From Streptomyces griseiscabiei (GTDB taxonomy: Bacteria; Actinomycetota; Actinomycetes; Streptomycetales; Streptomycetaceae): a stretch of DNA of 64,000 nucleotides. Where the stretch lies: contig NZ_JAGJBZ010000002.1 in assembly GCF_020010925.1 (NCBI RefSeq), positions 1,922,001-1,986,000 on the forward strand. The letters run 5' to 3'. Both the position numbers and the translations under genes were made by a program. Below are positions 1 to 64,000 of this stretch, piece by piece (within the stretch, counting starts at the first letter, position 1; every line of letters begins with the position of its first letter). Below the pieces are notes generated by a model. It made no database searches. It was not told where the DNA came from and was given only the letters and a program-made list of their open reading frames with translations.

Positions 1-178
1 AGAGGACCTGCTGCTCGAACTCGGCCGAGGCGGTCGCCGACTGTCGGGGCTCGGCCCCGGCCGGGTGGGCGAGGGTGAGGAGGGCGGTGGTGGTGAGTAC
101 CGCGATGAGGGGGGAGAGGGGGGAGGTGAGTGAGGATTCGAGGGGGGATCTGAGGCGTGCGCGAAGACTCGACGGCAC
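1..178 (-). CDS. Exported protein of unknown function, N-terminal part (runs off the left edge)
   Basis: Read on the minus strand, a GTG at 176-178 opens a frame that stays open to base 1. An in-frame TGA five codons upstream forces the start to lie at or just before this GTG. The first 45 or so residues look like a Sec signal peptide: an arginine-containing start, a hydrophobic stretch reading LIAVLTTTALLTLA, then AHPAGAEP, where cleavage after AGA is likely. The mature part begins with a polar, Ala/Glu/Gln-rich stretch. Nothing in the visible residues identifies a family. No clear Shine-Dalgarno precedes the GTG. A perfect inverted repeat lies 35 bases upstream. Confidence 0.55.
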   Translation of the reverse strand, partial: MPSSLRARLRSPLESSLTSPLSPLIAVLTTTALLTLAHPAGAEPRQSATASAEFEQQVL

Positions 179-212
179 GGTGCGGCCAGCCCTTCATCCG
201 TCCGGGTGTGGG

Positions 213-237
213 ACATCGGACGTCCCACGTCCGATGT
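213..237. promoter_or_regulatory. Perfect inverted repeat, probable operator
   Basis: Two 11-base arms (213-223, ACATCGGACGT, and 227-237) are exact reverse complements separated by CCC. The site lies just upstream of the minus-strand exported-protein start at 178, where a repressor would act. A short-spacer palindrome with an ACATCGG half-site is typical of dimeric regulators, for example GntR or ROK type, but no cognate regulator can be named. Confidence 0.5.
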
Positions 238-361
238 GCGGCCACAGACGGTACGCGGGGGTTCAGGGGGCTCACAAGAACCGTGCGGGTGGGTGGGCGT
301 GTTTTCGCGGCAGGGGGTGGGGCTTCGGATTCGTTGGCGGGTGCGGGTGAGTGGGGGCTGG

Positions 362-504
362 TCGCGCAGTTCCCCGCGCCCCCAAAAGCCCAGGCCCCTG
401 CGGGCCTGAAGGCGACGGGGCTGCGGGCCTGAAGGCGACCGGTGGCGGGGCTGAAAAGCACGGGGCGCAGCCCCTGCTTTTCAGGGGCGCGGGGAACTGC
501 GCGA
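362..504. repeat. Inverted pair of a dispersed GC-rich repeat
   Basis: A 21-base core (362-382) recurs as its exact reverse complement at 484-504, and the same core is found again at 44193-44213. Flanking bases are also partly shared, for example GGGGCTTCTCGC or GGGGCTGGTCGC beside the core. The 179-622 gap otherwise holds no convincing gene: the open frames there lack start signals and protein character. The pair could fold into a long hairpin and may end transcription from the formate dehydrogenase operon on its right. Confidence 0.7.
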
Positions 505-622
505 GAAGCCCCACCGGGCCGCACCCGGCGACGAAACAGGCCACGCGAAAAGACGGGGCCCCCGAGGCGCAGGGGGCGCTCCCCGCCGCCGGGGGCCCCG
601 CCGCCGTGTCGCGGGGAGCCGG

Positions 623-1486
623 TCAGCCCTTCACGGCCGCGGCCCGCAGAGCGATACGGTGCTCGCCCGCGTACACGTTCATGGAGGCCCCCCTCAGGAA
701 CCCCACCAGGGTCAGCCCGGTCTCCGCCGCCAGGTCGACCGCGAGCGACGACGGCGCCGAGACGGCCGCCAGTACCGGTATCCCCGCCATCACCGCCTTC
801 TGCGCCAGCTCGAACGACGCCCGCCCCGACACCAGCAGCACCGCCCGGGACAGCGGCAGCGCCCCGCTCTGCAGGGCCCGTCCCACCAGCTTGTCCACGG
901 CGTTGTGCCGGCCCACGTCCTCCCGTACGTCGAGCAGTTCGCCGTCCTCGCTGAACAGGGCCGCCGCGTGCAGACCCCCGGTCCGGTCGAAGACCCGCTG
1001 GGCCGCGCGGAGCCGGTCGGGGAGGCCCGCGAGGAGGTCGGGGTCGAGCCGGACCGGGGGAGTCTCGCCACCTTGCGTGTCGTCGACGGGCCAGCGCGCG
1101 GTCGTCCGGACGGCGTCCAGCGACGCCTTTCCGCACAGCCCGCAGGACGAGGTCGTGTACACGTTGCGTTCGAGGGTGATGTCGGGGACGGCGACCCCGG
1201 GCGCGGTCCGCACGTCCACCACGTTGTAGGTGTTCGAGCCGTCCTCCGTCGCTCCCGCGCAGTAGACGATGTTCTGCAGGTCCGACTGCTCGGCGAGCAC
1301 CCCCTCGCTGACCAGGAACCCGGCCGCCAGCGCGAAGTCGTCGCCCGGGGTGCGCATGGTGATCGCGAGCGGCTTGCCGTTCAGCCGGATCTCCATCGGT
1401 TCCTCGGCAACGAGCGTGTCCGGGCGGGTGGAGACCGCGCCGTCCCGGATGCGGATCACCTTGCGTCGTTCCGTGACTCGTCCCAT
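623..1486 (-). CDS. fdhD: Formate dehydrogenase sulfur-transfer factor FdhD
   Basis: The protein of 287 residues is the normal FdhD length. FdhD moves sulfur from a cysteine desulfurase to the bis-MGD molybdenum cofactor, which makes formate dehydrogenase active. The family signature is visible as SSCGLCGK at residues 113-120, with the paired persulfide cysteines C115 and C118. Other conserved stretches are MRTPGDDFALAAGFLVSEG and DVGRHNAVDKLVG near the C-terminus. The gene begins only 7 bases after the stop of the ferredoxin-type subunit and is the last gene of the formate dehydrogenase operon, so it is probably co-transcribed with its client enzyme. The assignment rests on motif and context and is firm. 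Confidence 0.96.
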   Translation of the reverse strand: MGRVTERRKVIRIRDGAVSTRPDTLVAEEPMEIRLNGKPLAITMRTPGDDFALAAGFLVSEGVLAEQSDLQNIVYCAGATEDGSNTYNVVDVRTAPGVAVPDITLERNVYTTSSCGLCGKASLDAVRTTARWPVDDTQGGETPPVRLDPDLLAGLPDRLRAAQRVFDRTGGLHAAALFSEDGELLDVREDVGRHNAVDKLVGRALQSGALPLSRAVLLVSGRASFELAQKAVMAGIPVLAAVSAPSSLAVDLAAETGLTLVGFLRGASMNVYAGEHRIALRAAAVKG

Positions 1487-1493
1487 GTGTGTC

Positions 1494-2354
1494 TCAGTCC
1501 CGGTTCTGTACGTGCTGGTAGCCGAAGCGGCCCTTGATGCAGAGGTTGCCGTGGGTCACCGGGTTGTCGTGCGGCGAGGTGACCTTCACGATCTCATTGT
1601 CCTGCACATGGAGTGTGAGGTTGCAGCCCACACCGCAGTACGCGCACACCGTGGTCGTCTCCGTCTGCGCCGACTCGTCCCAGGTGCCCGCCGCCCGCAT
1701 GTCGAACTCCGACTTGAAGGACAGCGCGCCCGTCGGGCACACCTCGACGCAGTTCCCGCAGTACACACAGGCGGAGTCGGTGAGCGGGGCGTCGTGCTCC
1801 ACGGCGATCCGGGCGTCGAAACCCCGGCCCACGACGGAGATCGCGAACGAGTTCTGCCACTGCTCCCCACAGGCGTCCACGCACTTATAACACAGGATGC
1901 ACTTGTCGTAGTCCCGGACGTACAGCTCGTTGTCGACCCTGGGTTCCTCGTTCAGCCGGGCCGCGTCCGGACCGAAGCGGTCGGGTTTGGCCTCGTACTC
2001 CTTGAGCCATCCCGCGACCTTCGGGGTCGTCGAGAGATCGACCGACGACGCGAGGAGTTCGAGGACGATCTTGCGGCTGTGCCGGGCGCGTTCGGTGTCG
2101 GTGCGCACCTCCATGCCGGGCTCGGCCTTGCGGGAGCAGGCCGGGACGAGGGTCCTGGCGCCCTCGACCTCGACGACACAGACCCGGCAGGCGTTCTTCG
2201 GGGTCAGGGTGTCGCCCTCGCAGAGGGTGGGCACGTCCTTGCCGGCGGCCCGGCAGGCGTCCAGGATCGTCGAGCCCTCGGGGGCACGGACCGGCTCCCC
2301 GTCGAGGGTGAACTCCAGCAGACGGCGCGGCACTCCCAGCGGGATCACGGTCAT
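1494..2354 (-). CDS. Formate dehydrogenase iron-sulfur subunit, fused to the 4Fe-4S domain of the catalytic subunit
   Basis: This 286-residue electron-transfer subunit has three visible parts. Residues 10-80 form a NuoG-like 2Fe-2S domain (C45, C56, C59, C73). Residues 150-210 carry two 4Fe-4S motifs (C152/155/158/162 and C196/199/202/206). Residues 235-286 match the N-terminal 4Fe-4S domain of molybdopterin oxidoreductases (CAYCGVGC at 237-244, then GNLCIKGRFG with C272). In FdsA or FdhF-type enzymes that last domain belongs to the catalytic polypeptide; here the chain stops just after it, and the rest is the gene at 4181-6106. The ATG at 2354 overlaps the stop of the NuoEF-like gene as ATGA, which decides the start. 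A longer in-frame opening upstream lies inside that gene and is not used. Confidence 0.93.
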   Translation of the reverse strand: MTVIPLGVPRRLLEFTLDGEPVRAPEGSTILDACRAAGKDVPTLCEGDTLTPKNACRVCVVEVEGARTLVPACSRKAEPGMEVRTDTERARHSRKIVLELLASSVDLSTTPKVAGWLKEYEAKPDRFGPDAARLNEEPRVDNELYVRDYDKCILCYKCVDACGEQWQNSFAISVVGRGFDARIAVEHDAPLTDSACVYCGNCVEVCPTGALSFKSEFDMRAAGTWDESAQTETTTVCAYCGVGCNLTLHVQDNEIVKVTSPHDNPVTHGNLCIKGRFGYQHVQNRD

Positions 2355-4174
2355 TCGTACGCTCCCAAGCGGTCGATCGCGGATTCCACGGCGTTCCACG
2401 CGGTCTGTCCGAGACCGCAGATCGAGGCGTCCCGCATGGCGCGGCCGACCTCCCTGAGCAGGGCGATGTCGTCGGCCGCGGCCGCCCCGGTCCGCTCGGC
2501 GATCCGGTGCAGCGCCTCCTCCTGGCGTACGGTCCCCACCCGGCAGGGCACGCACTGCCCGCAGGACTCGTCCCGGAAGAACTCCGCGATCCGCAGCAGC
2601 AGCCGGGGCAGCGGGACCGTGTCGTCGAAGGCCATCACCACCCCCGAGCCGAGCGTGGTGCCCGCCTCCCGCGTCCCCTCGAAGGTGAGCGGGATGTCCA
2701 GCTCGTCGGGCCGGACGAAACCACCGGCCGCGCCGCCGAGGAGGACGGCCCGCAGGCGGTCCCGCACCCCGGCCAGCGTCAGCAGCTCGCCGAGGGTCGC
2801 GCCGAACGGCAGTTCGTAGATGCCGGGCCGGTCCACGCTGCCCGACACACAGAACAGCTTGGGTCCGGTGGAGCGGGCGGTGCCGATCGCCGCGTACGCC
2901 GGCGCGCCCATCGTCAGGACCGGCAGGACGTTGACCAGCGTCTCGACGTTGTTCTCCACCGTCGGCTTGCCGAACAGACCCTTCTCCACCGGGAACGGCG
3001 GCTTGGAGCGCGGCTCGCCCCGGTAGCCCTCGATGGAGTTGAAGAGCGCCGTCTCCTCACCGCAGATATAGGCCCCGGCGCCGCGGCGGATCTCGATGTC
3101 GAAGGCGTACCCCTGGCCGAGGACGTCGTCGCCGAGCAGCCCCCGGGCGCGAGCCTGGGCGATCGCGTTCTCCAGGCGGCGCAGGGCCCGTGGGTACTCG
3201 CCGCGCAGATACAGGTACCCCTTGTGCGCCCCGGTCACGTACCCCGCGATCGTCATCGCCTCGACCAGCGAGAACGGGTCGCCCTCCATGAGCACGCGGT
3301 CCTTGAAGGTGCCCGGCTCGGATTCGTCCGCGTTGCAGACGAGGTAGTGGGGGTGGTCGGGCTGACCCGCCGTGGCCTGCCATTTGCGGCCGGTGGGGAA
3401 GGCGGCGCCGCCGCGCCCGACCAGGCCCGAGTCGGTGACCTCCCGGATCACCCCGGCGGGGCCGAGCGCGAAGGCCCGGCGCAGGGCCGTGTAGCCGCCG
3501 TGGGCGCGGTAGTCGTCGAGGGAGGCCGGGTCGACGACGCCGACCCGGCCCAGCAGGGTCAAGGAAGGGTCCCCGGCCTGGGGAACCGCCATCGCGGCCG
3601 GGGGCTCCTCGTCCGCCGAGTCGGGCGCGCTCGCCGCGAGGACGGCCGCCTCGACGGACGCGGGCGCCGCCACCGCCGTACGCACCGGGTCCCCGGCCTT
3701 GATCGCGAGGGCGGCCGGGGCCCGCTCGCACAGGCCGAGGCACGGGCTGCGCTCCACGCCGACCCCGCTGCCGAGGCCGAGGCGGGCCTCGACGCCGGCG
3801 CAGAGATCCGCCGCCCCGGCCGCCGCGCACGCCAGGTCCGTGCACACGTGCAGCACGGTCGCGGGACGCGGCTTGACGGAGAACATCGAGTAGAAGGTGG
3901 CCACGCCGTACGCCTCCGCCGGCGGCACGGTCAGCCGTCGGCAGAGGTAGTCCAGCGCGCCCTCGCTGATCCAGCCGATCCGGTCGTTGATCGCGTGCAG
4001 CCCCGGCAACAGCAGATCACGGCGCTCCCGGGCCTCCCGGCCGCCCCGCGCCCACCGCAGATCGGCGTCGGTACGGTCCGCGCCCTCCCAGGAGGACTCC
4101 GGCGGGCCGAGGAGCGCGTCGACCGCCGCCTTCTCCTCGTCCGTCGGTTTGCTGTCACCGAAGTGCAGGTCCAC
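2351..4174 (-). CDS. NuoE-NuoF fusion, NAD-binding diaphorase subunit of formate dehydrogenase
   Basis: The 607-residue protein joins two complex I-type modules. Residues 1-165 are NuoE-like, with a thioredoxin-fold 2Fe-2S site (C111, C116, C145, C149). Residues 200-600 are NuoF-like: GRGGAAFPTGRKW for nucleotide binding, CNADESEPGTFKDR and GAGAYICGEETAL for FMN, and ESCGQCVPCRVG for the N3-type 4Fe-4S cluster. It should take electrons from the iron-sulfur subunit and reduce NAD+. Fused NuoEF chains are known in soluble NAD-linked formate dehydrogenases (FdsB type). It starts 6 bases after the catalytic subunit stop and its own stop overlaps the next start, so the three subunits are translationally coupled. 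It is distinct from respiratory complex I, as no membrane subunits are nearby. Confidence 0.93.
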   Translation of the reverse strand: MDLHFGDSKPTDEEKAAVDALLGPPESSWEGADRTDADLRWARGGREARERRDLLLPGLHAINDRIGWISEGALDYLCRRLTVPPAEAYGVATFYSMFSVKPRPATVLHVCTDLACAAAGAADLCAGVEARLGLGSGVGVERSPCLGLCERAPAALAIKAGDPVRTAVAAPASVEAAVLAASAPDSADEEPPAAMAVPQAGDPSLTLLGRVGVVDPASLDDYRAHGGYTALRRAFALGPAGVIREVTDSGLVGRGGAAFPTGRKWQATAGQPDHPHYLVCNADESEPGTFKDRVLMEGDPFSLVEAMTIAGYVTGAHKGYLYLRGEYPRALRRLENAIAQARARGLLGDDVLGQGYAFDIEIRRGAGAYICGEETALFNSIEGYRGEPRSKPPFPVEKGLFGKPTVENNVETLVNVLPVLTMGAPAYAAIGTARSTGPKLFCVSGSVDRPGIYELPFGATLGELLTLAGVRDRLRAVLLGGAAGGFVRPDELDIPLTFEGTREAGTTLGSGVVMAFDDTVPLPRLLLRIAEFFRDESCGQCVPCRVGTVRQEEALHRIAERTGAAAADDIALLREVGRAMRDASICGLGQTAWNAVESAIDRLGAYE

Positions 4175-4180
4175 TTGACG

Positions 4181-6106
4181 TCACCTCACGATGGTCGCGA
4201 CGGGCAGCTTCTCGATCCGGATCGCCGAGGCCTTGAACTCGGCCGTCCCCGCGATCGGGCAATTGGCCTCGATCGTCAGCTGGTTGGTGTCCACCTCGTC
4301 GGGAAAGTGCATGGTCATGAAGGCCAGGCCCGGCCGCAGCCCGAGGTCGATCCACACCGGCGCCGTCACCGAACCGCGCCGCGAGGAGACCTGGACCTCC
4401 TCGCCCACCGCGACCCCGTACCGCTCGGCGTCCTCCGGGCACAGCTCGATGTACTCCCCACGCCGCAGCGGCGAGGCGTAACCCCCGCTCTGCACCCCGG
4501 TGTTGTACGAGTCGAGCCGCCGTCCGGTGGTGAGCCGGATCGGGTACCGCTCGTCCGTCAGATCGACCGGCGGATCGTGCCGCACGATCCCGAAGGGCGC
4601 GAGCCTGCCGCGCCGCGCCGGGTCCGGATCCCACAACCTGCCGTGCAGATAGGTCGGTTCGAGCCGGTCGGTCTCCGGACAGGGCCACTGGATGCCCTGC
4701 TCCTGCTCCAGCCGCTCGTACGTCATCCCGTAGTGGTCCGGCGACACCGACCGCAGCTCGTTCCAGACGGCCTCGGCGTCGGCGTACTTCCACTCGTGCC
4801 CGAGCCGTGCGGCCAGGTCGCAGATGATGTCGATGTCCTCGCGGGCCTCCCCGGGCGGGACGACCGCCTTGCGCACCCGCTGCACCCGGCGCTCGCTGTT
4901 GGTCGTCGTCCCGTCCGTCTCCGCCCACCCGGCGGTCGCGGGCAGCACGACATCGGCCAGCTCGGCGGTCTTCGTCAGGAAGATGTCCTGGACCACGAGG
5001 AAGTCCAGCTCCCGCATCCGCCGGACGGCCTGCTCGCTGTCGGCCTCGGACTGCGCCGGGTTCTCCCCGACGCAGTACACGGCCTTCAGTGAGCCCTCCT
5101 CCATGGCCTCGAACATCTCCGTCAGGTTCAGCCCGTAGTGCGGCTGGATGACGGTGTCCCACGCCGACTCGAACTTCAGCCGGGTGCCGGGATCGAGGAT
5201 GTCCTGGAAGCCGGGAAGACGGTTGGGGATGGCGCCCATGTCGCCGCCGCCCTGCACGTTGTTCTGGCCGCGCAGCGGCTGCAACCCCGAGGCGTAGCGC
5301 CCCACATGGCCGGTCAGCAGGGAGAGGTTGATCAGCGCGCGGACGTTGTCGGTGCCGTTGTGGTGCTCGGTGATGCCGAGTGTCCAGCACAGCTGGGCGC
5401 GCTCGGCACGGGCGTACGCGTGCGCCAACTCCCTGATGGCGACGGCCGGTACACCCGTCACCTTCTCGGCCAGCGACAGCGTCCAGGGTTCGACGAGCGC
5501 CTTGTACTCCTCGAAGCCGGTGGTAGCCCGCTCGATGAACGCCTCGTTGGCGAGGCCCGCGTGGATGATCTCGCGGCCCACCGCGTGCGCCATCGGGATG
5601 TCGGTGCCGACGTTCAGGCCCATCCAGCTCTCGGCCCACTCGGCGGTGGAGGTCCGGCGCGGGTCGACGGCGTACATCCGGGCGCCGTTGTGGATGCCCT
5701 TCAGTACGTGCTGGAAGAAGATGGGGTGCGCGAAGCGGGCGTTGGAGCCCCACATCACGATGACGTCGGTGTGTTCGATCTCCTCGTAGGAGGAGGTGCC
5801 GCCGCCGGAGCCGAAGGCGGCGGACAGTCCGGCGACGCTCGGCGCGTGACAGGTGCGGTTGCAGGAGTCGACGTTGTTGGTGCCCATGACCACGCGGGCG
5901 AACTTCTGCGCCACGTAGTTCATCTCGTTGGTGGCGCGGGCGCAGGAGAACATGCCGAACGCGCCGCGGTTGCGCTCGATGCCCCGGGCGGCCCGGTCGA
6001 GCGCCTCCTCCCAGCTCGCCGGCCGGAAGGGCTCGTCGCGGGAGTCACGGACGAGGGGACGGGTGAGCCGGGTGTAGGTCTTCGGGGTCCGGTCGCGTTT
6101 CCTCAT
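4181..6106 (-). CDS. Formate dehydrogenase catalytic subunit (Mo-bis-MGD), lacking its N-terminal 4Fe-4S domain
   Basis: The 641 residues match the molybdopterin oxidoreductase core (about 25-480) and the dinucleotide-binding domain (about 520-640). The formate-specific site is visible at C86-H87 within CNRTCHAPSVAG: a cysteine where the selenoenzyme has selenocysteine, followed by the conserved His. The MGD-binding stretch HHNGTDNVRALINL is also present. No CxxCxxxC cluster motif lies at the N-terminus; the chain begins where a full-length enzyme would leave that domain, and the missing domain sits at the end of the gene at 1494-2354. The start at 6106 has a good GAGGAGCG ribosome site. The family oxidises formate to CO2. 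Confidence 0.94.
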   Translation of the reverse strand: MRKRDRTPKTYTRLTRPLVRDSRDEPFRPASWEEALDRAARGIERNRGAFGMFSCARATNEMNYVAQKFARVVMGTNNVDSCNRTCHAPSVAGLSAAFGSGGGTSSYEEIEHTDVIVMWGSNARFAHPIFFQHVLKGIHNGARMYAVDPRRTSTAEWAESWMGLNVGTDIPMAHAVGREIIHAGLANEAFIERATTGFEEYKALVEPWTLSLAEKVTGVPAVAIRELAHAYARAERAQLCWTLGITEHHNGTDNVRALINLSLLTGHVGRYASGLQPLRGQNNVQGGGDMGAIPNRLPGFQDILDPGTRLKFESAWDTVIQPHYGLNLTEMFEAMEEGSLKAVYCVGENPAQSEADSEQAVRRMRELDFLVVQDIFLTKTAELADVVLPATAGWAETDGTTTNSERRVQRVRKAVVPPGEAREDIDIICDLAARLGHEWKYADAEAVWNELRSVSPDHYGMTYERLEQEQGIQWPCPETDRLEPTYLHGRLWDPDPARRGRLAPFGIVRHDPPVDLTDERYPIRLTTGRRLDSYNTGVQSGGYASPLRRGEYIELCPEDAERYGVAVGEEVQVSSRRGSVTAPVWIDLGLRPGLAFMTMHFPDEVDTNQLTIEANCPIAGTAEFKASAIRIEKLPVATIVR

Positions 6107-6116
6107 ACGACGCTCC

Positions 6117-7088
6117 TCATGCCGCGCTCCTGAGCGCGAGCAGGTCCGAGATGGCGTGGACGGTGCGGAGTGTGGGCACCTCGACGCCCGTGATGTCCGC
6201 CAGTTCGACGACGGCGGACAGCAGGACGTCGAGTTCCAGCGGTTTGCCGCGCTCCAGGTCCTGGAGCGTGGAGGTGCGGTGGTCGCCGACGCGTTCGGCG
6301 CCGGCCATCCGCCGTTCGACCGAGACGCCGACCTCGCAGCCCAGGGCCTCGGCGACGGCCAGCGTCTCGGTCATCATCGTCTCGATGACCTTGCGGGTGC
6401 CGCCGTGCAGACACATCTGCCGCATGGTCGCGCGGGCCAGGGCGCTGATCGGGTTGAACGAGATGTTGCCGAGCAGTTTGATCCAGATGTCGCCCCGGAT
6501 GTCCGGCTCCACCGGGCACTTCAGGCCACCGGCGACCATGGCCTCGCCGAACGCCAGACAGCGCGCCGAGACCGTACGGTCCGGTTCGCCGACCGAGAAC
6601 CGGGTGCCTTCCAGGTGCCGTACGACACCCGGGCCTTCGAGCTCGGTGGCCGCGTACACGACGCAGCCGACGGCCCGTTCGGGCGCGAGCACCGCACTGA
6701 CCGCGCCGTCGGGGTCCACGCTCTCCACCCGGTGGCCGTCGTGCGGGCCGCCGTGCCGGTGGAAGTACCACCAGGGGATGCCGTTCTGGGCGGCGATCAC
6801 CGCCGTGGAGTCGTGCAGCAAGGGCTCGATGAGCGGCCCGCACGCCGCGTACGAGTGGGCCTTGAGGCCGAGGAAGACGAAGTCGACCGGGCCGATCTCG
6901 GCCGGGTCGTCGGTGGCGTGGGCGCGGGCGGTGAAGTCCCCGCGCGGGCTGAGCACCCGCACCCCGTCCCGCCTCATGGCCGCGAGATGCGGTCCACGGG
7001 CGACGAGGTGCGTGTCCGCGCCGGCGCGGTGGAGCGCGGCGCCGACATAGGCGCCGATCGCACCGGCGCCGAGAACTGCGACTTTCAT
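6117..7088 (-). CDS. Ketopantoate reductase-like (PanE) protein, candidate oxalyl-CoA reductase
   Basis: The 323-residue protein begins MKVAVLGAGAIGAYVG, a Rossmann GxGxxG dinucleotide site, and has the two-domain layout of ApbA/PanE. GNISFNPISALARATM at about 190-205 matches the C-terminal helical domain, which binds the 2-keto acid. The start at 7088 is chosen because the fingerprint follows at once and GGAG lies upstream; a 15-residue upstream extension has no family match. It is the first gene of the formate dehydrogenase operon, 10 bases before the catalytic subunit. In Methylobacterium extorquens the paralogue PanE2 reduces oxalyl-CoA to glyoxylate, so in this oxalate/formate context the same role is inferred rather than pantothenate synthesis. 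Confidence 0.85.
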   Translation of the reverse strand: MKVAVLGAGAIGAYVGAALHRAGADTHLVARGPHLAAMRRDGVRVLSPRGDFTARAHATDDPAEIGPVDFVFLGLKAHSYAACGPLIEPLLHDSTAVIAAQNGIPWWYFHRHGGPHDGHRVESVDPDGAVSAVLAPERAVGCVVYAATELEGPGVVRHLEGTRFSVGEPDRTVSARCLAFGEAMVAGGLKCPVEPDIRGDIWIKLLGNISFNPISALARATMRQMCLHGGTRKVIETMMTETLAVAEALGCEVGVSVERRMAGAERVGDHRTSTLQDLERGKPLELDVLLSAVVELADITGVEVPTLRTVHAISDLLALRSAA

Positions 7089-7145
7089 GGTGAGGGAGCT
7101 CCGTTCGGTCGAGGGATACCGCGGAGATGACACTCTGTTCGGGTT

Positions 7146-7173
7146 GTGTCGACGAAATATTGTCTACAGTATG
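7146..7173. promoter_or_regulatory. Probable GntR operator A, between the fdh operon and the OxlT gene
   Basis: The stretch holds TGTCGACGAAATA followed by ATATTGTCTACAGTATG (7157-7173), a near palindrome with a GT-CT-AC core typical of FadR/FCD-type GntR sites. Related sequence occurs upstream of the GntR gene (9955-9985) and between the ThDP-enzyme and SucC genes (37586-37609). It sits in the divergent gap, 58 bases from the leftward start at 7088 and upstream of the rightward transporter. Confidence 0.65.
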
Positions 7174-7358
7174 GAAGTTGGGCCGACAAGACTTCGCGCA
7201 ACGACAGGGCAAGGCATTACCCGGACATGAAGGTGGCCGGTACTCGAAGGCGAGTCTGGCCGGGGAACGACCGTTCGGCGCTCGGTGCATACCGCTCATC
7301 GCATACGGTCGACGTGCCGCCTTCTCAACCACCCCGCCACTGCCTACCGTCCGGGATC

Positions 7359-8693
7359 ATGAGTCCCCCCGTCGCACCCCCGGGCTGGAGCCGCTGGCTC
7401 GTCCCCCCGGCCGCGCTCTCCGTACATCTCTCCATCGGTCAGGCCTACGCCTGGAGCGTCTTCAAGCCGCCGCTCGAATCCGCGCTCGGCCTCAGCGGCA
7501 CCCAGAGCGCCCTGCCCTTCCAGCTGGGCATCGTCATGCTGGGCCTGTCCGCCGCGTTCGGCGGCACCCTCGTCGAGCGCAACGGGCCGCGCTGGGCGAT
7601 GACCGTCGCGCTGATCTGCTTCTCCTCCGGCTTCCTGCTCGCCTCGCTCGGCGCGGCCACCGAGCAGTACTGGCTGATCGTCTTCGGCTACGGCTTCGTC
7701 GGCGGCATAGGCCTCGGCATCGGCTACATATCGCCGGTGTCGACCCTGATCAAATGGTTCCCGGACCGGCCAGGCATGGCCACCGGCATCGCGATCATGG
7801 GCTTCGGCGGCGGGGCGCTCATCGCCTCCCCATGGTCCGCGCAGATGCTGGAGTCCTTCGGCTCCGACTCCTCCGGCATCGCCCTCGCCTTCCTGGTGCA
7901 CGGACTGTCGTACGCCGTGTTCATGCTGCTCGGGGTGCTGCTGGTCCGGGTGCCGCGCACCGAGAAGCCGGCCGAGAGCGGCCCCGGCGTCCTCTCCGGC
8001 CCCCAGGTCTCCGCCCGCAACGCCATCCGCACCCCGCAGTTCTGGTGCCTGTGGGTCATCCTCTGCATGAACGTCTCCGCGGGCATCGGCATCCTGGAGA
8101 AGGCCGCCCCCATGATCACGGACTTCTTCGCCGACTCCTCGACCCCGGTCACCGTCACCGCGGCGGCGGGCTTCGTGGCGCTGCTCTCCGCGGCCAACAT
8201 GACCGGACGGATCGTCTGGTCCTCCACGTCCGACCTGATCGGCCGCAAGAACATCTACCGCGTCTACCTCGGCGTCGGCGCGCTGATGTATCTGCTGATC
8301 GCGCAGTTCGGCGACTCCTCCAAGCCGCTGTTCATCGTCTGCGCCCTGGTCATCCTGTCCTTCTACGGCGGCGGCTTCGCCACCATCCCCGCCTATCTGA
8401 AGGACCTCTTCGGCACCTACCAGGTCGGCGCCATCCACGGCCGGCTGCTCACCGCCTGGTCCACGGCCGGTGTCCTCGGCCCGCTGATCGTCAACTGGAT
8501 CGCCGACCGGCAGGAGGAGGCCGGCAAGTCCGGCGCCGACCTCTACGGCACGTCCTTCTTCATCATGATCGGGCTGCTCGTCGTCGGCTTCGTCGCCAAC
8601 GAGCTGGTCCGGCCCGTCCACCCCCGCTTCCACATCCCCGCCCCGAGGGAGGCCGCCGATGTCGTCCAGCGACAGCAGTCCGAATCCGCCTGA
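7359..8693 (+). CDS. Oxalate:formate antiporter-family MFS transporter
   Basis: The 444-residue membrane protein has the 12-helix MFS layout. Features of the OFA family are SIGQAYAWSVFKPPLE in the first helix region, the G-rich loops GYGFVGGIGLGIGYI and MATGIAIMGFGGGALI, and SDLIGRKNIYR between the halves. Its likely role is exchange of oxalate or a related dicarboxylate for formate at the inner membrane, by family and context. The ATG at 7359 is preferred because the first transmembrane segment follows within about 20 residues; a frame open from 7146 would add 71 polar residues with no family support and would run over operator A. The last 35 bases overlap the gene for its probable small subunit. 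A second OFA-family gene lies at 30952-32340. Confidence 0.9.
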   Translation: MSPPVAPPGWSRWLVPPAALSVHLSIGQAYAWSVFKPPLESALGLSGTQSALPFQLGIVMLGLSAAFGGTLVERNGPRWAMTVALICFSSGFLLASLGAATEQYWLIVFGYGFVGGIGLGIGYISPVSTLIKWFPDRPGMATGIAIMGFGGGALIASPWSAQMLESFGSDSSGIALAFLVHGLSYAVFMLLGVLLVRVPRTEKPAESGPGVLSGPQVSARNAIRTPQFWCLWVILCMNVSAGIGILEKAAPMITDFFADSSTPVTVTAAAGFVALLSAANMTGRIVWSSTSDLIGRKNIYRVYLGVGALMYLLIAQFGDSSKPLFIVCALVILSFYGGGFATIPAYLKDLFGTYQVGAIHGRLLTAWSTAGVLGPLIVNWIADRQEEAGKSGADLYGTSFFIMIGLLVVGFVANELVRPVHPRFHIPAPREAADVVQRQQSESA

Positions 8694-8796
8694 CCGGCGC
8701 CCCTTGATCATCTTTGCCTGGGTGTGGGTGGGCGTGCCGCTCACCTACGGACTGTACGAGCTCGTACGGAAGGCCACACAATTGTTCACCGGGTGA
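8659..8796 (+). CDS. Small single-helix partner of the MFS transporter
   Basis: The frame encodes 45 residues: a polar N-terminus with several serines and prolines, then RRPLIIFAWVWVGVPLTYGL as one membrane helix, and a basic/amphipathic tail ending in FTG. This matches the short protein that accompanies many OFA-type transporters and is annotated elsewhere as an MFS transporter small subunit. It overlaps the end of the transporter gene by 35 bases in another frame, so translation is probably coupled. Length, hydrophobic pattern and position support a real gene. Its biochemical role is not established, and a part in assembly or stability of the transporter is only an inference. Confidence 0.82.
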   Translation: MSSSDSSPNPPDRRPLIIFAWVWVGVPLTYGLYELVRKATQLFTG

Positions 8797-8946
8797 GCAC
8801 CCCGGACGCCCCAGGGCCCGCCCGGGGTCTGACAGAAGCCCACAACTCGGGCCGCGCATTACTGTCGCCTCACCCGTCCTCGTACCCGTGAGTCACTGAT
8901 CAGACTGGTGGATCCCGCTGACCACAGGCAACGAGGGGAACCACCC

Positions 8947-9894
8947 ATGAACGGCTCGCGGATCGCCGCCGTCGGCCACTACCAGCCCGCCAGGATCCTC
9001 ACCAACGAGGATCTGGCGGGCATGGTCGACACCAGTGACGAGTGGATCACGAGCCGTGTGGGCATTCGCACCCGGCACATCGCCGGACCCGACGAGCCGG
9101 TGGACGAGCTGGCCGGGCACGCCGCCGCCAAGGCGCTCGCCGCCGCCGGCCTCGGCCCCGAGGCCATCGACCTGGTCGTGGTCGCCACCTCCACCGCCGT
9201 CGACCGCTCCCCGAACATGGCGGCCCGGGTCGCCAACCGGCTCTCCATCCCGAACCCGGCCGCCATGGACGTCAACGTCGTCTGCGCCGGGTTCACCCAC
9301 GCGCTCGCCACCGCCGACCACGCCGTGCGGGCGGGCGCCGCCACCCGGGCGCTGGTCATCGGCGCCGACAAGATGTCCGAGGTCGCCGACTGGACCGATC
9401 GCACGACCTGTGTCCTCGTCGGGGACGGGGCGGGCGCGGCCGTCGTCGAGGCCGTCGGTCCCGACGAGGCGCCCGGCATCGGGCCCGTGCTGTGGGGATC
9501 GGTGCCCGAGATGGGCAACGCCGTACGCATCGAGGGCACCCCCGCGCGCTTCGCGCAGGAGGGGCAGAGCGTCTACCGCTGGGCCACCACCAAGCTGCCG
9601 CCCCTCGCCCGCGCCGCCTGCGAGAAGGCCGGGCTCACCCCCGCCGACCTCGCCGCCGTCGTCCTGCACCAGGCCAACCTGCGCATCATCGAGCCCCTCG
9701 CCGAGAAGATCGGCGCGGTGAACGCGGTCGTCGCCCGCGATGTCGTCGAGTCCGGCAACACCTCGGCCGCGAGCATCCCCCTCGCCTTCTCCAAGCTCGT
9801 CGAACGCGGCGAGATCTCCAGCGGCGACCCCGTGCTCCTCTTCGGCTTCGGCGGCAACCTGTCGTACGCGGGCCAGGTCGTCCGCTGCCCGTGA
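8947..9894 (+). CDS. Beta-ketoacyl-ACP synthase III-like protein (FabH family)
   Basis: The 315-residue protein has the FabH fold. The catalytic triad is visible: C113 in NVVCAGFTHA, His in VVLHQANLRI, and Asn in SGNTSAASIP. The N-terminal DTSDEWITSRVGIRTRH signature is also intact. The start at 8947 follows a GAGGGGA ribosome site. Family members condense an acyl-CoA with malonyl-ACP or act as acyltransferases in special pathways. No acyl carrier protein or malonyltransferase gene is adjacent, so it is not part of a normal fatty acid synthase cluster. It sits between the oxalate transporter and the GntR gene, and its substrate cannot be read from sequence. Confidence 0.9.
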   Translation: MNGSRIAAVGHYQPARILTNEDLAGMVDTSDEWITSRVGIRTRHIAGPDEPVDELAGHAAAKALAAAGLGPEAIDLVVVATSTAVDRSPNMAARVANRLSIPNPAAMDVNVVCAGFTHALATADHAVRAGAATRALVIGADKMSEVADWTDRTTCVLVGDGAGAAVVEAVGPDEAPGIGPVLWGSVPEMGNAVRIEGTPARFAQEGQSVYRWATTKLPPLARAACEKAGLTPADLAAVVLHQANLRIIEPLAEKIGAVNAVVARDVVESGNTSAASIPLAFSKLVERGEISSGDPVLLFGFGGNLSYAGQVVRCP

Positions 9895-9954
9895 GCTGGT
9901 CTTCCTCGTGATGTGACGCGTCCGACCCTCCAGTGGGCTGGAAATTGTGGGCCG

Positions 9955-9985
9955 TAGACTGTAGACGAAAGACAATCCATACTGG
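9955..9985. promoter_or_regulatory. Probable GntR operator B, upstream of the regulator gene
   Basis: The segment reads GACTGTAGACGAAAGACAAT followed by CCATACTGG. It shares TGTAGAC with the reverse complement of operator A and GACGAA with operators A and C. It lies about 70 bases before the GntR start at 10053, in the position expected for autoregulation. Confidence 0.6.
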
Positions 9986-10052
9986 CCTTGGCTTCTGCCT
10001 CTGGCCGACTTTCCGTTTGCAGTGCCCGGTGGCGCTCTGGAGGGGGATCGCG

Positions 10053-10727
10053 ATGTTGTCGGCAGGACTTCCGCAAGGGGCCGTGCCCCGGCTCGAACGC
10101 CCCGGCCCGCTGCGCGACCGCGTCTACGAGGCGCTGCTCGAACTCATCACCACCCGCGCGCTGCGCCCCGGCCAGCACCTCGTCGAGAGCGAACTCGCCG
10201 GGCATCTCGGCGTCTCCCGGCAGCCCGTCCGGGAGGCCCTGCAGCGGCTCAACACCGAGGGGTGGGTCGATCTGCGGCCCGCCCAGGGCGCCTTCGTGCA
10301 CGAGCCGACGGAGGCGGAGGCCGACCAACTCCTCACGGTCCGCACCCTGTTGGAGGCTGAGGCCGCCCGCCTCGCCGCGGCGAACGCCGGCACGGCGGGC
10401 ATCACGGCCCTGGAGGAACTCTGCGCGGAGGGCGAGCGGGCCGTCGAGGCCGACGACGTCGACGCGGCCGTCGCCCTCAACGCCCGCTTCCACGCCAAGG
10501 TCATGGACCTGGCCGGCAACACGGTCCTCGCCGAACTCGCCGCCCAGGTCGACCGCCGCGTCCGCTGGTACTACACCCCCGTCGCCCGCCAACGCGGCCA
10601 CCAGTCCTGGATCGAACACCGCGAACTGATCGCCGCCGTCGCCGCCCGCGACGAGACCCGCGCGACGGAGGTCATGCGGGCGCATACGGAGCACACGCGG
10701 AAGACGTATCACGAGCGGGAAAAGTAG
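10053..10727 (+). CDS. GntR-family transcriptional regulator with FCD domain
   Basis: The 224-residue protein has a winged helix-turn-helix at residues 15-80 (VYEALLELITTRALRPGQ, then LAGHLGVSRQPVREALQRL) and an all-helical FCD ligand domain at about 85-215 with the metal-binding histidine pattern (FHAKVMDLAGN and HRELIAAVAARD). The start at 10053 is set by GGAGGGGG 7 bases upstream. FCD regulators usually sense small organic acids. Operator-like sequences upstream of this gene, in the fdh/OxlT gap and in the ThDP-enzyme/SucC gap suggest that it controls the oxalate-formate genes in both halves of the window; this is inference from motif sharing. Confidence 0.93.
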   Translation: MLSAGLPQGAVPRLERPGPLRDRVYEALLELITTRALRPGQHLVESELAGHLGVSRQPVREALQRLNTEGWVDLRPAQGAFVHEPTEAEADQLLTVRTLLEAEAARLAAANAGTAGITALEELCAEGERAVEADDVDAAVALNARFHAKVMDLAGNTVLAELAAQVDRRVRWYYTPVARQRGHQSWIEHRELIAAVAARDETRATEVMRAHTEHTRKTYHEREK

Positions 10728-10763
10728 CGGGCGGAGAGGCCCGTCGGTGGCTAGGTTCGGGGC

Positions 10764-11009
10764 ATGTCCGTACAGATCGAGTTCAACGACCACAGCCGCC
10801 CGGCCGTCCGACTCGACGACGGCCCGGTGAGCAAGACCGAAGGGCGCTCGTACTTCTACACGGTGACGTCGTACGGCGCTGTGATCGTCTACCAGCGCGT
10901 GCACGCCATGAAGCGGGGCCAGGTGGTCGACTCGTCGGAGTACCAGCAGGTCGCCATGTACGGGCCGTCGGCCTGGTTCTCGGCGCACGGTGACCCGATC
11001 CCCGGCTGA
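10764..11009 (+). CDS. Small conserved-type protein of unknown function
   Basis: An 81-residue protein starts 36 bases after the GntR stop. It is soluble, without a signal or membrane segment. It has beta-rich character (SYFYTVTSYGAVIVYQRVHA), a tail reading YGPSAWFSAHGDPIPG, and codon use like its neighbours. I do not recognise a family. The short spacing and same strand make co-transcription with the regulator possible. A ribosome site is not obvious, although GGTTCGGGGC lies just before the ATG. It could be a stand-alone housekeeping-type protein. Confidence 0.6.
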   Translation: MSVQIEFNDHSRPAVRLDDGPVSKTEGRSYFYTVTSYGAVIVYQRVHAMKRGQVVDSSEYQQVAMYGPSAWFSAHGDPIPG

Positions 11010-11063
11010 CCGCTCCCTTCGCGCGCTTTGCCGGCTCTGCGCACCCTTCTTTGTCCTGTGAGA

Positions 11064-11100
11064 GGAGAAAGTTGGCGGCAATCCATGCGCAACTTCTTCC
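11064..11100. promoter_or_regulatory. Inverted repeat upstream of the ROK gene, possible operator
   Basis: GGAGAAAGTTG (11064-11074) and CAACTTCTTCC (11090-11100) are reverse complements at 9 of 11 positions, separated by 15 bases. The pair ends about 75 bases before the GTG start of the ROK regulator, so autoregulation or control of the sugar operon is plausible. Confidence 0.4.
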
Positions 11101-11173
11101 CAGCGTCGGCAGCCACTGCTACGTTCCCCTCGAAAGCCAAGCACGGCGGTGCCGATGAGGCGGGGAGGGGCTA

Positions 11174-12364
11174 GTGAGACGTATGACGGCTCGACCCGCG
11201 AACACGCATCAGGCCCGGCTGCTGCGGCTGTTGCGGGACGGTGGGCCCAACTCCCGGGCGCAGCTCGGGGATCGGGTCGATCTGTCGCGGTCGAAGCTGG
11301 CGGTGGAGGTGGACCGGCTCCTGGAGACGGGACTGGTCGTGGCCGACGGGCTCGCCGCCTCGCGCGGTGGCCGCCGGTCGCACAACGTCCGGCTCAACCC
11401 CCGACTCCGTTTCCTCGGCGTCGACATCGGCGCCACCTCGATCGATGTGGCCGTGACCAACGCCGAGTTGGAGATCCTCGGGCACATCAACCAGCCGATG
11501 GACGTGCGGGAAGGTCCGGTCGCCGTCTTCGAGCAAGTGCTCGCGATGGCGGCCAAGTTGAAGGCCTCGGGGCTCGCGGAAGGGTTCGACGGCGCCGGTA
11601 TCGGCGTCCCCGGACCGGTCCGCTTTCCCGAGGGCGTCCCCGTCGCCCCGCCGATCATGCCGGGCTGGGACGGGTTCCCGGTGCGCGAGGCGCTCAGCCA
11701 GGAACTCGGCTGCCCGGTCATGGTCGACAACGACGTGAACCTGATGGCCATGGGGGAGCAGCACGCGGGCGTGGCCCGTTCCGTGGGCGACTTCCTCTGC
11801 GTCAAGATCGGCACCGGCATAGGCTGCGGCATCGTCGTCGGCGGCGAGGTCCACCGGGGGACGACGGGCAGCGCCGGCGACATCGGGCACATCCTCGCCG
11901 TACCGGACGGCCGCCCCTGCGCCTGCGGCAACCGGGGCTGTCTGGAAGCCCACTTCAGTGGCGCCGCGCTCGCCCGCGACGCCAAGGACGCCGCCCAGCA
12001 GGGACTTTCGGCGGAACTCGCCACCCGTCTGGAGACCAACGGCACCCTCACCGCCGTCGACGTGGCCGCCGCGGCAGCCGCCGGCGACGCCACCGCCCTC
12101 GACCTGATACGCGAGGGCGGCAACCGCACCGGCCAGGTCATCGCCGGACTCGTCAGCTTCTTCAACCCCGGCCTGGTGGTGATCGGCGGCGGGGTGACCG
12201 GCCTCGGCCACACCCTGCTCGCCGCCATCCGCACCCAGGTCTACCGCCAGTCACTGCCCCTCGCGACCGGCAATCTGCCCATCGTGCTGGGGGAGTTGGG
12301 GCCCACCGCCGGCGTCATCGGCGCGGCCCGCCTCATCAGCGACCATCTGTTCTCACCCGCGTAG
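11174..12364 (+). CDS. ROK-family transcriptional repressor
   Basis: The protein has 396 residues. Residues 10-75 form a winged helix-turn-helix (NTHQARLLRLLRDGG, LSRSKLAVEVDRLL). Residues 80-390 are a ROK sugar-kinase fold with the ATP-type loop DIGATSIDVAV and the zinc motif GHI...CACGNRGCLE. The GTG at 11174 follows GGGGAGGGG at good spacing; an ATG three codons later is the alternative. ROK repressors bind a sugar or sugar phosphate and release DNA. The gene is followed by a sugar ABC transporter operon on the same strand, separated by a long hairpin element, so it probably regulates that operon. Whether the kinase site is active cannot be told. Confidence 0.93.
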   Translation: MRRMTARPANTHQARLLRLLRDGGPNSRAQLGDRVDLSRSKLAVEVDRLLETGLVVADGLAASRGGRRSHNVRLNPRLRFLGVDIGATSIDVAVTNAELEILGHINQPMDVREGPVAVFEQVLAMAAKLKASGLAEGFDGAGIGVPGPVRFPEGVPVAPPIMPGWDGFPVREALSQELGCPVMVDNDVNLMAMGEQHAGVARSVGDFLCVKIGTGIGCGIVVGGEVHRGTTGSAGDIGHILAVPDGRPCACGNRGCLEAHFSGAALARDAKDAAQQGLSAELATRLETNGTLTAVDVAAAAAAGDATALDLIREGGNRTGQVIAGLVSFFNPGLVVIGGGVTGLGHTLLAAIRTQVYRQSLPLATGNLPIVLGELGPTAGVIGAARLISDHLFSPA

Positions 12365-12410
12365 ACCCTCGTAGACCCTCGTCGAGGGCCACACCACTCG
12401 GCGCTCCGCC

Positions 12411-12591
12411 CTAGGCCGTGTCCGCAAAGTCCCGCCTGCCCCGCGACGCCTGGCACGCACTCTCGCCGCACCGGGCGAAAGCCCAAGTACATCCAGTACG
12501 AGGGCTTTCGCCCGGCACGCCGAGAGCACGCACCAGACGCCGCGGGGCCCGCCCTCCGGGCGGACGACGGGACTTTGCGGACACGACCTAG
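12411..12591. mobile_element. Long foldback element (MITE-like), full copy
   Basis: The 24-base ends (12411-12434 and 12568-12591) are inverted repeats with one mismatch, each starting at CTAG and containing TGTCCGCAAAGTCCCG. The inside is also a nested near-palindrome: CCGGGCGAAAGCCC pairs with GGGCTTTCGCCCGG, and GTAC-ATCCA-GTAC forms the apical loop. No protein is encoded. A shorter relative lies at 16343-16414. CTAG at both outer ends could be a 4-base target duplication. It sits between the ROK gene and the ABC operon and would fold in RNA. Confidence 0.75.
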
Positions 12592-12638
12592 CCCTGCTCT
12601 GCCCTGCAACCGGCCCGCACGCCCGCCAAGGGGAACTC

Positions 12639-14180
12639 ATGGCACCAGAACCACCGCTGCTCACCATGTCCGGCATCACCAAGTCGTTCCCCGGAGTCCG
12701 GGCCCTGGACGGCGTCGACCTCGACGTCCAGGCCGGAGAGGTGCACTGTCTGCTCGGCCAGAACGGCGCCGGGAAGTCCACCCTGATCAAGGTCCTGGCC
12801 GGCGCCCACCAGCCCGACGACGGCACCATCACCTGGCGGGGCGAACCCGTCACCCTGAAGTCCCCGATCGCCGCGATGCGCCTCGGCATCGCCACCATCT
12901 ACCAGGAACTCGACCTGGTGGAGGGCCTGTCGGTGGCCGAGAACGTCCACCTCGGGCATGAGCCCACGGCCGCCGGCTTCGTCGTACGGGGAAAGGCGGC
13001 CCGTACGTCGACTGCCGCGCTGCTCAAGCGACTCGGTCACCCGGAGGTCGATCCGGCGCGGCTCGTGGGGGAGTTGTCCGCCGCCCAGCAGCAGATCGTG
13101 TCCATGGCGCGGGCGCTCTCCCACGACGTACGGCTGATCGTGATGGACGAGCCGTCGGCCGCGCTCGACCCCGACGAGGTCGACAACCTGTTCAGGATCG
13201 TGGGCGACCTGACCGCGGCCGGCGTCGCCGTCGTCTACATCTCGCACCGGCTGGAGGAGATCCGGCGGATCGGCGACCGGGTGACCGTCCTCAAGGACGG
13301 GCGGGCCGTGGCGGGCGGGCTGCCCGCGAAGTCGACACCGACACGCGAGGTCGTGGCGCTGATGACCGGGCGCAACGTCGAGTACGTCTTCCCCGACCGG
13401 CCGCCCGCGCCGCTGGCCGACACCGCGCCCGTGCTGGAGGTACGGGGACTGGCGCGCGCCGGCGAGTTCGAGCCGCTCGATCTGGACGTACGCCCCGGCG
13501 AGATCGTGGGCCTCGCCGGACTCGTCGGCTCGGGACGGTCGGAGATCCTGGAGACGATCTACGGGGCGCGCAAGCCCACCGCCGGTCAAGTGAGCGTCGG
13601 CGGACGGCAGTTGAGGCTCGGCAGCGTACGGGCCGCCGTACGGGCCGGGCTCGGGCTCGCCCCCGAGGAGCGCAAGGCGCAGGGGCTGCTGATGCTGGAG
13701 TCCGTCACCAGGAACGTCTCCGTCTCCTCGGTGTCCCGCTTCGCCCGCGTCGGCTGGATCGACCGGGGCGCGGAGCACCGTGCCGCACGGGCCGCGACCC
13801 GCGAGCTGTCGCTGCGCCCCGACAACCCGGACGTCCCCGTCCGCACCCTCTCCGGGGGCAACCAGCAGAAGGCCGTGCTCGCCCGCTGGCTGCTGCGCGG
13901 CTGCCGGGTCCTGCTGCTCGACGAACCCACCCGGGGCGTCGACGTGGGTGCCCGCGCCGAGCTGTACGCGGTGGTGCGCCGGCTCGCCGACGAAGGGCTC
14001 GCCGTGCTGCTCGTCTCCAGCGAGGTCCCCGAAGTCCTCGGCCTCGCCGACCGGGTGCTCGTCCTGCGCGAGGGCCGGGTCGTGCACACCGCGCCCGCCC
14101 GTGAACTCGACGAACACCGTGTCCTCGACCTCGTGATGGAAGGAAGCCCGGTGGCCACAGAAGGGAGCCCGGCGTCATGA
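12639..14180 (+). CDS. Sugar ABC transporter ATP-binding protein (CUT2, RbsA/MglA type)
   Basis: The 513-residue protein carries two ABC domains in tandem, as in ribose or galactose importers. The first has Walker A GQNGAGKST, the signature region LSAAQQQIVSMA and Walker B LIVMDEPSAALD. The second has a degenerate Walker A (GLVGSGRSE), a full signature LSGGNQQKAVLARWL and Walker B LLLDEPTRGVD. Degeneracy in the second P-loop is normal for this class. It powers import through the permease encoded next, whose start overlaps its stop as ATGA. The operon continues with a binding lipoprotein. The transported sugar is unknown; the downstream genes suggest a glycoside, a keto-sugar or inositol. Confidence 0.95.
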   Translation: MAPEPPLLTMSGITKSFPGVRALDGVDLDVQAGEVHCLLGQNGAGKSTLIKVLAGAHQPDDGTITWRGEPVTLKSPIAAMRLGIATIYQELDLVEGLSVAENVHLGHEPTAAGFVVRGKAARTSTAALLKRLGHPEVDPARLVGELSAAQQQIVSMARALSHDVRLIVMDEPSAALDPDEVDNLFRIVGDLTAAGVAVVYISHRLEEIRRIGDRVTVLKDGRAVAGGLPAKSTPTREVVALMTGRNVEYVFPDRPPAPLADTAPVLEVRGLARAGEFEPLDLDVRPGEIVGLAGLVGSGRSEILETIYGARKPTAGQVSVGGRQLRLGSVRAAVRAGLGLAPEERKAQGLLMLESVTRNVSVSSVSRFARVGWIDRGAEHRAARAATRELSLRPDNPDVPVRTLSGGNQQKAVLARWLLRGCRVLLLDEPTRGVDVGARAELYAVVRRLADEGLAVLLVSSEVPEVLGLADRVLVLREGRVVHTAPARELDEHRVLDLVMEGSPVATEGSPAS

Positions 14181-15196
14181 CGCAGCCCGTGTCCCCGCCC
14201 AGGGACAGTATCGACAAGGCGCCCGCGCCGAACGGGCCCCCGGCGTGGCGGACCATGCTGTTCCGGGCCGACGTCCGCACGCTCTCCCTCCTCGGCGTCC
14301 TCGCCGCGCTGATCCTCATCGGCGGCTTCACCAAGCCCGACGAGTTCCTCGACACCCGCAACCTCCAACTCGTCCTCACCCAGGCCTCGGTGATCGGTGT
14401 CGTCACCGTCGGCATGACCTTCGTCATCACCTCCGGCGGCATCGACCTCTCCGTGGGCGCGATCGTCGCCCTGGCCTCCGTGTGGGCGACGACCGTGGCC
14501 ACCCAGGAGTACGGGTTCGCCGGCATCCTCTTCACGGCGGTGATCGTCGGCGTCGGCTGCGGCCTGGTCAACGGGCTGCTCATCGCCTACGGCGGGATGG
14601 TCCCCTTCATCGCCACCCTCGCCATGCTCGCCTCGGCCCGCGGTCTCGCCCTGCAGATCACCGACGGCAGCACCCAGGTCGTCAGCGTCGACTCCATCCT
14701 GGACCTCGGCGAACGCGACGCGTACATCCTCGGCATCCCACCCCTCGTCCTGGTCTTCGCGTTCGTGACGATCATCGGCTGGCTCGTGCTGAACCGCACG
14801 ACCTTCGGCCGCCGCACCGTCGCCGTCGGCGGCAACGCCGAGGCGGCCCGGCTCGCGGGCATCGACGTCCGCCGCCAGCGGCTCTACCTCTATCTGCTCT
14901 CCGGACTGTGCTGCGGCATCGCCGCGTTCCTGCTGATCGTGCTCTCCGGCTCGGGCCAGAACACCAACGGCAACCTCTACGAGCTCGACGCCATCGCCGC
15001 CGCGATCATCGGCGGCACCCTGCTCACCGGCGGCCGGGGCACCATCACCGGCTCCGTGCTGGGCGTCCTGATCTTCACCACGATCACCAACATCTTCGCG
15101 CTCAACAACCTCCAGAGCGATGTCCAGCAGATCGCCAAGGGCGCGATCATCGTCGCCGCGGTCCTGGTCCAGCGACGCACGGCCAGTACGACCTGA
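14177..15196 (+). CDS. Sugar ABC transporter permease (RbsC type)
   Basis: This 339-residue membrane protein has about ten hydrophobic helices and the CUT2 permease signatures: GMTFVITSGGIDLSVGAI near residue 75 and AAAIIGGTLLTGGRGT near 275. The first 40 residues are polar and cytoplasmic. Its ATG overlaps the ATPase stop by four bases, so the two are translationally coupled. In this family the permease works as a dimer with one tandem ATPase pair. Specificity cannot be inferred from the permease itself. Confidence 0.95.
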   Translation: MTQPVSPPRDSIDKAPAPNGPPAWRTMLFRADVRTLSLLGVLAALILIGGFTKPDEFLDTRNLQLVLTQASVIGVVTVGMTFVITSGGIDLSVGAIVALASVWATTVATQEYGFAGILFTAVIVGVGCGLVNGLLIAYGGMVPFIATLAMLASARGLALQITDGSTQVVSVDSILDLGERDAYILGIPPLVLVFAFVTIIGWLVLNRTTFGRRTVAVGGNAEAARLAGIDVRRQRLYLYLLSGLCCGIAAFLLIVLSGSGQNTNGNLYELDAIAAAIIGGTLLTGGRGTITGSVLGVLIFTTITNIFALNNLQSDVQQIAKGAIIVAAVLVQRRTASTT

Positions 15197-15271
15197 CAGC
15201 ACGGCCCGACAGCACGACGTGCCACGCCGAAGAGCCGACGGGAAGAGCCGCAACCGGAAAGGTCCACCGCC

Positions 15272-16318
15272 ATGTCACAGTTCACCAGCCGTAGAGGACT
15301 GCTCTTCGGGACCGCCGCCGTCTCGGCCGGCGCCCTCCTCACCGGTTGCACCAGCAATGAGCCCAGCAAGGCCGGGGACGACACGGCCGCCAACGAGCAG
15401 CCGGCCGCCGACGACAAGCCCGGCAAGGCGGTCACCATCGGCTTCGCCGGACCGCAGGCCGACCACGGCTGGCTCAACGCGATCAACCAGAACGCCAAGA
15501 GCCGTGCCGAGCGGTACGAGGACGTCACCCTGGAGATCACCGAGGGCTCCAACGACACCGCCCAGCAGATCGGCCAGATCGAGACCCTCATCAACAAGAA
15601 GGTCGACGTCCTGGTCGTGCTGCCCGCCGACGGCAAGGCGCTCACCCAGGTCGGCCTCAAGGCGATGCGGGCCGGCATCCCCGTCGTCAACCTCGACCGG
15701 ATCTTCAACACCCCGCAGGCGTACCGCTGCTGGATCGGCGGCGACAACTACGGCATGGGCCTCAACGCCGGGCACTACATAGGCGAACAGCTCAAGGACA
15801 AGGGCGACGCCCGGGTCATCGAGCTGGCGGGCCTCGACAACCTGGAGCTGACCAAGCAGCGCACCCAGGGCTTCGACGACGCGCTGAAGAACTACCCCAA
15901 CATCAAGAAGGTGGCCCGGCAGGCCGCCGAGTTCACGGTGGAGTCCGGCCAGGCCAAGATGGCCCAACTGCTCCAGGCCCAGTCGAAGTTCGACGCGCTG
16001 TGGAACCACGACGACGACCAGGGCGTGGGCGCGCTGCGCGCCATCGAGCAGGCCGGGCGCGACGACTTCCTGATGGTCGGCGGCGCGGGCGCGCTCTCCG
16101 CGTTCCAGGCGATCAAGAAGGACGACGGGGTGCTGAAGGCCACCGTCCTCTACCCGCCGACCATGGCGGCCTCCGCGATCGACCTGGCCCGCGCCCTCGG
16201 CCAGGGCAAGGGCATCGGCGGCCTCGCCGAGTTCGAGATCCCGGCCTCGCTCACGCTCTACTCGGCGGTCGTCGACAAGAGCAACGTCGACCAGTACATG
16301 CCGACCGGCTTCAAGTGA
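15272..16318 (+). CDS. Sugar-binding lipoprotein of the ABC transporter
   Basis: The 348-residue protein has a twin-arginine-type lipoprotein signal: [20 protein letters not shown] followed by the lipidated cysteine C26. A short linker leads to a type 1 periplasmic-binding fold ([25 protein letters not shown]-type loops such as [39 protein letters not shown]), as in ribose and xylose binding proteins. The hinge and ligand loop contain several aromatic and Asp/Asn residues suited to a sugar. It follows the permease by 75 bases and completes the importer. A short foldback element follows the stop. Confidence 0.93.
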
Positions 16319-16342
16319 CGAGCCCCGCCGGACGGGCCTGAC

Positions 16343-16414
16343 CTAGGCCGTGTCCGCAAAGTCCCGTCTGCCCCGCCCTCCGGGCGACGACGGGACTTTG
16401 CGGACACGACCTGG
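16343..16414. mobile_element. Short foldback element, internally deleted relative of the 12411-12591 copy
   Basis: The left arm 16343-16366 is identical to the left arm of the longer copy, and the right arm 16391-16412 matches its right arm. The central hairpin of the long copy is missing, and only CCGCCCTCCGGGCG-type sequence remains between the arms. The outer right base set reads CTGG instead of CTAG. It lies between the binding-protein gene and the dehydrogenase gene and could act as a terminator or attenuator there. Confidence 0.75.
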
Positions 16415-16476
16415 CACGCGGGCCGCCGCGTCGGGCCCCACCCCCCACCGCGCCGCGACACGAGGAGGACACACGC

Positions 16477-18315
16477 ATGGGACAGCCGCAGCAGCCCGAC
16501 CAGGCCGAGGCGGAGGAGTCAGGAGCCGCACGGCCGGACGCCGACGCGGACGGCAGCACCGGAGGCGGGGACACCGCGGGCGGCGGGGGAACGCCGACCG
16601 GGGCTACCGGCCGGCCCGGGGCGGCGACCGACGCCGGCCCCCGGCCCGGCACGGCGGCTGCCCCGGACACTCTCCGTGGCGCGGCCTCCGGTGTCGGTCC
16701 GGGCGCGGGTCCGGCTTCCGGTGTCGGTTCGGGCTCCGGTCCGGACTCCGATGTCGGCTCCGGCTCCGGGGTGGCTTCGGGTGTTGGTTCGGGTTCCGGG
16801 GTGGCCTCGGGTGTCGGTTCGGGCTCTGGGTCGGCTTCAGGTGTCGGCTCGGGTTCGGGTTCCGGTCTGGCTTCCGGTGTCAGCTCCGGCACCGGGGTGG
16901 CTTCCGGTGTCGGCTCGGGCGCAGGTCCGGCCTCGGGTGTCGGTCCGGCTTCCGGTGTCGGCTCCGGCTCCGGGCCGGTAGCCGGTGTCGGCTCCCCTCC
17001 CGAGGCGGCGGTCGAAGCCGTCTCCCGTGTGGGCGGGGCGGCAGCCGGTCTCGGCCCTCGTCCCGGGGCGGCGGCCCCCGCCGGTCCGAGTGTCGGGGCA
17101 TGGCCCGCCGGGATCGCCGGCGGGCCCGGGAAGCCGGTGCTGCGGGTCGGGATGATCGGCTACGCGTTCATGGGCGCCGCGCACTCGCAGGGCTGGCGCA
17201 CGGCGGGCCGGGTCTTCGACCTGCCGCTGACCCCGGTCCTCGCCGCCGTGTGCGGCCGGGACGGCGACGCGGTCCGGGCCATGGCGGACCGGCACGGGTG
17301 GGCGCAGACGGAGACCGACTGGCGGGCGCTGATCGCCCGGGACGACATCGACCTCGTGGACATCTGCACCCCCGGCGACAGCCACGCCGAGATCGCCCTC
17401 GCCGCCCTCGCCGCGGGCAAGCACGTGCTCTGCGAGAAGCCCCTCGCCAACACCGTCGCGGAGGCCGAGGCGATGGCGACGGCAGCCGAAGAGGCCTACG
17501 CACAGGGCAAGTTGGCGATGGTCGGCTTCAACTACCGCCGGGTCCCCGCCACCGCGCTCGCCCGCCGGATGGTCGCCGAGGGGCGCCTCGGAGCCCTGCG
17601 GCACGTGCGGGTGACGTACCTTCAGGACTGGCTGGTCGACCCGGAGTTCCCGCTGACCTGGCGGCTGCGCAAGGAGTCCGCGGGGTCCGGGGCGCTCGGC
17701 GACCTGGGCGCCCACATCGTCGACCTCGCGCAGTATCTGGCGGGTGAGCCGGTGGTCGGGGTCTCCGCGCTGATGGAGACCTTCGTACGGGAACGGCCCC
17801 TGCCCGCAGGGGGGTCCAGCGGTCTGGCGTCCTCCGGCGGCACCGCCGGGCGCGGCGCGGTCACCGTCGACGACACGGCCCTGTTCACCGGCCGCCTCGC
17901 CTCCGGCGCCGTCGCCTCCTTCGAGGCCACCCGCTTCGCCACCGGCCGCAAGAACGCCCTGCGCATCGAACTCAACGGCGAGCGAGGCTCGTTGGCCTTC
18001 GACCTCGAACGGCTCAACGAACTCGCCTACCACGACCACACCGAGCCCGCCGCCCACGCCGGCTTCCGCCGCATCCTCGTCACCGAGCCCGACCACCCCT
18101 ACCTGGACGCCTGGTGGCCGCCGGGCCACGGCCTCGGCTACGAGCACTCCTTCGTCCACCAGGCCCGCGACCTGGTCCACGCCGTCGCGGAGGGCCGGCG
18201 GCCCGAGCCGTCCTTCGCCGACGGGCTCCAGGTGCAGCGGGTGCTCGCGGCGGTCGAGGAGAGCGCCGAGAAGAACTCCGTCTACACCCCGACCCACACC
18301 CCCACTGCGGTCTGA
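16477..18315 (+). CDS. Gfo/Idh/MocA-family sugar dehydrogenase with a long Gly/Ser-repeat N-terminus
   Basis: Residues 222-605 form a normal MocA-type NAD(P) oxidoreductase: [17 protein letters not shown] is the Rossmann loop, EKPLANT is the conserved cofactor/catalytic motif, and the [17 protein letters not shown] stretch carries the substrate-site Asp and His. Residues 1-220 are abnormal: low complexity, with a run of about ten decapeptides close to [10 protein letters not shown] at 70-172. The start at 16477 has a strong GAGGAGGA ribosome site, so the extension is probably translated; a later start is the alternative. Relatives oxidise sugars or polyols, often to 3-keto forms. It opens a run of sugar genes after the ABC transporter. 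Confidence 0.88.
16681..16992 (+). repeat. In-frame tandem repeat coding Gly/Ser-rich decapeptides
   Basis: The DNA repeats a unit of about 30 bases (core GGTGTCGGTTCGGG with variants), always in frame, inside the dehydrogenase gene. The variants differ mostly at third positions, so the array is not freshly duplicated. The opposite strand reads as a [13 protein letters not shown] frame, which is a shadow of the same repeat. Confidence 0.8.
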
Positions 18316-18327
18316 GGAGGCCCCCAC

Positions 18328-19332
<1,005 letters not shown>

Positions 19333-19444
19333 GCGGCCACCGGCAACAGCGACAGCCCTCTGTCTTCCGGGGTGACGGCGCACCCCGGCGTACCGCACAC
19401 ACCCGTACACCTCCGTACGACCAGCCCCTTACTGGAGGCATTTC

Positions 19445-21961
19445 GTGCACCCGTACGACGACACCAGACACCCCACCCGCAGCACCAGCCTCTTCAGACG
19501 TCGCGGACTGCGCGGGCCGATCGCCCTGCTCAGCGGTCTGCTGCTCGCGGGCGCCTCGCTCTCCCTCACCGCGCCGGCGGCGGGGGCGGCCGACTCCGGA
19601 CCGAGGTCCGCCGACGCGAAGTCCGCCGCGGCCGAGGACTTCCAGCAGGTCACCCTCGCCAAGGGCGAACCGGAGGTCGGCGAGCCCATGTCGCTCGCCG
19701 TCCTCCCGGACCGCTCGGTCCTGCACACCTCCCGCGACGGCGAACTGCGCCTGACCGACGCGGCGGGCAACACCAGGCTCGCGGGCAAACTCGACGTGTA
19801 CTCCCACGACGAGGAGGGCCTCCAGGGCATCGGCGTCGACCCTGCCTTCTCCGACAACCGGTTCATCTATCTGTACTACGCGCCCCCGCTGAACACCCCG
19901 GCCGGCGACGCCCCCGAGACCGGCACGGCCGCCGACTTCGCGCCCTTCGACGGCGTCAACCGCCTCTCCCGCTTCGTCCTGAAGGCCGACGGCACCCTGG
20001 ACAAGGCCAGCGAGACGAAGGTCCTCGACGTCCCCGCCTCCCGGGGCATCTGCTGCCACGTCGGCGGTGACATCGACTTCGACGCGGCGGGCAACCTGTA
20101 TCTGTCGACGGGCGACGACAGCAACCCGTTCCAGTCGGACGGCTTCACCCCCATCGACGAACGCGCCAACCGCAACCCGGCCTTCGACGCCCAGCGCACC
20201 TCCGGCAACACCAACGACCTGCGCGGCAAGATCCTGCGCATCAAGGTCGGCGCCGACGGCTCGTACACCGTCCCCGACGGCAACCTCTTCGCGCCCGGCA
20301 CGGACAAGACGCGCCCCGAGATCTACGCGATGGGCTTCCGCAACCCGTTCCGCTTCAGCGTCGACAAGAAGACCGGCATCCTCTACGTCGGCGAGTACGG
20401 CCCCGACGCGGGCGCGGCCAACCCCTCGCGGGGCCCGGCCGGACAGGTCGAGTTCGCCCGCGTGACCAAGCCGGGCAACTTCGGCTGGCCGTACTGCACC
20501 GGCAAGAACGACGCCTACGTGGACTACGACTTCGCCACCGGCACCTCGGGAGCCGCCTTCGACTGCGCGGCCCCGAAGAACACCTCGCCGAACAACACCG
20601 GCCTCACCGACCTGCCGCCCGCCGAGCCCGCCTGGATCCCGTACAACGGCAACTCCGTCCCGGAGTTCGGCGACGGCTCCGAGTCCCCGATGGGCGGCCC
20701 GGTCTACGACTACGACGCCGCGCTCGACTCCCCGGTGAAGTTCCCCGAGGCGTACGACGGCGACTTCTTCGCCGGTGAGTTCGGCCGCCGCTGGATCAAG
20801 CGGATCAGCAGCGACACCGACGGCACCGTCCAGTCGATCAACAACGTGCCCTGGACCGGCACCCAGGTCATGGACATGGCCTTCGGCCCGGACGGCGCGC
20901 TGTACGTCCTCGACTACGGTCTCGCCTGGTTCGGCGGCGACGAGAACTCCGCGCTCTACCGCATCGAGAACGCCACCGACGGCCACTCCCCGGTCGCCGC
21001 CGCCGCGGCCGACCGCACCTCGGGCCAGGCGAAACTGAGGGTCCGCTTCTCCTCGGAGGGCACCAGCGACCAGGACGGCGACGCCCTCACCTACCGCTGG
21101 GACTTCGGCGACGGCGGTACCTCCACGGCAGCGAACCCGAAGCACAGGTACACGACGAACGGCACCTACACCGCGACCGTGACCGCCAAGGACTCCACCG
21201 GCCGTACCGGCAGCGCGAGCGTGCGGATCGTCGTCGGTAACACCGCGCCCGAGGTCGAGCTGCGACTCCCCGAGGACGGGCAGCTGTTCGCGTTCGGTGA
21301 CGCCGTCCCGTTCAAGGTGAAGGTGCGCGACAAGGAGGACGGCACCTCCATCGACTGCGCCAAGGTCAAGGTCACCTTCGTCCTCGGCCACGACAGCCAC
21401 GGCCACCCGGTGACCTCCGCCAACGGCTGCACCGGCACCATCCAGACCAGCGCCGACGGCGGCCACGACGAGAACGCCAACATCTTCGGGGTGTTCGACG
21501 CCGAGTACACCGACGGCGGAGGCGGCGGCCAGGCCCCGCTGACCACCCACGACACGAACGTGGTCCAGCCCACCCACCGCCAGGCCGAGCACTACGGCGA
21601 CTCGTCGGGTGTCGTGGTGCAGTCCAAGGCCACGGCGCACGGTGGCAAGACGGTCGGTGACATCTCCGACGGCGACTGGATCTCCTTCGAGCCGTACGTC
21701 CTGTCCAACGCCACGAAGATCACCGCGCGGATCTCCTCCGGAGGAGCGGGCGGCAAGCTGGAGGTCCGGGCGGGCTCCGCGACCGGCCAGGTCCTCGGCA
21801 GCGCGACCGTGCCGACGACCGGCGGCTGGGACACCTTCCAGGACGTCACCGCGAACCTGTCCAAGGCCCCGCGCGGCACCACCACGCTCTACCTGGTTTT
21901 CAAGGGGAGCGGCTCCGGGGGCCTGTTCGACGTGGACGACTTCACCTTCACGAAGCGGTGA
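19445..21961 (+). CDS. Secreted PQQ-type sugar dehydrogenase with PKD and CBM6-like domains
   Basis: The protein has 838 residues. A signal peptide occupies about 1-48 (RGPIALLSGLLLAGASLSL, cleavage near AAGAA). A six-bladed beta-propeller of the soluble glucose dehydrogenase type (GSDH/PQQ family) spans 65-515, with SHDEEGLQGIGVDPAF, GDDSNPFQ, RNPFRFSVD and EFGRRWIKRI. A PKD domain follows at about 530-615 (YRWDFGDGGTS). Residues 700-838 look like a CBM6-type carbohydrate module (GDWISFEPYVL, GGLFDVDDFTF). The GTG start follows GGAGG. It probably oxidises extracellular sugars bound to a polymer; whether PQQ is used is not known. It shares the operon with the ThuA-type hydrolase. Confidence 0.9.
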   Translation: MHPYDDTRHPTRSTSLFRRRGLRGPIALLSGLLLAGASLSLTAPAAGAADSGPRSADAKSAAAEDFQQVTLAKGEPEVGEPMSLAVLPDRSVLHTSRDGELRLTDAAGNTRLAGKLDVYSHDEEGLQGIGVDPAFSDNRFIYLYYAPPLNTPAGDAPETGTAADFAPFDGVNRLSRFVLKADGTLDKASETKVLDVPASRGICCHVGGDIDFDAAGNLYLSTGDDSNPFQSDGFTPIDERANRNPAFDAQRTSGNTNDLRGKILRIKVGADGSYTVPDGNLFAPGTDKTRPEIYAMGFRNPFRFSVDKKTGILYVGEYGPDAGAANPSRGPAGQVEFARVTKPGNFGWPYCTGKNDAYVDYDFATGTSGAAFDCAAPKNTSPNNTGLTDLPPAEPAWIPYNGNSVPEFGDGSESPMGGPVYDYDAALDSPVKFPEAYDGDFFAGEFGRRWIKRISSDTDGTVQSINNVPWTGTQVMDMAFGPDGALYVLDYGLAWFGGDENSALYRIENATDGHSPVAAAAADRTSGQAKLRVRFSSEGTSDQDGDALTYRWDFGDGGTSTAANPKHRYTTNGTYTATVTAKDSTGRTGSASVRIVVGNTAPEVELRLPEDGQLFAFGDAVPFKVKVRDKEDGTSIDCAKVKVTFVLGHDSHGHPVTSANGCTGTIQTSADGGHDENANIFGVFDAEYTDGGGGGQAPLTTHDTNVVQPTHRQAEHYGDSSGVVVQSKATAHGGKTVGDISDGDWISFEPYVLSNATKITARISSGGAGGKLEVRAGSATGQVLGSATVPTTGGWDTFQDVTANLSKAPRGTTTLYLVFKGSGSGGLFDVDDFTFTKR

Positions 21962-21970
21962 GGGGCGGCC

Positions 21971-23362
21971 ATGGGAACGCAAGGACGCGTGTGGGCCGCT
22001 GTGGGCGGTGCCGCCCTGCTGATCGGATGCGTGTCGGGGCCGGCCGTGTCCGATGAGGCCGGCGCCTCCGGGAAACACCGGGACGAGCGCCGGGTGCTGG
22101 TGTTCTCCAAGACCGCCGGCTTCCGCCACGACTCGATCCCCGAGGGCGTCACGGCCGTACGGGAACTGGGCGCCGCCCACGGCTTCGCGGTCGACACCAC
22201 GGAGGACGCGAGTGCCTTCACCACCCGCAACCTCGGGCGCTACGACGCGGTCGTGTTCCTCTCGACGACCGGTGACGTCCTGAACGCGGCCCAACAGGGC
22301 GCGTTCGAGCGGTACATCAAGCGCGGCGGCGCGTACGTCGGCATCCACGCCGCCGCCGACACCGAGTACGACTGGGCCTTCTACGGCGGACTCGCGGGCG
22401 CGTACTTCCAGTCGCACCCCGCGATCCAGCCCGCGACGGTCGACGTGGAGGACCACGCCCACCCGGCCACCGCCGGACTGGACGCGGCCTGGAACCGCAC
22501 GGACGAGTGGTACAACTACCGCTCCAACCCCCGTGAGCGGGCCCATGTCCTCGCCTCGCTCGACGAGTCGTCGTACAGCGGCGGCACCATGAACGGCGAC
22601 CATCCCATCGCCTGGTGCCAGGACTACCAGGGCGGCCGTGCCTTCTACACCGGCGGCGGCCACACCAAGGAGTCCTTCGCCGAACCCGCCTTCCGGCAGC
22701 ACCTGTTGGGCGGCATCCGGTGGGCGACCGGGGAGGCCCAGGCGGACTGCCGGCCGGAGAACGGCTACCGGCCGCTCTTCGACGGCACCGCCGACTCGCT
22801 CGCCGCGTGGCGGCAGGCGGGCCCGGGCTCCTTCATCCTGTCCGACGACGGCACGATCACGTCGTCCGGCGGGATGGGCATGCTCTGGTACGCCGACCGG
22901 AGCCTCGGGTCGTACTCCCTGAAGCTCGACTGGCGGATGTCCGGTGCCTCCGGCGACGACAACTCCGGTGTGTTCGTGGGCTTCCCGCCCTCGGACGATC
23001 CCTGGTCGGCCGTGAACAACGGCTACGAGGTCCAGATCGACGCCACCGACGTGCCCGAGCGCACCACCGGGTCCGTCTACGGCTTCCGCTCCGCCGACCT
23101 CGGCAAGCGCGACCGTGCGCTGAACCCGCCGGGGGAGTGGAACACCTACGAGATCCGCGTGGAGGGCGAGCGCCTCCGCGTCTGGCTCAACGGCGTGAAG
23201 ATCAACGACTTCACCAACACCGATCCGGTACGGAGCCTGCGCGACGGTCACTTCGGCATCCAGAACCACGGTGCCGACGACCGGGTGTCCTTCCGTGACA
23301 TCCGGATCAAGGAACTGCCCGTGCGGGCCGCCCACCCGGCGGACCCGCCCCCGGGCGACTGA
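21971..23362 (+). CDS. ThuA-like domain fused to a 3-keto-disaccharide hydrolase (DUF1080) domain, exported lipoprotein
   Basis: The 463-residue protein starts with a lipoprotein signal (ALLIGC, C20). Residues 40-250 are ThuA-like (VLVFSKTAGFRHDSIPEG, GGAYVGIHAAADTEY, NGDHPIAWCQ). Residues 255-450 are the DUF1080/3-keto-disaccharide hydrolase jelly roll (YRPLFDGTADSLAAWRQ, DWRMSGASGDDNSGVFVG, GEWNTYEIRVEGERLRVWLNG pattern). ThuA proteins act with MocA dehydrogenases on trehalose-type sugars, and DUF1080 proteins cleave 3-keto-glycosides. Together with the dehydrogenase at 16477 this supports 3-keto-glycoside catabolism. It starts 10 bases after the PQQ-type gene. A terminator follows. Confidence 0.9.
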   Translation: MGTQGRVWAAVGGAALLIGCVSGPAVSDEAGASGKHRDERRVLVFSKTAGFRHDSIPEGVTAVRELGAAHGFAVDTTEDASAFTTRNLGRYDAVVFLSTTGDVLNAAQQGAFERYIKRGGAYVGIHAAADTEYDWAFYGGLAGAYFQSHPAIQPATVDVEDHAHPATAGLDAAWNRTDEWYNYRSNPRERAHVLASLDESSYSGGTMNGDHPIAWCQDYQGGRAFYTGGGHTKESFAEPAFRQHLLGGIRWATGEAQADCRPENGYRPLFDGTADSLAAWRQAGPGSFILSDDGTITSSGGMGMLWYADRSLGSYSLKLDWRMSGASGDDNSGVFVGFPPSDDPWSAVNNGYEVQIDATDVPERTTGSVYGFRSADLGKRDRALNPPGEWNTYEIRVEGERLRVWLNGVKINDFTNTDPVRSLRDGHFGIQNHGADDRVSFRDIRIKELPVRAAHPADPPPGD

Positions 23363-23366
23363 GCGG

Positions 23367-23400
23367 CGGCGGGCGGGGGACGCCGGACCTCCGCCCGCCG
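23367..23400 (+). terminator. Hairpin terminator ending the glycoside operon
   Basis: CGGCGGGCGG (23367-23376) pairs exactly with CCGCCCGCCG (23391-23400), and TCTTGTTCCCC follows. It separates the ThuA gene from the ebo-type operon. Confidence 0.7.
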
Positions 23401-23494
23401 TCTTGTTCCCCTCCTTCCCCCCTCCTTCCCCACCGGCTCCCCCCACCGGCTCCCTTCTCCGGCTCGACTCTCCGCCTCGACGAGGAGGCTGCTC

Positions 23495-24649
23495 ATGTCC
23501 GTGTCCGTTTCTCCACAGAGCGTCGGCGTCTGGCTGATCGGAGCCCGCGGCTCCGTCGCCACCACCGTCGTCGCGGGCTGCGCGGCCCTCGCGGCGGGCC
23601 TGCACCCCCCGACGGGCATGGTCACCGAGACCCCGCTCTTCACCGGCACGGGTCTGCCCGCGCTCGCCTCCCTCGTCTTCGGCGGCCACGACACGGTCGA
23701 CTGCCCCCTGCCCAAACGCGCCGAGGCCCTGGCCGAGGGCGGTGTCCTGCCCCACGGCCTCCCCGCCGCGCTCGCCTCCGAACTGGCCGCCGCCGACCGG
23801 GAGATCAGGCCCGGCGGCCCCCTCCCGGGCGACACCCGGGGCCCCGACGAACTGATCTCCGCCTTCGCCGCCGACATCGAGGACTTCGTACGACGGCGGG
23901 GGCTGACCCGAGCGGTGGTGGTGAACGTGGCGTCCACGGAACCCGCACCGACCGGCACGGCGCTGCCGCCCAGCTCCCTGTACGCGGCGGCGGCGCTCCG
24001 CGCGGGCTCGCCCTACGTGAACTTCACCCCCTCGACCGGACTCCACCACCCGGCCCTCGCCTCCCGCGCCGCCTCCTGCGGGCTCCCTCACGCGGGCCGC
24101 GACGGCAAGACCGGGCAGACCCTGCTCCGGTCCGTCCTCGGCCCGATGTTCGCGCAACGGGCGCTGGCCGTCCGAGCCTGGTCCGGGACCAATCTGCTCG
24201 GCGGTGGCGACGGCGCCGCCCTCGCCGACCCGGCCGCCGCCGCCGCGAAGAACGCCGGCAAGGAGCGCGTCCTGACCGACAGCCTGGGCACCACCCCCGA
24301 GGGCGAGACCCACATCGACGACGTCCCCGCCCTCGGCGACTGGAAGACCGCCTGGGACCACATCGCCTTCGACGGCTTCCTCGGCGCCCGCATGGTGCTC
24401 CAGACCACCTGGCAGGGCTGCGACTCGGCGCTGGCAGCGCCCCTGATCCTCGACCTGGCCCGCCTCCTGTCCCGGGCCCACGAAGCGGGCCTCTCCGGCC
24501 CCCTGACCGACCTGGGCTTCTACTTCAAGGACCCGGTGGGGCAGGGCCCGGCGGCACTGGGGGAGCAGTACGCGGCGCTGGCGGGGTTCGCGGAACGGCT
24601 GCGGCGGCCCGGCACGGGCGGTCCGGAGCCGCGCGAGGAGACCCGATGA
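23495..24649 (+). CDS. Inositol-3-phosphate synthase-like protein
   Basis: The 384-residue protein has the MIPS layout: an N-terminal NAD fold (GVWLIGARGSVATTVVAG), then VVNVASTEP, YVNFTPSTG, GRDGKTGQTLLRSVL and WSGTNLLGGGDG, the last two being core MIPS motifs for NAD and glucose-6-phosphate. DHIAFDGFLGARM matches the C-terminal catalytic region. The start follows GAGGAGG. MIPS makes inositol-1-phosphate from glucose-6-phosphate, but versions linked to ebo-type clusters may act on a related cyclitol or keto-sugar. The stop overlaps the next start as ATGA, which links it tightly to that cluster. Confidence 0.92.
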   Translation: MSVSVSPQSVGVWLIGARGSVATTVVAGCAALAAGLHPPTGMVTETPLFTGTGLPALASLVFGGHDTVDCPLPKRAEALAEGGVLPHGLPAALASELAAADREIRPGGPLPGDTRGPDELISAFAADIEDFVRRRGLTRAVVVNVASTEPAPTGTALPPSSLYAAAALRAGSPYVNFTPSTGLHHPALASRAASCGLPHAGRDGKTGQTLLRSVLGPMFAQRALAVRAWSGTNLLGGGDGAALADPAAAAAKNAGKERVLTDSLGTTPEGETHIDDVPALGDWKTAWDHIAFDGFLGARMVLQTTWQGCDSALAAPLILDLARLLSRAHEAGLSGPLTDLGFYFKDPVGQGPAALGEQYAALAGFAERLRRPGTGGPEPREETR

Positions 24650-25545
24650 CTGCCTCACCCGCCCCCCTCACCCCCCTCGCCCCCCTCTCCTTCGGCTACG
24701 GCACCAACGGCCTCGCCGACCTCCGCCTCGACGACGCCCTCGCCCTCCTCGCCGACCTCGGCTACGACGGAGTCGGCCTGACCCTCGACCACATGCACCT
24801 CGATCCACTGGCCCCGGACCTGACCGCCCGCACCCGGCGCCTCGCGCGGCGGTTGGACACGCTCGGGCTGGGCGTCACCGTGGAGACCGGGGCCCGCTAT
24901 GTCCTGGACCCCCGCCGCAAGCACGGCCCCACGCTGCTGGACCCGGACCCGGACGACCGTGCCCGCCGAGCGGACCTGCTGATCCGCGCCGTACAGGTCG
25001 CCGCCGACCTCGGCGCCCACGCCGTGCACTGCTTCAGCGGAGTCACCCCGCCCGGCACCGACGAGGACACCGCCTGGAAACGCCTCCCCGAAGCGCTCAC
25101 CCCCGTCCTCGACGCCGCCACCGCCGCCGGTGTCCCCCTCGCGATCGAACCCGAACCCGGTCACCTCCTCGCCACCCTCGCCGACTTCCACCGCCTCCGC
25201 GAGGCCCTGGACAGCCCCGCCCCGCTCGGCCTCACCCTCGACATCGGCCACTGCCAGTGCCTCGAACCCCTCCCTCCCGCCGACTGCGTCCGTGCCGCCG
25301 CGCCCTGGCTGCGGCACGTGCAGATCGAGGACATGCGGCGCGGTGTCCATGAGCATCTGCCCCTGGGCGAGGGCGAGATCGACTTCCCACCCGTGCTGGC
25401 GGCCCTGGCCGCCGCCGACTACCGGGCCCTGACCGTCGTCGAACTGCCACGCCACTCCCACGCCGGCCCCCACTTCGCCGAACGGTCCCTCGCCTTCCTG
25501 CGCCGGACGACCGGCCGCACGGCTCACCCCGGGAGCGCTCAGTGA
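24646..25545 (+). CDS. Sugar phosphate isomerase/epimerase-like TIM barrel of the ebo-type operon
   Basis: The 299-residue protein is a TIM barrel of the xylose isomerase-like/AP endonuclease 2 superfamily. Probable metal ligands are the Glu in AIEPEPGH, Asp and His in TLDIGHCQ, the His in LRHVQIEDM and the Glu in VVELPRH. The start overlaps the MIPS stop (ATGA) and its own stop overlaps the EboA start (GTGA), so it is translated as a chain with both. It would act on a small sugar or cyclitol, perhaps the product of the upstream synthase. No closer assignment is possible. Confidence 0.88.
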   Translation: MTASPAPLTPLAPLSFGYGTNGLADLRLDDALALLADLGYDGVGLTLDHMHLDPLAPDLTARTRRLARRLDTLGLGVTVETGARYVLDPRRKHGPTLLDPDPDDRARRADLLIRAVQVAADLGAHAVHCFSGVTPPGTDEDTAWKRLPEALTPVLDAATAAGVPLAIEPEPGHLLATLADFHRLREALDSPAPLGLTLDIGHCQCLEPLPPADCVRAAAPWLRHVQIEDMRRGVHEHLPLGEGEIDFPPVLAALAAADYRALTVVELPRHSHAGPHFAERSLAFLRRTTGRTAHPGSAQ

Positions 25546-26261
25546 TCCACGACCACACCCCGGCCGACCCGACGGCCCGCCCCGCCCGATCCGCACACCC
25601 GGCCCACCCCGCCCGCACCACCCCCGCCGACCTGCGCGGCCACCTGGACACCCACCTCCCGGACGCCGCCCACGCCTGGCTCGGCCGGGCACTGGACGAG
25701 GCCGCCGACCATCCGGGCTCCCACGGGCCCCTCGCCGTCTGGGAGTCGCGCCTCGCCGAGGCGGGCCGCCGCTGCGGCCCCGAGCACGCCGACGCCGTCC
25801 GCGTCCTGATCCTGCACGCGGCCCGCGCCGACACCGACGCCCTCACCCGGGTCTACCGCCAGGGCACCGCCGACGAACGCCGAGCCGTCCTGCACGCCCT
25901 GCCCCACCTCGTGCCCGGCCCCGCCGCCGTGCCCCTCGTCGAGGACGCCCTGCGCACCAACGACACCCGCCTGATCGCCGCCGCCGTCGGGCCGTACGCC
26001 GCCCGCCACCTGGCCGCGCACCACTGGCGGCACGCCGTGCTCAAGTGTCTGTTCACCGCGGTGCCCGTCGACGAGATCACCGGCCTGGACCGCCGTGCCC
26101 GCGGCGACACCGAACTCGCCCGCATGCTCGGCGCGTTCGCCGAGGAACGCACCGCCGCGGGCCGTCCCGTACCCGAGGACCTGTACCGCGTCCTGGCCCT
26201 GACCGCGCCCCCACCGGCCGACGAGCACGGCCTCGACGGCAAGGAGTCCGAGGAGTCCTGA
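25542..26261 (+). CDS. eboA: EboA-family protein
   Basis: The 239-residue helical protein ends with the stretch that marks EboA: AAHHWRHAVLKCLFTAVPVD, followed by GLDRRARGDTELARMLGAFAEERTAAGRPVPEDL. The first 35 residues are Ala/Pro-rich and probably disordered. It starts at a GTG overlapping the previous stop, with GGGAG upstream. EboA is a cytoplasmic protein of unknown activity in the ebo cluster, which in the cyanobacterium Nostoc punctiforme is needed to move scytonemin precursor to the periplasm. The family match is firm; the function is not. Confidence 0.9.
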   Translation: MIHDHTPADPTARPARSAHPAHPARTTPADLRGHLDTHLPDAAHAWLGRALDEAADHPGSHGPLAVWESRLAEAGRRCGPEHADAVRVLILHAARADTDALTRVYRQGTADERRAVLHALPHLVPGPAAVPLVEDALRTNDTRLIAAAVGPYAARHLAAHHWRHAVLKCLFTAVPVDEITGLDRRARGDTELARMLGAFAEERTAAGRPVPEDLYRVLALTAPPPADEHGLDGKESEES

Positions 26262-27109
26262 TGCGTATCTTCGACCCCCACATCCACATGACGTCACGCA
26301 CCACCGACGACTACGAGGCGATGCACGGGGCGGGCGTCCGCGCGGTCGTCGAGCCGGCCTTCTGGCTGGGCCAGCCCCGCACCTCGCCCGACTCCTTCGT
26401 CGACTACTTCGACTCCCTGCTGGGCTGGGAGCCCTTCCGCGCCGCCCAGTACGGCATCGCCCACCACTGCGCCCTCGCCCTCAACCCCAAGGAGGCCAAC
26501 GACCCGCGCTGCGCCCCGGTCCTGGACCAGCTGCCCCGCTACCTCCTCAAGGACCGGGTGGTGGCCGTCGGCGAGATCGGCTACGACTCCATGACCCCGG
26601 CCGAGGACCACGCCCTCGAACACCAGCTGCAACTGGCCGCCGACCACGGCCTGCCCGCCCTGGTGCACACCCCGCACCGGGACAAGCTCGCCGGTCTGCG
26701 CCGCACCCTCGACGCCGTACGGGCCTCCGCGCTGCCCGTCGACCGGGTCCTGCTCGACCACCTCAACGAGACCACGGTGGCGGAGGCCAGGGACAGCGGT
26801 GCCTGGCTCGGCTTCTCCGTCTATCCCGACACCAAGATGGACGAGGAGCGGATGGTCGCCGTCCTCAAGGAGTTCGGCCCCGAGAAGGTGCTGGTCAACT
26901 CCGCCGCCGACTGGGGCAGAAGCGACCCCCTCAAGACCCGCCGGGTCGCCGACGCACTCCTCGCCTCCGGGTTCGCCGAGGACGCCGTGGACCTCGTGCT
27001 GTGGCGCAACCCGGTCGCCTTCTACGGACTCAGCGGCCGTCTCGCCCTCGACCCGACCGCCACCGGCCCCACCCACGAGGGCAACAGCATCCTGCGCGGC
27101 GGTGAGTGA
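26261..27109 (+). CDS. eboB: TatD-like metal-dependent hydrolase (EboB type)
   Basis: The 282-residue protein starts MRIFDPHIHMTSRTTDDY, the metal-binding HxH of TatD hydrolases. It continues with VAVGEIGYDSM (metal Glu), LPALVHTPHRDKL (His), LLDHLNE (His) and NSAADWGRSD (Asp), a complete amidohydrolase metal set. The ATG overlaps the last base of the EboA stop (TGATG), with GGAG just upstream. A longer opening in this frame lies within EboA and is not used. TatD relatives cleave nucleic acid or small esters; in ebo clusters the substrate is unknown. Confidence 0.9.
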   Translation: MRIFDPHIHMTSRTTDDYEAMHGAGVRAVVEPAFWLGQPRTSPDSFVDYFDSLLGWEPFRAAQYGIAHHCALALNPKEANDPRCAPVLDQLPRYLLKDRVVAVGEIGYDSMTPAEDHALEHQLQLAADHGLPALVHTPHRDKLAGLRRTLDAVRASALPVDRVLLDHLNETTVAEARDSGAWLGFSVYPDTKMDEERMVAVLKEFGPEKVLVNSAADWGRSDPLKTRRVADALLASGFAEDAVDLVLWRNPVAFYGLSGRLALDPTATGPTHEGNSILRGGE

Positions 27110-27112
27110 CCG

Positions 27113-28282
27113 ATGCGCTTCCGCCACCCCGACGGTTCCACCGTCCACCTCGCCTACTGCACCAACGTGCACCCGGCCGAGACCCTCGACGGTGTCCTCG
27201 CCCAGCTCCGCGACCACTGCGAGCCCGTACGCCGCCGCCTCGGCCGCGACCGGCTCGGCATCGGCCTGTGGCTGGCCAGGGACGCCGCCGCGGCCCTGGT
27301 GACCGACCCGTCCGCCCTGCGCGGTCTGCGCGCCGAACTCGACCGGCGCGGCCTGGAGGTCGTCACCCTCAACGGCTTCCCCTATCAGGGCTTCGGCGCC
27401 GAAGAGGTCAAGTACCGCGTCTACCGGCCCGACTGGGCCGACCCCGAGCGCCTCGACCACACCTCCTCCCTCGCCCGCGTCCTCGCCCGGCTCCTCCCCG
27501 ACGACGTCACCGAGGGCACCATCTCCACCCTGCCCCTGGCCTGGCGCACCACCTTCGACGAGCGGCACGCCGCCCGGTCCCGCACGGCCCTGCGCACCCT
27601 CGCCGAACGCCTCGACGTCGTCGCCGAGCTGACCGGCCGCTCCATCCGCGTCGGCCTGGAACCCGAGCCCGGCTGCACCGTCGAGACCACCGCCGACGCC
27701 ATCGGCCCCCTCACCGACATCGGTCACGACCGCATCGGCATCTGTGTCGACACCTGCCATCTCGCCACCTCCTTCGAAGACCCGCACACCGCCCTGGACG
27801 CCCTCGCCCGAGCAGGCGTCCCCGTCGTCAAGTCCCAGCTCTCGGCCGCCCTGCACGCCGAGCACCCCCACCTCCCCGAGGTCCGCGAAGCACTCGCCGC
27901 CTTCGACGAGCCCCGCTTCCTGCACCAGACCCGCACCTCCACCGCCGCCGGCCTGCGCGGCACCGACGACCTCGGCGAAGCCCTCAGCGGCGACACCCTG
28001 CCCGACTCCTCCCCGTGGCGCTCCCACTTCCACGTCCCGCTCCACGCGGCCCCCGCCGCACCCCTCACCTCCACCCTCCCGGTCCTCAAAGCCGCCCTCA
28101 CCCACCTGGTCGGCGGCGCCCACCCCGTCACCCGCCATCTGGAGGTCGAGACCTACACCTGGCAGGCCCTGCCGCCCGAACTGCGCCCCAGCACCCGCGC
28201 CCAGCTCGCCGACGGCATCGCCGCCGAACTCGCCCTGGCCCGCGACCTGCTGACGGACCTCGGCCTCAAGGAGCTGCCATGA
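27113..28282 (+). CDS. eboE: EboE-family TIM-barrel protein
   Basis: The 389-residue protein matches the EboE type: HLAYCTNVHPAETLDGVLAQ at the N-terminus, LNGFPYQGFGAEEVKYRVYRPDW with the typical extended loop, EPEPGCTVETT, GICVDTCHLATSFE and HYLEVETYTW-like HLEVETYTWQAL near the end. These give Glu, Asp and His residues in xylose isomerase-like metal positions. It starts three bases after the EboB stop. Family members are required in ebo clusters, with no defined reaction. The 3' end lies in a 20-base-period duplication that also includes the next start. Confidence 0.9.
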   Translation: MRFRHPDGSTVHLAYCTNVHPAETLDGVLAQLRDHCEPVRRRLGRDRLGIGLWLARDAAAALVTDPSALRGLRAELDRRGLEVVTLNGFPYQGFGAEEVKYRVYRPDWADPERLDHTSSLARVLARLLPDDVTEGTISTLPLAWRTTFDERHAARSRTALRTLAERLDVVAELTGRSIRVGLEPEPGCTVETTADAIGPLTDIGHDRIGICVDTCHLATSFEDPHTALDALARAGVPVVKSQLSAALHAEHPHLPEVREALAAFDEPRFLHQTRTSTAAGLRGTDDLGEALSGDTLPDSSPWRSHFHVPLHAAPAAPLTSTLPVLKAALTHLVGGAHPVTRHLEVETYTWQALPPELRPSTRAQLADGIAAELALARDLLTDLGLKELP

Positions 28283-28305
28283 ACCCCAAGGAGCTGCCGT
28301 GAACC
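28267..28305 (+). repeat. Tandem duplication across the EboE stop and the next start, making a 7-codon frame
   Basis: CAAGGAGCTGCC(A/G)TGAACC occurs at 28267-28285 and again at 28287-28305. Each copy carries an AAGGAG ribosome site and a start. The first copy begins an ATG frame of seven codons (28279-28302); the second begins the real gene at GTG 28299. Confidence 0.8.
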
Positions 28306-29714
28306 GGGACAGCACCACCCCGGGGCCCCGACCCGACGCCGGTCCCACCCCTCTCCTCGTCCTGGACGTCGTCGGCCTCACCCCCCGTCTCCTCGACCAC
28401 ATGCCCCGCCTGAAGGCCCTCGGGCAGTCCGGCTCCCGCGCCCCGCTCGGCACCGTCCTGCCCGCCGTCACCTGCGCCGCCCAGTCCACCTTCCTCACCG
28501 GCGCGCTCCCCGCCGAGCACGGCATCGTCGGCAACGGCTGGTACTTCCGTGAACTCGGCGACGTCCTGCTGTGGCGGCAGCACAACGGTCTCGTCGCCGG
28601 CGACAAACTCTGGGACGCCGCCCGCCGCGTCCACCCCGGCTACACGGTCGCCAACATCTGCTGGTGGTACGCCATGGGCGCCGACACCGACATCACCGTC
28701 ACCCCCCGTCCGATCTACTACTCCGACGGCCGCAAGGAACCCGACTGCTACACCCGGCCCCCGGCCCTGCACGACGAACTCACCGCGAAACTCGGCACCT
28801 TCCCCCTGTTCCACTTCTGGGGACCGGGCGCCGACCTGGTCTCCAGCCGCTGGATCATCGACGCGACCCGGCACATCCTCCGCACCCGCCACCCCGACCT
28901 GGCCCTCTGCTACCTCCCGCATCTCGACTACGACCTGCAGCGATACGGCCCCGACGACCCACGCTCCCTCAAGGCCGCCGCCGACCTCGACCGGGCCCTG
29001 GCACCCCTGCTCCACGACGCCCGCACGCAGGGCCGTACCGTCGTCGCGCTCTCCGAGTACGGCATCACCCGCGTGGAACGGCCCGTCGACATCAACCGCG
29101 CCCTGCGCCGCGCCGGCCTCCTCGACGTGCACACCCAGGACGGCATGGAGTACCTCGACCCGATGGCCTCACGTGCCTTCGCGGTCGCCGACCACCAGAT
29201 CGCCCATGTGTACGTACGCCGTCCCGAGGACCTGGACGCCACCCGCGAAGCCCTCGCGGACCTGCCCGGGATCGGTCAACTCCTCGACGACGAGGGCAAG
29301 AAGGCCCATCACCTCGACCATCCGCGCTCCGGCGAGTTCGTCGCCGTCGCGGAGCCGGACGCCTGGTTCACGTACTACTACTGGCTCGACGACGACCGCG
29401 CGCCCGACTTCGCACGCACCGTCGAGATCCATCGCAAACCCGGCTACGACCCGGTCGAGCTGTTCCTGGACCCGCTCGACCCGCTGGTGAAGCTCAAGGC
29501 GGCCACGGCACTGGCCCGCAAGAAACTCGGCATGCGCTACCGCATGGCGGTCGTGCCGCTGGACCCCTCGCCTATTCGAGGCAGCCACGGCCGCCTTCCC
29601 GCGAGCGACGACGACGGTCCGCTCATCATCTGCTCCACCCCCCGAGCCGTCGGTGACCGTGTGGCGGCCACCGATGTGAAAGCACTCCTGCTCCGACTTG
29701 CCGGTCTCTCCTGA
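28299..29714 (+). CDS. Alkaline phosphatase-superfamily phosphodiesterase (EboF-like)
   Basis: The 471-residue protein belongs to the nucleotide pyrophosphatase/phosphodiesterase branch. LLVLDVVGLTP carries the first metal Asp; the nucleophile region is LPAVTCAAQSTFLTGALPAEHG with a catalytic Thr, followed by YLPHLDYDLQRYGPD (Asp, His) and SEYGITRVERPVDINRAL. The last metal His is in AFAVADHQIAH. It has no signal peptide, so it acts in the cytoplasm. The GTG start is 16 bases past the EboE stop with AAGGAG upstream. An equivalent enzyme often closes ebo-type operons; hydrolysis of a sugar or nucleotide phosphodiester is inferred. Confidence 0.88.
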   Translation: MNRDSTTPGPRPDAGPTPLLVLDVVGLTPRLLDHMPRLKALGQSGSRAPLGTVLPAVTCAAQSTFLTGALPAEHGIVGNGWYFRELGDVLLWRQHNGLVAGDKLWDAARRVHPGYTVANICWWYAMGADTDITVTPRPIYYSDGRKEPDCYTRPPALHDELTAKLGTFPLFHFWGPGADLVSSRWIIDATRHILRTRHPDLALCYLPHLDYDLQRYGPDDPRSLKAAADLDRALAPLLHDARTQGRTVVALSEYGITRVERPVDINRALRRAGLLDVHTQDGMEYLDPMASRAFAVADHQIAHVYVRRPEDLDATREALADLPGIGQLLDDEGKKAHHLDHPRSGEFVAVAEPDAWFTYYYWLDDDRAPDFARTVEIHRKPGYDPVELFLDPLDPLVKLKAATALARKKLGMRYRMAVVPLDPSPIRGSHGRLPASDDDGPLIICSTPRAVGDRVAATDVKALLLRLAGLS

Positions 29715-29748
29715 CCGGTGCTCAGGACCCACAGGTCCTGACTGGTCA
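29712..29748 (+). terminator. Hairpin at the end of the ebo-type operon
   Basis: TCAGGACC (29722-29729) pairs with GGTCCTGA (29734-29741), and TGACC pairs with GGTCA outside it. It begins at the stop codon of the phosphodiesterase gene. There is no U-run, so it could be an attenuator. Confidence 0.45.
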
Positions 29749-29800
29749 CAAGTGAAGCACTCACCACTGACAACGCCCGCCCACCCGGAGGAGTTCCAGC

Positions 29801-30856
29801 ATGAGCCGCACGCACCAGCCCGATCCCGAGCTCACCCACCGCCTCAGCAGACGAGGCATGCTCGGCGTGGCCGCAGGCGCCACCGTCGCCGCCCTGCTGG
29901 GCACGGCCGCCCCGGCGCAGGCCGCCTCCGGCACCGAGGCCGCGACCGCCACCGGAGCCGCCGACAAGGGCCGGGGCCGCCCCGTCCTCCCGAACGGCCG
30001 CCTCGGCATCCAGCTCTACAGCCTCCGCGACAAGGTCTCCACCCTCGGCTTCGCCCCCGTCTTCGCCGAGCTGGAGAAGTACGGCTACGACGAGGTCGAG
30101 TTCGCCGGCTACACCCAGGGCTCGGCGGGCCCCATCACCCTCAAACAGCTGAAGCGGCTGGCGCGCGACCACGGCCTGGACCCGATCGGCAGCCACGTCG
30201 GCTACTACGCGAGCGACCCGAACGCGTACACCTTCGCCCAGAACCTCACCAAGGTCCTCGACGACGCCCAGGCCCTCGGCCTCAAGCACATAGGCACCGC
30301 CGCCGGCCCCTTCCGCTACGGCACGACCGTCGACGCGATGAAGCGGGCCGCGCACGAGTTCAACACCTACGGCGCGGCGGCCCGGGCGCGCGGCATGAAG
30401 TTCTACCAGCACAACCACTCCGAGGAGTTCTCCTTCGCCACCGACGACCCCAAGGTGCGCCTCTACGACGTACTGCTCCGTGAGACCGACCCCGACCTCG
30501 TCTTCCTGGAGATGGACATCTTCTGGGCGTACGTGGCCCAGTTCCGCTTCTCCAAGCGGCCCGACGGCACCGCCGCGCCCTTCGAGCCGCTCGACTACGT
30601 CGTGCGCCGCCCGGACCGCTACCCGCTGTTCCACGTCAAGGACGGCGAGAGCGACCCGTCCAACCCGTTCGGCTACCGCATGACGGACGTCGGCGACGGC
30701 GACATCGACTACCAGAAGTTCATCTCGGCCGTCAACGATCTGAAGGGTTCCCGACGCGCCCACCACTGGCAGGCCGAGCACGACAACCCCACCGAGTCCT
30801 TCACCTTCGCCCGCCGCTCCAGCGCGCACCTGCACTCGCTGCGGGAGAAGTGCTGA
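29801..30856 (+). CDS. Tat-exported sugar phosphate isomerase/epimerase-like TIM barrel
   Basis: The 351-residue protein has a twin-arginine signal (LSRRGMLGVAAGATVAALLG, cleavage near AQA at about residue 46). The mature domain is an AP endonuclease 2-type barrel: LGIQLYSLRDKV, YDEVEFAGYTQGS, HNHSEEF (metal His/Glu), LEMDIFWAY (Asp), PLFHVKDGES (His) and HHWQAEHDNPTES (Glu). GGAG precedes the ATG. A secreted barrel fits extracellular processing of oxidised glycosides by the PQQ-type enzyme upstream. It is the last gene before a strong bidirectional terminator. Confidence 0.9.
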   Translation: MSRTHQPDPELTHRLSRRGMLGVAAGATVAALLGTAAPAQAASGTEAATATGAADKGRGRPVLPNGRLGIQLYSLRDKVSTLGFAPVFAELEKYGYDEVEFAGYTQGSAGPITLKQLKRLARDHGLDPIGSHVGYYASDPNAYTFAQNLTKVLDDAQALGLKHIGTAAGPFRYGTTVDAMKRAAHEFNTYGAAARARGMKFYQHNHSEEFSFATDDPKVRLYDVLLRETDPDLVFLEMDIFWAYVAQFRFSKRPDGTAAPFEPLDYVVRRPDRYPLFHVKDGESDPSNPFGYRMTDVGDGDIDYQKFISAVNDLKGSRRAHHWQAEHDNPTESFTFARRSSAHLHSLREKC

Positions 30857-30872
30857 CCGGACCGGACGACGA

Positions 30873-30927
30873 CGGCAGCAGGCGGCCGCCCCGTGGTGCG
30901 AGACCACGGGGCGGCCGCCTGCTGCCG
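30873..30927. terminator. Strong bidirectional terminator between convergent genes
   Basis: A perfect 25-base stem (30873-30897 with 30903-30927) closes a 5-base loop GCGAG. It lies between the rightward TIM-barrel gene and the leftward transporter gene and can serve both. Confidence 0.88.
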
Positions 30928-30951
30928 TACGCGGAGGCGTCAGGCCACTTG

Positions 30952-32340
30952 TCAGGCCACTTCGTCACCGAGCGGACGGGGGTTGGGAGCGATGTGCCGG
31001 GAGCGGGGCCGCCCCGGCGGGTGCAGGAACGTGGCCACACAGCCCGCGAAGAGGGAGATCGTGCCGGCCAGGACGAAGGCGCCGGAGTAGTCCCAGGCGG
31101 AGACCACGACCGCGCCCATACCGGAGCCGAGCAGGCCCGACACCAGCTTCGACGAGTACACCAGGCCGTAGTTGGAGGCGTTGTTGTTCTCACCGAAGTA
31201 GTCGGCGGTCATCGCGGCGAACATCGGGAAGATCGCGCCGCCGCCGAAGCCGGAGATGGAGGAGAACAGCAGGAAGAGCGGCAGATTGCCGATGTTCCCG
31301 GAGAACAGGATGCCGTACTGCGACAAGCCGAGGACGATGCAGACGAAGATCAGGCACTGTTTGCGGCCGTAGCGGTCGGACAGCCAGCCGATGACACCGC
31401 GGCCGGTGCCGTTGACGATCGCCTTCAGGGACATCGCGGTCGCCACGATGCCGCCCGCGAAGCCCGCCTCGTCACCGAAGGGCACCTGGAAGGCGATACC
31501 GAAGATGTTGACGCCCGAGGTGCACAGCAGACAGAACCACATGAGGGCCACCCGGCCGGTCTTCCATGCCTCCCTGGGGGTGTACTGGTGCACGGCCGGC
31601 GGGTTCTTCTCCATCGCGCGCCGGGCGCGCGCGTCGGTGGGCTTCTTCAGCGGGTCGACCTCGGCCGGCCACCAGTTCTTCGGCGGGTCCCGGAAGAAGT
31701 AGCCCGCCGCCGCCACCACGGAGGCCAGGAAGACACCCACCGCGACGAGCACCCAGCGGAAGTTCGTCAGGTCCATGTAGCCGGTGAAGATGAAGACGAA
31801 CGGCACCGAACCGTAGGCGAAACCGCCGTTCACGAAGCCGGTCTTGCCGCCCTTGCGCTCCGGGTACCACTTGGCGACCATGTTCACGCAGGTCGCGTAG
31901 ACCATGCCCGCGCCCATGCCGCTGAACATGCCGAAGCCGATGTAGGCGACGATCACATGCGGTGCGAACGCCAGGGAGAGATAGCCGAGCAGGGTGCCGA
32001 CGGCACCGCACATCATCGCCCAGCGGGCCGGTAGTTTGCCGCTCTCCCGCAGCTTGCCGGCGGGGAAGGCCACGGCCGCCTGGAAGAAGACCCAGACGCC
32101 CAGCATCCAGAAGATGTGCGCGCTGCTCCAGCTGTGCGCCGTGTGCAGCGTGTCCTCGGCGGACGCGAACGCGTACTCCGCCGAGCTGATGCCCATCATG
32201 CCCACCCACGGCAGGATGACCATCCACTTGCGTTTGCGCCCCATGATGTCCAGGTCGGACTCGCCGATCCGGTACATCCGGCCGTTGGCGTCCGTCACCT
32301 CCCGGTAGGGGACGGGTGTGGAGATGTCAGTTGTTGCCAT
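30952..32340 (-). CDS. OFA-family MFS transporter (second oxalate/formate-type carrier)
   Basis: The 462-residue membrane protein has 12 predicted helices and OFA-type motifs: WMVILPWVGMMGISSAEYAF, GFGMFSGMGAGMVYATCVNM, KWYPERKGGKTGFVNGGFAYG and GRGVIGWLSDRYGRKQC. It is more distant in sequence from the carrier at 7359 than expected for a recent copy. The start at 32340 follows GGAGGG. It is the last gene of the leftward operon after the CoA ligase, 118 bases away. Transport of oxalate, formate or a related acid is inferred from family and context. Confidence 0.88.
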   Translation of the reverse strand: MATTDISTPVPYREVTDANGRMYRIGESDLDIMGRKRKWMVILPWVGMMGISSAEYAFASAEDTLHTAHSWSSAHIFWMLGVWVFFQAAVAFPAGKLRESGKLPARWAMMCGAVGTLLGYLSLAFAPHVIVAYIGFGMFSGMGAGMVYATCVNMVAKWYPERKGGKTGFVNGGFAYGSVPFVFIFTGYMDLTNFRWVLVAVGVFLASVVAAAGYFFRDPPKNWWPAEVDPLKKPTDARARRAMEKNPPAVHQYTPREAWKTGRVALMWFCLLCTSGVNIFGIAFQVPFGDEAGFAGGIVATAMSLKAIVNGTGRGVIGWLSDRYGRKQCLIFVCIVLGLSQYGILFSGNIGNLPLFLLFSSISGFGGGAIFPMFAAMTADYFGENNNASNYGLVYSSKLVSGLLGSGMGAVVVSAWDYSGAFVLAGTISLFAGCVATFLHPPGRPRSRHIAPNPRPLGDEVA

Positions 32341-32458
32341 GTCGATCGAACCCTCCGCGTGGAAGAAGTCTGGCCAGCGCCCCCTGTCCGTGCTTCTTTG
32401 CGCCGGGGCCCGCGGTGAGCGGTCGCCGCAGGCCCCGTGGTTCGAGCCGTCCCTCAGC

Positions 32459-34603
32459 TCATCGGCCGCCTCCCAACAACCCCGCGGCCCGCGCCCAGCG
32501 ATACTTCGCGCCCAGCACCGCCACCGGCTTCTCGGTCGTGTACGGGTACGCCACGACCCCGCGCTCGAAGAGGTACTGGCAGGCCTCCTCCACCTCGACG
32601 TCGCCCGCGAGCGACGCGACGACGGGCTTCTCGATGCCGCGCTCCCGGAACTCGGCCACCACGCGCGCGGTGAGCTCCGCGAAGACCATCGGGGGAGTGA
32701 CGATGGTGTGCCAGTAGCCGAGGACGAGCGCGTGGATGCGCGGGTCCTCCAGGCCCAGCCGGATCGTCGCCTCGTACGTCGACGGAGGCTCGCCCCCGGT
32801 GATGTCGACGGGGTTGCCGGCGGCCCCGAACGGCGGGATGAACGTCCGGAACGACGCGTCCAGGTCCGGCGGTATCTCCATCAGCGTCAGCCCGTTGTCG
32901 GTCACCGCGTCGGAGAGCAGCACACCACTGCCGCCCGCACCCGTGATGATCACGACGTTGTCGCCCTGGGGAGCCGGAAGCACCGGCAACGCGCGCGCGT
33001 ACTCCAGCATCTCGTTCAGACCCGGCGCCCTGATGACACCCGCCTGCTTGAGGATGTCCTCGTACACGGCGTCGTCGCCCGCCAGCGCGCCCGTGTGCGA
33101 GCCCGCCGCCTTCGCCCCGGCCGCCGTACGGCCCGCCTTCAGGACGACGACCGGCTTCTTCGGGACGGTCGCCCGCGCGGCCTCCACGAAGGCCCGCCCG
33201 TCCTTCAGATCCTCCAGGTGCATCGCGATGCACTCGGTGTGCGGGTCCTCGCCGAACCAGGTCAGCAGGTCGTCCTCGTCCAGGTCCGACTTGTTGCCGA
33301 GCCCGACGATCGCCGACACCCCCGTCTTCGTGGTCCGCGCGAAGCCCAGGATGGCCATCCCGATGCCGCCGGACTGCGAGGTCAGCGCCACCCCGCCCTT
33401 GACGTCGTACGGCGTGCAGAACGTGGCACAGAGATCCTGCCAGGTCGAGTAGTAGCCGTAGATGTTCGGTCCGAGCAGCCGGACGCCGTGCCGCTCGGCG
33501 ATCGCCACGATCTCGTCCTGGAGTTCGTGCTCACCGGTCTCCGCGAAACCCGAGGGGATCAGTACGGCGTTGGGGATGCCCTTGCGACCCACCTCCTCCA
33601 GCGCCGCTGCCACGAACTTGGCGGGGATCGCGAAGACCGCCACATCCACCTCACCGGGAACGTCCGTGACACTCTTGTACGCCTTGCGGCCCAGAATGTC
33701 ATCGGCCCTGGGGTTCACCGGATGGATCTCCCCGGCGAAACCTCCGTCGACGAGATTGCGCATCACCGAATTGCCGATCTTCCCCTGCTCGTTGGAGGCC
33801 CCGATCACGGCCACCGACGAGGGCTGCATCAGCCGGCGCATCGACGTCAGGATCTCGTCCCGCGTGTACCTCCGTCGCGGCTTCGGCACCGACTCGGCGA
33901 GGATCACCCGGATGTCCGCCGCGACCGCCCCCTCCGGGGTCGCGATCACCGGGTTGAGGTCGACCTCGGCTATCTCCGGGAAGTCCGCCACCAGTTCGGA
34001 GACCCGGCGGATCTGCTCGGCGATCGCCCACCGGTCCACGGGGGGCGCTCCGCGCACCCCGCGCAGGATCTCGGCCGCGCGGATCGAGTCCAGCATGGAG
34101 AGCGCCTCGTCCGCGTCGACCGGCGCCAGCCGGAACGTCACGTCCTTGAGGACCTCCACCAGCACCCCGCCCAGCCCGAACGCGACGACCTTCCCGAACG
34201 TCGGGTCCGTCACCGCGCCGACGATGACCTCCTGCCCCTTCGGCAGCAGCTCCTGCACCTGGACGCCCTCGATCCGGGCGTCCGGCGCGTACGCGCGCGC
34301 GTTGTCGACGATCGTGTGGAACGCGGCCCGTACAGCACCGGCGCCCTCCACTCCGACGATCACACCGCCCGCGTCGGTCTTGTGGAGGATGTCCGGCGAC
34401 ACGATCTTCATGACCACCGGCCCGCCGAAACGCGCCGCGAACGACACCGCCTCGTCCACGTCCCGCGCCAACTCCTCGCCGGGTACGGCGATCCCGTACG
34501 CGTCGGCGATCACCTTGCCCTCGGGAGCGGTCAGCGCGCTCCGGCCCTCGGCCCGTACGGCGTCGAGGAGCCCACGCACCTTCAGCACCCGGTCTTCGGC
34601 CAT
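32459..34603 (-). CDS. ADP-forming acyl-CoA synthetase (fused subunits)
   Basis: The 714-residue protein carries an ATP-grasp (beta-type) domain at about 15-240 (VVMKIVSPDILHKTDAGGV, VIVGAVTDPTFGKVVAFGLGG) followed by a CoA-binding and succinyl-CoA ligase-like alpha part (SVAVIGASNEQGKIGNSVMRN, PSGFAETGEHE, GPNIYGYYS, SQSGGIGMAILG, GSHTGALAGDD). The phosphohistidine loop is expected in the last of these. This beta-alpha order is a permuted form of the acetate-CoA ligase (ADP-forming) family. The ATG at 34603 is chosen; a TTG one codon earlier is possible. It lies 3 bases after the transferase stop. It may activate formate, oxalate or another short acid; which one is unknown. Confidence 0.9.
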   Translation of the reverse strand: MAEDRVLKVRGLLDAVRAEGRSALTAPEGKVIADAYGIAVPGEELARDVDEAVSFAARFGGPVVMKIVSPDILHKTDAGGVIVGVEGAGAVRAAFHTIVDNARAYAPDARIEGVQVQELLPKGQEVIVGAVTDPTFGKVVAFGLGGVLVEVLKDVTFRLAPVDADEALSMLDSIRAAEILRGVRGAPPVDRWAIAEQIRRVSELVADFPEIAEVDLNPVIATPEGAVAADIRVILAESVPKPRRRYTRDEILTSMRRLMQPSSVAVIGASNEQGKIGNSVMRNLVDGGFAGEIHPVNPRADDILGRKAYKSVTDVPGEVDVAVFAIPAKFVAAALEEVGRKGIPNAVLIPSGFAETGEHELQDEIVAIAERHGVRLLGPNIYGYYSTWQDLCATFCTPYDVKGGVALTSQSGGIGMAILGFARTTKTGVSAIVGLGNKSDLDEDDLLTWFGEDPHTECIAMHLEDLKDGRAFVEAARATVPKKPVVVLKAGRTAAGAKAAGSHTGALAGDDAVYEDILKQAGVIRAPGLNEMLEYARALPVLPAPQGDNVVIITGAGGSGVLLSDAVTDNGLTLMEIPPDLDASFRTFIPPFGAAGNPVDITGGEPPSTYEATIRLGLEDPRIHALVLGYWHTIVTPPMVFAELTARVVAEFRERGIEKPVVASLAGDVEVEEACQYLFERGVVAYPYTTEKPVAVLGAKYRWARAAGLLGGGR

Positions 34604-34606
34604 CAA

Positions 34607-35836
34607 TCAGATCACTCCGTTCGACTTGAGCAGGCGCAGCTCCTCGTCGCCGAGCCCCAGCTCGCCGACGTAGACCTCTTCGTTGTGCTCGCCGAGGAGT
34701 GGTGAACTGGTCACGTCCACGGGGGAGTCGGACAGCTTCAGCGGGCTGCCGACGGTGACGAAGTCGCCGCGCTCGGGGTGCGGGACGGTGACGACCATCT
34801 CGTTGGAGACCAGGGACTCGTCCTCGATGATCTCCTTGGTGGAGAGGATCGGCCCGCACGGGATGTTGTGCGCGTTGAGCCGCTCCAGCACCTCCCACTT
34901 GGGCAGGGTGGAGGACCACTCCTCGATCAGCTGGAACATCTTGTTCAGCTTGGGCAGCCTGGCCTCCGGTGTCGCCCACTCGGGGTCCTCGGCCAGCTCG
35001 GGCCGGCCGATCAGCTCGCTCATCGGCTGCCAGCCCACGGGCTGCACGATGACGTACACATAGTCGTTGGGGCCGCCCGGCGCGCACTTCACGGCCCAGC
35101 CGGGCTGACCGCCGCCGGACGCGTTCCCGGACCTGGGAACCTCGTCGCCGAAGTCCTCGTTGGGATATTCACGGAGCGGGCCGTGTGCCAGCCGCTGCTG
35201 ATCCCTCAGCTTCACCCGGCAGAGGTTGAGGACGGCATGCTGCATGGCCACATTGACCCGCTGGCCGCGCCCGGTGTTCTCCCGCTGGTACAGCGCCGCG
35301 AGAATCCCCGCCACGGCGTGGATGCCCGTGCCCGAGTCCCCGATCTGGGCCCCCGTCGCCAGCGGCGGCCCGTCCTCGAAGCCCGTGGTCGCCATGGACC
35401 CGCCCATGGCCTGCGCGACGACCTCGTACGCCTTGAAGTTGGTGTACGGACCGTCCCCGAACCCCTTGATGGAGGCATAGACGATACGCGGATTGATCTC
35501 CTGGATACGGTCCCAGGTGAAGCCCATGCGGTCGACCGCGCCCGGTCCGAAGTTCTCGACCATGACGTCGGAGCGCCGGATCAGCTCGGTGAGGATCTCC
35601 TTGCCGCGCTCGGTCTTGGTGTTGAGGGTGATGCTCCGCTTGTTGCAGTTGAGCATCGTGAAGTAGAGGGAGTCGACGTCCGGGAGGTCGCGCAGCTGCT
35701 TGCGCGTGATGTCACCGGTCGGCGCCTCCAGCTTCACCACGTCCGCGCCGAGCCAGGCGAGCAGCTGGGTGGCGGACGGGCCGGACTGGACGTGCGTCAT
35801 GTCGAGGACGCGGATGCCTTCGAGAGCCTTGGTCAT
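34607..35836 (-). CDS. frc: Formyl-CoA transferase-like protein (CoA-transferase family III)
   Basis: The 409-residue protein has the class III fold. The catalytic Asp is D167 in [13 protein letters not shown], matching Asp169 of the Oxalobacter formigenes enzyme. A glycine loop [14 protein letters not shown] (238-251) matches the GGGGQ loop that shields the anhydride intermediates. It would move CoA from formyl-CoA to oxalate. It is followed by the CoA ligase with 3 bases between and preceded by the ThDP enzyme with 12 bases between, as in frc-oxc operons. Other class III enzymes act on carnitine or bile acids, but the loop and neighbours favour oxalate. Confidence 0.88.
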
Positions 35837-35848
35837 GCCGAGGTCACC

Positions 35849-37534
35849 TCACTTGTACATCGTCTGGTTCATGGTTCCGGGGGCGTACGCGTCCGGGTCG
35901 ACCCAGACGTTGATGAGCGACGGCTTGCCCGACTCACGCGCGCGCCGGAGCGCGGGGCCGATGTCGGCGGGGTCGCGGACCTCCTCGCCGTAACCGCCGA
36001 GCATCTGGGCGAACTTGTCGTAGTGCACGTCGCCGAGGGTGTTGCCGATCCGCTCGCGCTCCAGGCCGTACTTCTGGGCCTGGCCGTAACGGATCTGGTT
36101 CATGGAGGAGTTGTTGCCGATGATCCCGACGAAGGGGAGGTCGTAGCGGACGAGGGTCTCGAAGTCCCAGCCGGTGAGGGAGAAGGCGCCGTCGCCGAAG
36201 AGGGCCACCACCTCCTTGTCGGGCCGTGCCTTCTTCGCGGCGAGCACGAAGGGGACGCCGACGCCGAGCGTGCCCAGCGGCCCCGGGTCCATCCAGTGCC
36301 CGGGTGACTTGGGCTGGACGACCTGACCGGAGAAGGTGACGATGTCGCCGCCGTCGCCGATGTAGATGGAGTCCTCGGTCAGGAAGTCGTTGATCTCGCT
36401 GACCAGCCGGTAGGGGTGGATGGGCGAGGCGTCGGACCTCAGGCTGGGCAGCCGCTTGTCGATGGCCACCTGCTCGGCGGCGCGCAGCTCGTCGAGCCAC
36501 TCCTTGCGCTTCGACGCGCCCCCGTTGATGCGCCCGGAGGCCGCCTCCGTCACGGACTTGAGCACCAGACCCGCGTCGCCGACGATCCCGAGGTCGATGT
36601 CGCGGTTCTTGCCGACGGTCCGGTAGTCGAGGTCGATCTGGACGACGGTCGCGTCCGGCGACAGCCGCTTGCCGTAGCCCATGCGGAAGTCGAAGGGCGT
36701 GCCGACGATGACGATGACATCGGCGTTGGAGAAGGCGTACCGGCGGGAGAGCTGGAAGTGGTGCGGGTCGCCGGGCGGGAGCGTGCCGCGTCCGGCGCCG
36801 TTCATGTACGCCGGGATGTTGAGCGTGCGCACCAGCTCGATCGCGGACTCGGTGCCACGGGTGGTCCACACCTGGCTGCCCAGCAGGATCGCGGGCTTCT
36901 CGGCGTGCACCAGCAGATCGGCGAGCTTCTCGACGGCCTCGGGGTCGCCGGCCGAGCGGGTCGAGGCCCGGTAGGCACCGGCCTTCGGTACGCGCGCCTT
37001 CTCCACCGGCACCTTGGCGTCGAGGACGTCACGCGGGATCTCCAGGAAGGAGGGGCCGGGGGCGCCGTGGTAGCACTCGCGGAACGCCATCGACACCATG
37101 TCGGCGGCGCGGGCGGTGTCCGGCACGGTCGCCGCGAACTTGGTGATCGGCGTCATCATGTCGACGTGCGGCAGGTCCTGGAGGGACCCCATCTTGTGCT
37201 GGGTGTGCGCGCCCTGGCCGCCGATCAGCAGCATCGGCGACTCGGCGCGGAAGGCGTTGGCGACACCGGTGACGGCGTCGGTCGTACCGGGGCCGGCGGT
37301 GACGACCGCACAGCCGGGCTTGCCGGTGATCCGGGCGTAGCCGTCGGCGGCGTGGGCGGCGACCTGCTCGTGGCGGACGTCGACGACCTCGATGCCCTCG
37401 TCGACGCAGCCGTCGTAGATGTCGATGATGTGGCCGCCGCACAGGGTGTAGATGACCTCCACACCCTCCGCTTTGAGTGCCTTGGCGACGAGGTGACCAC
37501 CGGAGATGAGTTCCTGGCTGTTGCCGTCGGGCAT
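35849..37534 (-). CDS. Oxalyl-CoA decarboxylase-like ThDP enzyme
   Basis: The 561-residue protein is a thiamine diphosphate enzyme of the oxalyl-CoA decarboxylase/2-hydroxyacyl-CoA lyase/acetolactate synthase group. E56 in RHEQVAAHAADGYAR is the cofactor-activating Glu. GDGAFSLTGWDF at 447-458 to NN (474-475) is the metal/ThDP motif. The first 30 residues resemble lyase relatives more than Oxalobacter Oxc, so 2-hydroxyacyl-CoA lyase is a real alternative. The ATG at 37534 has AGGAC upstream; the frame stays open 31 codons further and would cross operator C. It begins the frc operon. Confidence 0.83.
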   Translation of the reverse strand: MPDGNSQELISGGHLVAKALKAEGVEVIYTLCGGHIIDIYDGCVDEGIEVVDVRHEQVAAHAADGYARITGKPGCAVVTAGPGTTDAVTGVANAFRAESPMLLIGGQGAHTQHKMGSLQDLPHVDMMTPITKFAATVPDTARAADMVSMAFRECYHGAPGPSFLEIPRDVLDAKVPVEKARVPKAGAYRASTRSAGDPEAVEKLADLLVHAEKPAILLGSQVWTTRGTESAIELVRTLNIPAYMNGAGRGTLPPGDPHHFQLSRRYAFSNADVIVIVGTPFDFRMGYGKRLSPDATVVQIDLDYRTVGKNRDIDLGIVGDAGLVLKSVTEAASGRINGGASKRKEWLDELRAAEQVAIDKRLPSLRSDASPIHPYRLVSEINDFLTEDSIYIGDGGDIVTFSGQVVQPKSPGHWMDPGPLGTLGVGVPFVLAAKKARPDKEVVALFGDGAFSLTGWDFETLVRYDLPFVGIIGNNSSMNQIRYGQAQKYGLERERIGNTLGDVHYDKFAQMLGGYGEEVRDPADIGPALRRARESGKPSLINVWVDPDAYAPGTMNQTMYK

Positions 37535-37585
37535 GGCGAAGTCCTGTCCCTTCGTAGGGGATCGGCGTGTGCTCGCGGTTGATTG

Positions 37586-37609
37586 CATACAGTCGACGAA
37601 TACTGTATG
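37586..37609. promoter_or_regulatory. Probable GntR operator C, in the divergent ThDP-enzyme/SucC promoter region
   Basis: CATACAGT (37586-37593) and ACTGTATG (37602-37609) are exact inverted 8-base arms around CGACGAAT. The inner AGTCGACGAA resembles operators A and B. The site lies 52 bases before the leftward ATG at 37534 and 70 before the rightward ATG at 37679, so it can serve both operons. Confidence 0.7.
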
Positions 37610-37678
37610 AAGCTTGTTATCCCGCATCCGGTGGGTGGTGTCCAGGGGGCGTGCGGCACTTTTGAGTCAGGAGCCGGA

Positions 37679-38809
37679 ATGGACCTTTTCGAGCACCAGG
37701 CAAGGGAACTCTTCGAGGAACACGGCATCGCGGTGCCACGGGCCGAGGTCACCGACTCGCCCAAGGAGGCCCGTGAGATAGCCCGCAGGCTGGGCGGACG
37801 CGTCGTCGTCAAGGCCCAGGTGAAGACCGGCGGACGCGGCAAGGCGGGCGGGGTGAAGCTCGCCGCCGACCCCGCCGCCACCGAACTGACGGCACGGCAG
37901 ATCCTCGGCATGGACATCAAGGGCCACACCGTCCGCGAGGTCATGGTCGCCGAACCCGTCGCGATCGAGAGCGAGTTCTACGTCTCGTACGTCCTCGACC
38001 GCGCCGCGGGGCGCTTCCTCGCGATCGCCTCCGCCGAGGGCGGCATGGACATCGAGGAGGTCGCGGCGAGCAGGCCGGAGGCGGTGGCCCGTGTCCCCGT
38101 CGACCCGGCGGAGGGCGTGACCTCGGCCAAGGCGTCCGAGATCGCCGAGGCGGCGGGCCTGCCCCCGCAGACCGTCGACGTCCTCATGCGGCTCTGGCAG
38201 GTGCTGACCCGCGAGGACGCCCTCCTCGTCGAGGTGAACCCCCTCGTCCGCACCGCACAGGGGCAGATCCTCGCCCTCGACGGCAAGGTCACCCTCGACG
38301 ACAACGCGACCTTCCGGCAGACCCGGCTGGGCGACGAGGGCTTCGCGCACGACGACCCGCTGGAGGCGGCAGCGGCGGCCAAGGGCCTCAACTACGTGAA
38401 ACTGGACGGCGAGGTCGGTGTCATCGGCAACGGCGCCGGACTCGTCATGTCCACCCTCGACGTGGTCGCGGGCTGCGGCGCCCGCCCCGCCAACTTCCTC
38501 GACATCGGCGGCGGAGCCTCCGCCCAGATCATGGCCGACGGCCTCTCCGTCATCCTCTCCGACCCCGACGTGAAGTCCGTCCTCGTCAACGTCTTCGGCG
38601 GGATCACCGCCTGCGACGCCGTCGCCGACGGCATCGTGCGGGCCCTGGACAGCGTCCGGTTGACCAAGCCGCTGGTCGTCCGCCTCGACGGCAACAACGC
38701 CGTACGCGGCCGGGCGATCCTCGACGGCCGCGACCATCCGCTCGTCCACCAGGCCACCACCATGGACGGCGCCGCGCGCCGCGCCGCCGACCTCGCCCAC
38801 GCGAACTGA
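37679..38809 (+). CDS. Succinyl-CoA synthetase beta-type subunit (paralogue)
   Basis: The 376-residue protein has an N-terminal ATP-grasp domain ([35 protein letters not shown]) and the C-terminal CoA-ligase domain ([46 protein letters not shown]). GGAG lies 6 bases before the ATG. With the alpha-type gene 10 bases further on it forms a heterotetrameric ligase. The paralogous pair lies in the oxalate cluster, apart from TCA-cycle genes, so it may supply or recover a CoA ester for the CoA-transferase, or act as malate- or oxalate-CoA ligase. Specificity is not readable. Confidence 0.92.
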
Positions 38810-38819
38810 GGAGCCGGAC

Positions 38820-39704
38820 ATGGCCATCTACCTCACCAAGGAGAGCAAGGTCCTCGTCCAGGGCATGACCGGCGGCGAGGGCATGAAGCACACCCGCCGG
38901 ATGCTCGCGGCCGGCACGAACGTCGTCGGCGGCGTCAACCCCCGCAAGGCCGGCCGCACCGTCGACTTCGACGACCGGGCCGTCCCGGTCTTCGGTTCGG
39001 TCGCCGAGGGCATCGAGGCCACCGGCGCCGACGTCACCGTCGTCTTCGTCCCGCCCGCCTTCGCCAAGGCGGCCGTCGTCGAGGCCGCCGACGCCGGGAT
39101 CGGCCTCGCCGTCGTCATCACCGAGGGCATCCCCGTCCACGACTCCGTCGCCTTCACGGCATACGCCCAGGCCAAGGGCACGCGCATCGTCGGCCCCAAC
39201 TGCCCCGGCCTCATCACCCCCGGCCAGTCCAACGCGGGCATCATCCCCGCCGACATCACCAAGCCCGGACGGATCGGCCTGGTCTCCAAGTCCGGCACCC
39301 TCACCTACCAACTCATGTACGAACTGCGGGACATCGGGTTCTCCACCTGTGTCGGCATCGGCGGCGACCCCGTCGTCGGCACCACCCACATCGACTGCCT
39401 CGCCGCCTTCCAGGACGACCCCGACACCGAACTCATCGTCCTCATCGGCGAGATCGGCGGCGACGCGGAGGAACGGGCCGCCGCGTACGTCCGCGACCAC
39501 GTCACCAAGCCCGTCGTCGGCTACATCGCCGGGTTCACGGCCCCCGAGGGCAAGACGATGGGCCACGCCGGCGCGATCGTCTCCGGCTCCTCCGGTACCG
39601 CGCAGGCCAAGAAGGAGGCGCTGGAAGCGGTCGGCGTGCGCGTCGGCGGCACGCCCACGGAGACGGCCCGGCTGGTGCTGGCCGCGCTGGAGGCCGAGGT
39701 CTGA
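38820..39704 (+). CDS. Succinyl-CoA synthetase alpha-type subunit (paralogue)
   Basis: The 294-residue protein carries the CoA-binding domain ([22 protein letters not shown] pattern) and the active-site histidine region ([20 protein letters not shown]), with [19 protein letters not shown] and [14 protein letters not shown] typical of the alpha chain. GGAG sits before the ATG. It is the partner of the beta-type gene upstream, in the same operon. The phosphohistidine expected in GHAGAI is present, so the ligase should be active. Both chains have normal lengths. The substrate is inferred only from the neighbouring oxalate genes. Confidence 0.93.
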
Positions 39705-39800
39705 CGCACCACCCCACCACCGGCTGGAGGCCGCGGCCCGACCGCACCTCCTTCCGACGCGCCACCCCGCCCCCGACTGTGCACCGAGAGCGGAGAACCC

Positions 39801-41378
39801 ATGGCACCACCCACAGCGACACCCACCACCCCATCCACCCTCACCCTCAAGTCCGGCACCGCCTGGACCGACGCCTGGCAGCGGTGTCTCGCCGTCGCCC
39901 CCGAGGCCTTCCGGGACGACCGTGTCCTCAACCTCTGGAACGGCACCTGGCAGGCCGACGGCCGGGCACTCCCCGCCACCAGCCCCGTCGACGGCACCCC
40001 CGTCGCCGGCCCGCCCCGCCTGGACGGCACCACCGCGCACCGGGCGGTACGGGCCGCCCTCGACCAGCACCGGGCCTGGCGCCACGTCCCCCTCGACGAA
40101 CGCCGCGCCCGGGTCGCCGCCACCCTCGACGCCCTCGCCCAGCACCGCGAACTCCTCGCCCTGCTCCTCGTCCGGGAGATCGGCAAGCCCTGGCGGCTCG
40201 CCCAGGCCGACGTGGACCGGGCCATCGACGGCGTCCGCTGGTACGTCGACGGCATCGGACCCATGGTCGAAGGGCGCGTCCCCCTCGACGGCCCGGTCTC
40301 CAACATCGCCAGCTGGAACTACCCGATGAGCGTGCTCGTCCACGCCATGCTGGTCCAGGCGCTGGCGGGCAACGCGGTCATCGCCAAGACCCCGACCGAC
40401 GGCGGCGTCGCCTGCCTCACCCTGGCCTGCGCGCTCGCCGCCCGCGAGGGCGTCCCCGTCACCCTCGTCAGCGGCAGCGGACACGAACTGTCCGAGGCGC
40501 TGGTCCGCGCGCCCGAGATCGGCTGCGTCTCCTTCGTCGGCGGCCGGGACACCGGCGCCGCCGTGGCCACCGCCGTCGCCGACCTCGGCAAACGCCATGT
40601 CCTCGAACAGGAGGGCCTGAACACCTGGGGCATCTGGAACCACACCGACTGGGACACCCTCACCGCCGTCATTCCCAAACTCTTCGACTACGGCAAACAG
40701 CGCTGTACGGCCTACCCGCGCTTCGTCGTCCAGCGCGCGCTGTTCGACGACTTCCTCGCGGCCTACCTCCCGGCGGTCCGCACCCTGCGCGTCGGTCACC
40801 CGCTCGCCGTGGAACACCCCGACGACCCCTACCCGAAGCTGGACTTCGGCCCCGTCATCAACGCGGCCAAGGCGAAGGAGCTGAACGACCAGATCACCGA
40901 GGCCGTCGACCGGGGCGCCGTCCCCCTCCACCGGGGCAGGCTCTCCGACGCCCGCTTCCTGCCCGGCCAGGACACCGGCGCGTACGTCCAGCCCGTCACC
41001 CTGCTCAACCCGCCCCCGTCCTCCCCGCTCCACCACGCGGAACCCTTCGGCCCGGTCGACACGATCGTCCTGGTCGACACCGAGGCCGAGCTGCTGGCCG
41101 CCATGAACGCCTCCAACGGCGCGCTCGTCGCCACCCTCTCCACCGACGACCGGGCCACGTACGAGCGGCTGGCACCCCAGATCCGCGCGTTCAAGGTCGG
41201 CCACGGCACCCCCCGCTCGCGCGGCGACCGCGAAGAGCTCTTCGGCGGCTTCGGCGCGTCCTGGCGGGGCGCCTTCGTCGGCGGCGAACTGCTGGTGAAG
41301 GCCGTGACCCACGGCCCGCCGGGGGAGCGGCTCCCGGGCAACTTCCCCGAGTACCACCTCATGCCCTCCGCGGCCTGA
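39801..41378 (+). CDS. Aldehyde dehydrogenase-family protein of unknown substrate
   Basis: The 525-residue protein is an NAD(P)-aldehyde dehydrogenase by fold. N173 in SWNYPM and C302 in GKQRCTAYPRF are the expected catalytic residues. The usual ELGGK segment is changed to VLEQEGLNTWG, which keeps Glu residues at 269 and 271 but loses the Gly-Gly-Lys. It starts 96 bases after the SucD-like gene with GGAG upstream and ends at a terminator, so it is the last gene of the operon. It could oxidise glyoxylate, formaldehyde or another aldehyde made by the ThDP or PanE-like enzymes, or reduce a CoA ester. None of these is shown by sequence. Confidence 0.88.
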   Translation: MAPPTATPTTPSTLTLKSGTAWTDAWQRCLAVAPEAFRDDRVLNLWNGTWQADGRALPATSPVDGTPVAGPPRLDGTTAHRAVRAALDQHRAWRHVPLDERRARVAATLDALAQHRELLALLLVREIGKPWRLAQADVDRAIDGVRWYVDGIGPMVEGRVPLDGPVSNIASWNYPMSVLVHAMLVQALAGNAVIAKTPTDGGVACLTLACALAAREGVPVTLVSGSGHELSEALVRAPEIGCVSFVGGRDTGAAVATAVADLGKRHVLEQEGLNTWGIWNHTDWDTLTAVIPKLFDYGKQRCTAYPRFVVQRALFDDFLAAYLPAVRTLRVGHPLAVEHPDDPYPKLDFGPVINAAKAKELNDQITEAVDRGAVPLHRGRLSDARFLPGQDTGAYVQPVTLLNPPPSSPLHHAEPFGPVDTIVLVDTEAELLAAMNASNGALVATLSTDDRATYERLAPQIRAFKVGHGTPRSRGDREELFGGFGASWRGAFVGGELLVKAVTHGPPGERLPGNFPEYHLMPSAA

Positions 41379-41395
41379 ACCGGCCGGATCGTGAC

Positions 41396-41422
41396 CGTCC
41401 CCTCACCCCCGGTGAGGGGACG
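41396..41422 (+). terminator. Hairpin terminator after the aldehyde dehydrogenase gene
   Basis: CGTCCCCTCACC (41396-41407) and GGTGAGGGGACG (41411-41422) form a perfect 12-base stem with a CCC loop, 18 bases after the stop codon. Confidence 0.75.
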
Positions 41423-41553
41423 CGAGGCCCGCGCGCGGGGCCCCGCGGAACCCCTTCCGGGGCCCGGATATGCAGGTGAAGGGCGCTCCGAAAGCTTGGT
41501 ATTGTTGTCCATGTCGCCGCGGGGAACACTCCCTGTCAGGCGGCGGACACCCG

Positions 41554-41636
41554 GTCCGGGTGGCGGAATGGCAGACGCGCTAGCTTGAGGTGCTAGTGCC
41601 CTTCGGGGCGTGGGGGTTCAAGTCCCCCCTCGGACA
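41554..41636 (+). tRNA. tRNA-Leu(GAG)
   Basis: The acceptor stem pairs GTCCGGG (41554-41560) with CTCGGAC (41629-41635). The anticodon stem CTAGC/GCTAG holds the loop TTGAGGT with anticodon GAG. A long variable arm (TGCCCTTCGGGGCG) marks the class II leucine type, and GGTTCAAGTCC gives the T loop. The 3' CCA is not encoded. It reads CUC and CUU codons. Confidence 0.95.
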
Positions 41637-41662
41637 CAGCAGCACAGCAGAGATCTACATCG

Positions 41663-41692
41663 ACCCCATCGACCGGTTCCGGTCGGTGGGGT
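41663..41692 (+). terminator. Hairpin terminator after tRNA-Leu
   Basis: ACCCCATCGACCGG (41663-41676) pairs with CCGGTCGGTGGGGT (41679-41692) with one wobble, followed by TTCGT. It lies 26 bases after the tRNA. Confidence 0.7.
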
Positions 41693-41732
41693 TTCGTCAT
41701 TCGGAGCTCGGTGGGGCTTCGTCCTTCGGGGC
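41683..41732 (+). repeat. Two adjacent 25-base direct repeats
   Basis: Positions 41683-41707 and 41708-41732 agree at 22 of 25 bases (core TCGGTGGGG then TTCGTC). The first copy starts within the terminator stem, so part of the terminator has been copied. Confidence 0.75.
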
Positions 41733-41810
41733 ACGGAAAAAAATGCGGTGCCCTCGCGTGATCCTCTCTCTAAGCTCGGTCCATCGAACGACGAGAGAGG
41801 GGGACCGGCC
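41729..41810 (+). promoter_or_regulatory. Structured leader upstream of the EF-G-like gene
   Basis: Two hairpins can form. GGGCAC (41729-41734) pairs with GTGCCC (41748-41753) around a seven-A run. CCTCTCTC (41763-41770) pairs with GAGAGAGG (41793-41800), and the second arm is the start of the purine-rich ribosome site of the short frame at 41811. Pairing there would hide that site. Confidence 0.5.
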
Positions 41811-41927
41811 ATGTGTGAGCGCACCGCTGTCGTCGTTCCCCGTTCCCTCCACGAGGTGATCCTCGTGTCTTCGTCCGGCCGGTGCCCGCTGCGCGGCCGG
41901 TACCGGACACCCGTGACGCACGTCTGA
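41811..41927 (+). CDS. Short leader frame (38 residues) before the EF-G-like gene
   Basis: The ATG at 41811 follows GAGAGAGGGGGA at good spacing and opens 38 codons ending TGA at 41927. The predicted peptide contains RSLHEVILVSSSGRCPLRGR and many Arg residues. I recognise no family. It stops 92 bases before the EF-G-like start. A strong ribosome site hidden in a stem, a short frame and a translation-factor gene downstream together resemble leader peptides that sense ribosome stalling, as upstream of tet(M)-type genes. That role is inference. GGCGCC-TTCGTAC-GGCGCC at about 41950-41968 could form another hairpin between the two genes. Confidence 0.5.
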   Translation: MCERTAVVVPRSLHEVILVSSSGRCPLRGRYRTPVTHV

Positions 41928-42019
41928 CGTCCCCGACGTCTTCGCCCGGCGCCTTCGTACGGCGCCCTCGCACGGGAATCGCGCCGCCCTGAAACAGCTC
42001 AGCTGAAAGGCCATGGGCC

Positions 42020-44086
42020 ATGCGCACCGACCTGAACACCACCCTCGCAGCCGTCCGGAACCTGGGCATCCTCGCCCACGTCGACGCCGGCAAGACCACC
42101 GTCACCGAGCGGTTCCTGTACGCCACCGGCACCACCCACAAGCGGGGCGAGGTGCACGACGGCACGACCGTCACCGACTACGACCCGCAGGAGCGCGACC
42201 GTGGGATCACGATCTTCGCGGCGGCGGTCAGCTGCGCCTGGGACGGGCATCGGATCAATCTGATCGACACCCCGGGCCATGTCGACTTCGCCGACGAGGT
42301 GGAGCGTTCGCTGCGGGTGCTCGACGGCGCGATCGCGGTGTTCGACGCGGTCGCCGGCGTCGAACCGCAGAGCGAGTCGGTGTGGCGGCAGGCGGACCGG
42401 CACGGCGTACCCCGTATCGCCTTCGTCAACAAGCTGGACCGTGCGGGCGCCGACCTCGACACCGCCGTCGAGTCGATCCGGCGGCGGCTCCATCCGGCGC
42501 CGCTGGTGGTGCAGTTGCCGATCGGCGCGGAGGACGGCTTCGTGGGTGTCGTCGACCTGCTGCGGATGCGGGCGCTGGTCTGGGCGGACGGCGGCGACGA
42601 CGCCGTGGAGGGGCCGGTGCCGGACGCCCTGCGGGACGAGGCGGAGCGGCGCCGACGGCTTCTGGAGGAGGCGGTGGCGGAACTGCATCCGGGGGCGCTG
42701 GAGGAGTACTGCGGCGAGTCCACGCTCTCCGCGGCGACCCTGGCCGCCGCGCTGCGCGACCTGACCCGCACGGGTGAGGGCGTGGTCGTGCTGTGCGGCT
42801 CGGCCTACCGCAACCGCGGCGTCGAACCGCTGCTCGACGCGGTCGTGGCGTATCTGCCCTCGCCGCTCGACGTACCGGCCGTACGCGGTACGCACGACGG
42901 TACGGAGCAGGAGCGGGCCGCCGATGACCAAGTGCCGCTCGCGGCCCTGGCGTTCAAGGTGAGTGCCACGGCCACCGGACGGCTGACCTATCTGCGGCTG
43001 TACTCGGGCACGATCCGGAAGGGGGAGACCGTGCTGGACGCGGGCACGCGGCGCACCGAGCGGATCGGCCGGATCCTGCGGGTCCGGGCCGACCGGCACG
43101 CCGAACTCGACCGGGCCGTGGCCGGGGACATCGTCGCGGTGGTCGGGCTGAAGTCGGCCCGCGCGGGCACGACCCTGTGCGCGCCGTCGGCGCCCCTGCT
43201 GCTCGAACCGCCGTCCGTCGCCGACCCGGTGGTGTCGGTGGCCGTCGAGGCGCGCCGGAGCACCGACACCGACCGGCTCGCGACGGCTCTCGCGCGGCTG
43301 GCCGAGGAGGACCCGTCGCTGGTCGTGCGGACCGATCCGGAGACCGGTCAGACCCTGCTGTCCGGCATGGGCGAACTGCATCTGGAGGTGGCGGTGGAGA
43401 AGATCCGGCAGAGCCAGGGGCTCGACGTCGCCGTCGGCCGCCCCCGGGTCGCGTTCCGTGAGACGGTCGTGCGCGGGCTGTCCGGTCTGGTCTTCCGGCA
43501 CGTCAAACAGGACGGCGGGGCGGGGCAGTTCGCCCATGTCGTGCTGGACCTGGCGCCGCTGGAGGCGGAGGGCGACCGTGCCGCCACGGGCTTCGTGTTC
43601 CGCTCGACCGTGGTCGGCGGGCGGGTGCCGCAGGAGTACGTCCGCGCGGTCGAGGCCGGCTGCCGGGACGCCCTCGCCGAGGGGCCGCTCGGCGGTCACC
43701 CGGTGACCGGGCTGAGCGTCACCCTCACCGACGGGGCGACCCACTCCAAGGACTCCTCGGAGATGGCGTTCCGTACGGCCGGGCGGCTGGCGCTGCGGGA
43801 GGCCATGCGGACGGCGGTGATGGGGCTGCTGGAGCCTGTCGCCGATGTCAGCGTCACGGTGCCCGCGGACGCCGTGGGCGGGGTGCTCGGTGATCTCGCG
43901 GCTCGGCGGGGGCGGGTCACGGACTCCGTGACCCGGGGTGGCTCGGTGGTCGTCAGCGCGGTCGTGCCGTTGGCGGAGCTGTTCGGGTACGCGACGCGGT
44001 TGCGTAGCCGGACGCAGGGGCGGGGGACGTTCACGGCTCGGCCCGCCGGGTACGCCGCCGCGCCGGGGGCCGTGACGGTGGGTTAG
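42020..44086 (+). CDS. Elongation factor G-like translational GTPase (paralogue)
   Basis: The 688-residue protein has all EF-G parts: G1 [10 protein letters not shown]2 region RGITIFAA, G3 DTPGHVDF, G4 NKLD, then domains II-V, with [12 protein letters not shown] in domain III and [23 protein letters not shown] in domain IV. EF-G moves tRNA and mRNA through the ribosome, and paralogues help in recycling or antibiotic tolerance. It is slightly shorter than the main EF-G and stands alone, away from ribosomal-protein genes, so it is a second copy. Similarity to tet(M)-type protection proteins is limited to the shared fold. The ATG follows GAAAGG. Confidence 0.92.
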
Positions 44087-44087
44087 C

Positions 44088-44128
44088 GGGGACGGCGGGG
44101 GTGGGATCTTTCTCGCCCCCGCCGCCCC
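44088..44128 (+). terminator. Hairpin terminator after the EF-G-like gene
   Basis: GGGGACGGCGGGGG (44088-44101) pairs with GCCCCCGCCGCCCC (44115-44128) apart from one bulged A. The loop holds ATCTTTCT. It starts two bases past the stop codon. Confidence 0.7.
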
Positions 44129-44154
44129 TACCCGTCCCATCCTCAAGGGGCTGC

Positions 44155-44238
44155 GCCCCTTTGACCCCCATGGTGCGGGTCGGTGGGGCTTCTCGCGCAG
44201 TTCCCCGCGCCCCTTTCAGGGGCGCGGGGTTTGCCTTT
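44155..44238. repeat. Third copy of the dispersed GC-rich repeat, between convergent genes
   Basis: Bases 44193-44213 are identical to 362-382. The flanks can form a stem, with GGGGCGCGGGG pairing back to CCCCGCGCCCC. The element lies in the gap before the GH43 stop and may end its transcription. Confidence 0.7.
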
Positions 44239-44243
44239 CTCGC

Positions 44244-45614
44244 TCAGGCCCAGGGGGTCACGGCTGTGAAGGAGCTGTCGGCTCGGAAGGTGTCCGTGGC
44301 CTGGTGGACGTCGAGCCGCAGTTCGTAGTTGTAGTGGCGGATGTAGCGGCCCGGATAGTTGTACGACTCCAGCCGGACCGAGCCGGAGGTCGTGCCCGGT
44401 CGGGCGCAGTACGTGGCGTCCTTGTCGAAGACGGTCGTGCCGTTGTCCGTGTCGAAGCGGATCCGGTAGTCCCAGTGCCGCAGGTAGCGGCCCGAACTGT
44501 CGCGGAACGAGTAGCAGTTGGCGTCCGCGAGGCCGGGCACGACCGTGAAGGTCGCGCTCTGCTTGACGGCGGTGGTGCTGGAGGAGGTCACCGGGTCGGT
44601 GTAGCCGAGGCTGTCGGAGCGGACCACGGCGTAGCGGCCCGTGTAGTTGACGGACTGGAGGGAGCGTGTGGTGTTGGTGGGCAGGGTGACCCCGCCGGAG
44701 ACCGTCTCCTTGAGGACCGTCAGATGGCGTACGAAGCCGGTGAGGCCGGGGAGCTCGGTCGGGGCCGACCAGGTGGCGAAGGTGTCGTAGCTGTCGCTGT
44801 ACCAGTACTTCCCGGCGCCGTACGCGTCGTAGTAGATCCGCCAGCCGCCGTTGTCGAGCTGGACGAGGGCCGGGCCCTCCATCCCCGAGCCGAAGCCGGC
44901 CCAGTTGCCCGTCTTCGAGATCGTGTAGGGGCCGGTGAGGCTGGAGGCGGTGCCGTACTCGATGTACTTCGTCGTCTCGTTCTTGGTGAACGCGTGGTAG
45001 GTGGAGCCGATCTTGACGATGAAGGTGTCGATGTAGTTCGGGCCGATACCGGAGAGCACGGTGGGCGCCGACCACGCGGTGAGGGCGGAGTTCGTCGCCG
45101 TCAGCTTGTACGGCTTGAAGATCCACTCTCCGTCGGCCGCGACGGACGCGGACAGGATGATGTTGACGCTGCCGTTGGTGTCGACGAACCACTCGGGCGC
45201 CCAGGCGCGCTGCAGACCGCTGATCGGGACCGTGTAGTCGTACAGGAAGGTCCAGTTGAGGCGGTCGGTGGAGCGGGCGAAGCCGATGGTGGTGGAGAGC
45301 GCCGACCAGGTGCGGGTGGTGTAGGTCAGGTAGTAGTAGCCGTCCGTGTGCTTGAAGATGCTGGGGTCACGGATCAGGCCGGAGGGCGGGGTGTACGCCG
45401 GGCCCTTCCGCAGGGTGAAGCCGGTCGCGTCCGGTGAGTCGTAGACATACATGTTCGACTCGCTGCTGTTGGTGAACGCGGTCATGGTGTACCGCGTCGC
45501 CTGTCCGGGCGCCGGGTGAGCGGCTCCGGCCGGAGCGGCGAGGGCGGTGGTCAGGCCCAGCAGGGCGGCCACCGAGGTGAGGAGGGCGAGGACCGCCCTG
45601 AGGGTTCTGTTCAA
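44244..45614 (-). CDS. Secreted GH43-type arabinofuranosidase with a CBM42 (AbfB) domain
   Basis: The 456-residue protein has a signal peptide (LRAVLALLTSVAALLGL, cleavage near AGA). Residues 45-300 are a five-bladed GH43-like propeller: RDPSIFKHTDGYYYLTY carries the general base Asp, RAWAPEWFVD lies in the middle, and GMEGPALVQL has the general acid Glu. Residues 305-456 repeat the arabinose-binding AbfB pattern twice (YTGRYAVVRSD, YPGRYIRHYNYEL). It would release arabinose from arabinan or arabinoxylan outside the cell. The start is a TTG at 45614 with only a weak GGGAC site. A TTCGAA palindrome lies about 50 bases upstream. Confidence 0.85.
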   Translation of the reverse strand: MNRTLRAVLALLTSVAALLGLTTALAAPAGAAHPAPGQATRYTMTAFTNSSESNMYVYDSPDATGFTLRKGPAYTPPSGLIRDPSIFKHTDGYYYLTYTTRTWSALSTTIGFARSTDRLNWTFLYDYTVPISGLQRAWAPEWFVDTNGSVNIILSASVAADGEWIFKPYKLTATNSALTAWSAPTVLSGIGPNYIDTFIVKIGSTYHAFTKNETTKYIEYGTASSLTGPYTISKTGNWAGFGSGMEGPALVQLDNGGWRIYYDAYGAGKYWYSDSYDTFATWSAPTELPGLTGFVRHLTVLKETVSGGVTLPTNTTRSLQSVNYTGRYAVVRSDSLGYTDPVTSSSTTAVKQSATFTVVPGLADANCYSFRDSSGRYLRHWDYRIRFDTDNGTTVFDKDATYCARPGTTSGSVRLESYNYPGRYIRHYNYELRLDVHQATDTFRADSSFTAVTPWA

Positions 45615-46030
45615 CGCTCGTCCCGTCTACGCGTGAACTGCCCTGAGGCGTCGGATGTTGTTCGAAATGTCGGCTCTTGTGCGGAACTTCGGTCAGAAGA
45701 TAAGAGGGGGGCATGTTCGCGTCAATGGATTGAGCCAGGTTTTCTGCGAGACGAGATTCCGCTTTGCGTCCGTCATGACTCCGCTGTGCTGCCGCTGTGT
45801 CCGTCCTGCCTTCCGCTCCCTTCCCCCGCGGTCCCCCTGCCGCCCTCTCCCGTACCACTCCGGCGTTGCCTCCGGGATCGCGTTTCCCCAGCTCATCAAC
45901 CGTTTCCCGGCCGTCGTGCGGGAGGGCAACAGGAAACCCGTCGACCACGGTGAGCGACCGGGCAACTCTTGATTCGTCAGCGACGGCGGAACCCGGGGAC
46001 GGGACGGACAGGCCAAGGGAGGTGGAGACC
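45615..46030. other. Divergent intergenic region without a supported gene
   Basis: This 416-base gap separates the leftward GH43 gene from the rightward lipoprotein gene. It holds the palindrome TTCGAA at 45661-45666, centred in a TTGTTCGAAATG stretch that could be a sugar-regulator site. The lipoprotein ribosome site GGAGGTGGAG lies at the far end. Open frames here have no start signal or protein-like composition. Confidence 0.5.
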
Positions 46031-46960
46031 ATGAGACGGGCGCTCAAGGCTCTGTGCGTGGTCATGGCGGCCACCGCGGCCGTCACCACCGGATGCGCCG
46101 GCGGGGACACCGGCGACGGGGGCCGGGAGCGGGCGGACCGGAAACCGCGTCCCCAGGCGCTGACCTGGCAGCAGGAACTGCGCACCAGCGACGCCCAGCA
46201 GCACCTGACCGCCGAGTGCATGCGCCGCCAGGGCTTCATCTACTGGGAGGACCGCACCCTGACCCTCCAGGAGAGCCGCCCCGTGCGCTACGTCCAGGAC
46301 GACGTGGCCTGGGCCCGCACCCACGGATACGGCGGGCGGATCGACGCGAAGAGCCAGCGGGCCCGTGAGGACAACCCCCTCGGCGCCTACCGCCAGCGCC
46401 TCTCCGCGTCCCGGCGCGCCGCCTTCGACACCGCGCTCGACGGCGGCGGCGACGCCCGCGTCCTCACGGCACCGCTGCCGAGCGGCGGGGAGATCCGCAA
46501 ACGCAGCGGGGGCTGTATGGAGGAGGCCGAACGCGAGCTCTACGGCGACCCGGCCGAATGGTTCCGCACGAGCAAGATCGCCACGGGGCTCAACGCCCTG
46601 TACGGCCAGGACCTGATGAAGGACGCCCAGCTCGCCGACCGCCTCCGGGCGTGGGCCCGCTGCATGAAGAAGGCGGGTCAGCCCTACGGCGACCCCCAGG
46701 CCGCCCGCGACGCCGTGCGGGTCGACACCAGCCGGCTGGGCGGCGCCCGCGCCGACGAGTCGTTCGCCGCCGAGCGCCGGACGGCCGTCGCGGACGCGAC
46801 CTGCGCCCGCGAGACCTCCCTCAAAGCCGTGGCCTCGGCCAGGGAGACGTACTACCAGGACCGCCTGCGCGATCGCTTCGGCGAGGACGTCGACACCTAC
46901 CGGAACCTCGGTCGGCAGGCCTATGACCGGGCGGTGCGCATCGTTCCGGAGCGCGACTGA
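46031..46960 (+). CDS. Lipoprotein of unknown function
   Basis: The 309-residue protein has a lipoprotein signal with C22 in AAVTTGC, preceded by an Arg-Arg start and a hydrophobic stretch. The rest is highly charged and helical, with about five further cysteines (for example AECMRRQGF, GGCMEEAER, ARCMKKAG, DATCARE) that may form disulfides. GGAGGTGGAG lies before the ATG. I do not recognise a named family; similar cysteine-bearing secreted proteins are common in streptomycetes. It stands alone on the plus strand, between the arabinosidase and inhibitor genes. Confidence 0.8.
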   Translation: MRRALKALCVVMAATAAVTTGCAGGDTGDGGRERADRKPRPQALTWQQELRTSDAQQHLTAECMRRQGFIYWEDRTLTLQESRPVRYVQDDVAWARTHGYGGRIDAKSQRAREDNPLGAYRQRLSASRRAAFDTALDGGGDARVLTAPLPSGGEIRKRSGGCMEEAERELYGDPAEWFRTSKIATGLNALYGQDLMKDAQLADRLRAWARCMKKAGQPYGDPQAARDAVRVDTSRLGGARADESFAAERRTAVADATCARETSLKAVASARETYYQDRLRDRFGEDVDTYRNLGRQAYDRAVRIVPERD

Positions 46961-47094
46961 CCACCGCGCGCCTCCGGCGCACACCGACCGCGGGGCGCCT
47001 CCGGCGCACCACCCCACGCATCACCGACCGACCGCGTCACCGACCGACCGCACCACCGATCAGACACATCACCAAGAAAACGAGGGGAAACACC

Positions 47095-47538
47095 ATGCGC
47101 AAGTTCACCGCCACGGCAGCGCTGCTCGGGCTCACCGCCCTGGGCGTTCTCGTACCCGCCGCCACCTCGCAGGCCGCCGTCGCCGGCCCCGGCTGCGACA
47201 GCAAGTGGGGCCCGCGCAACGGCAACATGTACGCCTGGCAGGACCTGGACTGCTCCGGCACGCAGCTGATCGTCGCCGCGGGCAACAGCGCCAACTGGGG
47301 CGCCGGTGCCAACGACAAGGCCACGTCCGTCATGAACCGCGGCTTCACCGGCGGCCTCGACCACGTCGCGTTCTACGAGCACGACAACTTCGGGGGCGGC
47401 CACGCCTGTCTCGCCCCCGGCGAGCTGTACGCCGACAACCTGACCGACAACCGCCTCACCAGCGGGGTGAACGCGAACGACAACATCACCTCGCACCGCT
47501 GGGTGGCCAGGAGCGCCTGCGGCGCCTTCCTGACCTGA
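47095..47538 (+). CDS. Secreted peptidase inhibitor I36-type protein
   Basis: The 147-residue protein has a signal peptide (KFTATAALLGLTALGVLVPA, cleavage near SQA). The mature part resembles the Streptomyces metalloproteinase inhibitor, a beta-gamma crystallin-like fold. YAWQDLDCSGTQLIV and VAFYEHDNFGGGHACLAPG are two Greek-key-like strands, and four cysteines can pair. It would act outside the cell by blocking metalloproteases. ACGAGGGGAAA lies just before the ATG. A terminator hairpin follows. Confidence 0.85.
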   Translation: MRKFTATAALLGLTALGVLVPAATSQAAVAGPGCDSKWGPRNGNMYAWQDLDCSGTQLIVAAGNSANWGAGANDKATSVMNRGFTGGLDHVAFYEHDNFGGGHACLAPGELYADNLTDNRLTSGVNANDNITSHRWVARSACGAFLT

Positions 47539-47549
47539 TCCCCCACGGC

Positions 47550-47586
47550 ACGGGCGGCCCGGAACTGACCACCCCGGGCCGCCCGT
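47550..47586 (+). terminator. Hairpin terminator after the I36 inhibitor gene
   Basis: ACGGGCGGCCCGG (47550-47562) pairs exactly with CCGGGCCGCCCGT (47574-47586), followed by TCCC. Confidence 0.8.
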
Positions 47587-47611
47587 TCCCGCTCGGCAGC
47601 CTCGTACGAAC

Positions 47612-47638
47612 GTCCGGAACCGCGCCGCGGTTCCGGAC
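47612..47638. promoter_or_regulatory. Perfect palindrome upstream of the STAND-WD40 gene
   Basis: GTCCGGAACCGCG (47612-47624) and CGCGGTTCCGGAC (47626-47638) are exact reverse complements around a single C. It lies about 105 bases before the start of the large gene. An operator or a second terminator are both possible. Confidence 0.5.
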
Positions 47639-47743
47639 GCTCGTGTTTTCGCCACTCCGGGTGAAAGTCATGGCTGCCCCGACCGCCCCGACAGTAACCT
47701 GGCCCTCCGCCGTATCACGGCCAGTACTGCCTTGGGGGACACC

Positions 47744-50700
47744 TTGAGGGACCCGCAGCTCGGAGACGATCCGGATCATCGGGCCGACCGGGAGCGGAGC
47801 GCGCCGACCACGCGATCCCTCCCCGCACAGCAGTCCTTCCCCGCCCAGCTCAGACGACTGAGGCGGGAGCGCGGCCTGTCGCTCACCGACCTGGCCCGTC
47901 GGACGCACTACAGCAAGGGCTATCTCAGCAAGATCGAGACGGGTACGAAACGCGCCACCGTCGACGTCGCCCGGCTCTGCGACCAAGTCCTGCGCGCGGA
48001 GGGCGAGTTGCTGCGACTGGTGCAGCAGTCCACACCCCGCGACGGCGACGGGGGCGGCGACCGCGCTCCCGAGACCGACACCATGCCGCGCCCCTCGGGC
48101 GGGACCTGCCCCTACCGCGGTCTGTCGGCGTTCACCCCGCAGGACGCGGCATGGTTCTTCGGCCGGGAGCGCGCGACGGCCGCCCTGGTGGAACGGATCT
48201 TCGAACGGCTCGGCGGCGGACCGCTGATGCTGGTCGCCCCCTCCGGCGCCGGCAAGTCGTCCCTCCTCAACGCCGGTCTGGTCCCCGCCCTGCGGCGCGG
48301 CGACCTCCCGATGCCGGGCGCCGACCGCTGGCCGGTGGTCCTGCTCACCCCCACCTCGCGCCCCCTCGACGAGCTGCTGGAGCGCACCGCCAAAGCCCTC
48401 GGCGGCGACATCGGCCTCACCCCGGAGGAGGTCCGGGAGAACCCGGCCGCGCTGCTCGACGCCGTCCGGGCCGCGGCCGTACCGGCGGCGCCCCCGCCCG
48501 CCGCACCGGTGCGCACGGTGTCGGACGACCCGCCGACCGCCCCCGGGGACCGTGAACCCCCGCCCCCTCGGCCCGTCCTGATCGTGGACCAGTTCGAGGA
48601 GCTGTTCACCCTCTGCTCCGACGACGAGGAACGGCGCGCCTTCGTCCGGGTGCTGCGCGCCCTGGCGACCGCCGGACCGGAACCGGACACCCGCCCCCCG
48701 GCGGTCGTGGTCCTCGGTGTGCGCGCCGACTTCACCGGCAGCTGTCTGGGCCTGCCCGAGCTGACCCCGGTCCTCACCGACGGCCTGTTCGTCCTCGCCC
48801 CCATGTCCGTGACGGAACTGCGGGAGGCGATCGCCCGCCCCGCCGAACTCGCCGGCGTCACCCTCGAACCCGGCCTTCTCCCGCTCCTCCTGCGCGACGC
48901 CGGGCTGCGCGACGAACCGGGGACACCCCTGCCGGACACCGCGCGGCCCACCGGGATCGGCGCCCACGAGACACCGTCCGGCGCGCTCCCCCTCGTCTCC
49001 CACGCCCTGCTCGCCACCTGGCAGCGCCGCACGGACGCCGCGCTCCTGACCGTCGACGGGTACGAACGCGCCGGCGGCATACAGGGCGCCATCGCCCGCA
49101 CCGCCGAGACGGTGTTCGCCCGGCTGTACCCGGCCGAGCAGAAGACGATCCGCCGCATCCTGTCCCGGCTGGTGCTCGTCGCGGACGGCGCCGGCGCGAC
49201 CCGCCGCCGGATGAGCAGGGCCGCCCTGATGGAACAGCTCGGCGACGCCGACGGCACGGCCGCCGCCCTCGACGCCTTCGTACGGGCCCGGCTCATCACC
49301 CTGGACAGCGACACGGTCCAGATCACCCACGAGGCCCTGCTGCACGCCTGGCCCCGGCTGCGCGACTGGATCCACGCCGACCGCGCCGGGCTCCTCCTCC
49401 ACCAGCAACTCGCCCACGCGGCGGCCGAATGGGGACGCGAGGACCGCGACCCGTCCGCCCTCTACCGGGGCACCCGGCTGGACACCGTACGGTCGTGGGC
49501 CGACGAGTCGGATGGCTGGAGCCGTCTCGGGCCCGGCGAGGAGGCCTTCCTGAGAGCGAGTCAGGCCGAGGAGGACGGCCGGCGCAGACAGGCCGGACGG
49601 CAGGTCCGGCTGCGGCAGTCCATGCTGGCCACGCTCGCCGTCCTGCTCGGCCTCGCCGTCACCGCCGGCGGCCTCGCCTATCAGCAGCGGGAGGGCGCCC
49701 GCGCGCAGGAGCGGGCCGCCCGTTCCCAGGCCCTCGCCGTGCGCTCGGCGTCCCTGGCCGGGGGCCAGCCGGAGGCGTCGATGCTGCTCGCGGGGGAGGC
49801 CTACCGCGCCGACACCACCGCCGAGGCGCGCGGCGCCCTGCTCAGCACCCAGTCCCAGCCCTTCTCCGCCCGGCTCGACGGCTACCGGGGGCCGGTCAAC
49901 GCGGTGGCCTTCGCACCGGACGACCGGACCCTCGCCACGGCCAGCTCCGACGGCACGGTGACCCTGCGCGCCACGGGCGGCGACCACCGCAAGCTCGCCA
50001 CGTTCAGCGTCCCCGGCCGCGTCCGCTCGGTCGCCTTCAGCCCCGACGGCCGTACGCTCGCGGCCACCTCGACCGACGGGCCCGTCACCCTCTGGGACGT
50101 CACCACCCGCCGCCGGACGGCCCTCCTCGCCGCCGACACCCGGGGCGCCCGCGCCGTGGCCTTCGACCCGCGCGGCAAGACGCTCGCCGTGGCCACCCCC
50201 GACGGCCCGGTCCAGCTCTGGGACACCGGGCGCACCCCCCGGCGCACCGCCTCCCTCACCGGCCACAAGGGCACGCTCCACGCGCTGGCGTACGCCCCCG
50301 ACGGCCGCACCCTCGTCTCCGCGGGCGCCGACCGGACCGTACGGCTCTGGGACACCGACCGCGCCCGGCGGCTCACCGTGCTCAAGGGCCACACCGACGA
50401 GGTGCTGGGCGCCGCGTTCTCCCCGGACGGACGGCAGGTCGTCTCCGGCGGCATCGACCGGACCGTCCGTGTGTGGGACGTACGTGAACGCCGGACCACC
50501 GCGACGTTCACCGGCAGCAGCGACGACATCAACGCCGTCGCCTACACACCCGACGGCGCGACGGTGATCGGCGCGGTCGGCGACGGCACGACCCGGCTCT
50601 GGGACGTGCGCGGCGGCCGGCAGACCGCCGTGCTCGCCGGACACACCGACTACGTCATGGGGGTCGCCGTCACCTCCGACGGCGCCCTGCTGGCCACGGC

Positions 50701-51727
50701 CGGCTTCGACCAGTCCGTCGTCCTGTGGGAGCTGGGCGGACCGGTGCTGACGGCCCGTCCGTTCACCGAGGTCTGGCAGGCGGTGTACAGCCCCGACGGC
50801 TCGCTGCTGGCCACCGCCGACACCGACCACACCGTCCGCCTCTGGGACGCCCGCGACCACCGGCTCCTCAAACGCCTCAAGGGCCACACCGAGACGGTCT
50901 TCTCGGTGGCGTTCTCACCGGACGGCACCACGCTCGCCTCGGCGGGCTCGGACGGCACGATCCGCCTCTGGGACGTGGCCGCGCGCAAGCACCTGGCCAC
51001 GCTCACCGGCCACACCGGGGAGGTCTTCTCGGTGGCCTTCGCCCCGGACGGCCGGACCCTCGCCTCAGCCGGCGCCGACCGCACGGTCCGCCTCTGGGAC
51101 CTCGCCTCACGGCACGGCGTCGCCACCTTCGAGGGCCACGAGGACTACGCCAACGCCGTCGCGTTCAGCCCCGACGGCCGCACCCTGGCCAGCGCGGGCG
51201 ACGACCTGACCGTACGGCTCTGGGACGTCCGCTCGCACCGCGCGCTGGCCGAACTCACCGGCCACACGGGCGCGGTCCGGGGCGTCGCCTTCAGCCCGGA
51301 CGGCCGCACCCTCGCCAGCAGCGGCAACGACGGCACCGTCCGCCTGTGGGACGTCCGCGCGCGCCGCTTCGAGACCGCCCTGACCGGCCACACCGGCTCC
51401 GCCCGCGGCATCGCCTTCTCCCCGGACGGCCGGATGCTCGCCAGCAGCGGCAACGACCGTACGGTCCGGCTCTGGGACCTCACCACCCGGCACCCCTGGG
51501 CGACCCTGACCGGCCACACCAACGCCGTGTGGGGCGTGGACTTCGCCCCCGACGGCCGGACCGTCGCCAGCAGCAGCACCGACGGCACGGTCCGGCTGTG
51601 GGACCTCGACCCCGGCGCCAGGCTGGCGGAGATCTGCCGGCTGAGCGCCGGGATAGGCCCCGACGAACGCGACATCCTGCTCCCCGGAGTCCCGGTGTCG
51701 GCGGAACCGGCGTGTGCGGGCACCTGA
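47744..51727 (+). CDS. HTH-STAND NTPase with transmembrane segment and 14 WD40 repeats
   Basis: The protein of about 1327 residues has four parts. Residues 30-90 are an XRE-type helix-turn-helix (LSLTDLARRTHYSKGYLSKI). Residues 115-600 are an nSTAND1-type P-loop domain: GRERA, Walker A APSGAGKSSLL, Walker B VLIVDQFEELF. A helix near 615-640 (LATLAVLLGLAVTAGGLAY) is probably in the membrane. The C-terminal 600 residues hold fourteen WD40 repeats, enough for two seven-bladed propellers. TTG at 47744 is chosen because GGGGGA lies 4 bases before it; TTG at 47732 is the other option. Such proteins detect an unknown signal by the propeller and switch by ATP. No partner gene is adjacent. Confidence 0.9.
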   Translation: MRDPQLGDDPDHRADRERSAPTTRSLPAQQSFPAQLRRLRRERGLSLTDLARRTHYSKGYLSKIETGTKRATVDVARLCDQVLRAEGELLRLVQQSTPRDGDGGGDRAPETDTMPRPSGGTCPYRGLSAFTPQDAAWFFGRERATAALVERIFERLGGGPLMLVAPSGAGKSSLLNAGLVPALRRGDLPMPGADRWPVVLLTPTSRPLDELLERTAKALGGDIGLTPEEVRENPAALLDAVRAAAVPAAPPPAAPVRTVSDDPPTAPGDREPPPPRPVLIVDQFEELFTLCSDDEERRAFVRVLRALATAGPEPDTRPPAVVVLGVRADFTGSCLGLPELTPVLTDGLFVLAPMSVTELREAIARPAELAGVTLEPGLLPLLLRDAGLRDEPGTPLPDTARPTGIGAHETPSGALPLVSHALLATWQRRTDAALLTVDGYERAGGIQGAIARTAETVFARLYPAEQKTIRRILSRLVLVADGAGATRRRMSRAALMEQLGDADGTAAALDAFVRARLITLDSDTVQITHEALLHAWPRLRDWIHADRAGLLLHQQLAHAAAEWGREDRDPSALYRGTRLDTVRSWADESDGWSRLGPGEEAFLRASQAEEDGRRRQAGRQVRLRQSMLATLAVLLGLAVTAGGLAYQQREGARAQERAARSQALAVRSASLAGGQPEASMLLAGEAYRADTTAEARGALLSTQSQPFSARLDGYRGPVNAVAFAPDDRTLATASSDGTVTLRATGGDHRKLATFSVPGRVRSVAFSPDGRTLAATSTDGPVTLWDVTTRRRTALLAADTRGARAVAFDPRGKTLAVATPDGPVQLWDTGRTPRRTASLTGHKGTLHALAYAPDGRTLVSAGADRTVRLWDTDRARRLTVLKGHTDEVLGAAFSPDGRQVVSGGIDRTVRVWDVRERRTTATFTGSSDDINAVAYTPDGATVIGAVGDGTTRLWDVRGGRQTAVLAGHTDYVMGVAVTSDGALLATAGFDQSVVLWELGGPVLTARPFTEVWQAVYSPDGSLLATADTDHTVRLWDARDHRLLKRLKGHTETVFSVAFSPDGTTLASAGSDGTIRLWDVAARKHLATLTGHTGEVFSVAFAPDGRTLASAGADRTVRLWDLASRHGVATFEGHEDYANAVAFSPDGRTLASAGDDLTVRLWDVRSHRALAELTGHTGAVRGVAFSPDGRTLASSGNDGTVRLWDVRARRFETALTGHTGSARGIAFSPDGRMLASSGNDRTVRLWDLTTRHPWATLTGHTNAVWGVDFAPDGRTVASSSTDGTVRLWDLDPGARLAEICRLSAGIGPDERDILLPGVPVSAEPACAGT

Positions 51728-51909
51728 CGTCCCTGCCTCGCATCGCCCGATCCGAATGCCCTGCTCGGAGGCGGTTTCCCGACTGTTTCCCGGTTGCCCG
51801 TTCGAGCGGGGCGACGTCCGGACCTCGACGCACGGGCCGCGCCGCCGCCAGGCTGCGACACGACCACACCACATTCGATCCACCCAAGACAGGAAACGGG
51901 GGTCCCGGC

Positions 51910-52788
51910 ATGGTGAGCCGGACCGCACTCATCCGCACACTGATCACATTCCTCGCCGTCCTCTTCTGGGCGCCGCTGTCCGTGGCGGCCACCGCGCAGG
52001 CGGCCCCGGCCGCACCCGCCGCCGACTGCCGAGCCCTGGCGCCCGGCGCCTCGGCCGCCGCCGAACGGGCCATCGCCGCCGCGTGCGCCGAGGTCGCGGC
52101 CGGCACCTGGTACACCTGGGGCGGCGGCCACGGGGCCCAGCCCGGCGCCACGTACGGGCAGGTCGACCCCACCGACCCGGCCAGTGAACACGACCCCGAG
52201 CGGCGGGGCTTCGACTGCTCCGGTCTCGTCCGGTACGCCTACGCGCAGGCCGCCGGCTCGGACATCCTCAACGGCGTCGCCAGCCAGCAGTACTACACAC
52301 ACCGCGCCGCCGCCCGCTTCACCGCCGCCCAGGGTCTCGCCCCGCTCCTGCCCGGCGACCTCCTCGCCTACGGCACCGAGCAGGACCTGCACCACATCGC
52401 CATCTACCTCGGCGCGGGCAAGATGGTCGAGGCCAAGCAGTCCGGCACCAAGCTGATGGTGAGCGACGTCCGCCTCGGCGGCTACTTCGGCGCGGTCCGC
52501 GTCAACACCGGCCAGGTCACCGGCAACATCCACCAGACCTGGGGCACCGGCGTCTGGACCAAGGCCGAGCCCCGCCTCGCGGCCCGCCGCGTCTACGCCT
52601 TCCCGTACTCCACCACCATCCGCGTCCACTGCCAGAAGCACGCGGAGTGGGTCTCCGCGGAGGGCTACGAGAACGACGTCTGGTCCTACCTCCCCGACTA
52701 CAGGGCCTGGGTCACCAACATCTACATCAAGGGCCCGGCCTGGCTGGAGGGTGTCCCCGACTGCAAGGACAACCCGCCCCCGGCGTGA
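51910..52788 (+). CDS. Secreted NlpC/P60-type cell wall hydrolase
   Basis: The 292-residue protein has a signal peptide (LIRTLITFLAVLFWAPLSVA, cleavage near AQA). The NlpC/P60 domain lies at about 50-200, with the catalytic Cys in GFDCSGLVRYAYAQAAG and the His in LHHIAIYLGAGKMVEA. The C-terminal 90 residues form an SH3-like or domain-type tail (YAFPYSTTIRVHCQKHAEWV). GGGGG lies before the ATG. Relatives cut the stem peptide of peptidoglycan. It is on the same strand 180 bases past the WD40 gene, but nothing else links the two. Confidence 0.9.
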   Translation: MVSRTALIRTLITFLAVLFWAPLSVAATAQAAPAAPAADCRALAPGASAAAERAIAAACAEVAAGTWYTWGGGHGAQPGATYGQVDPTDPASEHDPERRGFDCSGLVRYAYAQAAGSDILNGVASQQYYTHRAAARFTAAQGLAPLLPGDLLAYGTEQDLHHIAIYLGAGKMVEAKQSGTKLMVSDVRLGGYFGAVRVNTGQVTGNIHQTWGTGVWTKAEPRLAARRVYAFPYSTTIRVHCQKHAEWVSAEGYENDVWSYLPDYRAWVTNIYIKGPAWLEGVPDCKDNPPPA

Positions 52789-52843
52789 CGCCCGACACCG
52801 TGACCCTTCCCGCACCATGACGCGCTCCGCACGATGAGCGCCG

Positions 52844-52884
52844 CTCGCGCCGGTGACCGCCAGGGGGACGGTTGCCGGCGCGAG
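52844..52884. terminator. Hairpin between the convergent NlpC and HipA genes
   Basis: CTCGCGCCGG (52844-52853) pairs with CCGGCGCGAG (52875-52884), and ACCG/CGGT extends the stem inside. It can end both genes. Confidence 0.6.
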
Positions 52885-52894
52885 TTCTGATGTG

Positions 52895-54169
52895 TCAGAG
52901 CTGGGCAAGCAGTCGCTTGGCGGAGCTGTCGATCCATGCTCCGATCGTTTCCCGCAGGTGCGGGTTGTCCGCCAACAGTTCGTCGTGCTCTGGCCAGTGT
53001 GCGCGAACCTGTTCGATGGTCCGTACGGCCTCTTCACGCAAACGTGCGCCTGTGGTTCCGAAGCGGTGGTTAAGAGCGACTTCGAGCCGGTCGAAGGCAC
53101 TGAGCCGTACCCGCTCGAAGGCCTTGCTGCCGCCGAACTTGAGGCCGAGATCCTCCGGCTCGTCGCGGGGCGCGTACGGGACCGTGGACACAAGGTCGTA
53201 TACGGGGGAGAGCGACGGCACACGACGGTCGTGGTAGATCAGCGACCAGTTCTTGAGGTGGGCATCCCCGTTGCCCACGACCACGGAGAAGGCAATGCGC
53301 CGGGCGGCCTCGCGCAGGGAATCTCGATCGTGACTGCGGTAGGCGATGGCCGCGACCGTCTCGAACGTCGACTGATACTTGTCCTGAGGGTACTTGTCCC
53401 TCACCTGGGCGAAGTCCTCGATGTGGATGGCCGTGCGGCTCTCGTTCCGGGTGCGATCGAAGCGCCTCACGGCGTAGGCCCACTGCTCCTTGTTGGGCCA
53501 CATACGGTCAGGGAGACCGTCGAGTTCGTCCCGGTGCATGAGACGGACATCGGGAACGTCGAGCCCAGCTGCCTTGGCCAGCGACATGACGGTGAACTCG
53601 TTGCGTGGAACATCCTGATGGCGATAGTCCGGGAACTTGACGAGCCAGTCTCCGTGCTCGCCCGCAGCGGGCACGGTCAGCCGGTCTCCTCGCGCGAGCA
53701 TGGAGAACTTGAGGGCGACACCGGCCAGCGAGAACCGCCAGGGAGAGTCGGAAGGAAAACCGTTCGCGGCTCTTGTGCTTCTTCCCCCACCGGTCTTATC
53801 GGCGTCGGACCATTCCCAGCCGTCATCGGGTCCATCAGCGGGCAGTACTTGGACGGCGCCGGGCAGGTCGTGCCCCACTTGGGCCAAGAGTTCCATTTCT
53901 CGGTCGAGAGAAACGCCCCGTTCGTCAGCGATCCAGTCCCGCAGCGGTCCTTCGGGCAAGAGATTGGAGAACCAGCGAGGCAACCGCAAAGCGGAGGCGT
54001 ACGGGGCGAGCAAGTTCTCCTCGAAGCGCAGTCCGAGTACGGGCCGCTGAGGGTCGGCCACATACGACTCATTGACAATGAATCTCGTGTAGTCGCCCTT
54101 CTGGCACAACGTGCCGATGCGGCGCGAGTGCAGGAGGACGGCGTAGTACGTCTCCTCGGGAGTGTTCAT
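52895..54169 (-). CDS. HipA-like Ser/Thr kinase
   Basis: The 424-residue protein has the HipA layout. Residues 10-105 are the N-terminal subdomain with FSNLLPEGPLRDWI. Kinase residues follow: K178 in WLVKFPD (ATP contact), D302 and N307 in GNGDAHLKN (catalytic loop) and D325 in SPVYDLVS (metal). In E. coli, HipA phosphorylates glutamyl-tRNA synthetase and is held by the DNA-binding antitoxin HipB. No HipB-like gene is adjacent; the gene on the upstream side is a DUF262 protein, 34 bases away. The ATG at 54169 is preferred over a longer opening, which lies within that gene. The islet reads lower in GC than its neighbours. Confidence 0.9.
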   Translation of the reverse strand: MNTPEETYYAVLLHSRRIGTLCQKGDYTRFIVNESYVADPQRPVLGLRFEENLLAPYASALRLPRWFSNLLPEGPLRDWIADERGVSLDREMELLAQVGHDLPGAVQVLPADGPDDGWEWSDADKTGGGRSTRAANGFPSDSPWRFSLAGVALKFSMLARGDRLTVPAAGEHGDWLVKFPDYRHQDVPRNEFTVMSLAKAAGLDVPDVRLMHRDELDGLPDRMWPNKEQWAYAVRRFDRTRNESRTAIHIEDFAQVRDKYPQDKYQSTFETVAAIAYRSHDRDSLREAARRIAFSVVVGNGDAHLKNWSLIYHDRRVPSLSPVYDLVSTVPYAPRDEPEDLGLKFGGSKAFERVRLSAFDRLEVALNHRFGTTGARLREEAVRTIEQVRAHWPEHDELLADNPHLRETIGAWIDSSAKRLLAQL

Positions 54170-54203
54170 CGGCGACGGTTTCCTGTTCGCTGAGGCCGAC
54201 TGG

Positions 54204-55916
54204 TCAGAACAGCTCTTCGCGCTCGTTGAGCTCGTCGAGCTCGTCGAAGTCCAAAGAGTCCAACGACGGAGTGTCTTCATAGGCCCACTCCGCCATGCGG
54301 CTAAGGAATTCAGACAGATGCCGCTGGATGTTCTCCTGGCGCAGACGGAGAAATTCCTCACGGTTTCCCGCCGCCAACGCCTGACTTGTCCGGCGATCCA
54401 TGACGTGCGAGGTCAGGATCTTGTCCCAGGAGTCCTCTTCCAGGTGGGAGGGACGATGGGCGAGCAGTGTGGTGATCTCTGAGACGGGGTCCTCGGCACT
54501 AGGTAGGAACAGTCGGTTCGCCGCGTACAGAACCTGCTGGGAAGTGAGCCCATGCGGGAAGATCACATGCGCCACGGTGCCGGCTGTCTTCTGGTCGGCC
54601 AACAGGGTTGACAGGTCCTGGACATCGAAGGGTGCGCCCGTGACCAGGGATCGAGGACGCAGCGACCACCACGAACTGAGGATGATTTTCGCCGCTGCTT
54701 CATTGGTTCGGAACCGCTCGATGGTCGGCATTGATGGCTGGGCTTCTGCCATGGCGTCCATGAGCCCCATGATCGAACCGTGCTCGTCACCCTTTCGGAT
54801 GCGCGCGCACAGCACTCGGGACACCTGCGTGAAGCTTCCCTTGAAGACAGCGGGTCCAGACACGGCGACTCGCCAGTACAGCCGCCGCAGCAGGCGGCGG
54901 GAGTTGGGCTGAGGGTCGGGGAAATGAGCGAAGAAGCGGGTCATGACGACGAGGAGGGCCCGGTACACCAGGAGAGAGATATGAGGCACCTGCGCCTCGG
55001 CCTGCAGGAACCCGATGGCTCGGACCAGGGACTCCTCTCCCTCCCCGTAGGCCGCGTACTGATCCTCGTCCTTGAATTCCGGGGCTGTGCGGCGACCCAC
55101 CGACGTGAATTCGTTGCGGATGTCCCGAGACGGGTCGGGGCCGCGACGCGCCAGGATCGAGGCGAGCACAGTGTCGGTGTCGACGGTTCCGAAACCAGTC
55201 CTGGTAGCGATCCGGTCGGCGATTCTTGAGAGATTGAGCCTTTCCGCCGCCCCCTCTTCTGGCCCTGCATACAGTGCAGAGAAGATTTCCGCCCGGTTGA
55301 GACGCTTCCCGTAGTTGTTCATCCGGTCGAAGATGTCGGTCAGGACATCAAGGTCGTCCTGTCGTACGAGGTAGGCGGGCACCTTGTACTGGCGGAGGGC
55401 CGTGGCCACACTGTCGGCCTCATCGAACAACTCGGCGACAAGTTCCCCCTCTGTCCGGAACCATCCGAGGAGCTTCTTGAGGTCGAACAGGACCGGCAGG
55501 GCGATGTGCTGCGGTTCGCGAGTCTTGGGCTGAGCGATGAATTTTTTCTCCGCGAGGTCGTAGTAGACGGAGAACGGCTCGTGGAGGTGACCTTCAGGAC
55601 TGAGGGCGTTGGCAAGGCTGGTGATGCGCTGCTGGCCGTCAACCACCCAGAAAGCTTCCTGAGCAGCGGGAGCATCGATCTGCAGAGAGCCCAGAGTGAA
55701 GGAACGCGCGGGTGTCTTTCTCACCCACAGGAGGAGGTTTCCGATGGGGTAACCCTTGACGATGCTGTCGAAGAGGCGCAGCACGTCGGTTGTGCCCCAA
55801 CGGAAGTCACGCTGGAAGTGAGGGACATGCACTTTGCCGTTCCAGGCCTGGGCAACGAGGTCCCCCAGCTCGTACGTCGTCGCGCTCGGCTGGGTTTCCA
55901 GACCTGCGGTGCTCAT
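54204..55916 (-). CDS. DUF262-domain protein upstream of HipA
   Basis: The 570-residue protein has the DUF262 N-terminal motifs: VPHFQRDFRWG with the Q-R pair and FWVVDGQQRITSL with DGQQR at 93-97. These resemble the ParB/Srx-type nucleotide-binding core of GmrSD and related restriction proteins. The middle and C-terminal parts are helical, ending in a very acidic tail (LDFDELDELNEREELF). No HNH motif of the DUF1524 type is visible, so it is not a complete GmrSD. The ATG at 55916 has GAGGGGCG upstream; an ATG eight codons earlier is possible. It precedes the kinase gene on the same strand, so a two-gene system is likely. Confidence 0.88.
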   Translation of the reverse strand: MSTAGLETQPSATTYELGDLVAQAWNGKVHVPHFQRDFRWGTTDVLRLFDSIVKGYPIGNLLLWVRKTPARSFTLGSLQIDAPAAQEAFWVVDGQQRITSLANALSPEGHLHEPFSVYYDLAEKKFIAQPKTREPQHIALPVLFDLKKLLGWFRTEGELVAELFDEADSVATALRQYKVPAYLVRQDDLDVLTDIFDRMNNYGKRLNRAEIFSALYAGPEEGAAERLNLSRIADRIATRTGFGTVDTDTVLASILARRGPDPSRDIRNEFTSVGRRTAPEFKDEDQYAAYGEGEESLVRAIGFLQAEAQVPHISLLVYRALLVVMTRFFAHFPDPQPNSRRLLRRLYWRVAVSGPAVFKGSFTQVSRVLCARIRKGDEHGSIMGLMDAMAEAQPSMPTIERFRTNEAAAKIILSSWWSLRPRSLVTGAPFDVQDLSTLLADQKTAGTVAHVIFPHGLTSQQVLYAANRLFLPSAEDPVSEITTLLAHRPSHLEEDSWDKILTSHVMDRRTSQALAAGNREEFLRLRQENIQRHLSEFLSRMAEWAYEDTPSLDSLDFDELDELNEREELF

Positions 55917-56146
55917 CTCATCGCCCCTCTGGCTCGACATCTGTGATCAGGTTCGCGTGGCGTGAGGGTATCGGCAACGTGTTTTGCGACAGGAATCTGC
56001 ATGGCCTGTTCGATCAGGTTGGACATACCGAAGTCCACATACCTGCTGCTGGTGGCTGTCGGCGTTCGGGTCAGCTCCGCTACGACTGCGAGGATGTGGT
56101 CATTCCGTCGGCTGTGTCGCTGGCCCTGTACTCGACTGTAGACCAC
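55913..56146 (-). other. Doubtful open frame upstream of the DUF262 gene
   Basis: A GTG at 56144-56146 opens 77 codons whose TGA overlaps the DUF262 ATG as ATGA. The peptide includes VDFGMSNLIEQAMQIPVAKH. There is no clear ribosome site and no family match. The overlap is what a real coupled gene would show, but chance is possible. The rest of 55917-56319 has nothing recognisable and probably holds the promoter. Confidence 0.3.
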
Positions 56147-56319
56147 GATTCTGCTGGCTGGAGCTGCGGGCAGTGCAGGCCCCTGTCTCCCCGCGAGCTT
56201 CTCGGGACAGAGGCCAACCTAGGCCTGGCCGGTTCAGGAGGTTCTCCAGAGTGGTGCGCCCTTGCCACGCAGGTGTCCAGGGGGAGGCGGCCGCGCGGAG
56301 CGAGTAACGATCAGCCATG

Positions 56320-56895
56320 ACGCGCCCTCGGTGGTATGCAGGCCGATCCGGACTGGGGCAACCCGCACCTGCGAGGCGGGCTGAAGAGGCGCGAGATCGG
56401 CTTCGTACCCGCCGTCGCCTGCGACCATCAGATTCCCACCCCTGCAGGCGGGCGCCGCGCCGACGCTCTGGTCAAGAAAGTTTCCGCACGGACCTGGCGG
56501 AAGGTCTCAATCGGTGCGGAGCCCAAAGCACCGCTGCTACTCGGCGACCCGGATTGCGTTGTCGACTTGGACGCGCGTCGCCGGAGGCGGATGGACGGTC
56601 GAGGAGACCATCCAGTCCGGCAGGGGCCTGACCGGACTGGTTGAACACCAGGTCACACATTGGGTGTCCGGGCACCACGGGGATACCCTCGTCCGCGCCG
56701 ACGAACATGCGCGCCACCCCAGGCCGGACGGCCGGATATCGCTCGCCGACAGCGAGATCCAGCACCTTCACTGCCGCGCTCGTCGTCCGGCACGTCCATG
56801 GTGCGGTCGTCCAGCTCACGTGGTCCGACGGACGGCGCCGACACCAGGCCCGATCCGAAGTCAAGCACTACGAGCGACAAGCCGCCCAGACATGA
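56320..56895 (+). pseudogene. Decayed IS701-type transposase, C-terminal part
   Basis: Three frames carry pieces that join into the usual C-terminal half of IS701-family DDE transposases. The first is GNPHLRGGLKRREIGFVPAV (from 56336) with ACDHQIPTPAG. The second is GWTVEETIQSGRGLTGLVEH (frame at 56514), which matches the W-x-V-E-E-T-F-Q motif. The third is WSDGRRRHQARSEVKHYERQ (frame at 56641), which matches the family tail. At least two frameshifts are needed and the N-terminal half is absent. The remnant ends 25 bases before the convergent dehydrogenase stop. It marks past mobile activity next to the DUF262-HipA islet. Confidence 0.72.
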
Positions 56896-56919
56896 AGATC
56901 ACGATCTACAGCTGGACCA

Positions 56920-57930
56920 CTAGGAAACCGTCTTGCGCACCTCGTCCAGCGACACCGGCCGGTGCTCCGCCACCGAGAGCGTCGCCGCCTCGGCGATCCA
57001 GCTGGCCTCCAGGGCGTCGGCGACCGTGCAGGGGGAGGTGCGGGTGCCGGCGACGACCTCGGTGAACGCGGCGAGTTCGGCGCGGTAGGCGGGCGCGAAG
57101 CGGTCCATGAAGAAGGTGTGCGGGACGCCCGAGGGGAAGGTGACACCGGGCTCGGCGGAGCGCAGCGGGAGCTGGGTGTCGAGGCCGGCGGCAATGCTGT
57201 CCTTCATGCCGTGCACCTCCAGACGGACGTCGTAACCCCGGGCGTTGTGGCGGGTGTTGGAGATGACGCCGATGGTGCCGTCGTCGAAGGTGAGCAGCGC
57301 GGACGCCGTGTCGACGTCACCCGCCTCCTTGATGTACTCCGCGCCCTTGTTGCCGCCCGTCGCGTACACCTCGACGACCTCGCGGCCCGTCACCCAGCGC
57401 ACCACGTCGAAGTCGTGCACCGCGCAGTCCCGGAAGATACCGCCCGACACCGCGACGTAGGCCGCCGGCGGCGGGGCCGGGTCGAGGGTGGTGGACCGTA
57501 CGGTGTGCAGCGTGCCCAGCTCACCGCTTAGGACGGCCTCGCGGGCGGTCACACAGCCCGCGTCGAAGCGGCGGTTGAAGCCGATCTGGGCCTCGATGCC
57601 GCTGTCGCGCACGGCGCGCAGCACGGTGAGGCTCTCCTCGACCGTCTTCGCCACCGGCTTCTCGCAGAACACCGGGACGCCCGCCTCGACGGCGGCCAGG
57701 ATCAGGCCCGGGTGCGCGTCGGTGGCGGCGGTGATCACGACACCGTCGATGCCCGCGGTGAAGACCGCCTCGGGCGAGTCGGCCACGACGGCGCCGAACT
57801 TCTCGCCCGCCGTCTGCGCGGCGGCGGCCAGCGGGTCGGAGACGACCAACTGCTCCACGACGTCCAGACCGGCGAGGGTTTCGGCGTGGAAGGCGCCGAT
57901 GCGGCCCAGCCCCAGGATGCCAATGCGCAT
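56920..57930 (-). CDS. Inositol 2-dehydrogenase-like oxidoreductase (Gfo/Idh/MocA)
   Basis: The 336-residue protein begins MRIGILGLGRIGAFHAETLA, the NAD fold, has FCEKPVAKTVEESL with the catalytic Lys, and FRDCAVHDFDVVRWVTG with the Asp/His substrate pair. IGFNRRFDAG is common in bacterial inositol dehydrogenases. It would oxidise inositol or a related polyol. The start at 57930 has AAAGGGA upstream. The gene follows an SDR gene by 83 bases on the same strand, and a LacI-type regulator is divergent. The frame runs open much further upstream through the SDR gene, but that is a shadow. Confidence 0.9.
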   Translation of the reverse strand: MRIGILGLGRIGAFHAETLAGLDVVEQLVVSDPLAAAAQTAGEKFGAVVADSPEAVFTAGIDGVVITAATDAHPGLILAAVEAGVPVFCEKPVAKTVEESLTVLRAVRDSGIEAQIGFNRRFDAGCVTAREAVLSGELGTLHTVRSTTLDPAPPPAAYVAVSGGIFRDCAVHDFDVVRWVTGREVVEVYATGGNKGAEYIKEAGDVDTASALLTFDDGTIGVISNTRHNARGYDVRLEVHGMKDSIAAGLDTQLPLRSAEPGVTFPSGVPHTFFMDRFAPAYRAELAAFTEVVAGTRTSPCTVADALEASWIAEAATLSVAEHRPVSLDEVRKTVS

Positions 57931-57941
57931 GACGAGTGTCC

Positions 57942-57951
57942 CTTTCGAAAG
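57942..57951. promoter_or_regulatory. CTTTCGAAAG palindrome, possible LacI-type operator
   Basis: A perfect 10-base palindrome with a central CG lies 11 bases before the dehydrogenase start. LacI-family regulators bind such sites and the nearest one is encoded at 58964. A weaker CTTTCGG lies at about 58787 by the SDR start. Confidence 0.4.
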
Positions 57952-58013
57952 TGCAGATGAGAGCAGGTGAAGCAGAGAGGAAGCAGAGGGGAGGCAGGGA
58001 GGCGGGAGGCAGG

Positions 58014-58775
58014 TCAGTCCATGGCGCCCGGGACGTTCTGGTCCCAGTCGATCACCGAACCGGTCACCACCCCGCTGCGGTCGGAGAGCAGGAAGACCAC
58101 GAAGTCGGCGATCTCGTCGACCTGGCCGAGCTTGCCCATGGGGAGGCCCGCGGCGGCCCGTTCCCGCCAGTCGTCGTCCGCGCCGTGGAACTCGCGCTGG
58201 ATCGCGTCCTCGCCCTCGGTCTCCGTCCAGCCGATGTCGAGGTCGTTGATCCGGATCCGGTCCCAGCGGTGGGCGTGGGCGGCGTTGCGGGTGAGGCCCG
58301 CGAGGCCGGCCTTCGCGGCGGAGTACGGGGCCAGGTGCGGCGGGCCGCCGTGCGCGCAGTTCGAGCCGATGTTGACGATCGTGCCGGGTGCCGCGCGGGC
58401 CACCAGATGCCCGACCACGGCCTGCATCGCGAAGAAGGGGGCGCGCAGGTTGATCGCGATGTGCGCGTCGAACAGTTCGGGCGAGGTGTCGAGGAGCGAG
58501 CCGCGTGAGGTCAGGCCCGCCGCGTTGACGAGGCTGTCCACCCGGCCGTGCGCGGCGACGACCCGCTCCACGGCGTCGCGCACCTGCGCCGGGTCCGTCA
58601 GGTCGGCCCGGACGAAGGTCGCGCCGGTCTCCGCCGCGAGCTTCTCGCCGACCTCGGCGCGACGGCCGGTGAACGCGACGGTCGCGCCCTCGCGCAGGGC
58701 CGCCCGGACGATGCCCGCGCCGACACCCTGACTGCCGCCGTTGACGAGGACGACCTTGTCCTCCAGTAGTGCCAT
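58014..58775 (-). CDS. Short-chain dehydrogenase/reductase
   Basis: The 253-residue SDR has the NAD motif VLVNGGSQGVGAG, NAAGLTSRG, the catalytic Ser in NIGSNCAHGG, and YSAAKAGLAGLTRN with Tyr-x-x-x-Lys. It is a classical cytoplasmic oxidoreductase. It leads a leftward pair with the inositol dehydrogenase-like gene and faces the LacI-type gene, so it probably acts on the same polyol or sugar. Specificity is not readable. The ATG at 58775 has GGAAAC in front. Confidence 0.92.
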   Translation of the reverse strand: MALLEDKVVLVNGGSQGVGAGIVRAALREGATVAFTGRRAEVGEKLAAETGATFVRADLTDPAQVRDAVERVVAAHGRVDSLVNAAGLTSRGSLLDTSPELFDAHIAINLRAPFFAMQAVVGHLVARAAPGTIVNIGSNCAHGGPPHLAPYSAAKAGLAGLTRNAAHAHRWDRIRINDLDIGWTETEGEDAIQREFHGADDDWRERAAAGLPMGKLGQVDEIADFVVFLLSDRSGVVTGSVIDWDQNVPGAMD

Positions 58776-58963
58776 GGGGGGATGTTTCCTTTCGGTCCGC
58801 TCGGCGGGGTGCTGCGGGCATCGTTTCCGGCTGTCCTGACGGGCCCGGTCGCGGGAGCTTTCGCGGCGTCCTCGCCTCTGTCAGTCTTGGGGCGCGCGGG
58901 CCCTCGTACAACCCGCAGCGGACCATCAAAAACCCATCATCCGGACGATCGGCGGACCAGCCC

Positions 58964-60004
58964 GTGGCACACCCCTACACGATCCGTGAGATCGCCCGTC
59001 AGGCCGGGCTGAGCCAGGCCACGGTCGACCGGGTGCTCAACGGCCGGGGCGGGGTGCGGGAGAGCACCGCGCGCGAGGTGCGGCAGGCCGTGCGGGACCT
59101 GGACCGGCAGCGGACGCAGGTGCGCATCGGCGGCCGTACGTTCATGGTCGACATCGTGATGCAGACCCCGGACCGGTTCTCCACGGCGGTCCGGGAGGCG
59201 CTGGAGGCCGAGCTGCCGTCCCTGCACCCGGCGGTCGTACGGTCCCGTTTCCACTTCCGGGAGACCGGGTCCGCCTCGGAGATGGTGCGTGTGCTGGACC
59301 GTATCGGGCGGCGCGGTTCGCAGGGCGTGATCCTCAAGGCGCCGGACGTCCCGGAGGTCACCGCGGCCGTGGAGCGGCTGGTCGCGGCCGGGATTCCCGT
59401 GGTCACGTTCGTGACGGACCTGCCGAGCAGCCCGCGCGGCGCGTACGTCGGCATAGACAACCGGGCCGCCGGGGCGACCGCCGCGTATCTGCTGCGGCAG
59501 TGGCTGGGCGACCGGCCGGGCGCGGTGCTGGTGACGCTCAGCCGCAGCTTCTACCGCAACGAGGAGGAGCGCGAGATGGGGTTCCGGGGCGTCATGCGCG
59601 CCGTCGCACCGGCCAGGACACTCGTCGAGGTCACCGACAGCGACGGCCTCGACGCCACCCAGCGGGACCTGGTCCTCGGCGCGCTGCGACGGGAGCCGGG
59701 CATCGCCGCCGTCTACTCCATCGGCGGCGGCAACACCGCGACGCTCGACGCCTTCGCCGCGCTCGGCCGTGAGCCGCACGTCTTCGTCGCCCACGACCTG
59801 GACCACGACAACACCCGGCTGCTGCGCGAACACCGGCTCTCCGCCGTGCTCCACCACGACCTGCGCCAGGACGTCCGCCGCGCCTGCCAGACGATCATGC
59901 GCGCCCATCACGCCCTCCCCGACGAGGGCCCGTTCCTCCCGTCGGCGATCCAGGTGGTGACGCCGTACAACATGCCGCCGGGGGCCGGCGCCGTCACCGG
60001 CTAG
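58964..60004 (+). CDS. LacI-family transcriptional regulator
   Basis: The 346-residue protein begins VAHPYTIREIARQAGLSQAT, a LacI helix-turn-helix, followed by VDRVLNGRGGVRE and a hinge. The sugar-binding part reads GVILKAPDVPEVTAAVERL, VVTFVTDLPSSPRGAYVGID and YSIGGGNTATLDAF. GTG at 58964 is chosen because the DNA-binding domain begins there; the open frame extends 65 codons upstream without family character. It is divergent from the SDR-dehydrogenase pair and probably controls it. The ligand is expected to be the sugar or polyol handled by those enzymes. Confidence 0.9.
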   Translation: MAHPYTIREIARQAGLSQATVDRVLNGRGGVRESTAREVRQAVRDLDRQRTQVRIGGRTFMVDIVMQTPDRFSTAVREALEAELPSLHPAVVRSRFHFRETGSASEMVRVLDRIGRRGSQGVILKAPDVPEVTAAVERLVAAGIPVVTFVTDLPSSPRGAYVGIDNRAAGATAAYLLRQWLGDRPGAVLVTLSRSFYRNEEEREMGFRGVMRAVAPARTLVEVTDSDGLDATQRDLVLGALRREPGIAAVYSIGGGNTATLDAFAALGREPHVFVAHDLDHDNTRLLREHRLSAVLHHDLRQDVRRACQTIMRAHHALPDEGPFLPSAIQVVTPYNMPPGAGAVTG

Positions 60005-60019
60005 CGGAAAACGGCGCCG

Positions 60020-61036
60020 TCACCGGCCGGCCGGAGCGAGCCGGTCGGCCCCTTCCCGGGCGTCCGCCGCCGCCCGGAACGTACGCCGATACGTCAGCGG
60101 CGACACCCCGATCGCCGCGTGCAGATGCTGGCGCAGGGACGTGCCCGTGGCGAAGCCGACGTGACCGGCGATCTCGTCGACCGGGAGGTCGGTGGATTCG
60201 AGGAGATGACGGGCCCGGGCGACCCGCTGCTGGACGAGCCAGCGGCCGGGGCTCATGCCCACCTCGTCGTTGAAGCGGCGGGCGAAGGTGCGCAGGCTCA
60301 TCCGGGCGTGCCGGGCGAGGTCGGCCAGCGCCAGCGGGGCGTCCAGGTGTTCGAGGGCCCACAGGCGGGTGGCGGCGGTGCCGCTGGCCGGATCCTCGGG
60401 GACGGGCTGTTCGATGTACTGGGCCTGGCCGCCCTCCCGCCAGGGTGGCACCACACAGCGGCGGGCGACCCGGTTGGCGACCGCGCTGCCGTGGTCCTTG
60501 CGCACCAGGTGCAGACAGAGGTCGATGCCGGACGCGGCGCCGGCCGAGGTGAGGATGTCGCCGTCGTCGACGAACAGGACGTCCGGGTCCAGGTCGACCC
60601 GCGGGTGGCGGGCCCGGAACGCCTCGGCCACCGCCCAGTGCGTCGTCGCGGGCCTGCCGTCGAGGAGACCGGCCGCGGCGAGGACGAAGGCACCCGTGCA
60701 GATGGAGACCACCCGGGTGCCGGGCCTGATCCGTGCCAGGGCCGCCGCCACGGGCTCCGGCAGTTCGGCCGCGACCAGCCGGGCCGCCGCCGGGGAGACG
60801 CCGAAGGAGGGAACGATCACGGTGTCGGCCGTGGACAGCACCTCGGGGCCGTGCTCGACGGCGATGGTGAAGTCGGCCGCCGAACGCACCGGGCGCCCGT
60901 CGACGGTGCAGGTCAGCACCTCGTAAAGCCCGTCGGTCGCGTCGAAGATGCGGCTCGGGACGCCGAGCTCGAAGGGGTAGACCCCGTCGAGCGCGAGGAC
61001 CACCACACGGTGCGGGGACGGCACGGAAACGGTCAT
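60020..61036 (-). CDS. GlxA-type AraC-family regulator with DJ-1/PfpI domain
   Basis: The 338-residue protein has a DJ-1/PfpI-like N-terminal domain (HRVVVLALDGVYPFELGVP, SICTGAFVLAAAGLLDGR with the nucleophile-position Cys) and a C-terminal AraC double helix-turn-helix at about 235-325 (LADLARHARMSLRTFARRFN, VDEIAGHVGFATGTSLRQHL). The ATG at 61036 is preferred; the frame opens eight codons earlier. It converges with the LacI-type gene and is divergent from the oxidoreductase at 61118. A perfect palindrome lies in the shared promoter region. It probably regulates that oxidoreductase and itself. Confidence 0.92.
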   Translation of the reverse strand: MTVSVPSPHRVVVLALDGVYPFELGVPSRIFDATDGLYEVLTCTVDGRPVRSAADFTIAVEHGPEVLSTADTVIVPSFGVSPAAARLVAAELPEPVAAALARIRPGTRVVSICTGAFVLAAAGLLDGRPATTHWAVAEAFRARHPRVDLDPDVLFVDDGDILTSAGAASGIDLCLHLVRKDHGSAVANRVARRCVVPPWREGGQAQYIEQPVPEDPASGTAATRLWALEHLDAPLALADLARHARMSLRTFARRFNDEVGMSPGRWLVQQRVARARHLLESTDLPVDEIAGHVGFATGTSLRQHLHAAIGVSPLTYRRTFRAAADAREGADRLAPAGR

Positions 61037-61046
61037 ACCACCAGTG

Positions 61047-61081
61047 TGGCACGATCCCATCGAATGATGGCCATCGTGCCA
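61047..61081. promoter_or_regulatory. Inverted repeat in the divergent AraC/oxidoreductase promoter
   Basis: TGGCACGAT (61047-61055) and ATCGTGCCA (61073-61081) are exact inverted arms separated by 17 bases. It lies 11 bases from the AraC-type start and 37 from the oxidoreductase start, as expected for a shared operator. Confidence 0.65.
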
Positions 61082-61117
61082 TTGCCGTGATCACGGGCCC
61101 GCAGCAGGCTGGACGGC

Positions 61118-62086
61118 ATGACGAACGACTACACCGAGAACGACACCCCCACCATGCGGGCCATGACCCAGGACACCTTCGGCGGGCCCGAGGTGCTGAG
61201 AGAGGCCGTCCTGCCGCGTCCCGAGCCGGGGCCGAGCGAGATCCTCGTCCGGGTGCACGCGGCCGGCGTCAACCCGACCGACTGGAAGAACCGTTCCTTC
61301 GGGCTCTGGCGCCCCGAGCCGCTGCCCGTGCTCGGCTGGGACGTCTCCGGGGTGGTCGAGGCGGTCGGCGTCGGGGTCACCCTCTTCGAGCCCGGCGACG
61401 AGGTCTTCGGGATGCTGCCCTATCCGCACCGCGCGGGCGCCTACGCCGAGTACGCCACGGCCCCCGCCCGCTCCTTCGCCCACAAGCCGGCCGGAATCGA
61501 CCACGTCCAGGCAGGGGCCCTGCCGCTGGCCGCGCTCACCGCGTACCAGGCGCTCGTCGACACCGCCGACGTGCGGCAGGGGCAGCGCGTCCTGATCCAC
61601 GCCGCCGCCGGGGGAGTGGGCCACCTCGCCGTGCAGATCGCCAAGGCGCGCGGCGCGTACGTCATCGGCACCGCCAGCGCGGGCAAGCACGAACTGCTGC
61701 GCGAGCTGGGCGCGGACGAGCTGATCGACTACCGGACGACGGACTTCGCCGAGGCCGTGGCCGACGTGGACGTGGTCCTCGACACGATCTCCGGTGAGGT
61801 CCGCAGCCGTTCGCTGGACGTCCTGCGGCCGGGCGGCGTCCTCGTCACGATCCTGCCGCACGGCTACGAGGAGGACCGCGAGCGCGCCGCCGGGCTGGGC
61901 GTACGGCTGCGGCCGATGCTCGTCGAGGCCGACCACGCGGGCATGCGGGCCATCGCCGAGCTGGTGGAACAGGGACGGCTGCGCGCGCTGATCGACGCGA
62001 CCTTCCCGCTGGCCGACGCCGCCAAGGCGCACGCCCACGGGGAGACCGACCGGACCACCGGGAAGATCGTCCTCACGGTCCGCTGA
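61118..62086 (+). CDS. NADPH:quinone oxidoreductase-like MDR protein
   Basis: The 322-residue protein is a zinc-free medium-chain dehydrogenase: RAMTQDTFGGPEVL, VHAAGVNPTDWKNRSFG, VLGWDVSGVVEAVG, and the NADP fold VLIHAAAGGVGHLAVQIAK. The catalytic zinc cysteine is absent, as is normal for quinone reductases. It stands alone, divergent from the AraC-type regulator, so it may be induced by a small reactive compound. A long terminator follows. Confidence 0.93.
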   Translation: MTNDYTENDTPTMRAMTQDTFGGPEVLREAVLPRPEPGPSEILVRVHAAGVNPTDWKNRSFGLWRPEPLPVLGWDVSGVVEAVGVGVTLFEPGDEVFGMLPYPHRAGAYAEYATAPARSFAHKPAGIDHVQAGALPLAALTAYQALVDTADVRQGQRVLIHAAAGGVGHLAVQIAKARGAYVIGTASAGKHELLRELGADELIDYRTTDFAEAVADVDVVLDTISGEVRSRSLDVLRPGGVLVTILPHGYEEDRERAAGLGVRLRPMLVEADHAGMRAIAELVEQGRLRALIDATFPLADAAKAHAHGETDRTTGKIVLTVR

Positions 62087-62158
62087 GTCCGACCGGCCCA
62101 GCGAGCACACCGCTCCCGCACGCACCACCGCTCACACGCACCACCGCCCACACGCACG

Positions 62159-62203
62159 ACCGCTCTCGTGCGGGCCCCTGAGCCGGGCCCGCACGAGAGC
62201 GGT
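62159..62203. terminator. Strong hairpin between convergent genes
   Basis: A perfect 19-base stem (62159-62177 with 62185-62203) closes a 7-base loop, followed by TTCG. Just upstream, at 62112-62160, are imperfect repeats of CGCACCACCGCTCACA type. Confidence 0.85.
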
Positions 62204-62233
62204 TCGCGGAGGAGGACGCCGGTCGGCGCCGCG

Positions 62234-63085
62234 TCAGCCGGTGACGCTGACCAGCTCGGGTGCCCGGCGGTCGATCTGCACCGCGGTCTCGACGGCCATG
62301 GCGGTCACCGTGTCGTTCACGGCCGCCGGGGTCGTGGCCGCGGTCGTGGCCGTGGCCGTCGCCCCGCCCCGGCCCTCCCGGTTGCGGAACAGCCAGGCGA
62401 TGTCCCGGCCGAACGACCAGAGCAGCGAGCCCAGCGCCAGCGCGACCAGGCCGAAGCCCGCCTCGTACGGCAGCAGACCGGAGGCGGCGACCAGCAGGAA
62501 CACACCCTGGACCGCGGCGACCGTCTTGCGGGCCATGCTGGGGGGGAGGGAGTCGTTCAGCCACGGGGCGACCTTGGCGGCGGCGACGAAGACGTACCGC
62601 ATCAGGCCGATCAGCAGCACCCAGGGGCCCATCGACATGGAGACGTACACGCTGAGCACCAGGATCAGGAACGCGTCGACCTCCATGTCGAAGCGGGCGC
62701 CCAGCGCGGTCGACGTCCCGGTCTTGCGGGCCACCCTGCCGTCGACACCGTCGAGGATCAGCGCCACGGCGGTCAGACCGACGAAGAGCGAGACGGGCGG
62801 CGAGCTCTGGAAGGAGTCGGCGACCAGCGCGGTGACGGCGCCGACGAGTATCGCCCGCCCGAGCGTGACGCGGTTGGCGGGGCCGAAGGTGCGGGTCCGG
62901 GTGCGCAGCAGGGCGCGGTTGAGGACGGCCCACGTGGCGAGCCCGAAGGCCAGCCCGGTCAGCCAGCCCGCCGGGCCCAGTCCGATCGCCGTGCCCAGGA
63001 AGGCGAGGAGCAGCACCTGGGCGCCCGCGCCCACCGTCGTCTCCGAGAGCAACAGCCGGCCGTCGTATGTGTTGATCAGGGCCAC
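62234..63085 (-). CDS. CDP-alcohol phosphatidyltransferase
   Basis: The 283-residue membrane protein carries the family signature ILDGVDGRVARKTGTSTALG followed by ARFDMEVDAFL, that is DG-x2-AR-x8-G-x3-D-x3-D. About five to six hydrophobic helices surround it. The family joins a CDP-linked lipid or sugar alcohol with a second alcohol. The last 45 residues are polar and Ala/Thr-rich. It is divergent from the zinc-type dehydrogenase gene with 106 bases between; in related genomes these two are neighbours in a small conserved cluster. The acceptor alcohol is unknown. Confidence 0.93.
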   Translation of the reverse strand: MALINTYDGRLLLSETTVGAGAQVLLLAFLGTAIGLGPAGWLTGLAFGLATWAVLNRALLRTRTRTFGPANRVTLGRAILVGAVTALVADSFQSSPPVSLFVGLTAVALILDGVDGRVARKTGTSTALGARFDMEVDAFLILVLSVYVSMSMGPWVLLIGLMRYVFVAAAKVAPWLNDSLPPSMARKTVAAVQGVFLLVAASGLLPYEAGFGLVALALGSLLWSFGRDIAWLFRNREGRGGATATATTAATTPAAVNDTVTAMAVETAVQIDRRAPELVSVTG

Positions 63086-63191
63086 CGCATACCTTCCGAA
63101 CGTGTGACAAGTGGATCATCGCCGCGTACCGTGTCCGCGACTCCCACCGCTGCGTACGTGGCGAACCGCTCGACCGTTCACGGAGACGCAC

Positions 63192-64000
63192 ATGAAACCG
63201 ACAGCCAATGCCTTCTGGCTACGCTCCCCCGGGCGGGGTGAGATCCGCGAGGAGACCCTCGCGAAGCCCGCCGACGGCGAGGTCCTGGTCCGCGCGCTGT
63301 ACTCAGGAGTCAGCAGGGGCACCGAGACACTCGTGTTCCGCGGCGGAGTGCCCGAGAACCAGTACGCGACCATGCGCGCTCCCTTCCAGGAGGGCGAGTT
63401 CCCCGCTCCCGTGAAGTACGGCTATCTCAGCGTGGGGCGGGTCGAAGAGGGGCCGGACGCACTGGTCGGCAGGACCGTCTTCTGTCTGTATCCGCACCAG
63501 AGCCACTACGTCGTTCCTGTGAGCGCCGTCACCGTCGTGCCGGAGTCGGTCCCCGCCGCGCGGGCCGTCCTCGCCGGGACCGTGGAGACCGCCGTCAACG
63601 CCCTGTGGGACGCGGCGCCCCTCATCGGGGACCGGATCGCCGTCGTCGGCGGCGGCATGATCGGCTGCTCGGTCGCCGCGCTCCTCGCCCGCTACCCGGG
63701 CGTACGCGTCCAGCTCGTGGACGCGGACCCGGCGCGCGCCGACATCGCCCGCGCACTCGGCGTCGACTTCGCGCTGCCCGAGGACGCGCTCGGCGAGTGC
63801 GACCTGGTCGTGCACGCCAGCGCGAACGAGCAGGGCCTCACGCGCTCCCTCGAACTTCTCGCGTCCGAGGGCACGGTCATCGAACTCAGCTGGTACGGCG
63901 ACCGCCGGGTCGCCCTGCCGCTGGGCGAGGCGTTCCACTCACGCCGGCTCACCATCCGCAGCAGCCAGGTCGGAACCGTCTCCCCGGCCGGACGCGTCGG
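63192..64000 (+). CDS. Zinc-binding-dehydrogenase-family protein, N-terminal part (runs off the right edge)
   Basis: The frame opens at ATG 63192 and is still open at base 64000, giving about 269 residues. [35 protein letters not shown] and [12 protein letters not shown] form the GroES-like part. [20 protein letters not shown] is the NAD fold and [20 protein letters not shown] follows. The zinc-ligand Cys usual in alcohol dehydrogenases is replaced by SGVSRGTE, as in a subgroup of putative oxidoreductases. The start is supported by CGGAGACG. The gene is divergent from the CDP-alcohol transferase gene. Confidence 0.88.

Follow-up and report, generated by a model that had tools for sequence, protein, structure and literature searches.

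A MIPS-type ebo operon of Streptomyces griseiscabiei is without its eboC, and a second ebo cluster probably supplies the prenyltransferase

Introduction

The ebo gene set, which is found in clusters in several phyla and in a plastid, is thought to make a lipid helper molecule for moving metabolites out of the cell. In the ABCDEF type of ebo operon (Yurchenko 2016, PMC5133447), EboA, EboB, EboE, and EboF are in tandem with an adjacent sugar-phosphate cyclase, a PF01761-type EboD, and actinobacterial EboA is fused to a xylose-isomerase-like domain; the word inositol is absent from the main text of that paper. In the scytonemin ebo cluster of Nostoc punctiforme (Klicki 2018, PMC6282210), the monomer was retained in the cytoplasm in each of five mutants (deletions of eboA, eboB, eboC, eboE, and eboF), and a lipid carrier was proposed there as a model. 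In membrane assays, 8-hydroxyquinoline-2-carboxylic acid was farnesylated by UbiA-297, an EboC homologue encoded within ebo clusters of Flavobacteria; in the portion of that article available to us the acceptors assayed were aromatic, with no cyclitol among them and no mention of inositol (PMC9235831).

We compared with these systems an operon in 64 kb of S. griseiscabiei DNA (the window, by which we mean this whole stretch). We believe that the operon is a MIPS-type ebo cluster without its eboC, and that a second cluster most likely provides the prenyltransferase, its own EboC, in trans.

Results

The window contains an ebo operon of six coupled genes and no UbiA gene. The operon (23495..29714, all genes on the + strand) encodes a MIPS-type sugar-phosphate cyclase in the EboD position (23495..24649; PF07994, 115.8 bits, and PF01658, 99.5 bits), a xylose-isomerase-like TIM barrel (24646..25545; PF01261, 153.2 bits), EboA (25542..26261; NF035938, 161.7 bits, cut-off 50), the TatD-like metal hydrolase EboB (26261..27109; PF01026, 47.2 bits), EboE (27113..28282; NF035939, 426.5 bits, cut-off 250), and EboF of the type I phosphodiesterase/nucleotide pyrophosphatase family (28299..29714; PF01663, 226 bits). 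These Pfam and NCBIfam scores confirm the families named in an earlier note on this DNA, and the ORFs and junction letters bear out the overlaps it described: ATGA between MIPS and the TIM barrel, GTGA between the TIM barrel and EboA, and TGATG between EboA and EboB. EboB and EboE are 3 nt apart, and EboE and EboF 16 nt. The note had also reported no prenyltransferase gene in the operon, and this held: the MIPS stop codon overlaps the TIM start precisely where relatives have eboC, and tblastn with two Streptomyces EboC queries (E <= 1e-3) gave no match in the 64-kb window, ruling out an EboC hidden elsewhere in it.

The operon has EboA, EboB, EboE, and EboF in common with both described systems. 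Its TIM-EboA pair corresponds to the fusion reported for actinobacterial EboA, and it differs from the ABCDEF type (PMC5133447) in having no EboC in cis, a MIPS rather than a PF01761-type EboD, and an additional TIM barrel. Unlike in Nostoc (PMC6282210), the EboC of this genome is at another locus. The operon is flanked by a gene for a ThuA plus 3-keto-disaccharide hydrolase protein upstream of MIPS (21971..23362, + strand; PF06283, PF06439) and one for another TIM-barrel protein downstream of EboF (29801..30856, + strand; PF01261, 60.5 bits), the latter with an N-terminal twin-arginine-like signal (read by eye). These neighbours are conserved in 64/80 (several loci being shortened by contig ends) and 78/80 Streptomyces loci, respectively.

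MIPS in the place of EboD is the normal actinobacterial arrangement and not an oddity. The gene order in actinobacteria is MIPS-EboC-TIM-EboA-EboB-EboE-EboF, and the class-wide survey led us to reject MIPS as an unusual feature of the window operon, which is how the earlier note had taken it. The window MIPS carries the two Pfam domains of myo-inositol-phosphate synthase together with its catalytic Asn/Asp/Lys residues. Its nearest solved structure is Archaeoglobus fulgidus Ino1 (1u1i, 206 bits), and residues N233, D239, K252, K256, K284, and K345 match archaeal MIPS; K256 and K345 align with lysines changed to Ala in two mutant structure entries, and N233, D239, K252, and K284 are presumably catalytic. 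The window MIPS may make a product other than inositol phosphate, given that one relative from the same structure search (6k96) is a synthase of a five-membered cyclitol phosphate.

The conserved residues would also fit a MIPS devoted to simple inositol supply that neighbours the ebo genes by chance. However, housekeeping inositol synthesis has its own enzyme in this genome, INO1 (TIGR03450, 733.3 bits, cut-off 638), MIPS adjoins EboC in 19/24 regions from other genera, and the part of PMC7581861 available to us gives the operon inoAR as the route to inositol in S. coelicolor. The window MIPS itself scored only 26.9 bits against the mycothiol INO1 model (cut-off 638). We consider simple inositol supply highly improbable. 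A cyclitol role, as the earlier note had proposed, is still likely, whereas the prenyltransferase-free variant in which the note placed it is not supported (see below). The one PF01761 gene in the genome is on another contig, and its protein had no tblastn match in 182 loci, a search that a very diverged EboD could escape.

The absence of EboC is a derived loss that occurred at least five times in Streptomyces. EboC sits between MIPS and TIM in 53/63 Streptomyces loci in which this interval could be measured; the other 17 of 80 loci include 14 cut by contig ends and three that are not (L010, L030, and L077). The order ThuA-MIPS-EboC-TIM-A-B-E-F is seen in most named Streptomyces loci that have EboC, and the window operon has six of the seven actinobacterial pattern genes in the same order. 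In a tree of EboB plus EboE DNA, the window locus was nested among EboC-bearing loci, with which it shares the same flanking genes and common descent, and the state of EboC changed at least five times in a 60-row tree. Relics of EboC were found in 2/15 lacking loci examined, as both termini with the core gone (L034) and as a C-terminus (L042).

The genome carries a second ebo cluster with a true EboC. This cluster, ~137 kb from the window operon, has every Ebo function but the cyclase, including its own EboA, EboB, EboE, and EboF; the two EboB proteins are 75.2% identical. We refer to the EboC type belonging to this second, MIPS-less cluster as p, and to genomes with and without it as p+ and p–. 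The genomic search for a UbiA partner that the earlier note had recommended turned up four UbiA-family genes, one of them the EboC inside the second cluster. Such a UbiA homologue elsewhere in the genome is half of what the note itself had said would tell against its reading. The other three were rejected as partners, being CtaB, MqnP-like, and DPPR-synthase-like (sequences read by eye) and matched by none of the EboC queries. The p-type EboC belongs to NF045897, "SCO3242 family prenyltransferase" (357.4 bits, cut-off 260), and is related to the NCBIfam EboC model NF035940 (107.1 bits, under the cut-off of 250). It keeps the Asp-rich motif NDYADATID, and its nearest solved structure, a weak match (E 0.005), is digeranylgeranylglyceryl phosphate synthase 6m31, which we take to prenylate a polyol phosphate. 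The same enzyme was reported as the closest homology of Nostoc EboC (PMC6282210). Identity of the p-type EboC to a cluster-1 EboC is only 47%, and their interchangeability is therefore an assumption.

Loss of EboC was found only in genomes with a p-type EboC. All 18 distinct genomes without EboC in the MIPS-type operon carry one; the p regions read in 15 of the 18 hold no MIPS, and p in G248, G254, and G264 is known from the EboC match alone. Among named genomes, 10/10 lacking EboC were p+ compared to 9/35 with EboC (Fisher 2.9e-5, kinship ignored). For this set 50/80 loci were taken, including all ten lacking EboC and leaving out L047; the comparison omits L007 and L009 (contig ends) and L010 and L030 (rearranged), all four with p-type EboC. 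In a genus sample (n=159), 6/6 lacking genomes and 8/138 with EboC were p+ (Fisher 2.7e-7, kinship ignored), and 130 with EboC were p–; the remainder comprised four left unclassified (G001, G017, G063, and G152), eight without cluster-1 MIPS, and three without matches at the thresholds used (G050, G150, and G198). We assigned p by a 62% rule and then reassigned G038, G113, G118, and G173 by hand, as closer reading placed them in a third cluster type that does carry MIPS. Among 57 additional genomes, 3/3 lacking EboC were p+; four of the 57 (G253, G561, G604, and G628) had already been read when the link between loss of EboC and p was put to the test on them. In total, 7 of the 57 were p+, 2 were without match, and 48 were p– with an EboC match, counted on the match itself. 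The three sets overlap.

The chance that five losses would all fall in p+ genomes is (18/159)^5, or ~2e-5, and (28/55)^5, or ~0.03, in an enriched 55-row tree. An independent-pairs test gave p values of 0.25-1 because only ~4 pairs exist; none ran in the opposite direction. Of the p+ rows, 15/33 kept their own EboC. G302, G306, and G248, all among the 18 lacking genomes, each have one more complete cluster (L097, L102, and L189) that includes MIPS and EboC, so the EboC donor there could be either cluster.

Several candidates were rejected as counterexamples: G180 (an N run with an EboC C-terminus next to it), G125 and G222 (both with EboC in cis), G001, G017, G152, and G263 (loci that stop at contig edges), and G063 (a rearranged locus). 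G257 gave no EboC match, and with the place of EboC in its locus unreadable it may still be a counterexample. In the class-wide survey, L132, L141, and L145 passed the EboE model (359-419 bits) and were rejected as ebo clusters, as other Ebo queries found nothing adjacent; their EboE is 33-35% identical to that of the window.

The six remaining genes are under purifying selection. Their median dN/dS was 0.15-0.41 in eight genomes of the EboC-less clade. This selection without an EboC in cis, in one clade, together with the intact and translationally coupled genes of the window, would be expected of a specialised ebo variant in which the cyclitol-derived metabolite made or exported has no prenyl group, and the p cluster, having its own EboA, EboB, EboE, and EboF, may be a separate pathway. 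G014 and G068 have the p cluster and no cluster-1 MIPS, indicating that the p cluster does not need that MIPS. However, every loss found lies beside another EboC in the genome, and loss of EboF obeys the same p+ condition: 7/33 p+ and 0/27 p– rows had no EboF, a partial one, or one split over two frames (counts that leave out L010 and L030 and in which split frames are possibly sequencing errors). In addition, one Ebo set is divided between two loci in G300, which has a single EboE and a single EboC at separate loci, and in G602, of another genus, where the locus of MIPS-A-B-E is separate from that of C-TIM-F. A system running without a prenyltransferase, as the earlier note had suggested, was not supported by these data, and we regard it as rather unlikely.

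Alternatively, the second cluster might have taken over, leaving the window operon in early degeneration and no longer in need of EboC. L006, L022, L148, and L191 have a partial EboF or none, TIM is truncated in L048, and MIPS, EboC, and TIM are gone together in S. tailanensis L010 (p+), a combined loss more suggestive of decay than of sharing. Against such decay are the dN/dS values across the clade, the six intact window ORFs, and MIPS, the gene that the p cluster does not have, which was damaged in 0/33 p+ rows (L010, the exception, is not among the rows). We think degeneration of the window operon decidedly unlikely.

Discussion

We favour supply of the prenyltransferase by the second cluster, and infer that a prenylated lipid of the inositol type is made for metabolite traffic. 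MIPS would convert a sugar phosphate, expected to be glucose-6-phosphate, to inositol phosphate, and EboC, as a UbiA-family enzyme, would add a prenyl chain to it. The TIM barrel with EboA, EboB, EboE, and EboF might modify the head group, and the resulting membrane lipid could serve metabolite export, as proposed for the scytonemin monomer in Nostoc. A conserved MIPS in the cyclase's place suggests that the head group is of inositol type, and so indicates a concrete compound to seek.

A broader reading, which we hold only tentatively, is that all Ebo proteins of a cell are a shared pool making a single diffusible prenyl-inositol lipid carrier for several secondary-metabolite pathways, with parts that are interchangeable and were reciprocally lost once a second cluster was present. 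Its head group would be inositol-like because Actinobacteria have MIPS, of another enzyme family, for EboD. The repeated natural losses reveal which Ebo genes another locus can supply, and a single shared Ebo small molecule is therefore testable in ordinary Streptomyces.

The earlier note had mentioned a related set with a UbiA gene in the CDA region of S. coelicolor, and this was right. NF045897 is the SCO3242 family, and the CDA cluster gene list, in the part of PMC3610822 available to us, includes SCO3242 (putative transferase) and SCO3243 (myo-inositol phosphate synthase). By this published listing, the locus combines an SCO3242 family prenyltransferase with MIPS, as ebo loci do, and differs from the window operon in that EboC is present and the genes are placed within the CDA cluster. 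Our results suggest that SCO3242 and SCO3243 constitute an ebo module within the list of CDA antibiotic genes.

EboC is absent from the window operon, and its MIPS is typical

The exceptional feature of the window operon (23495-29714, + strand) is the missing EboC, not the MIPS. We confirmed all six open reading frames proposed in the earlier note, with their coordinates and three overlaps, and the absence of EboC, the UbiA-family prenyltransferase usually located between MIPS and TIM; a search of the 64-kb window found none. Family scans backed MIPS, a xylose-isomerase-like TIM barrel, EboA, a TatD-like EboB, EboE, and a type I phosphodiesterase (EboF). Aligned with Archaeoglobus fulgidus Ino1, the MIPS keeps K256 and K345, the two lysines altered in mutant entries of the same structure listing, and further conserved positions that we take to be functional. 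It is not the mycothiol INO1 (26.9 bits, versus 733.3 for the genome's separate INO1 gene). Upstream (12639-21961) are a sugar ABC transporter and a secreted glucose/sorbosone dehydrogenase with CBM6, adjoining a ThuA/3-keto-disaccharide hydrolase, and, assigned by eye, a Gfo/Idh-like dehydrogenase and a TIM barrel.

MIPS had been read as the mark of an unusual variant, but it proved to be the rule. We used the best 80 of 517 named Streptomyces loci, which are therefore close relatives of the window. MIPS and TIM were both visible in 63 of these 80, with EboC between them in 53/63 and missing or a relic in 10/63. MIPS adjoined EboC in 19 of 24 hand-picked regions from other genera (one per genus, from 70 matching genomes of the class outside Streptomyces); 18 had all seven genes, and one of the 19 (L126) had no visible TIM. 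The other five were three regions matching the EboE model only (loci L132, L141, and L145), one split cluster (genome G602), and one region without MIPS or TIM (L138). EboE scored above cut-off in 202/295 genus genomes and 90/394 class genomes.

The EboE-model-only regions encode TIM barrels that score above the NCBIfam EboE cut-off, are 33-35% identical to the window EboE, and adjoin no other Ebo gene; L132 and L141 share peptidase-like and dehydrogenase-like neighbors (by eye). In L138 (7145-9203), EboC-A-B-E-F lies beside a Gfo/Idh dehydrogenase that resembles levoglucosan dehydrogenase (373 bits, under the cut-off of 650) and is possibly another cyclitol source. The sole PF01761 gene of the window's genome had no match in 182 loci.

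Loss of EboC tracks the presence of another EboC

The genome search for a UbiA partner that the earlier note called for found an EboC in a second ebo cluster (p). There are four UbiA genes in the genome (whole-genome PF01040 search), and the p-cluster EboC is at G000:C2:1808246-1809274 (NF045897, "SCO3242 family prenyltransferase", 357.4 bits). The p cluster is ~137 kb upstream of the window operon on the same contig and is without MIPS. An inositol-monophosphatase-family gene and an FAD oxidoreductase lie before its EboC; after it come the cluster's own TIM, EboA, EboB, EboE, and EboF, then a P450. The five proteins common to both are 48-75% identical, indicating that the p cluster is an old paralogue.

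A genome was scored p+ when it carried an EboC with no adjoining MIPS and at least 62% identity to that of the p cluster. Among named genomes (49 of 50 covered by the search), 10/10 lacking EboC in cluster 1 were p+ (69-90% identity), versus 9/35 with EboC in place. This comparison leaves out four loci (L007 and L009, at contig ends; L010 and L030, rearranged), and a p-type EboC was found for every one of them. In a genus sample of 159 EboE-bearing genomes, 6/6 lacking were p+ versus 8/138 with EboC (Fisher 2.7e-7, a value weakened by kinship among genomes). A further 57 genomes, searched once the rule existed (four had been read before its test on them), gave three new lacking genomes (G248, G254, and G264), 3/3 p+. 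The sets overlap (G049, for example, is L034's genome by coordinates), leaving 18 distinct lacking genomes, three of which (G302, G306, and G248) have an additional complete cluster that includes MIPS and EboC. G257 had no EboC match, and the place of EboC there is unreadable.

A tree built from the EboB+EboE DNA of 60 operons shows at least five changes of EboC state, involving the window's ten-member clade, a four-member clade, L015+L048, L034, and L042. An independent-pairs test on 55 rows had ~4 pairs, too few for significance to be reachable, none in the opposite direction. Both EboC ends remain in L034 with the core gone, and a C-terminal stretch remains in L042; both are p+. Weaker relic matches at other loci were Pro/Ala/Arg-rich linker or very short and were not counted.

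The remaining genes of the EboC-less operon are under selection. Median pairwise dN/dS in eight genomes of the window's clade was 0.25 for MIPS, 0.19 for TIM, 0.41 for EboA, 0.15 for EboB, 0.18 for EboE, and 0.18 for EboF (n=7; none in S. scabiei L006).

Based on these results, we think it probable that the window operon lost EboC and that the prenyltransferase is supplied in trans. Three observations count against this: EboC is retained in fifteen p+ rows, p-type and cluster-1 EboC are only ~47% identical, and G257, as noted, gave no EboC match. The pathway free of prenylation suggested previously is not favored, since all 18 distinct lacking genomes hold another EboC. The observation in the earlier note is real and informative, and the window operon is, with the same degree of confidence as loss with supply in trans, a derived and complementable variant of a known cluster.

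Proposed chemistry

Among solved structures, EboC is closest, by a weak match (E 0.005), to digeranylgeranylglyceryl phosphate synthase; that enzyme prenylates a polyol phosphate. The putative product of the MIPS-type ebo cluster would be a prenylated inositol-type lipid, a suggestion we make distinctly more tentatively than that of loss with supply in trans. An isoprenoid-cyclitol product is proposed for ebo, and actinobacterial EboA is reported to be fused to a xylose-isomerase-like domain (Yurchenko 2016, PMC5133447); each of five ebo deletions, eboC among them, holds the scytonemin monomer in the cytoplasm, and a prenylated cyclitol lipid is proposed as carrier (Klicki 2018, PMC6282210). 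The actinobacterial MIPS, as a different cyclase, is consistent with both proposals. EboC might also use an aromatic acceptor, because UbiA-297 farnesylates an aromatic quinoline in vitro (PMC9235831). SCO3242/SCO3243 are treated as CDA or secondary-metabolism genes (PMC3610822, PMC3897704), inoAR is named as the inositol operon (PMC7581861), and inositol goes unmentioned in passages from PMC6092422. Among the papers listed on ebo, SCO3241-3243, and related Streptomyces topics, mostly from outside subscription journals, none describes the MIPS-type cluster or EboC loss.

Damaged, split, and reduced clusters

Other genes of cluster 1 follow the same rule as EboC. Among the 60 rows, EboF was absent, incomplete, or split over two frames in 7/33 p+ (L006, L012, L022, L148, L165, L191, and L195; four <70% covered) versus 0/27 p-. 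MIPS, a function without a gene in the p cluster, was damaged in 0/33 p+ versus 3/27 p- (L013, L077, and L168, whose genome has a second MIPS, L167). TIM was damaged in one p+ row (L048) and one p- row (L077), and EboA was <70% covered in L165 and L067, one p+ and one p-.

Two further findings count against supply in trans. In L010/L121 (S. tailanensis; p+), MIPS, EboC, and TIM were lost together; it is outside the 60 rows because there is no interval to score. G014 and G068 have p clusters without cluster 1, so p is independent of the cluster-1 MIPS. S. tailanensis also has a fragmented cluster-1 EboF alongside a complete p cluster (L090).

A p cluster cut to EboC and TIM, without A, B, E, and F, occurs in four genomes with cluster 1 retained (L094, L114, L116, and L119, where EboC is a fragment). 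G300 has a single EboC in its remnant p cluster (L094) and a single EboE in an EboC-less cluster 1 (L015), at separate loci. In G602, whose genus belongs to another family, the set is divided between two contigs, MIPS-A-B-E on one and C-TIM-F on the other, both thousands of bases away from the contig ends. In G303, p-type A-B-E-F is located inside cluster 1 (L106, L107). This mosaic (L107, G303:C78, 9693-20000, equivalent to L030 7151-18046) has p-type EboA-B-E-F between cluster-1 EboE and EboF; the MIPS is on a separate contig (L158), and ~8 kb upstream of TIM is an EboC of the m type.

L167 (G222:C10) and L178 (G235:C11) are lone extra MIPS genes beside a TIM-barrel gene like that downstream of the window operon, with EboA, B, C, and E all absent nearby. 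A third Streptomyces ebo cluster type (L097, L111, L113, L179, and L193) has its own EboC and its own MIPS, 54-58% identical to that of the window.
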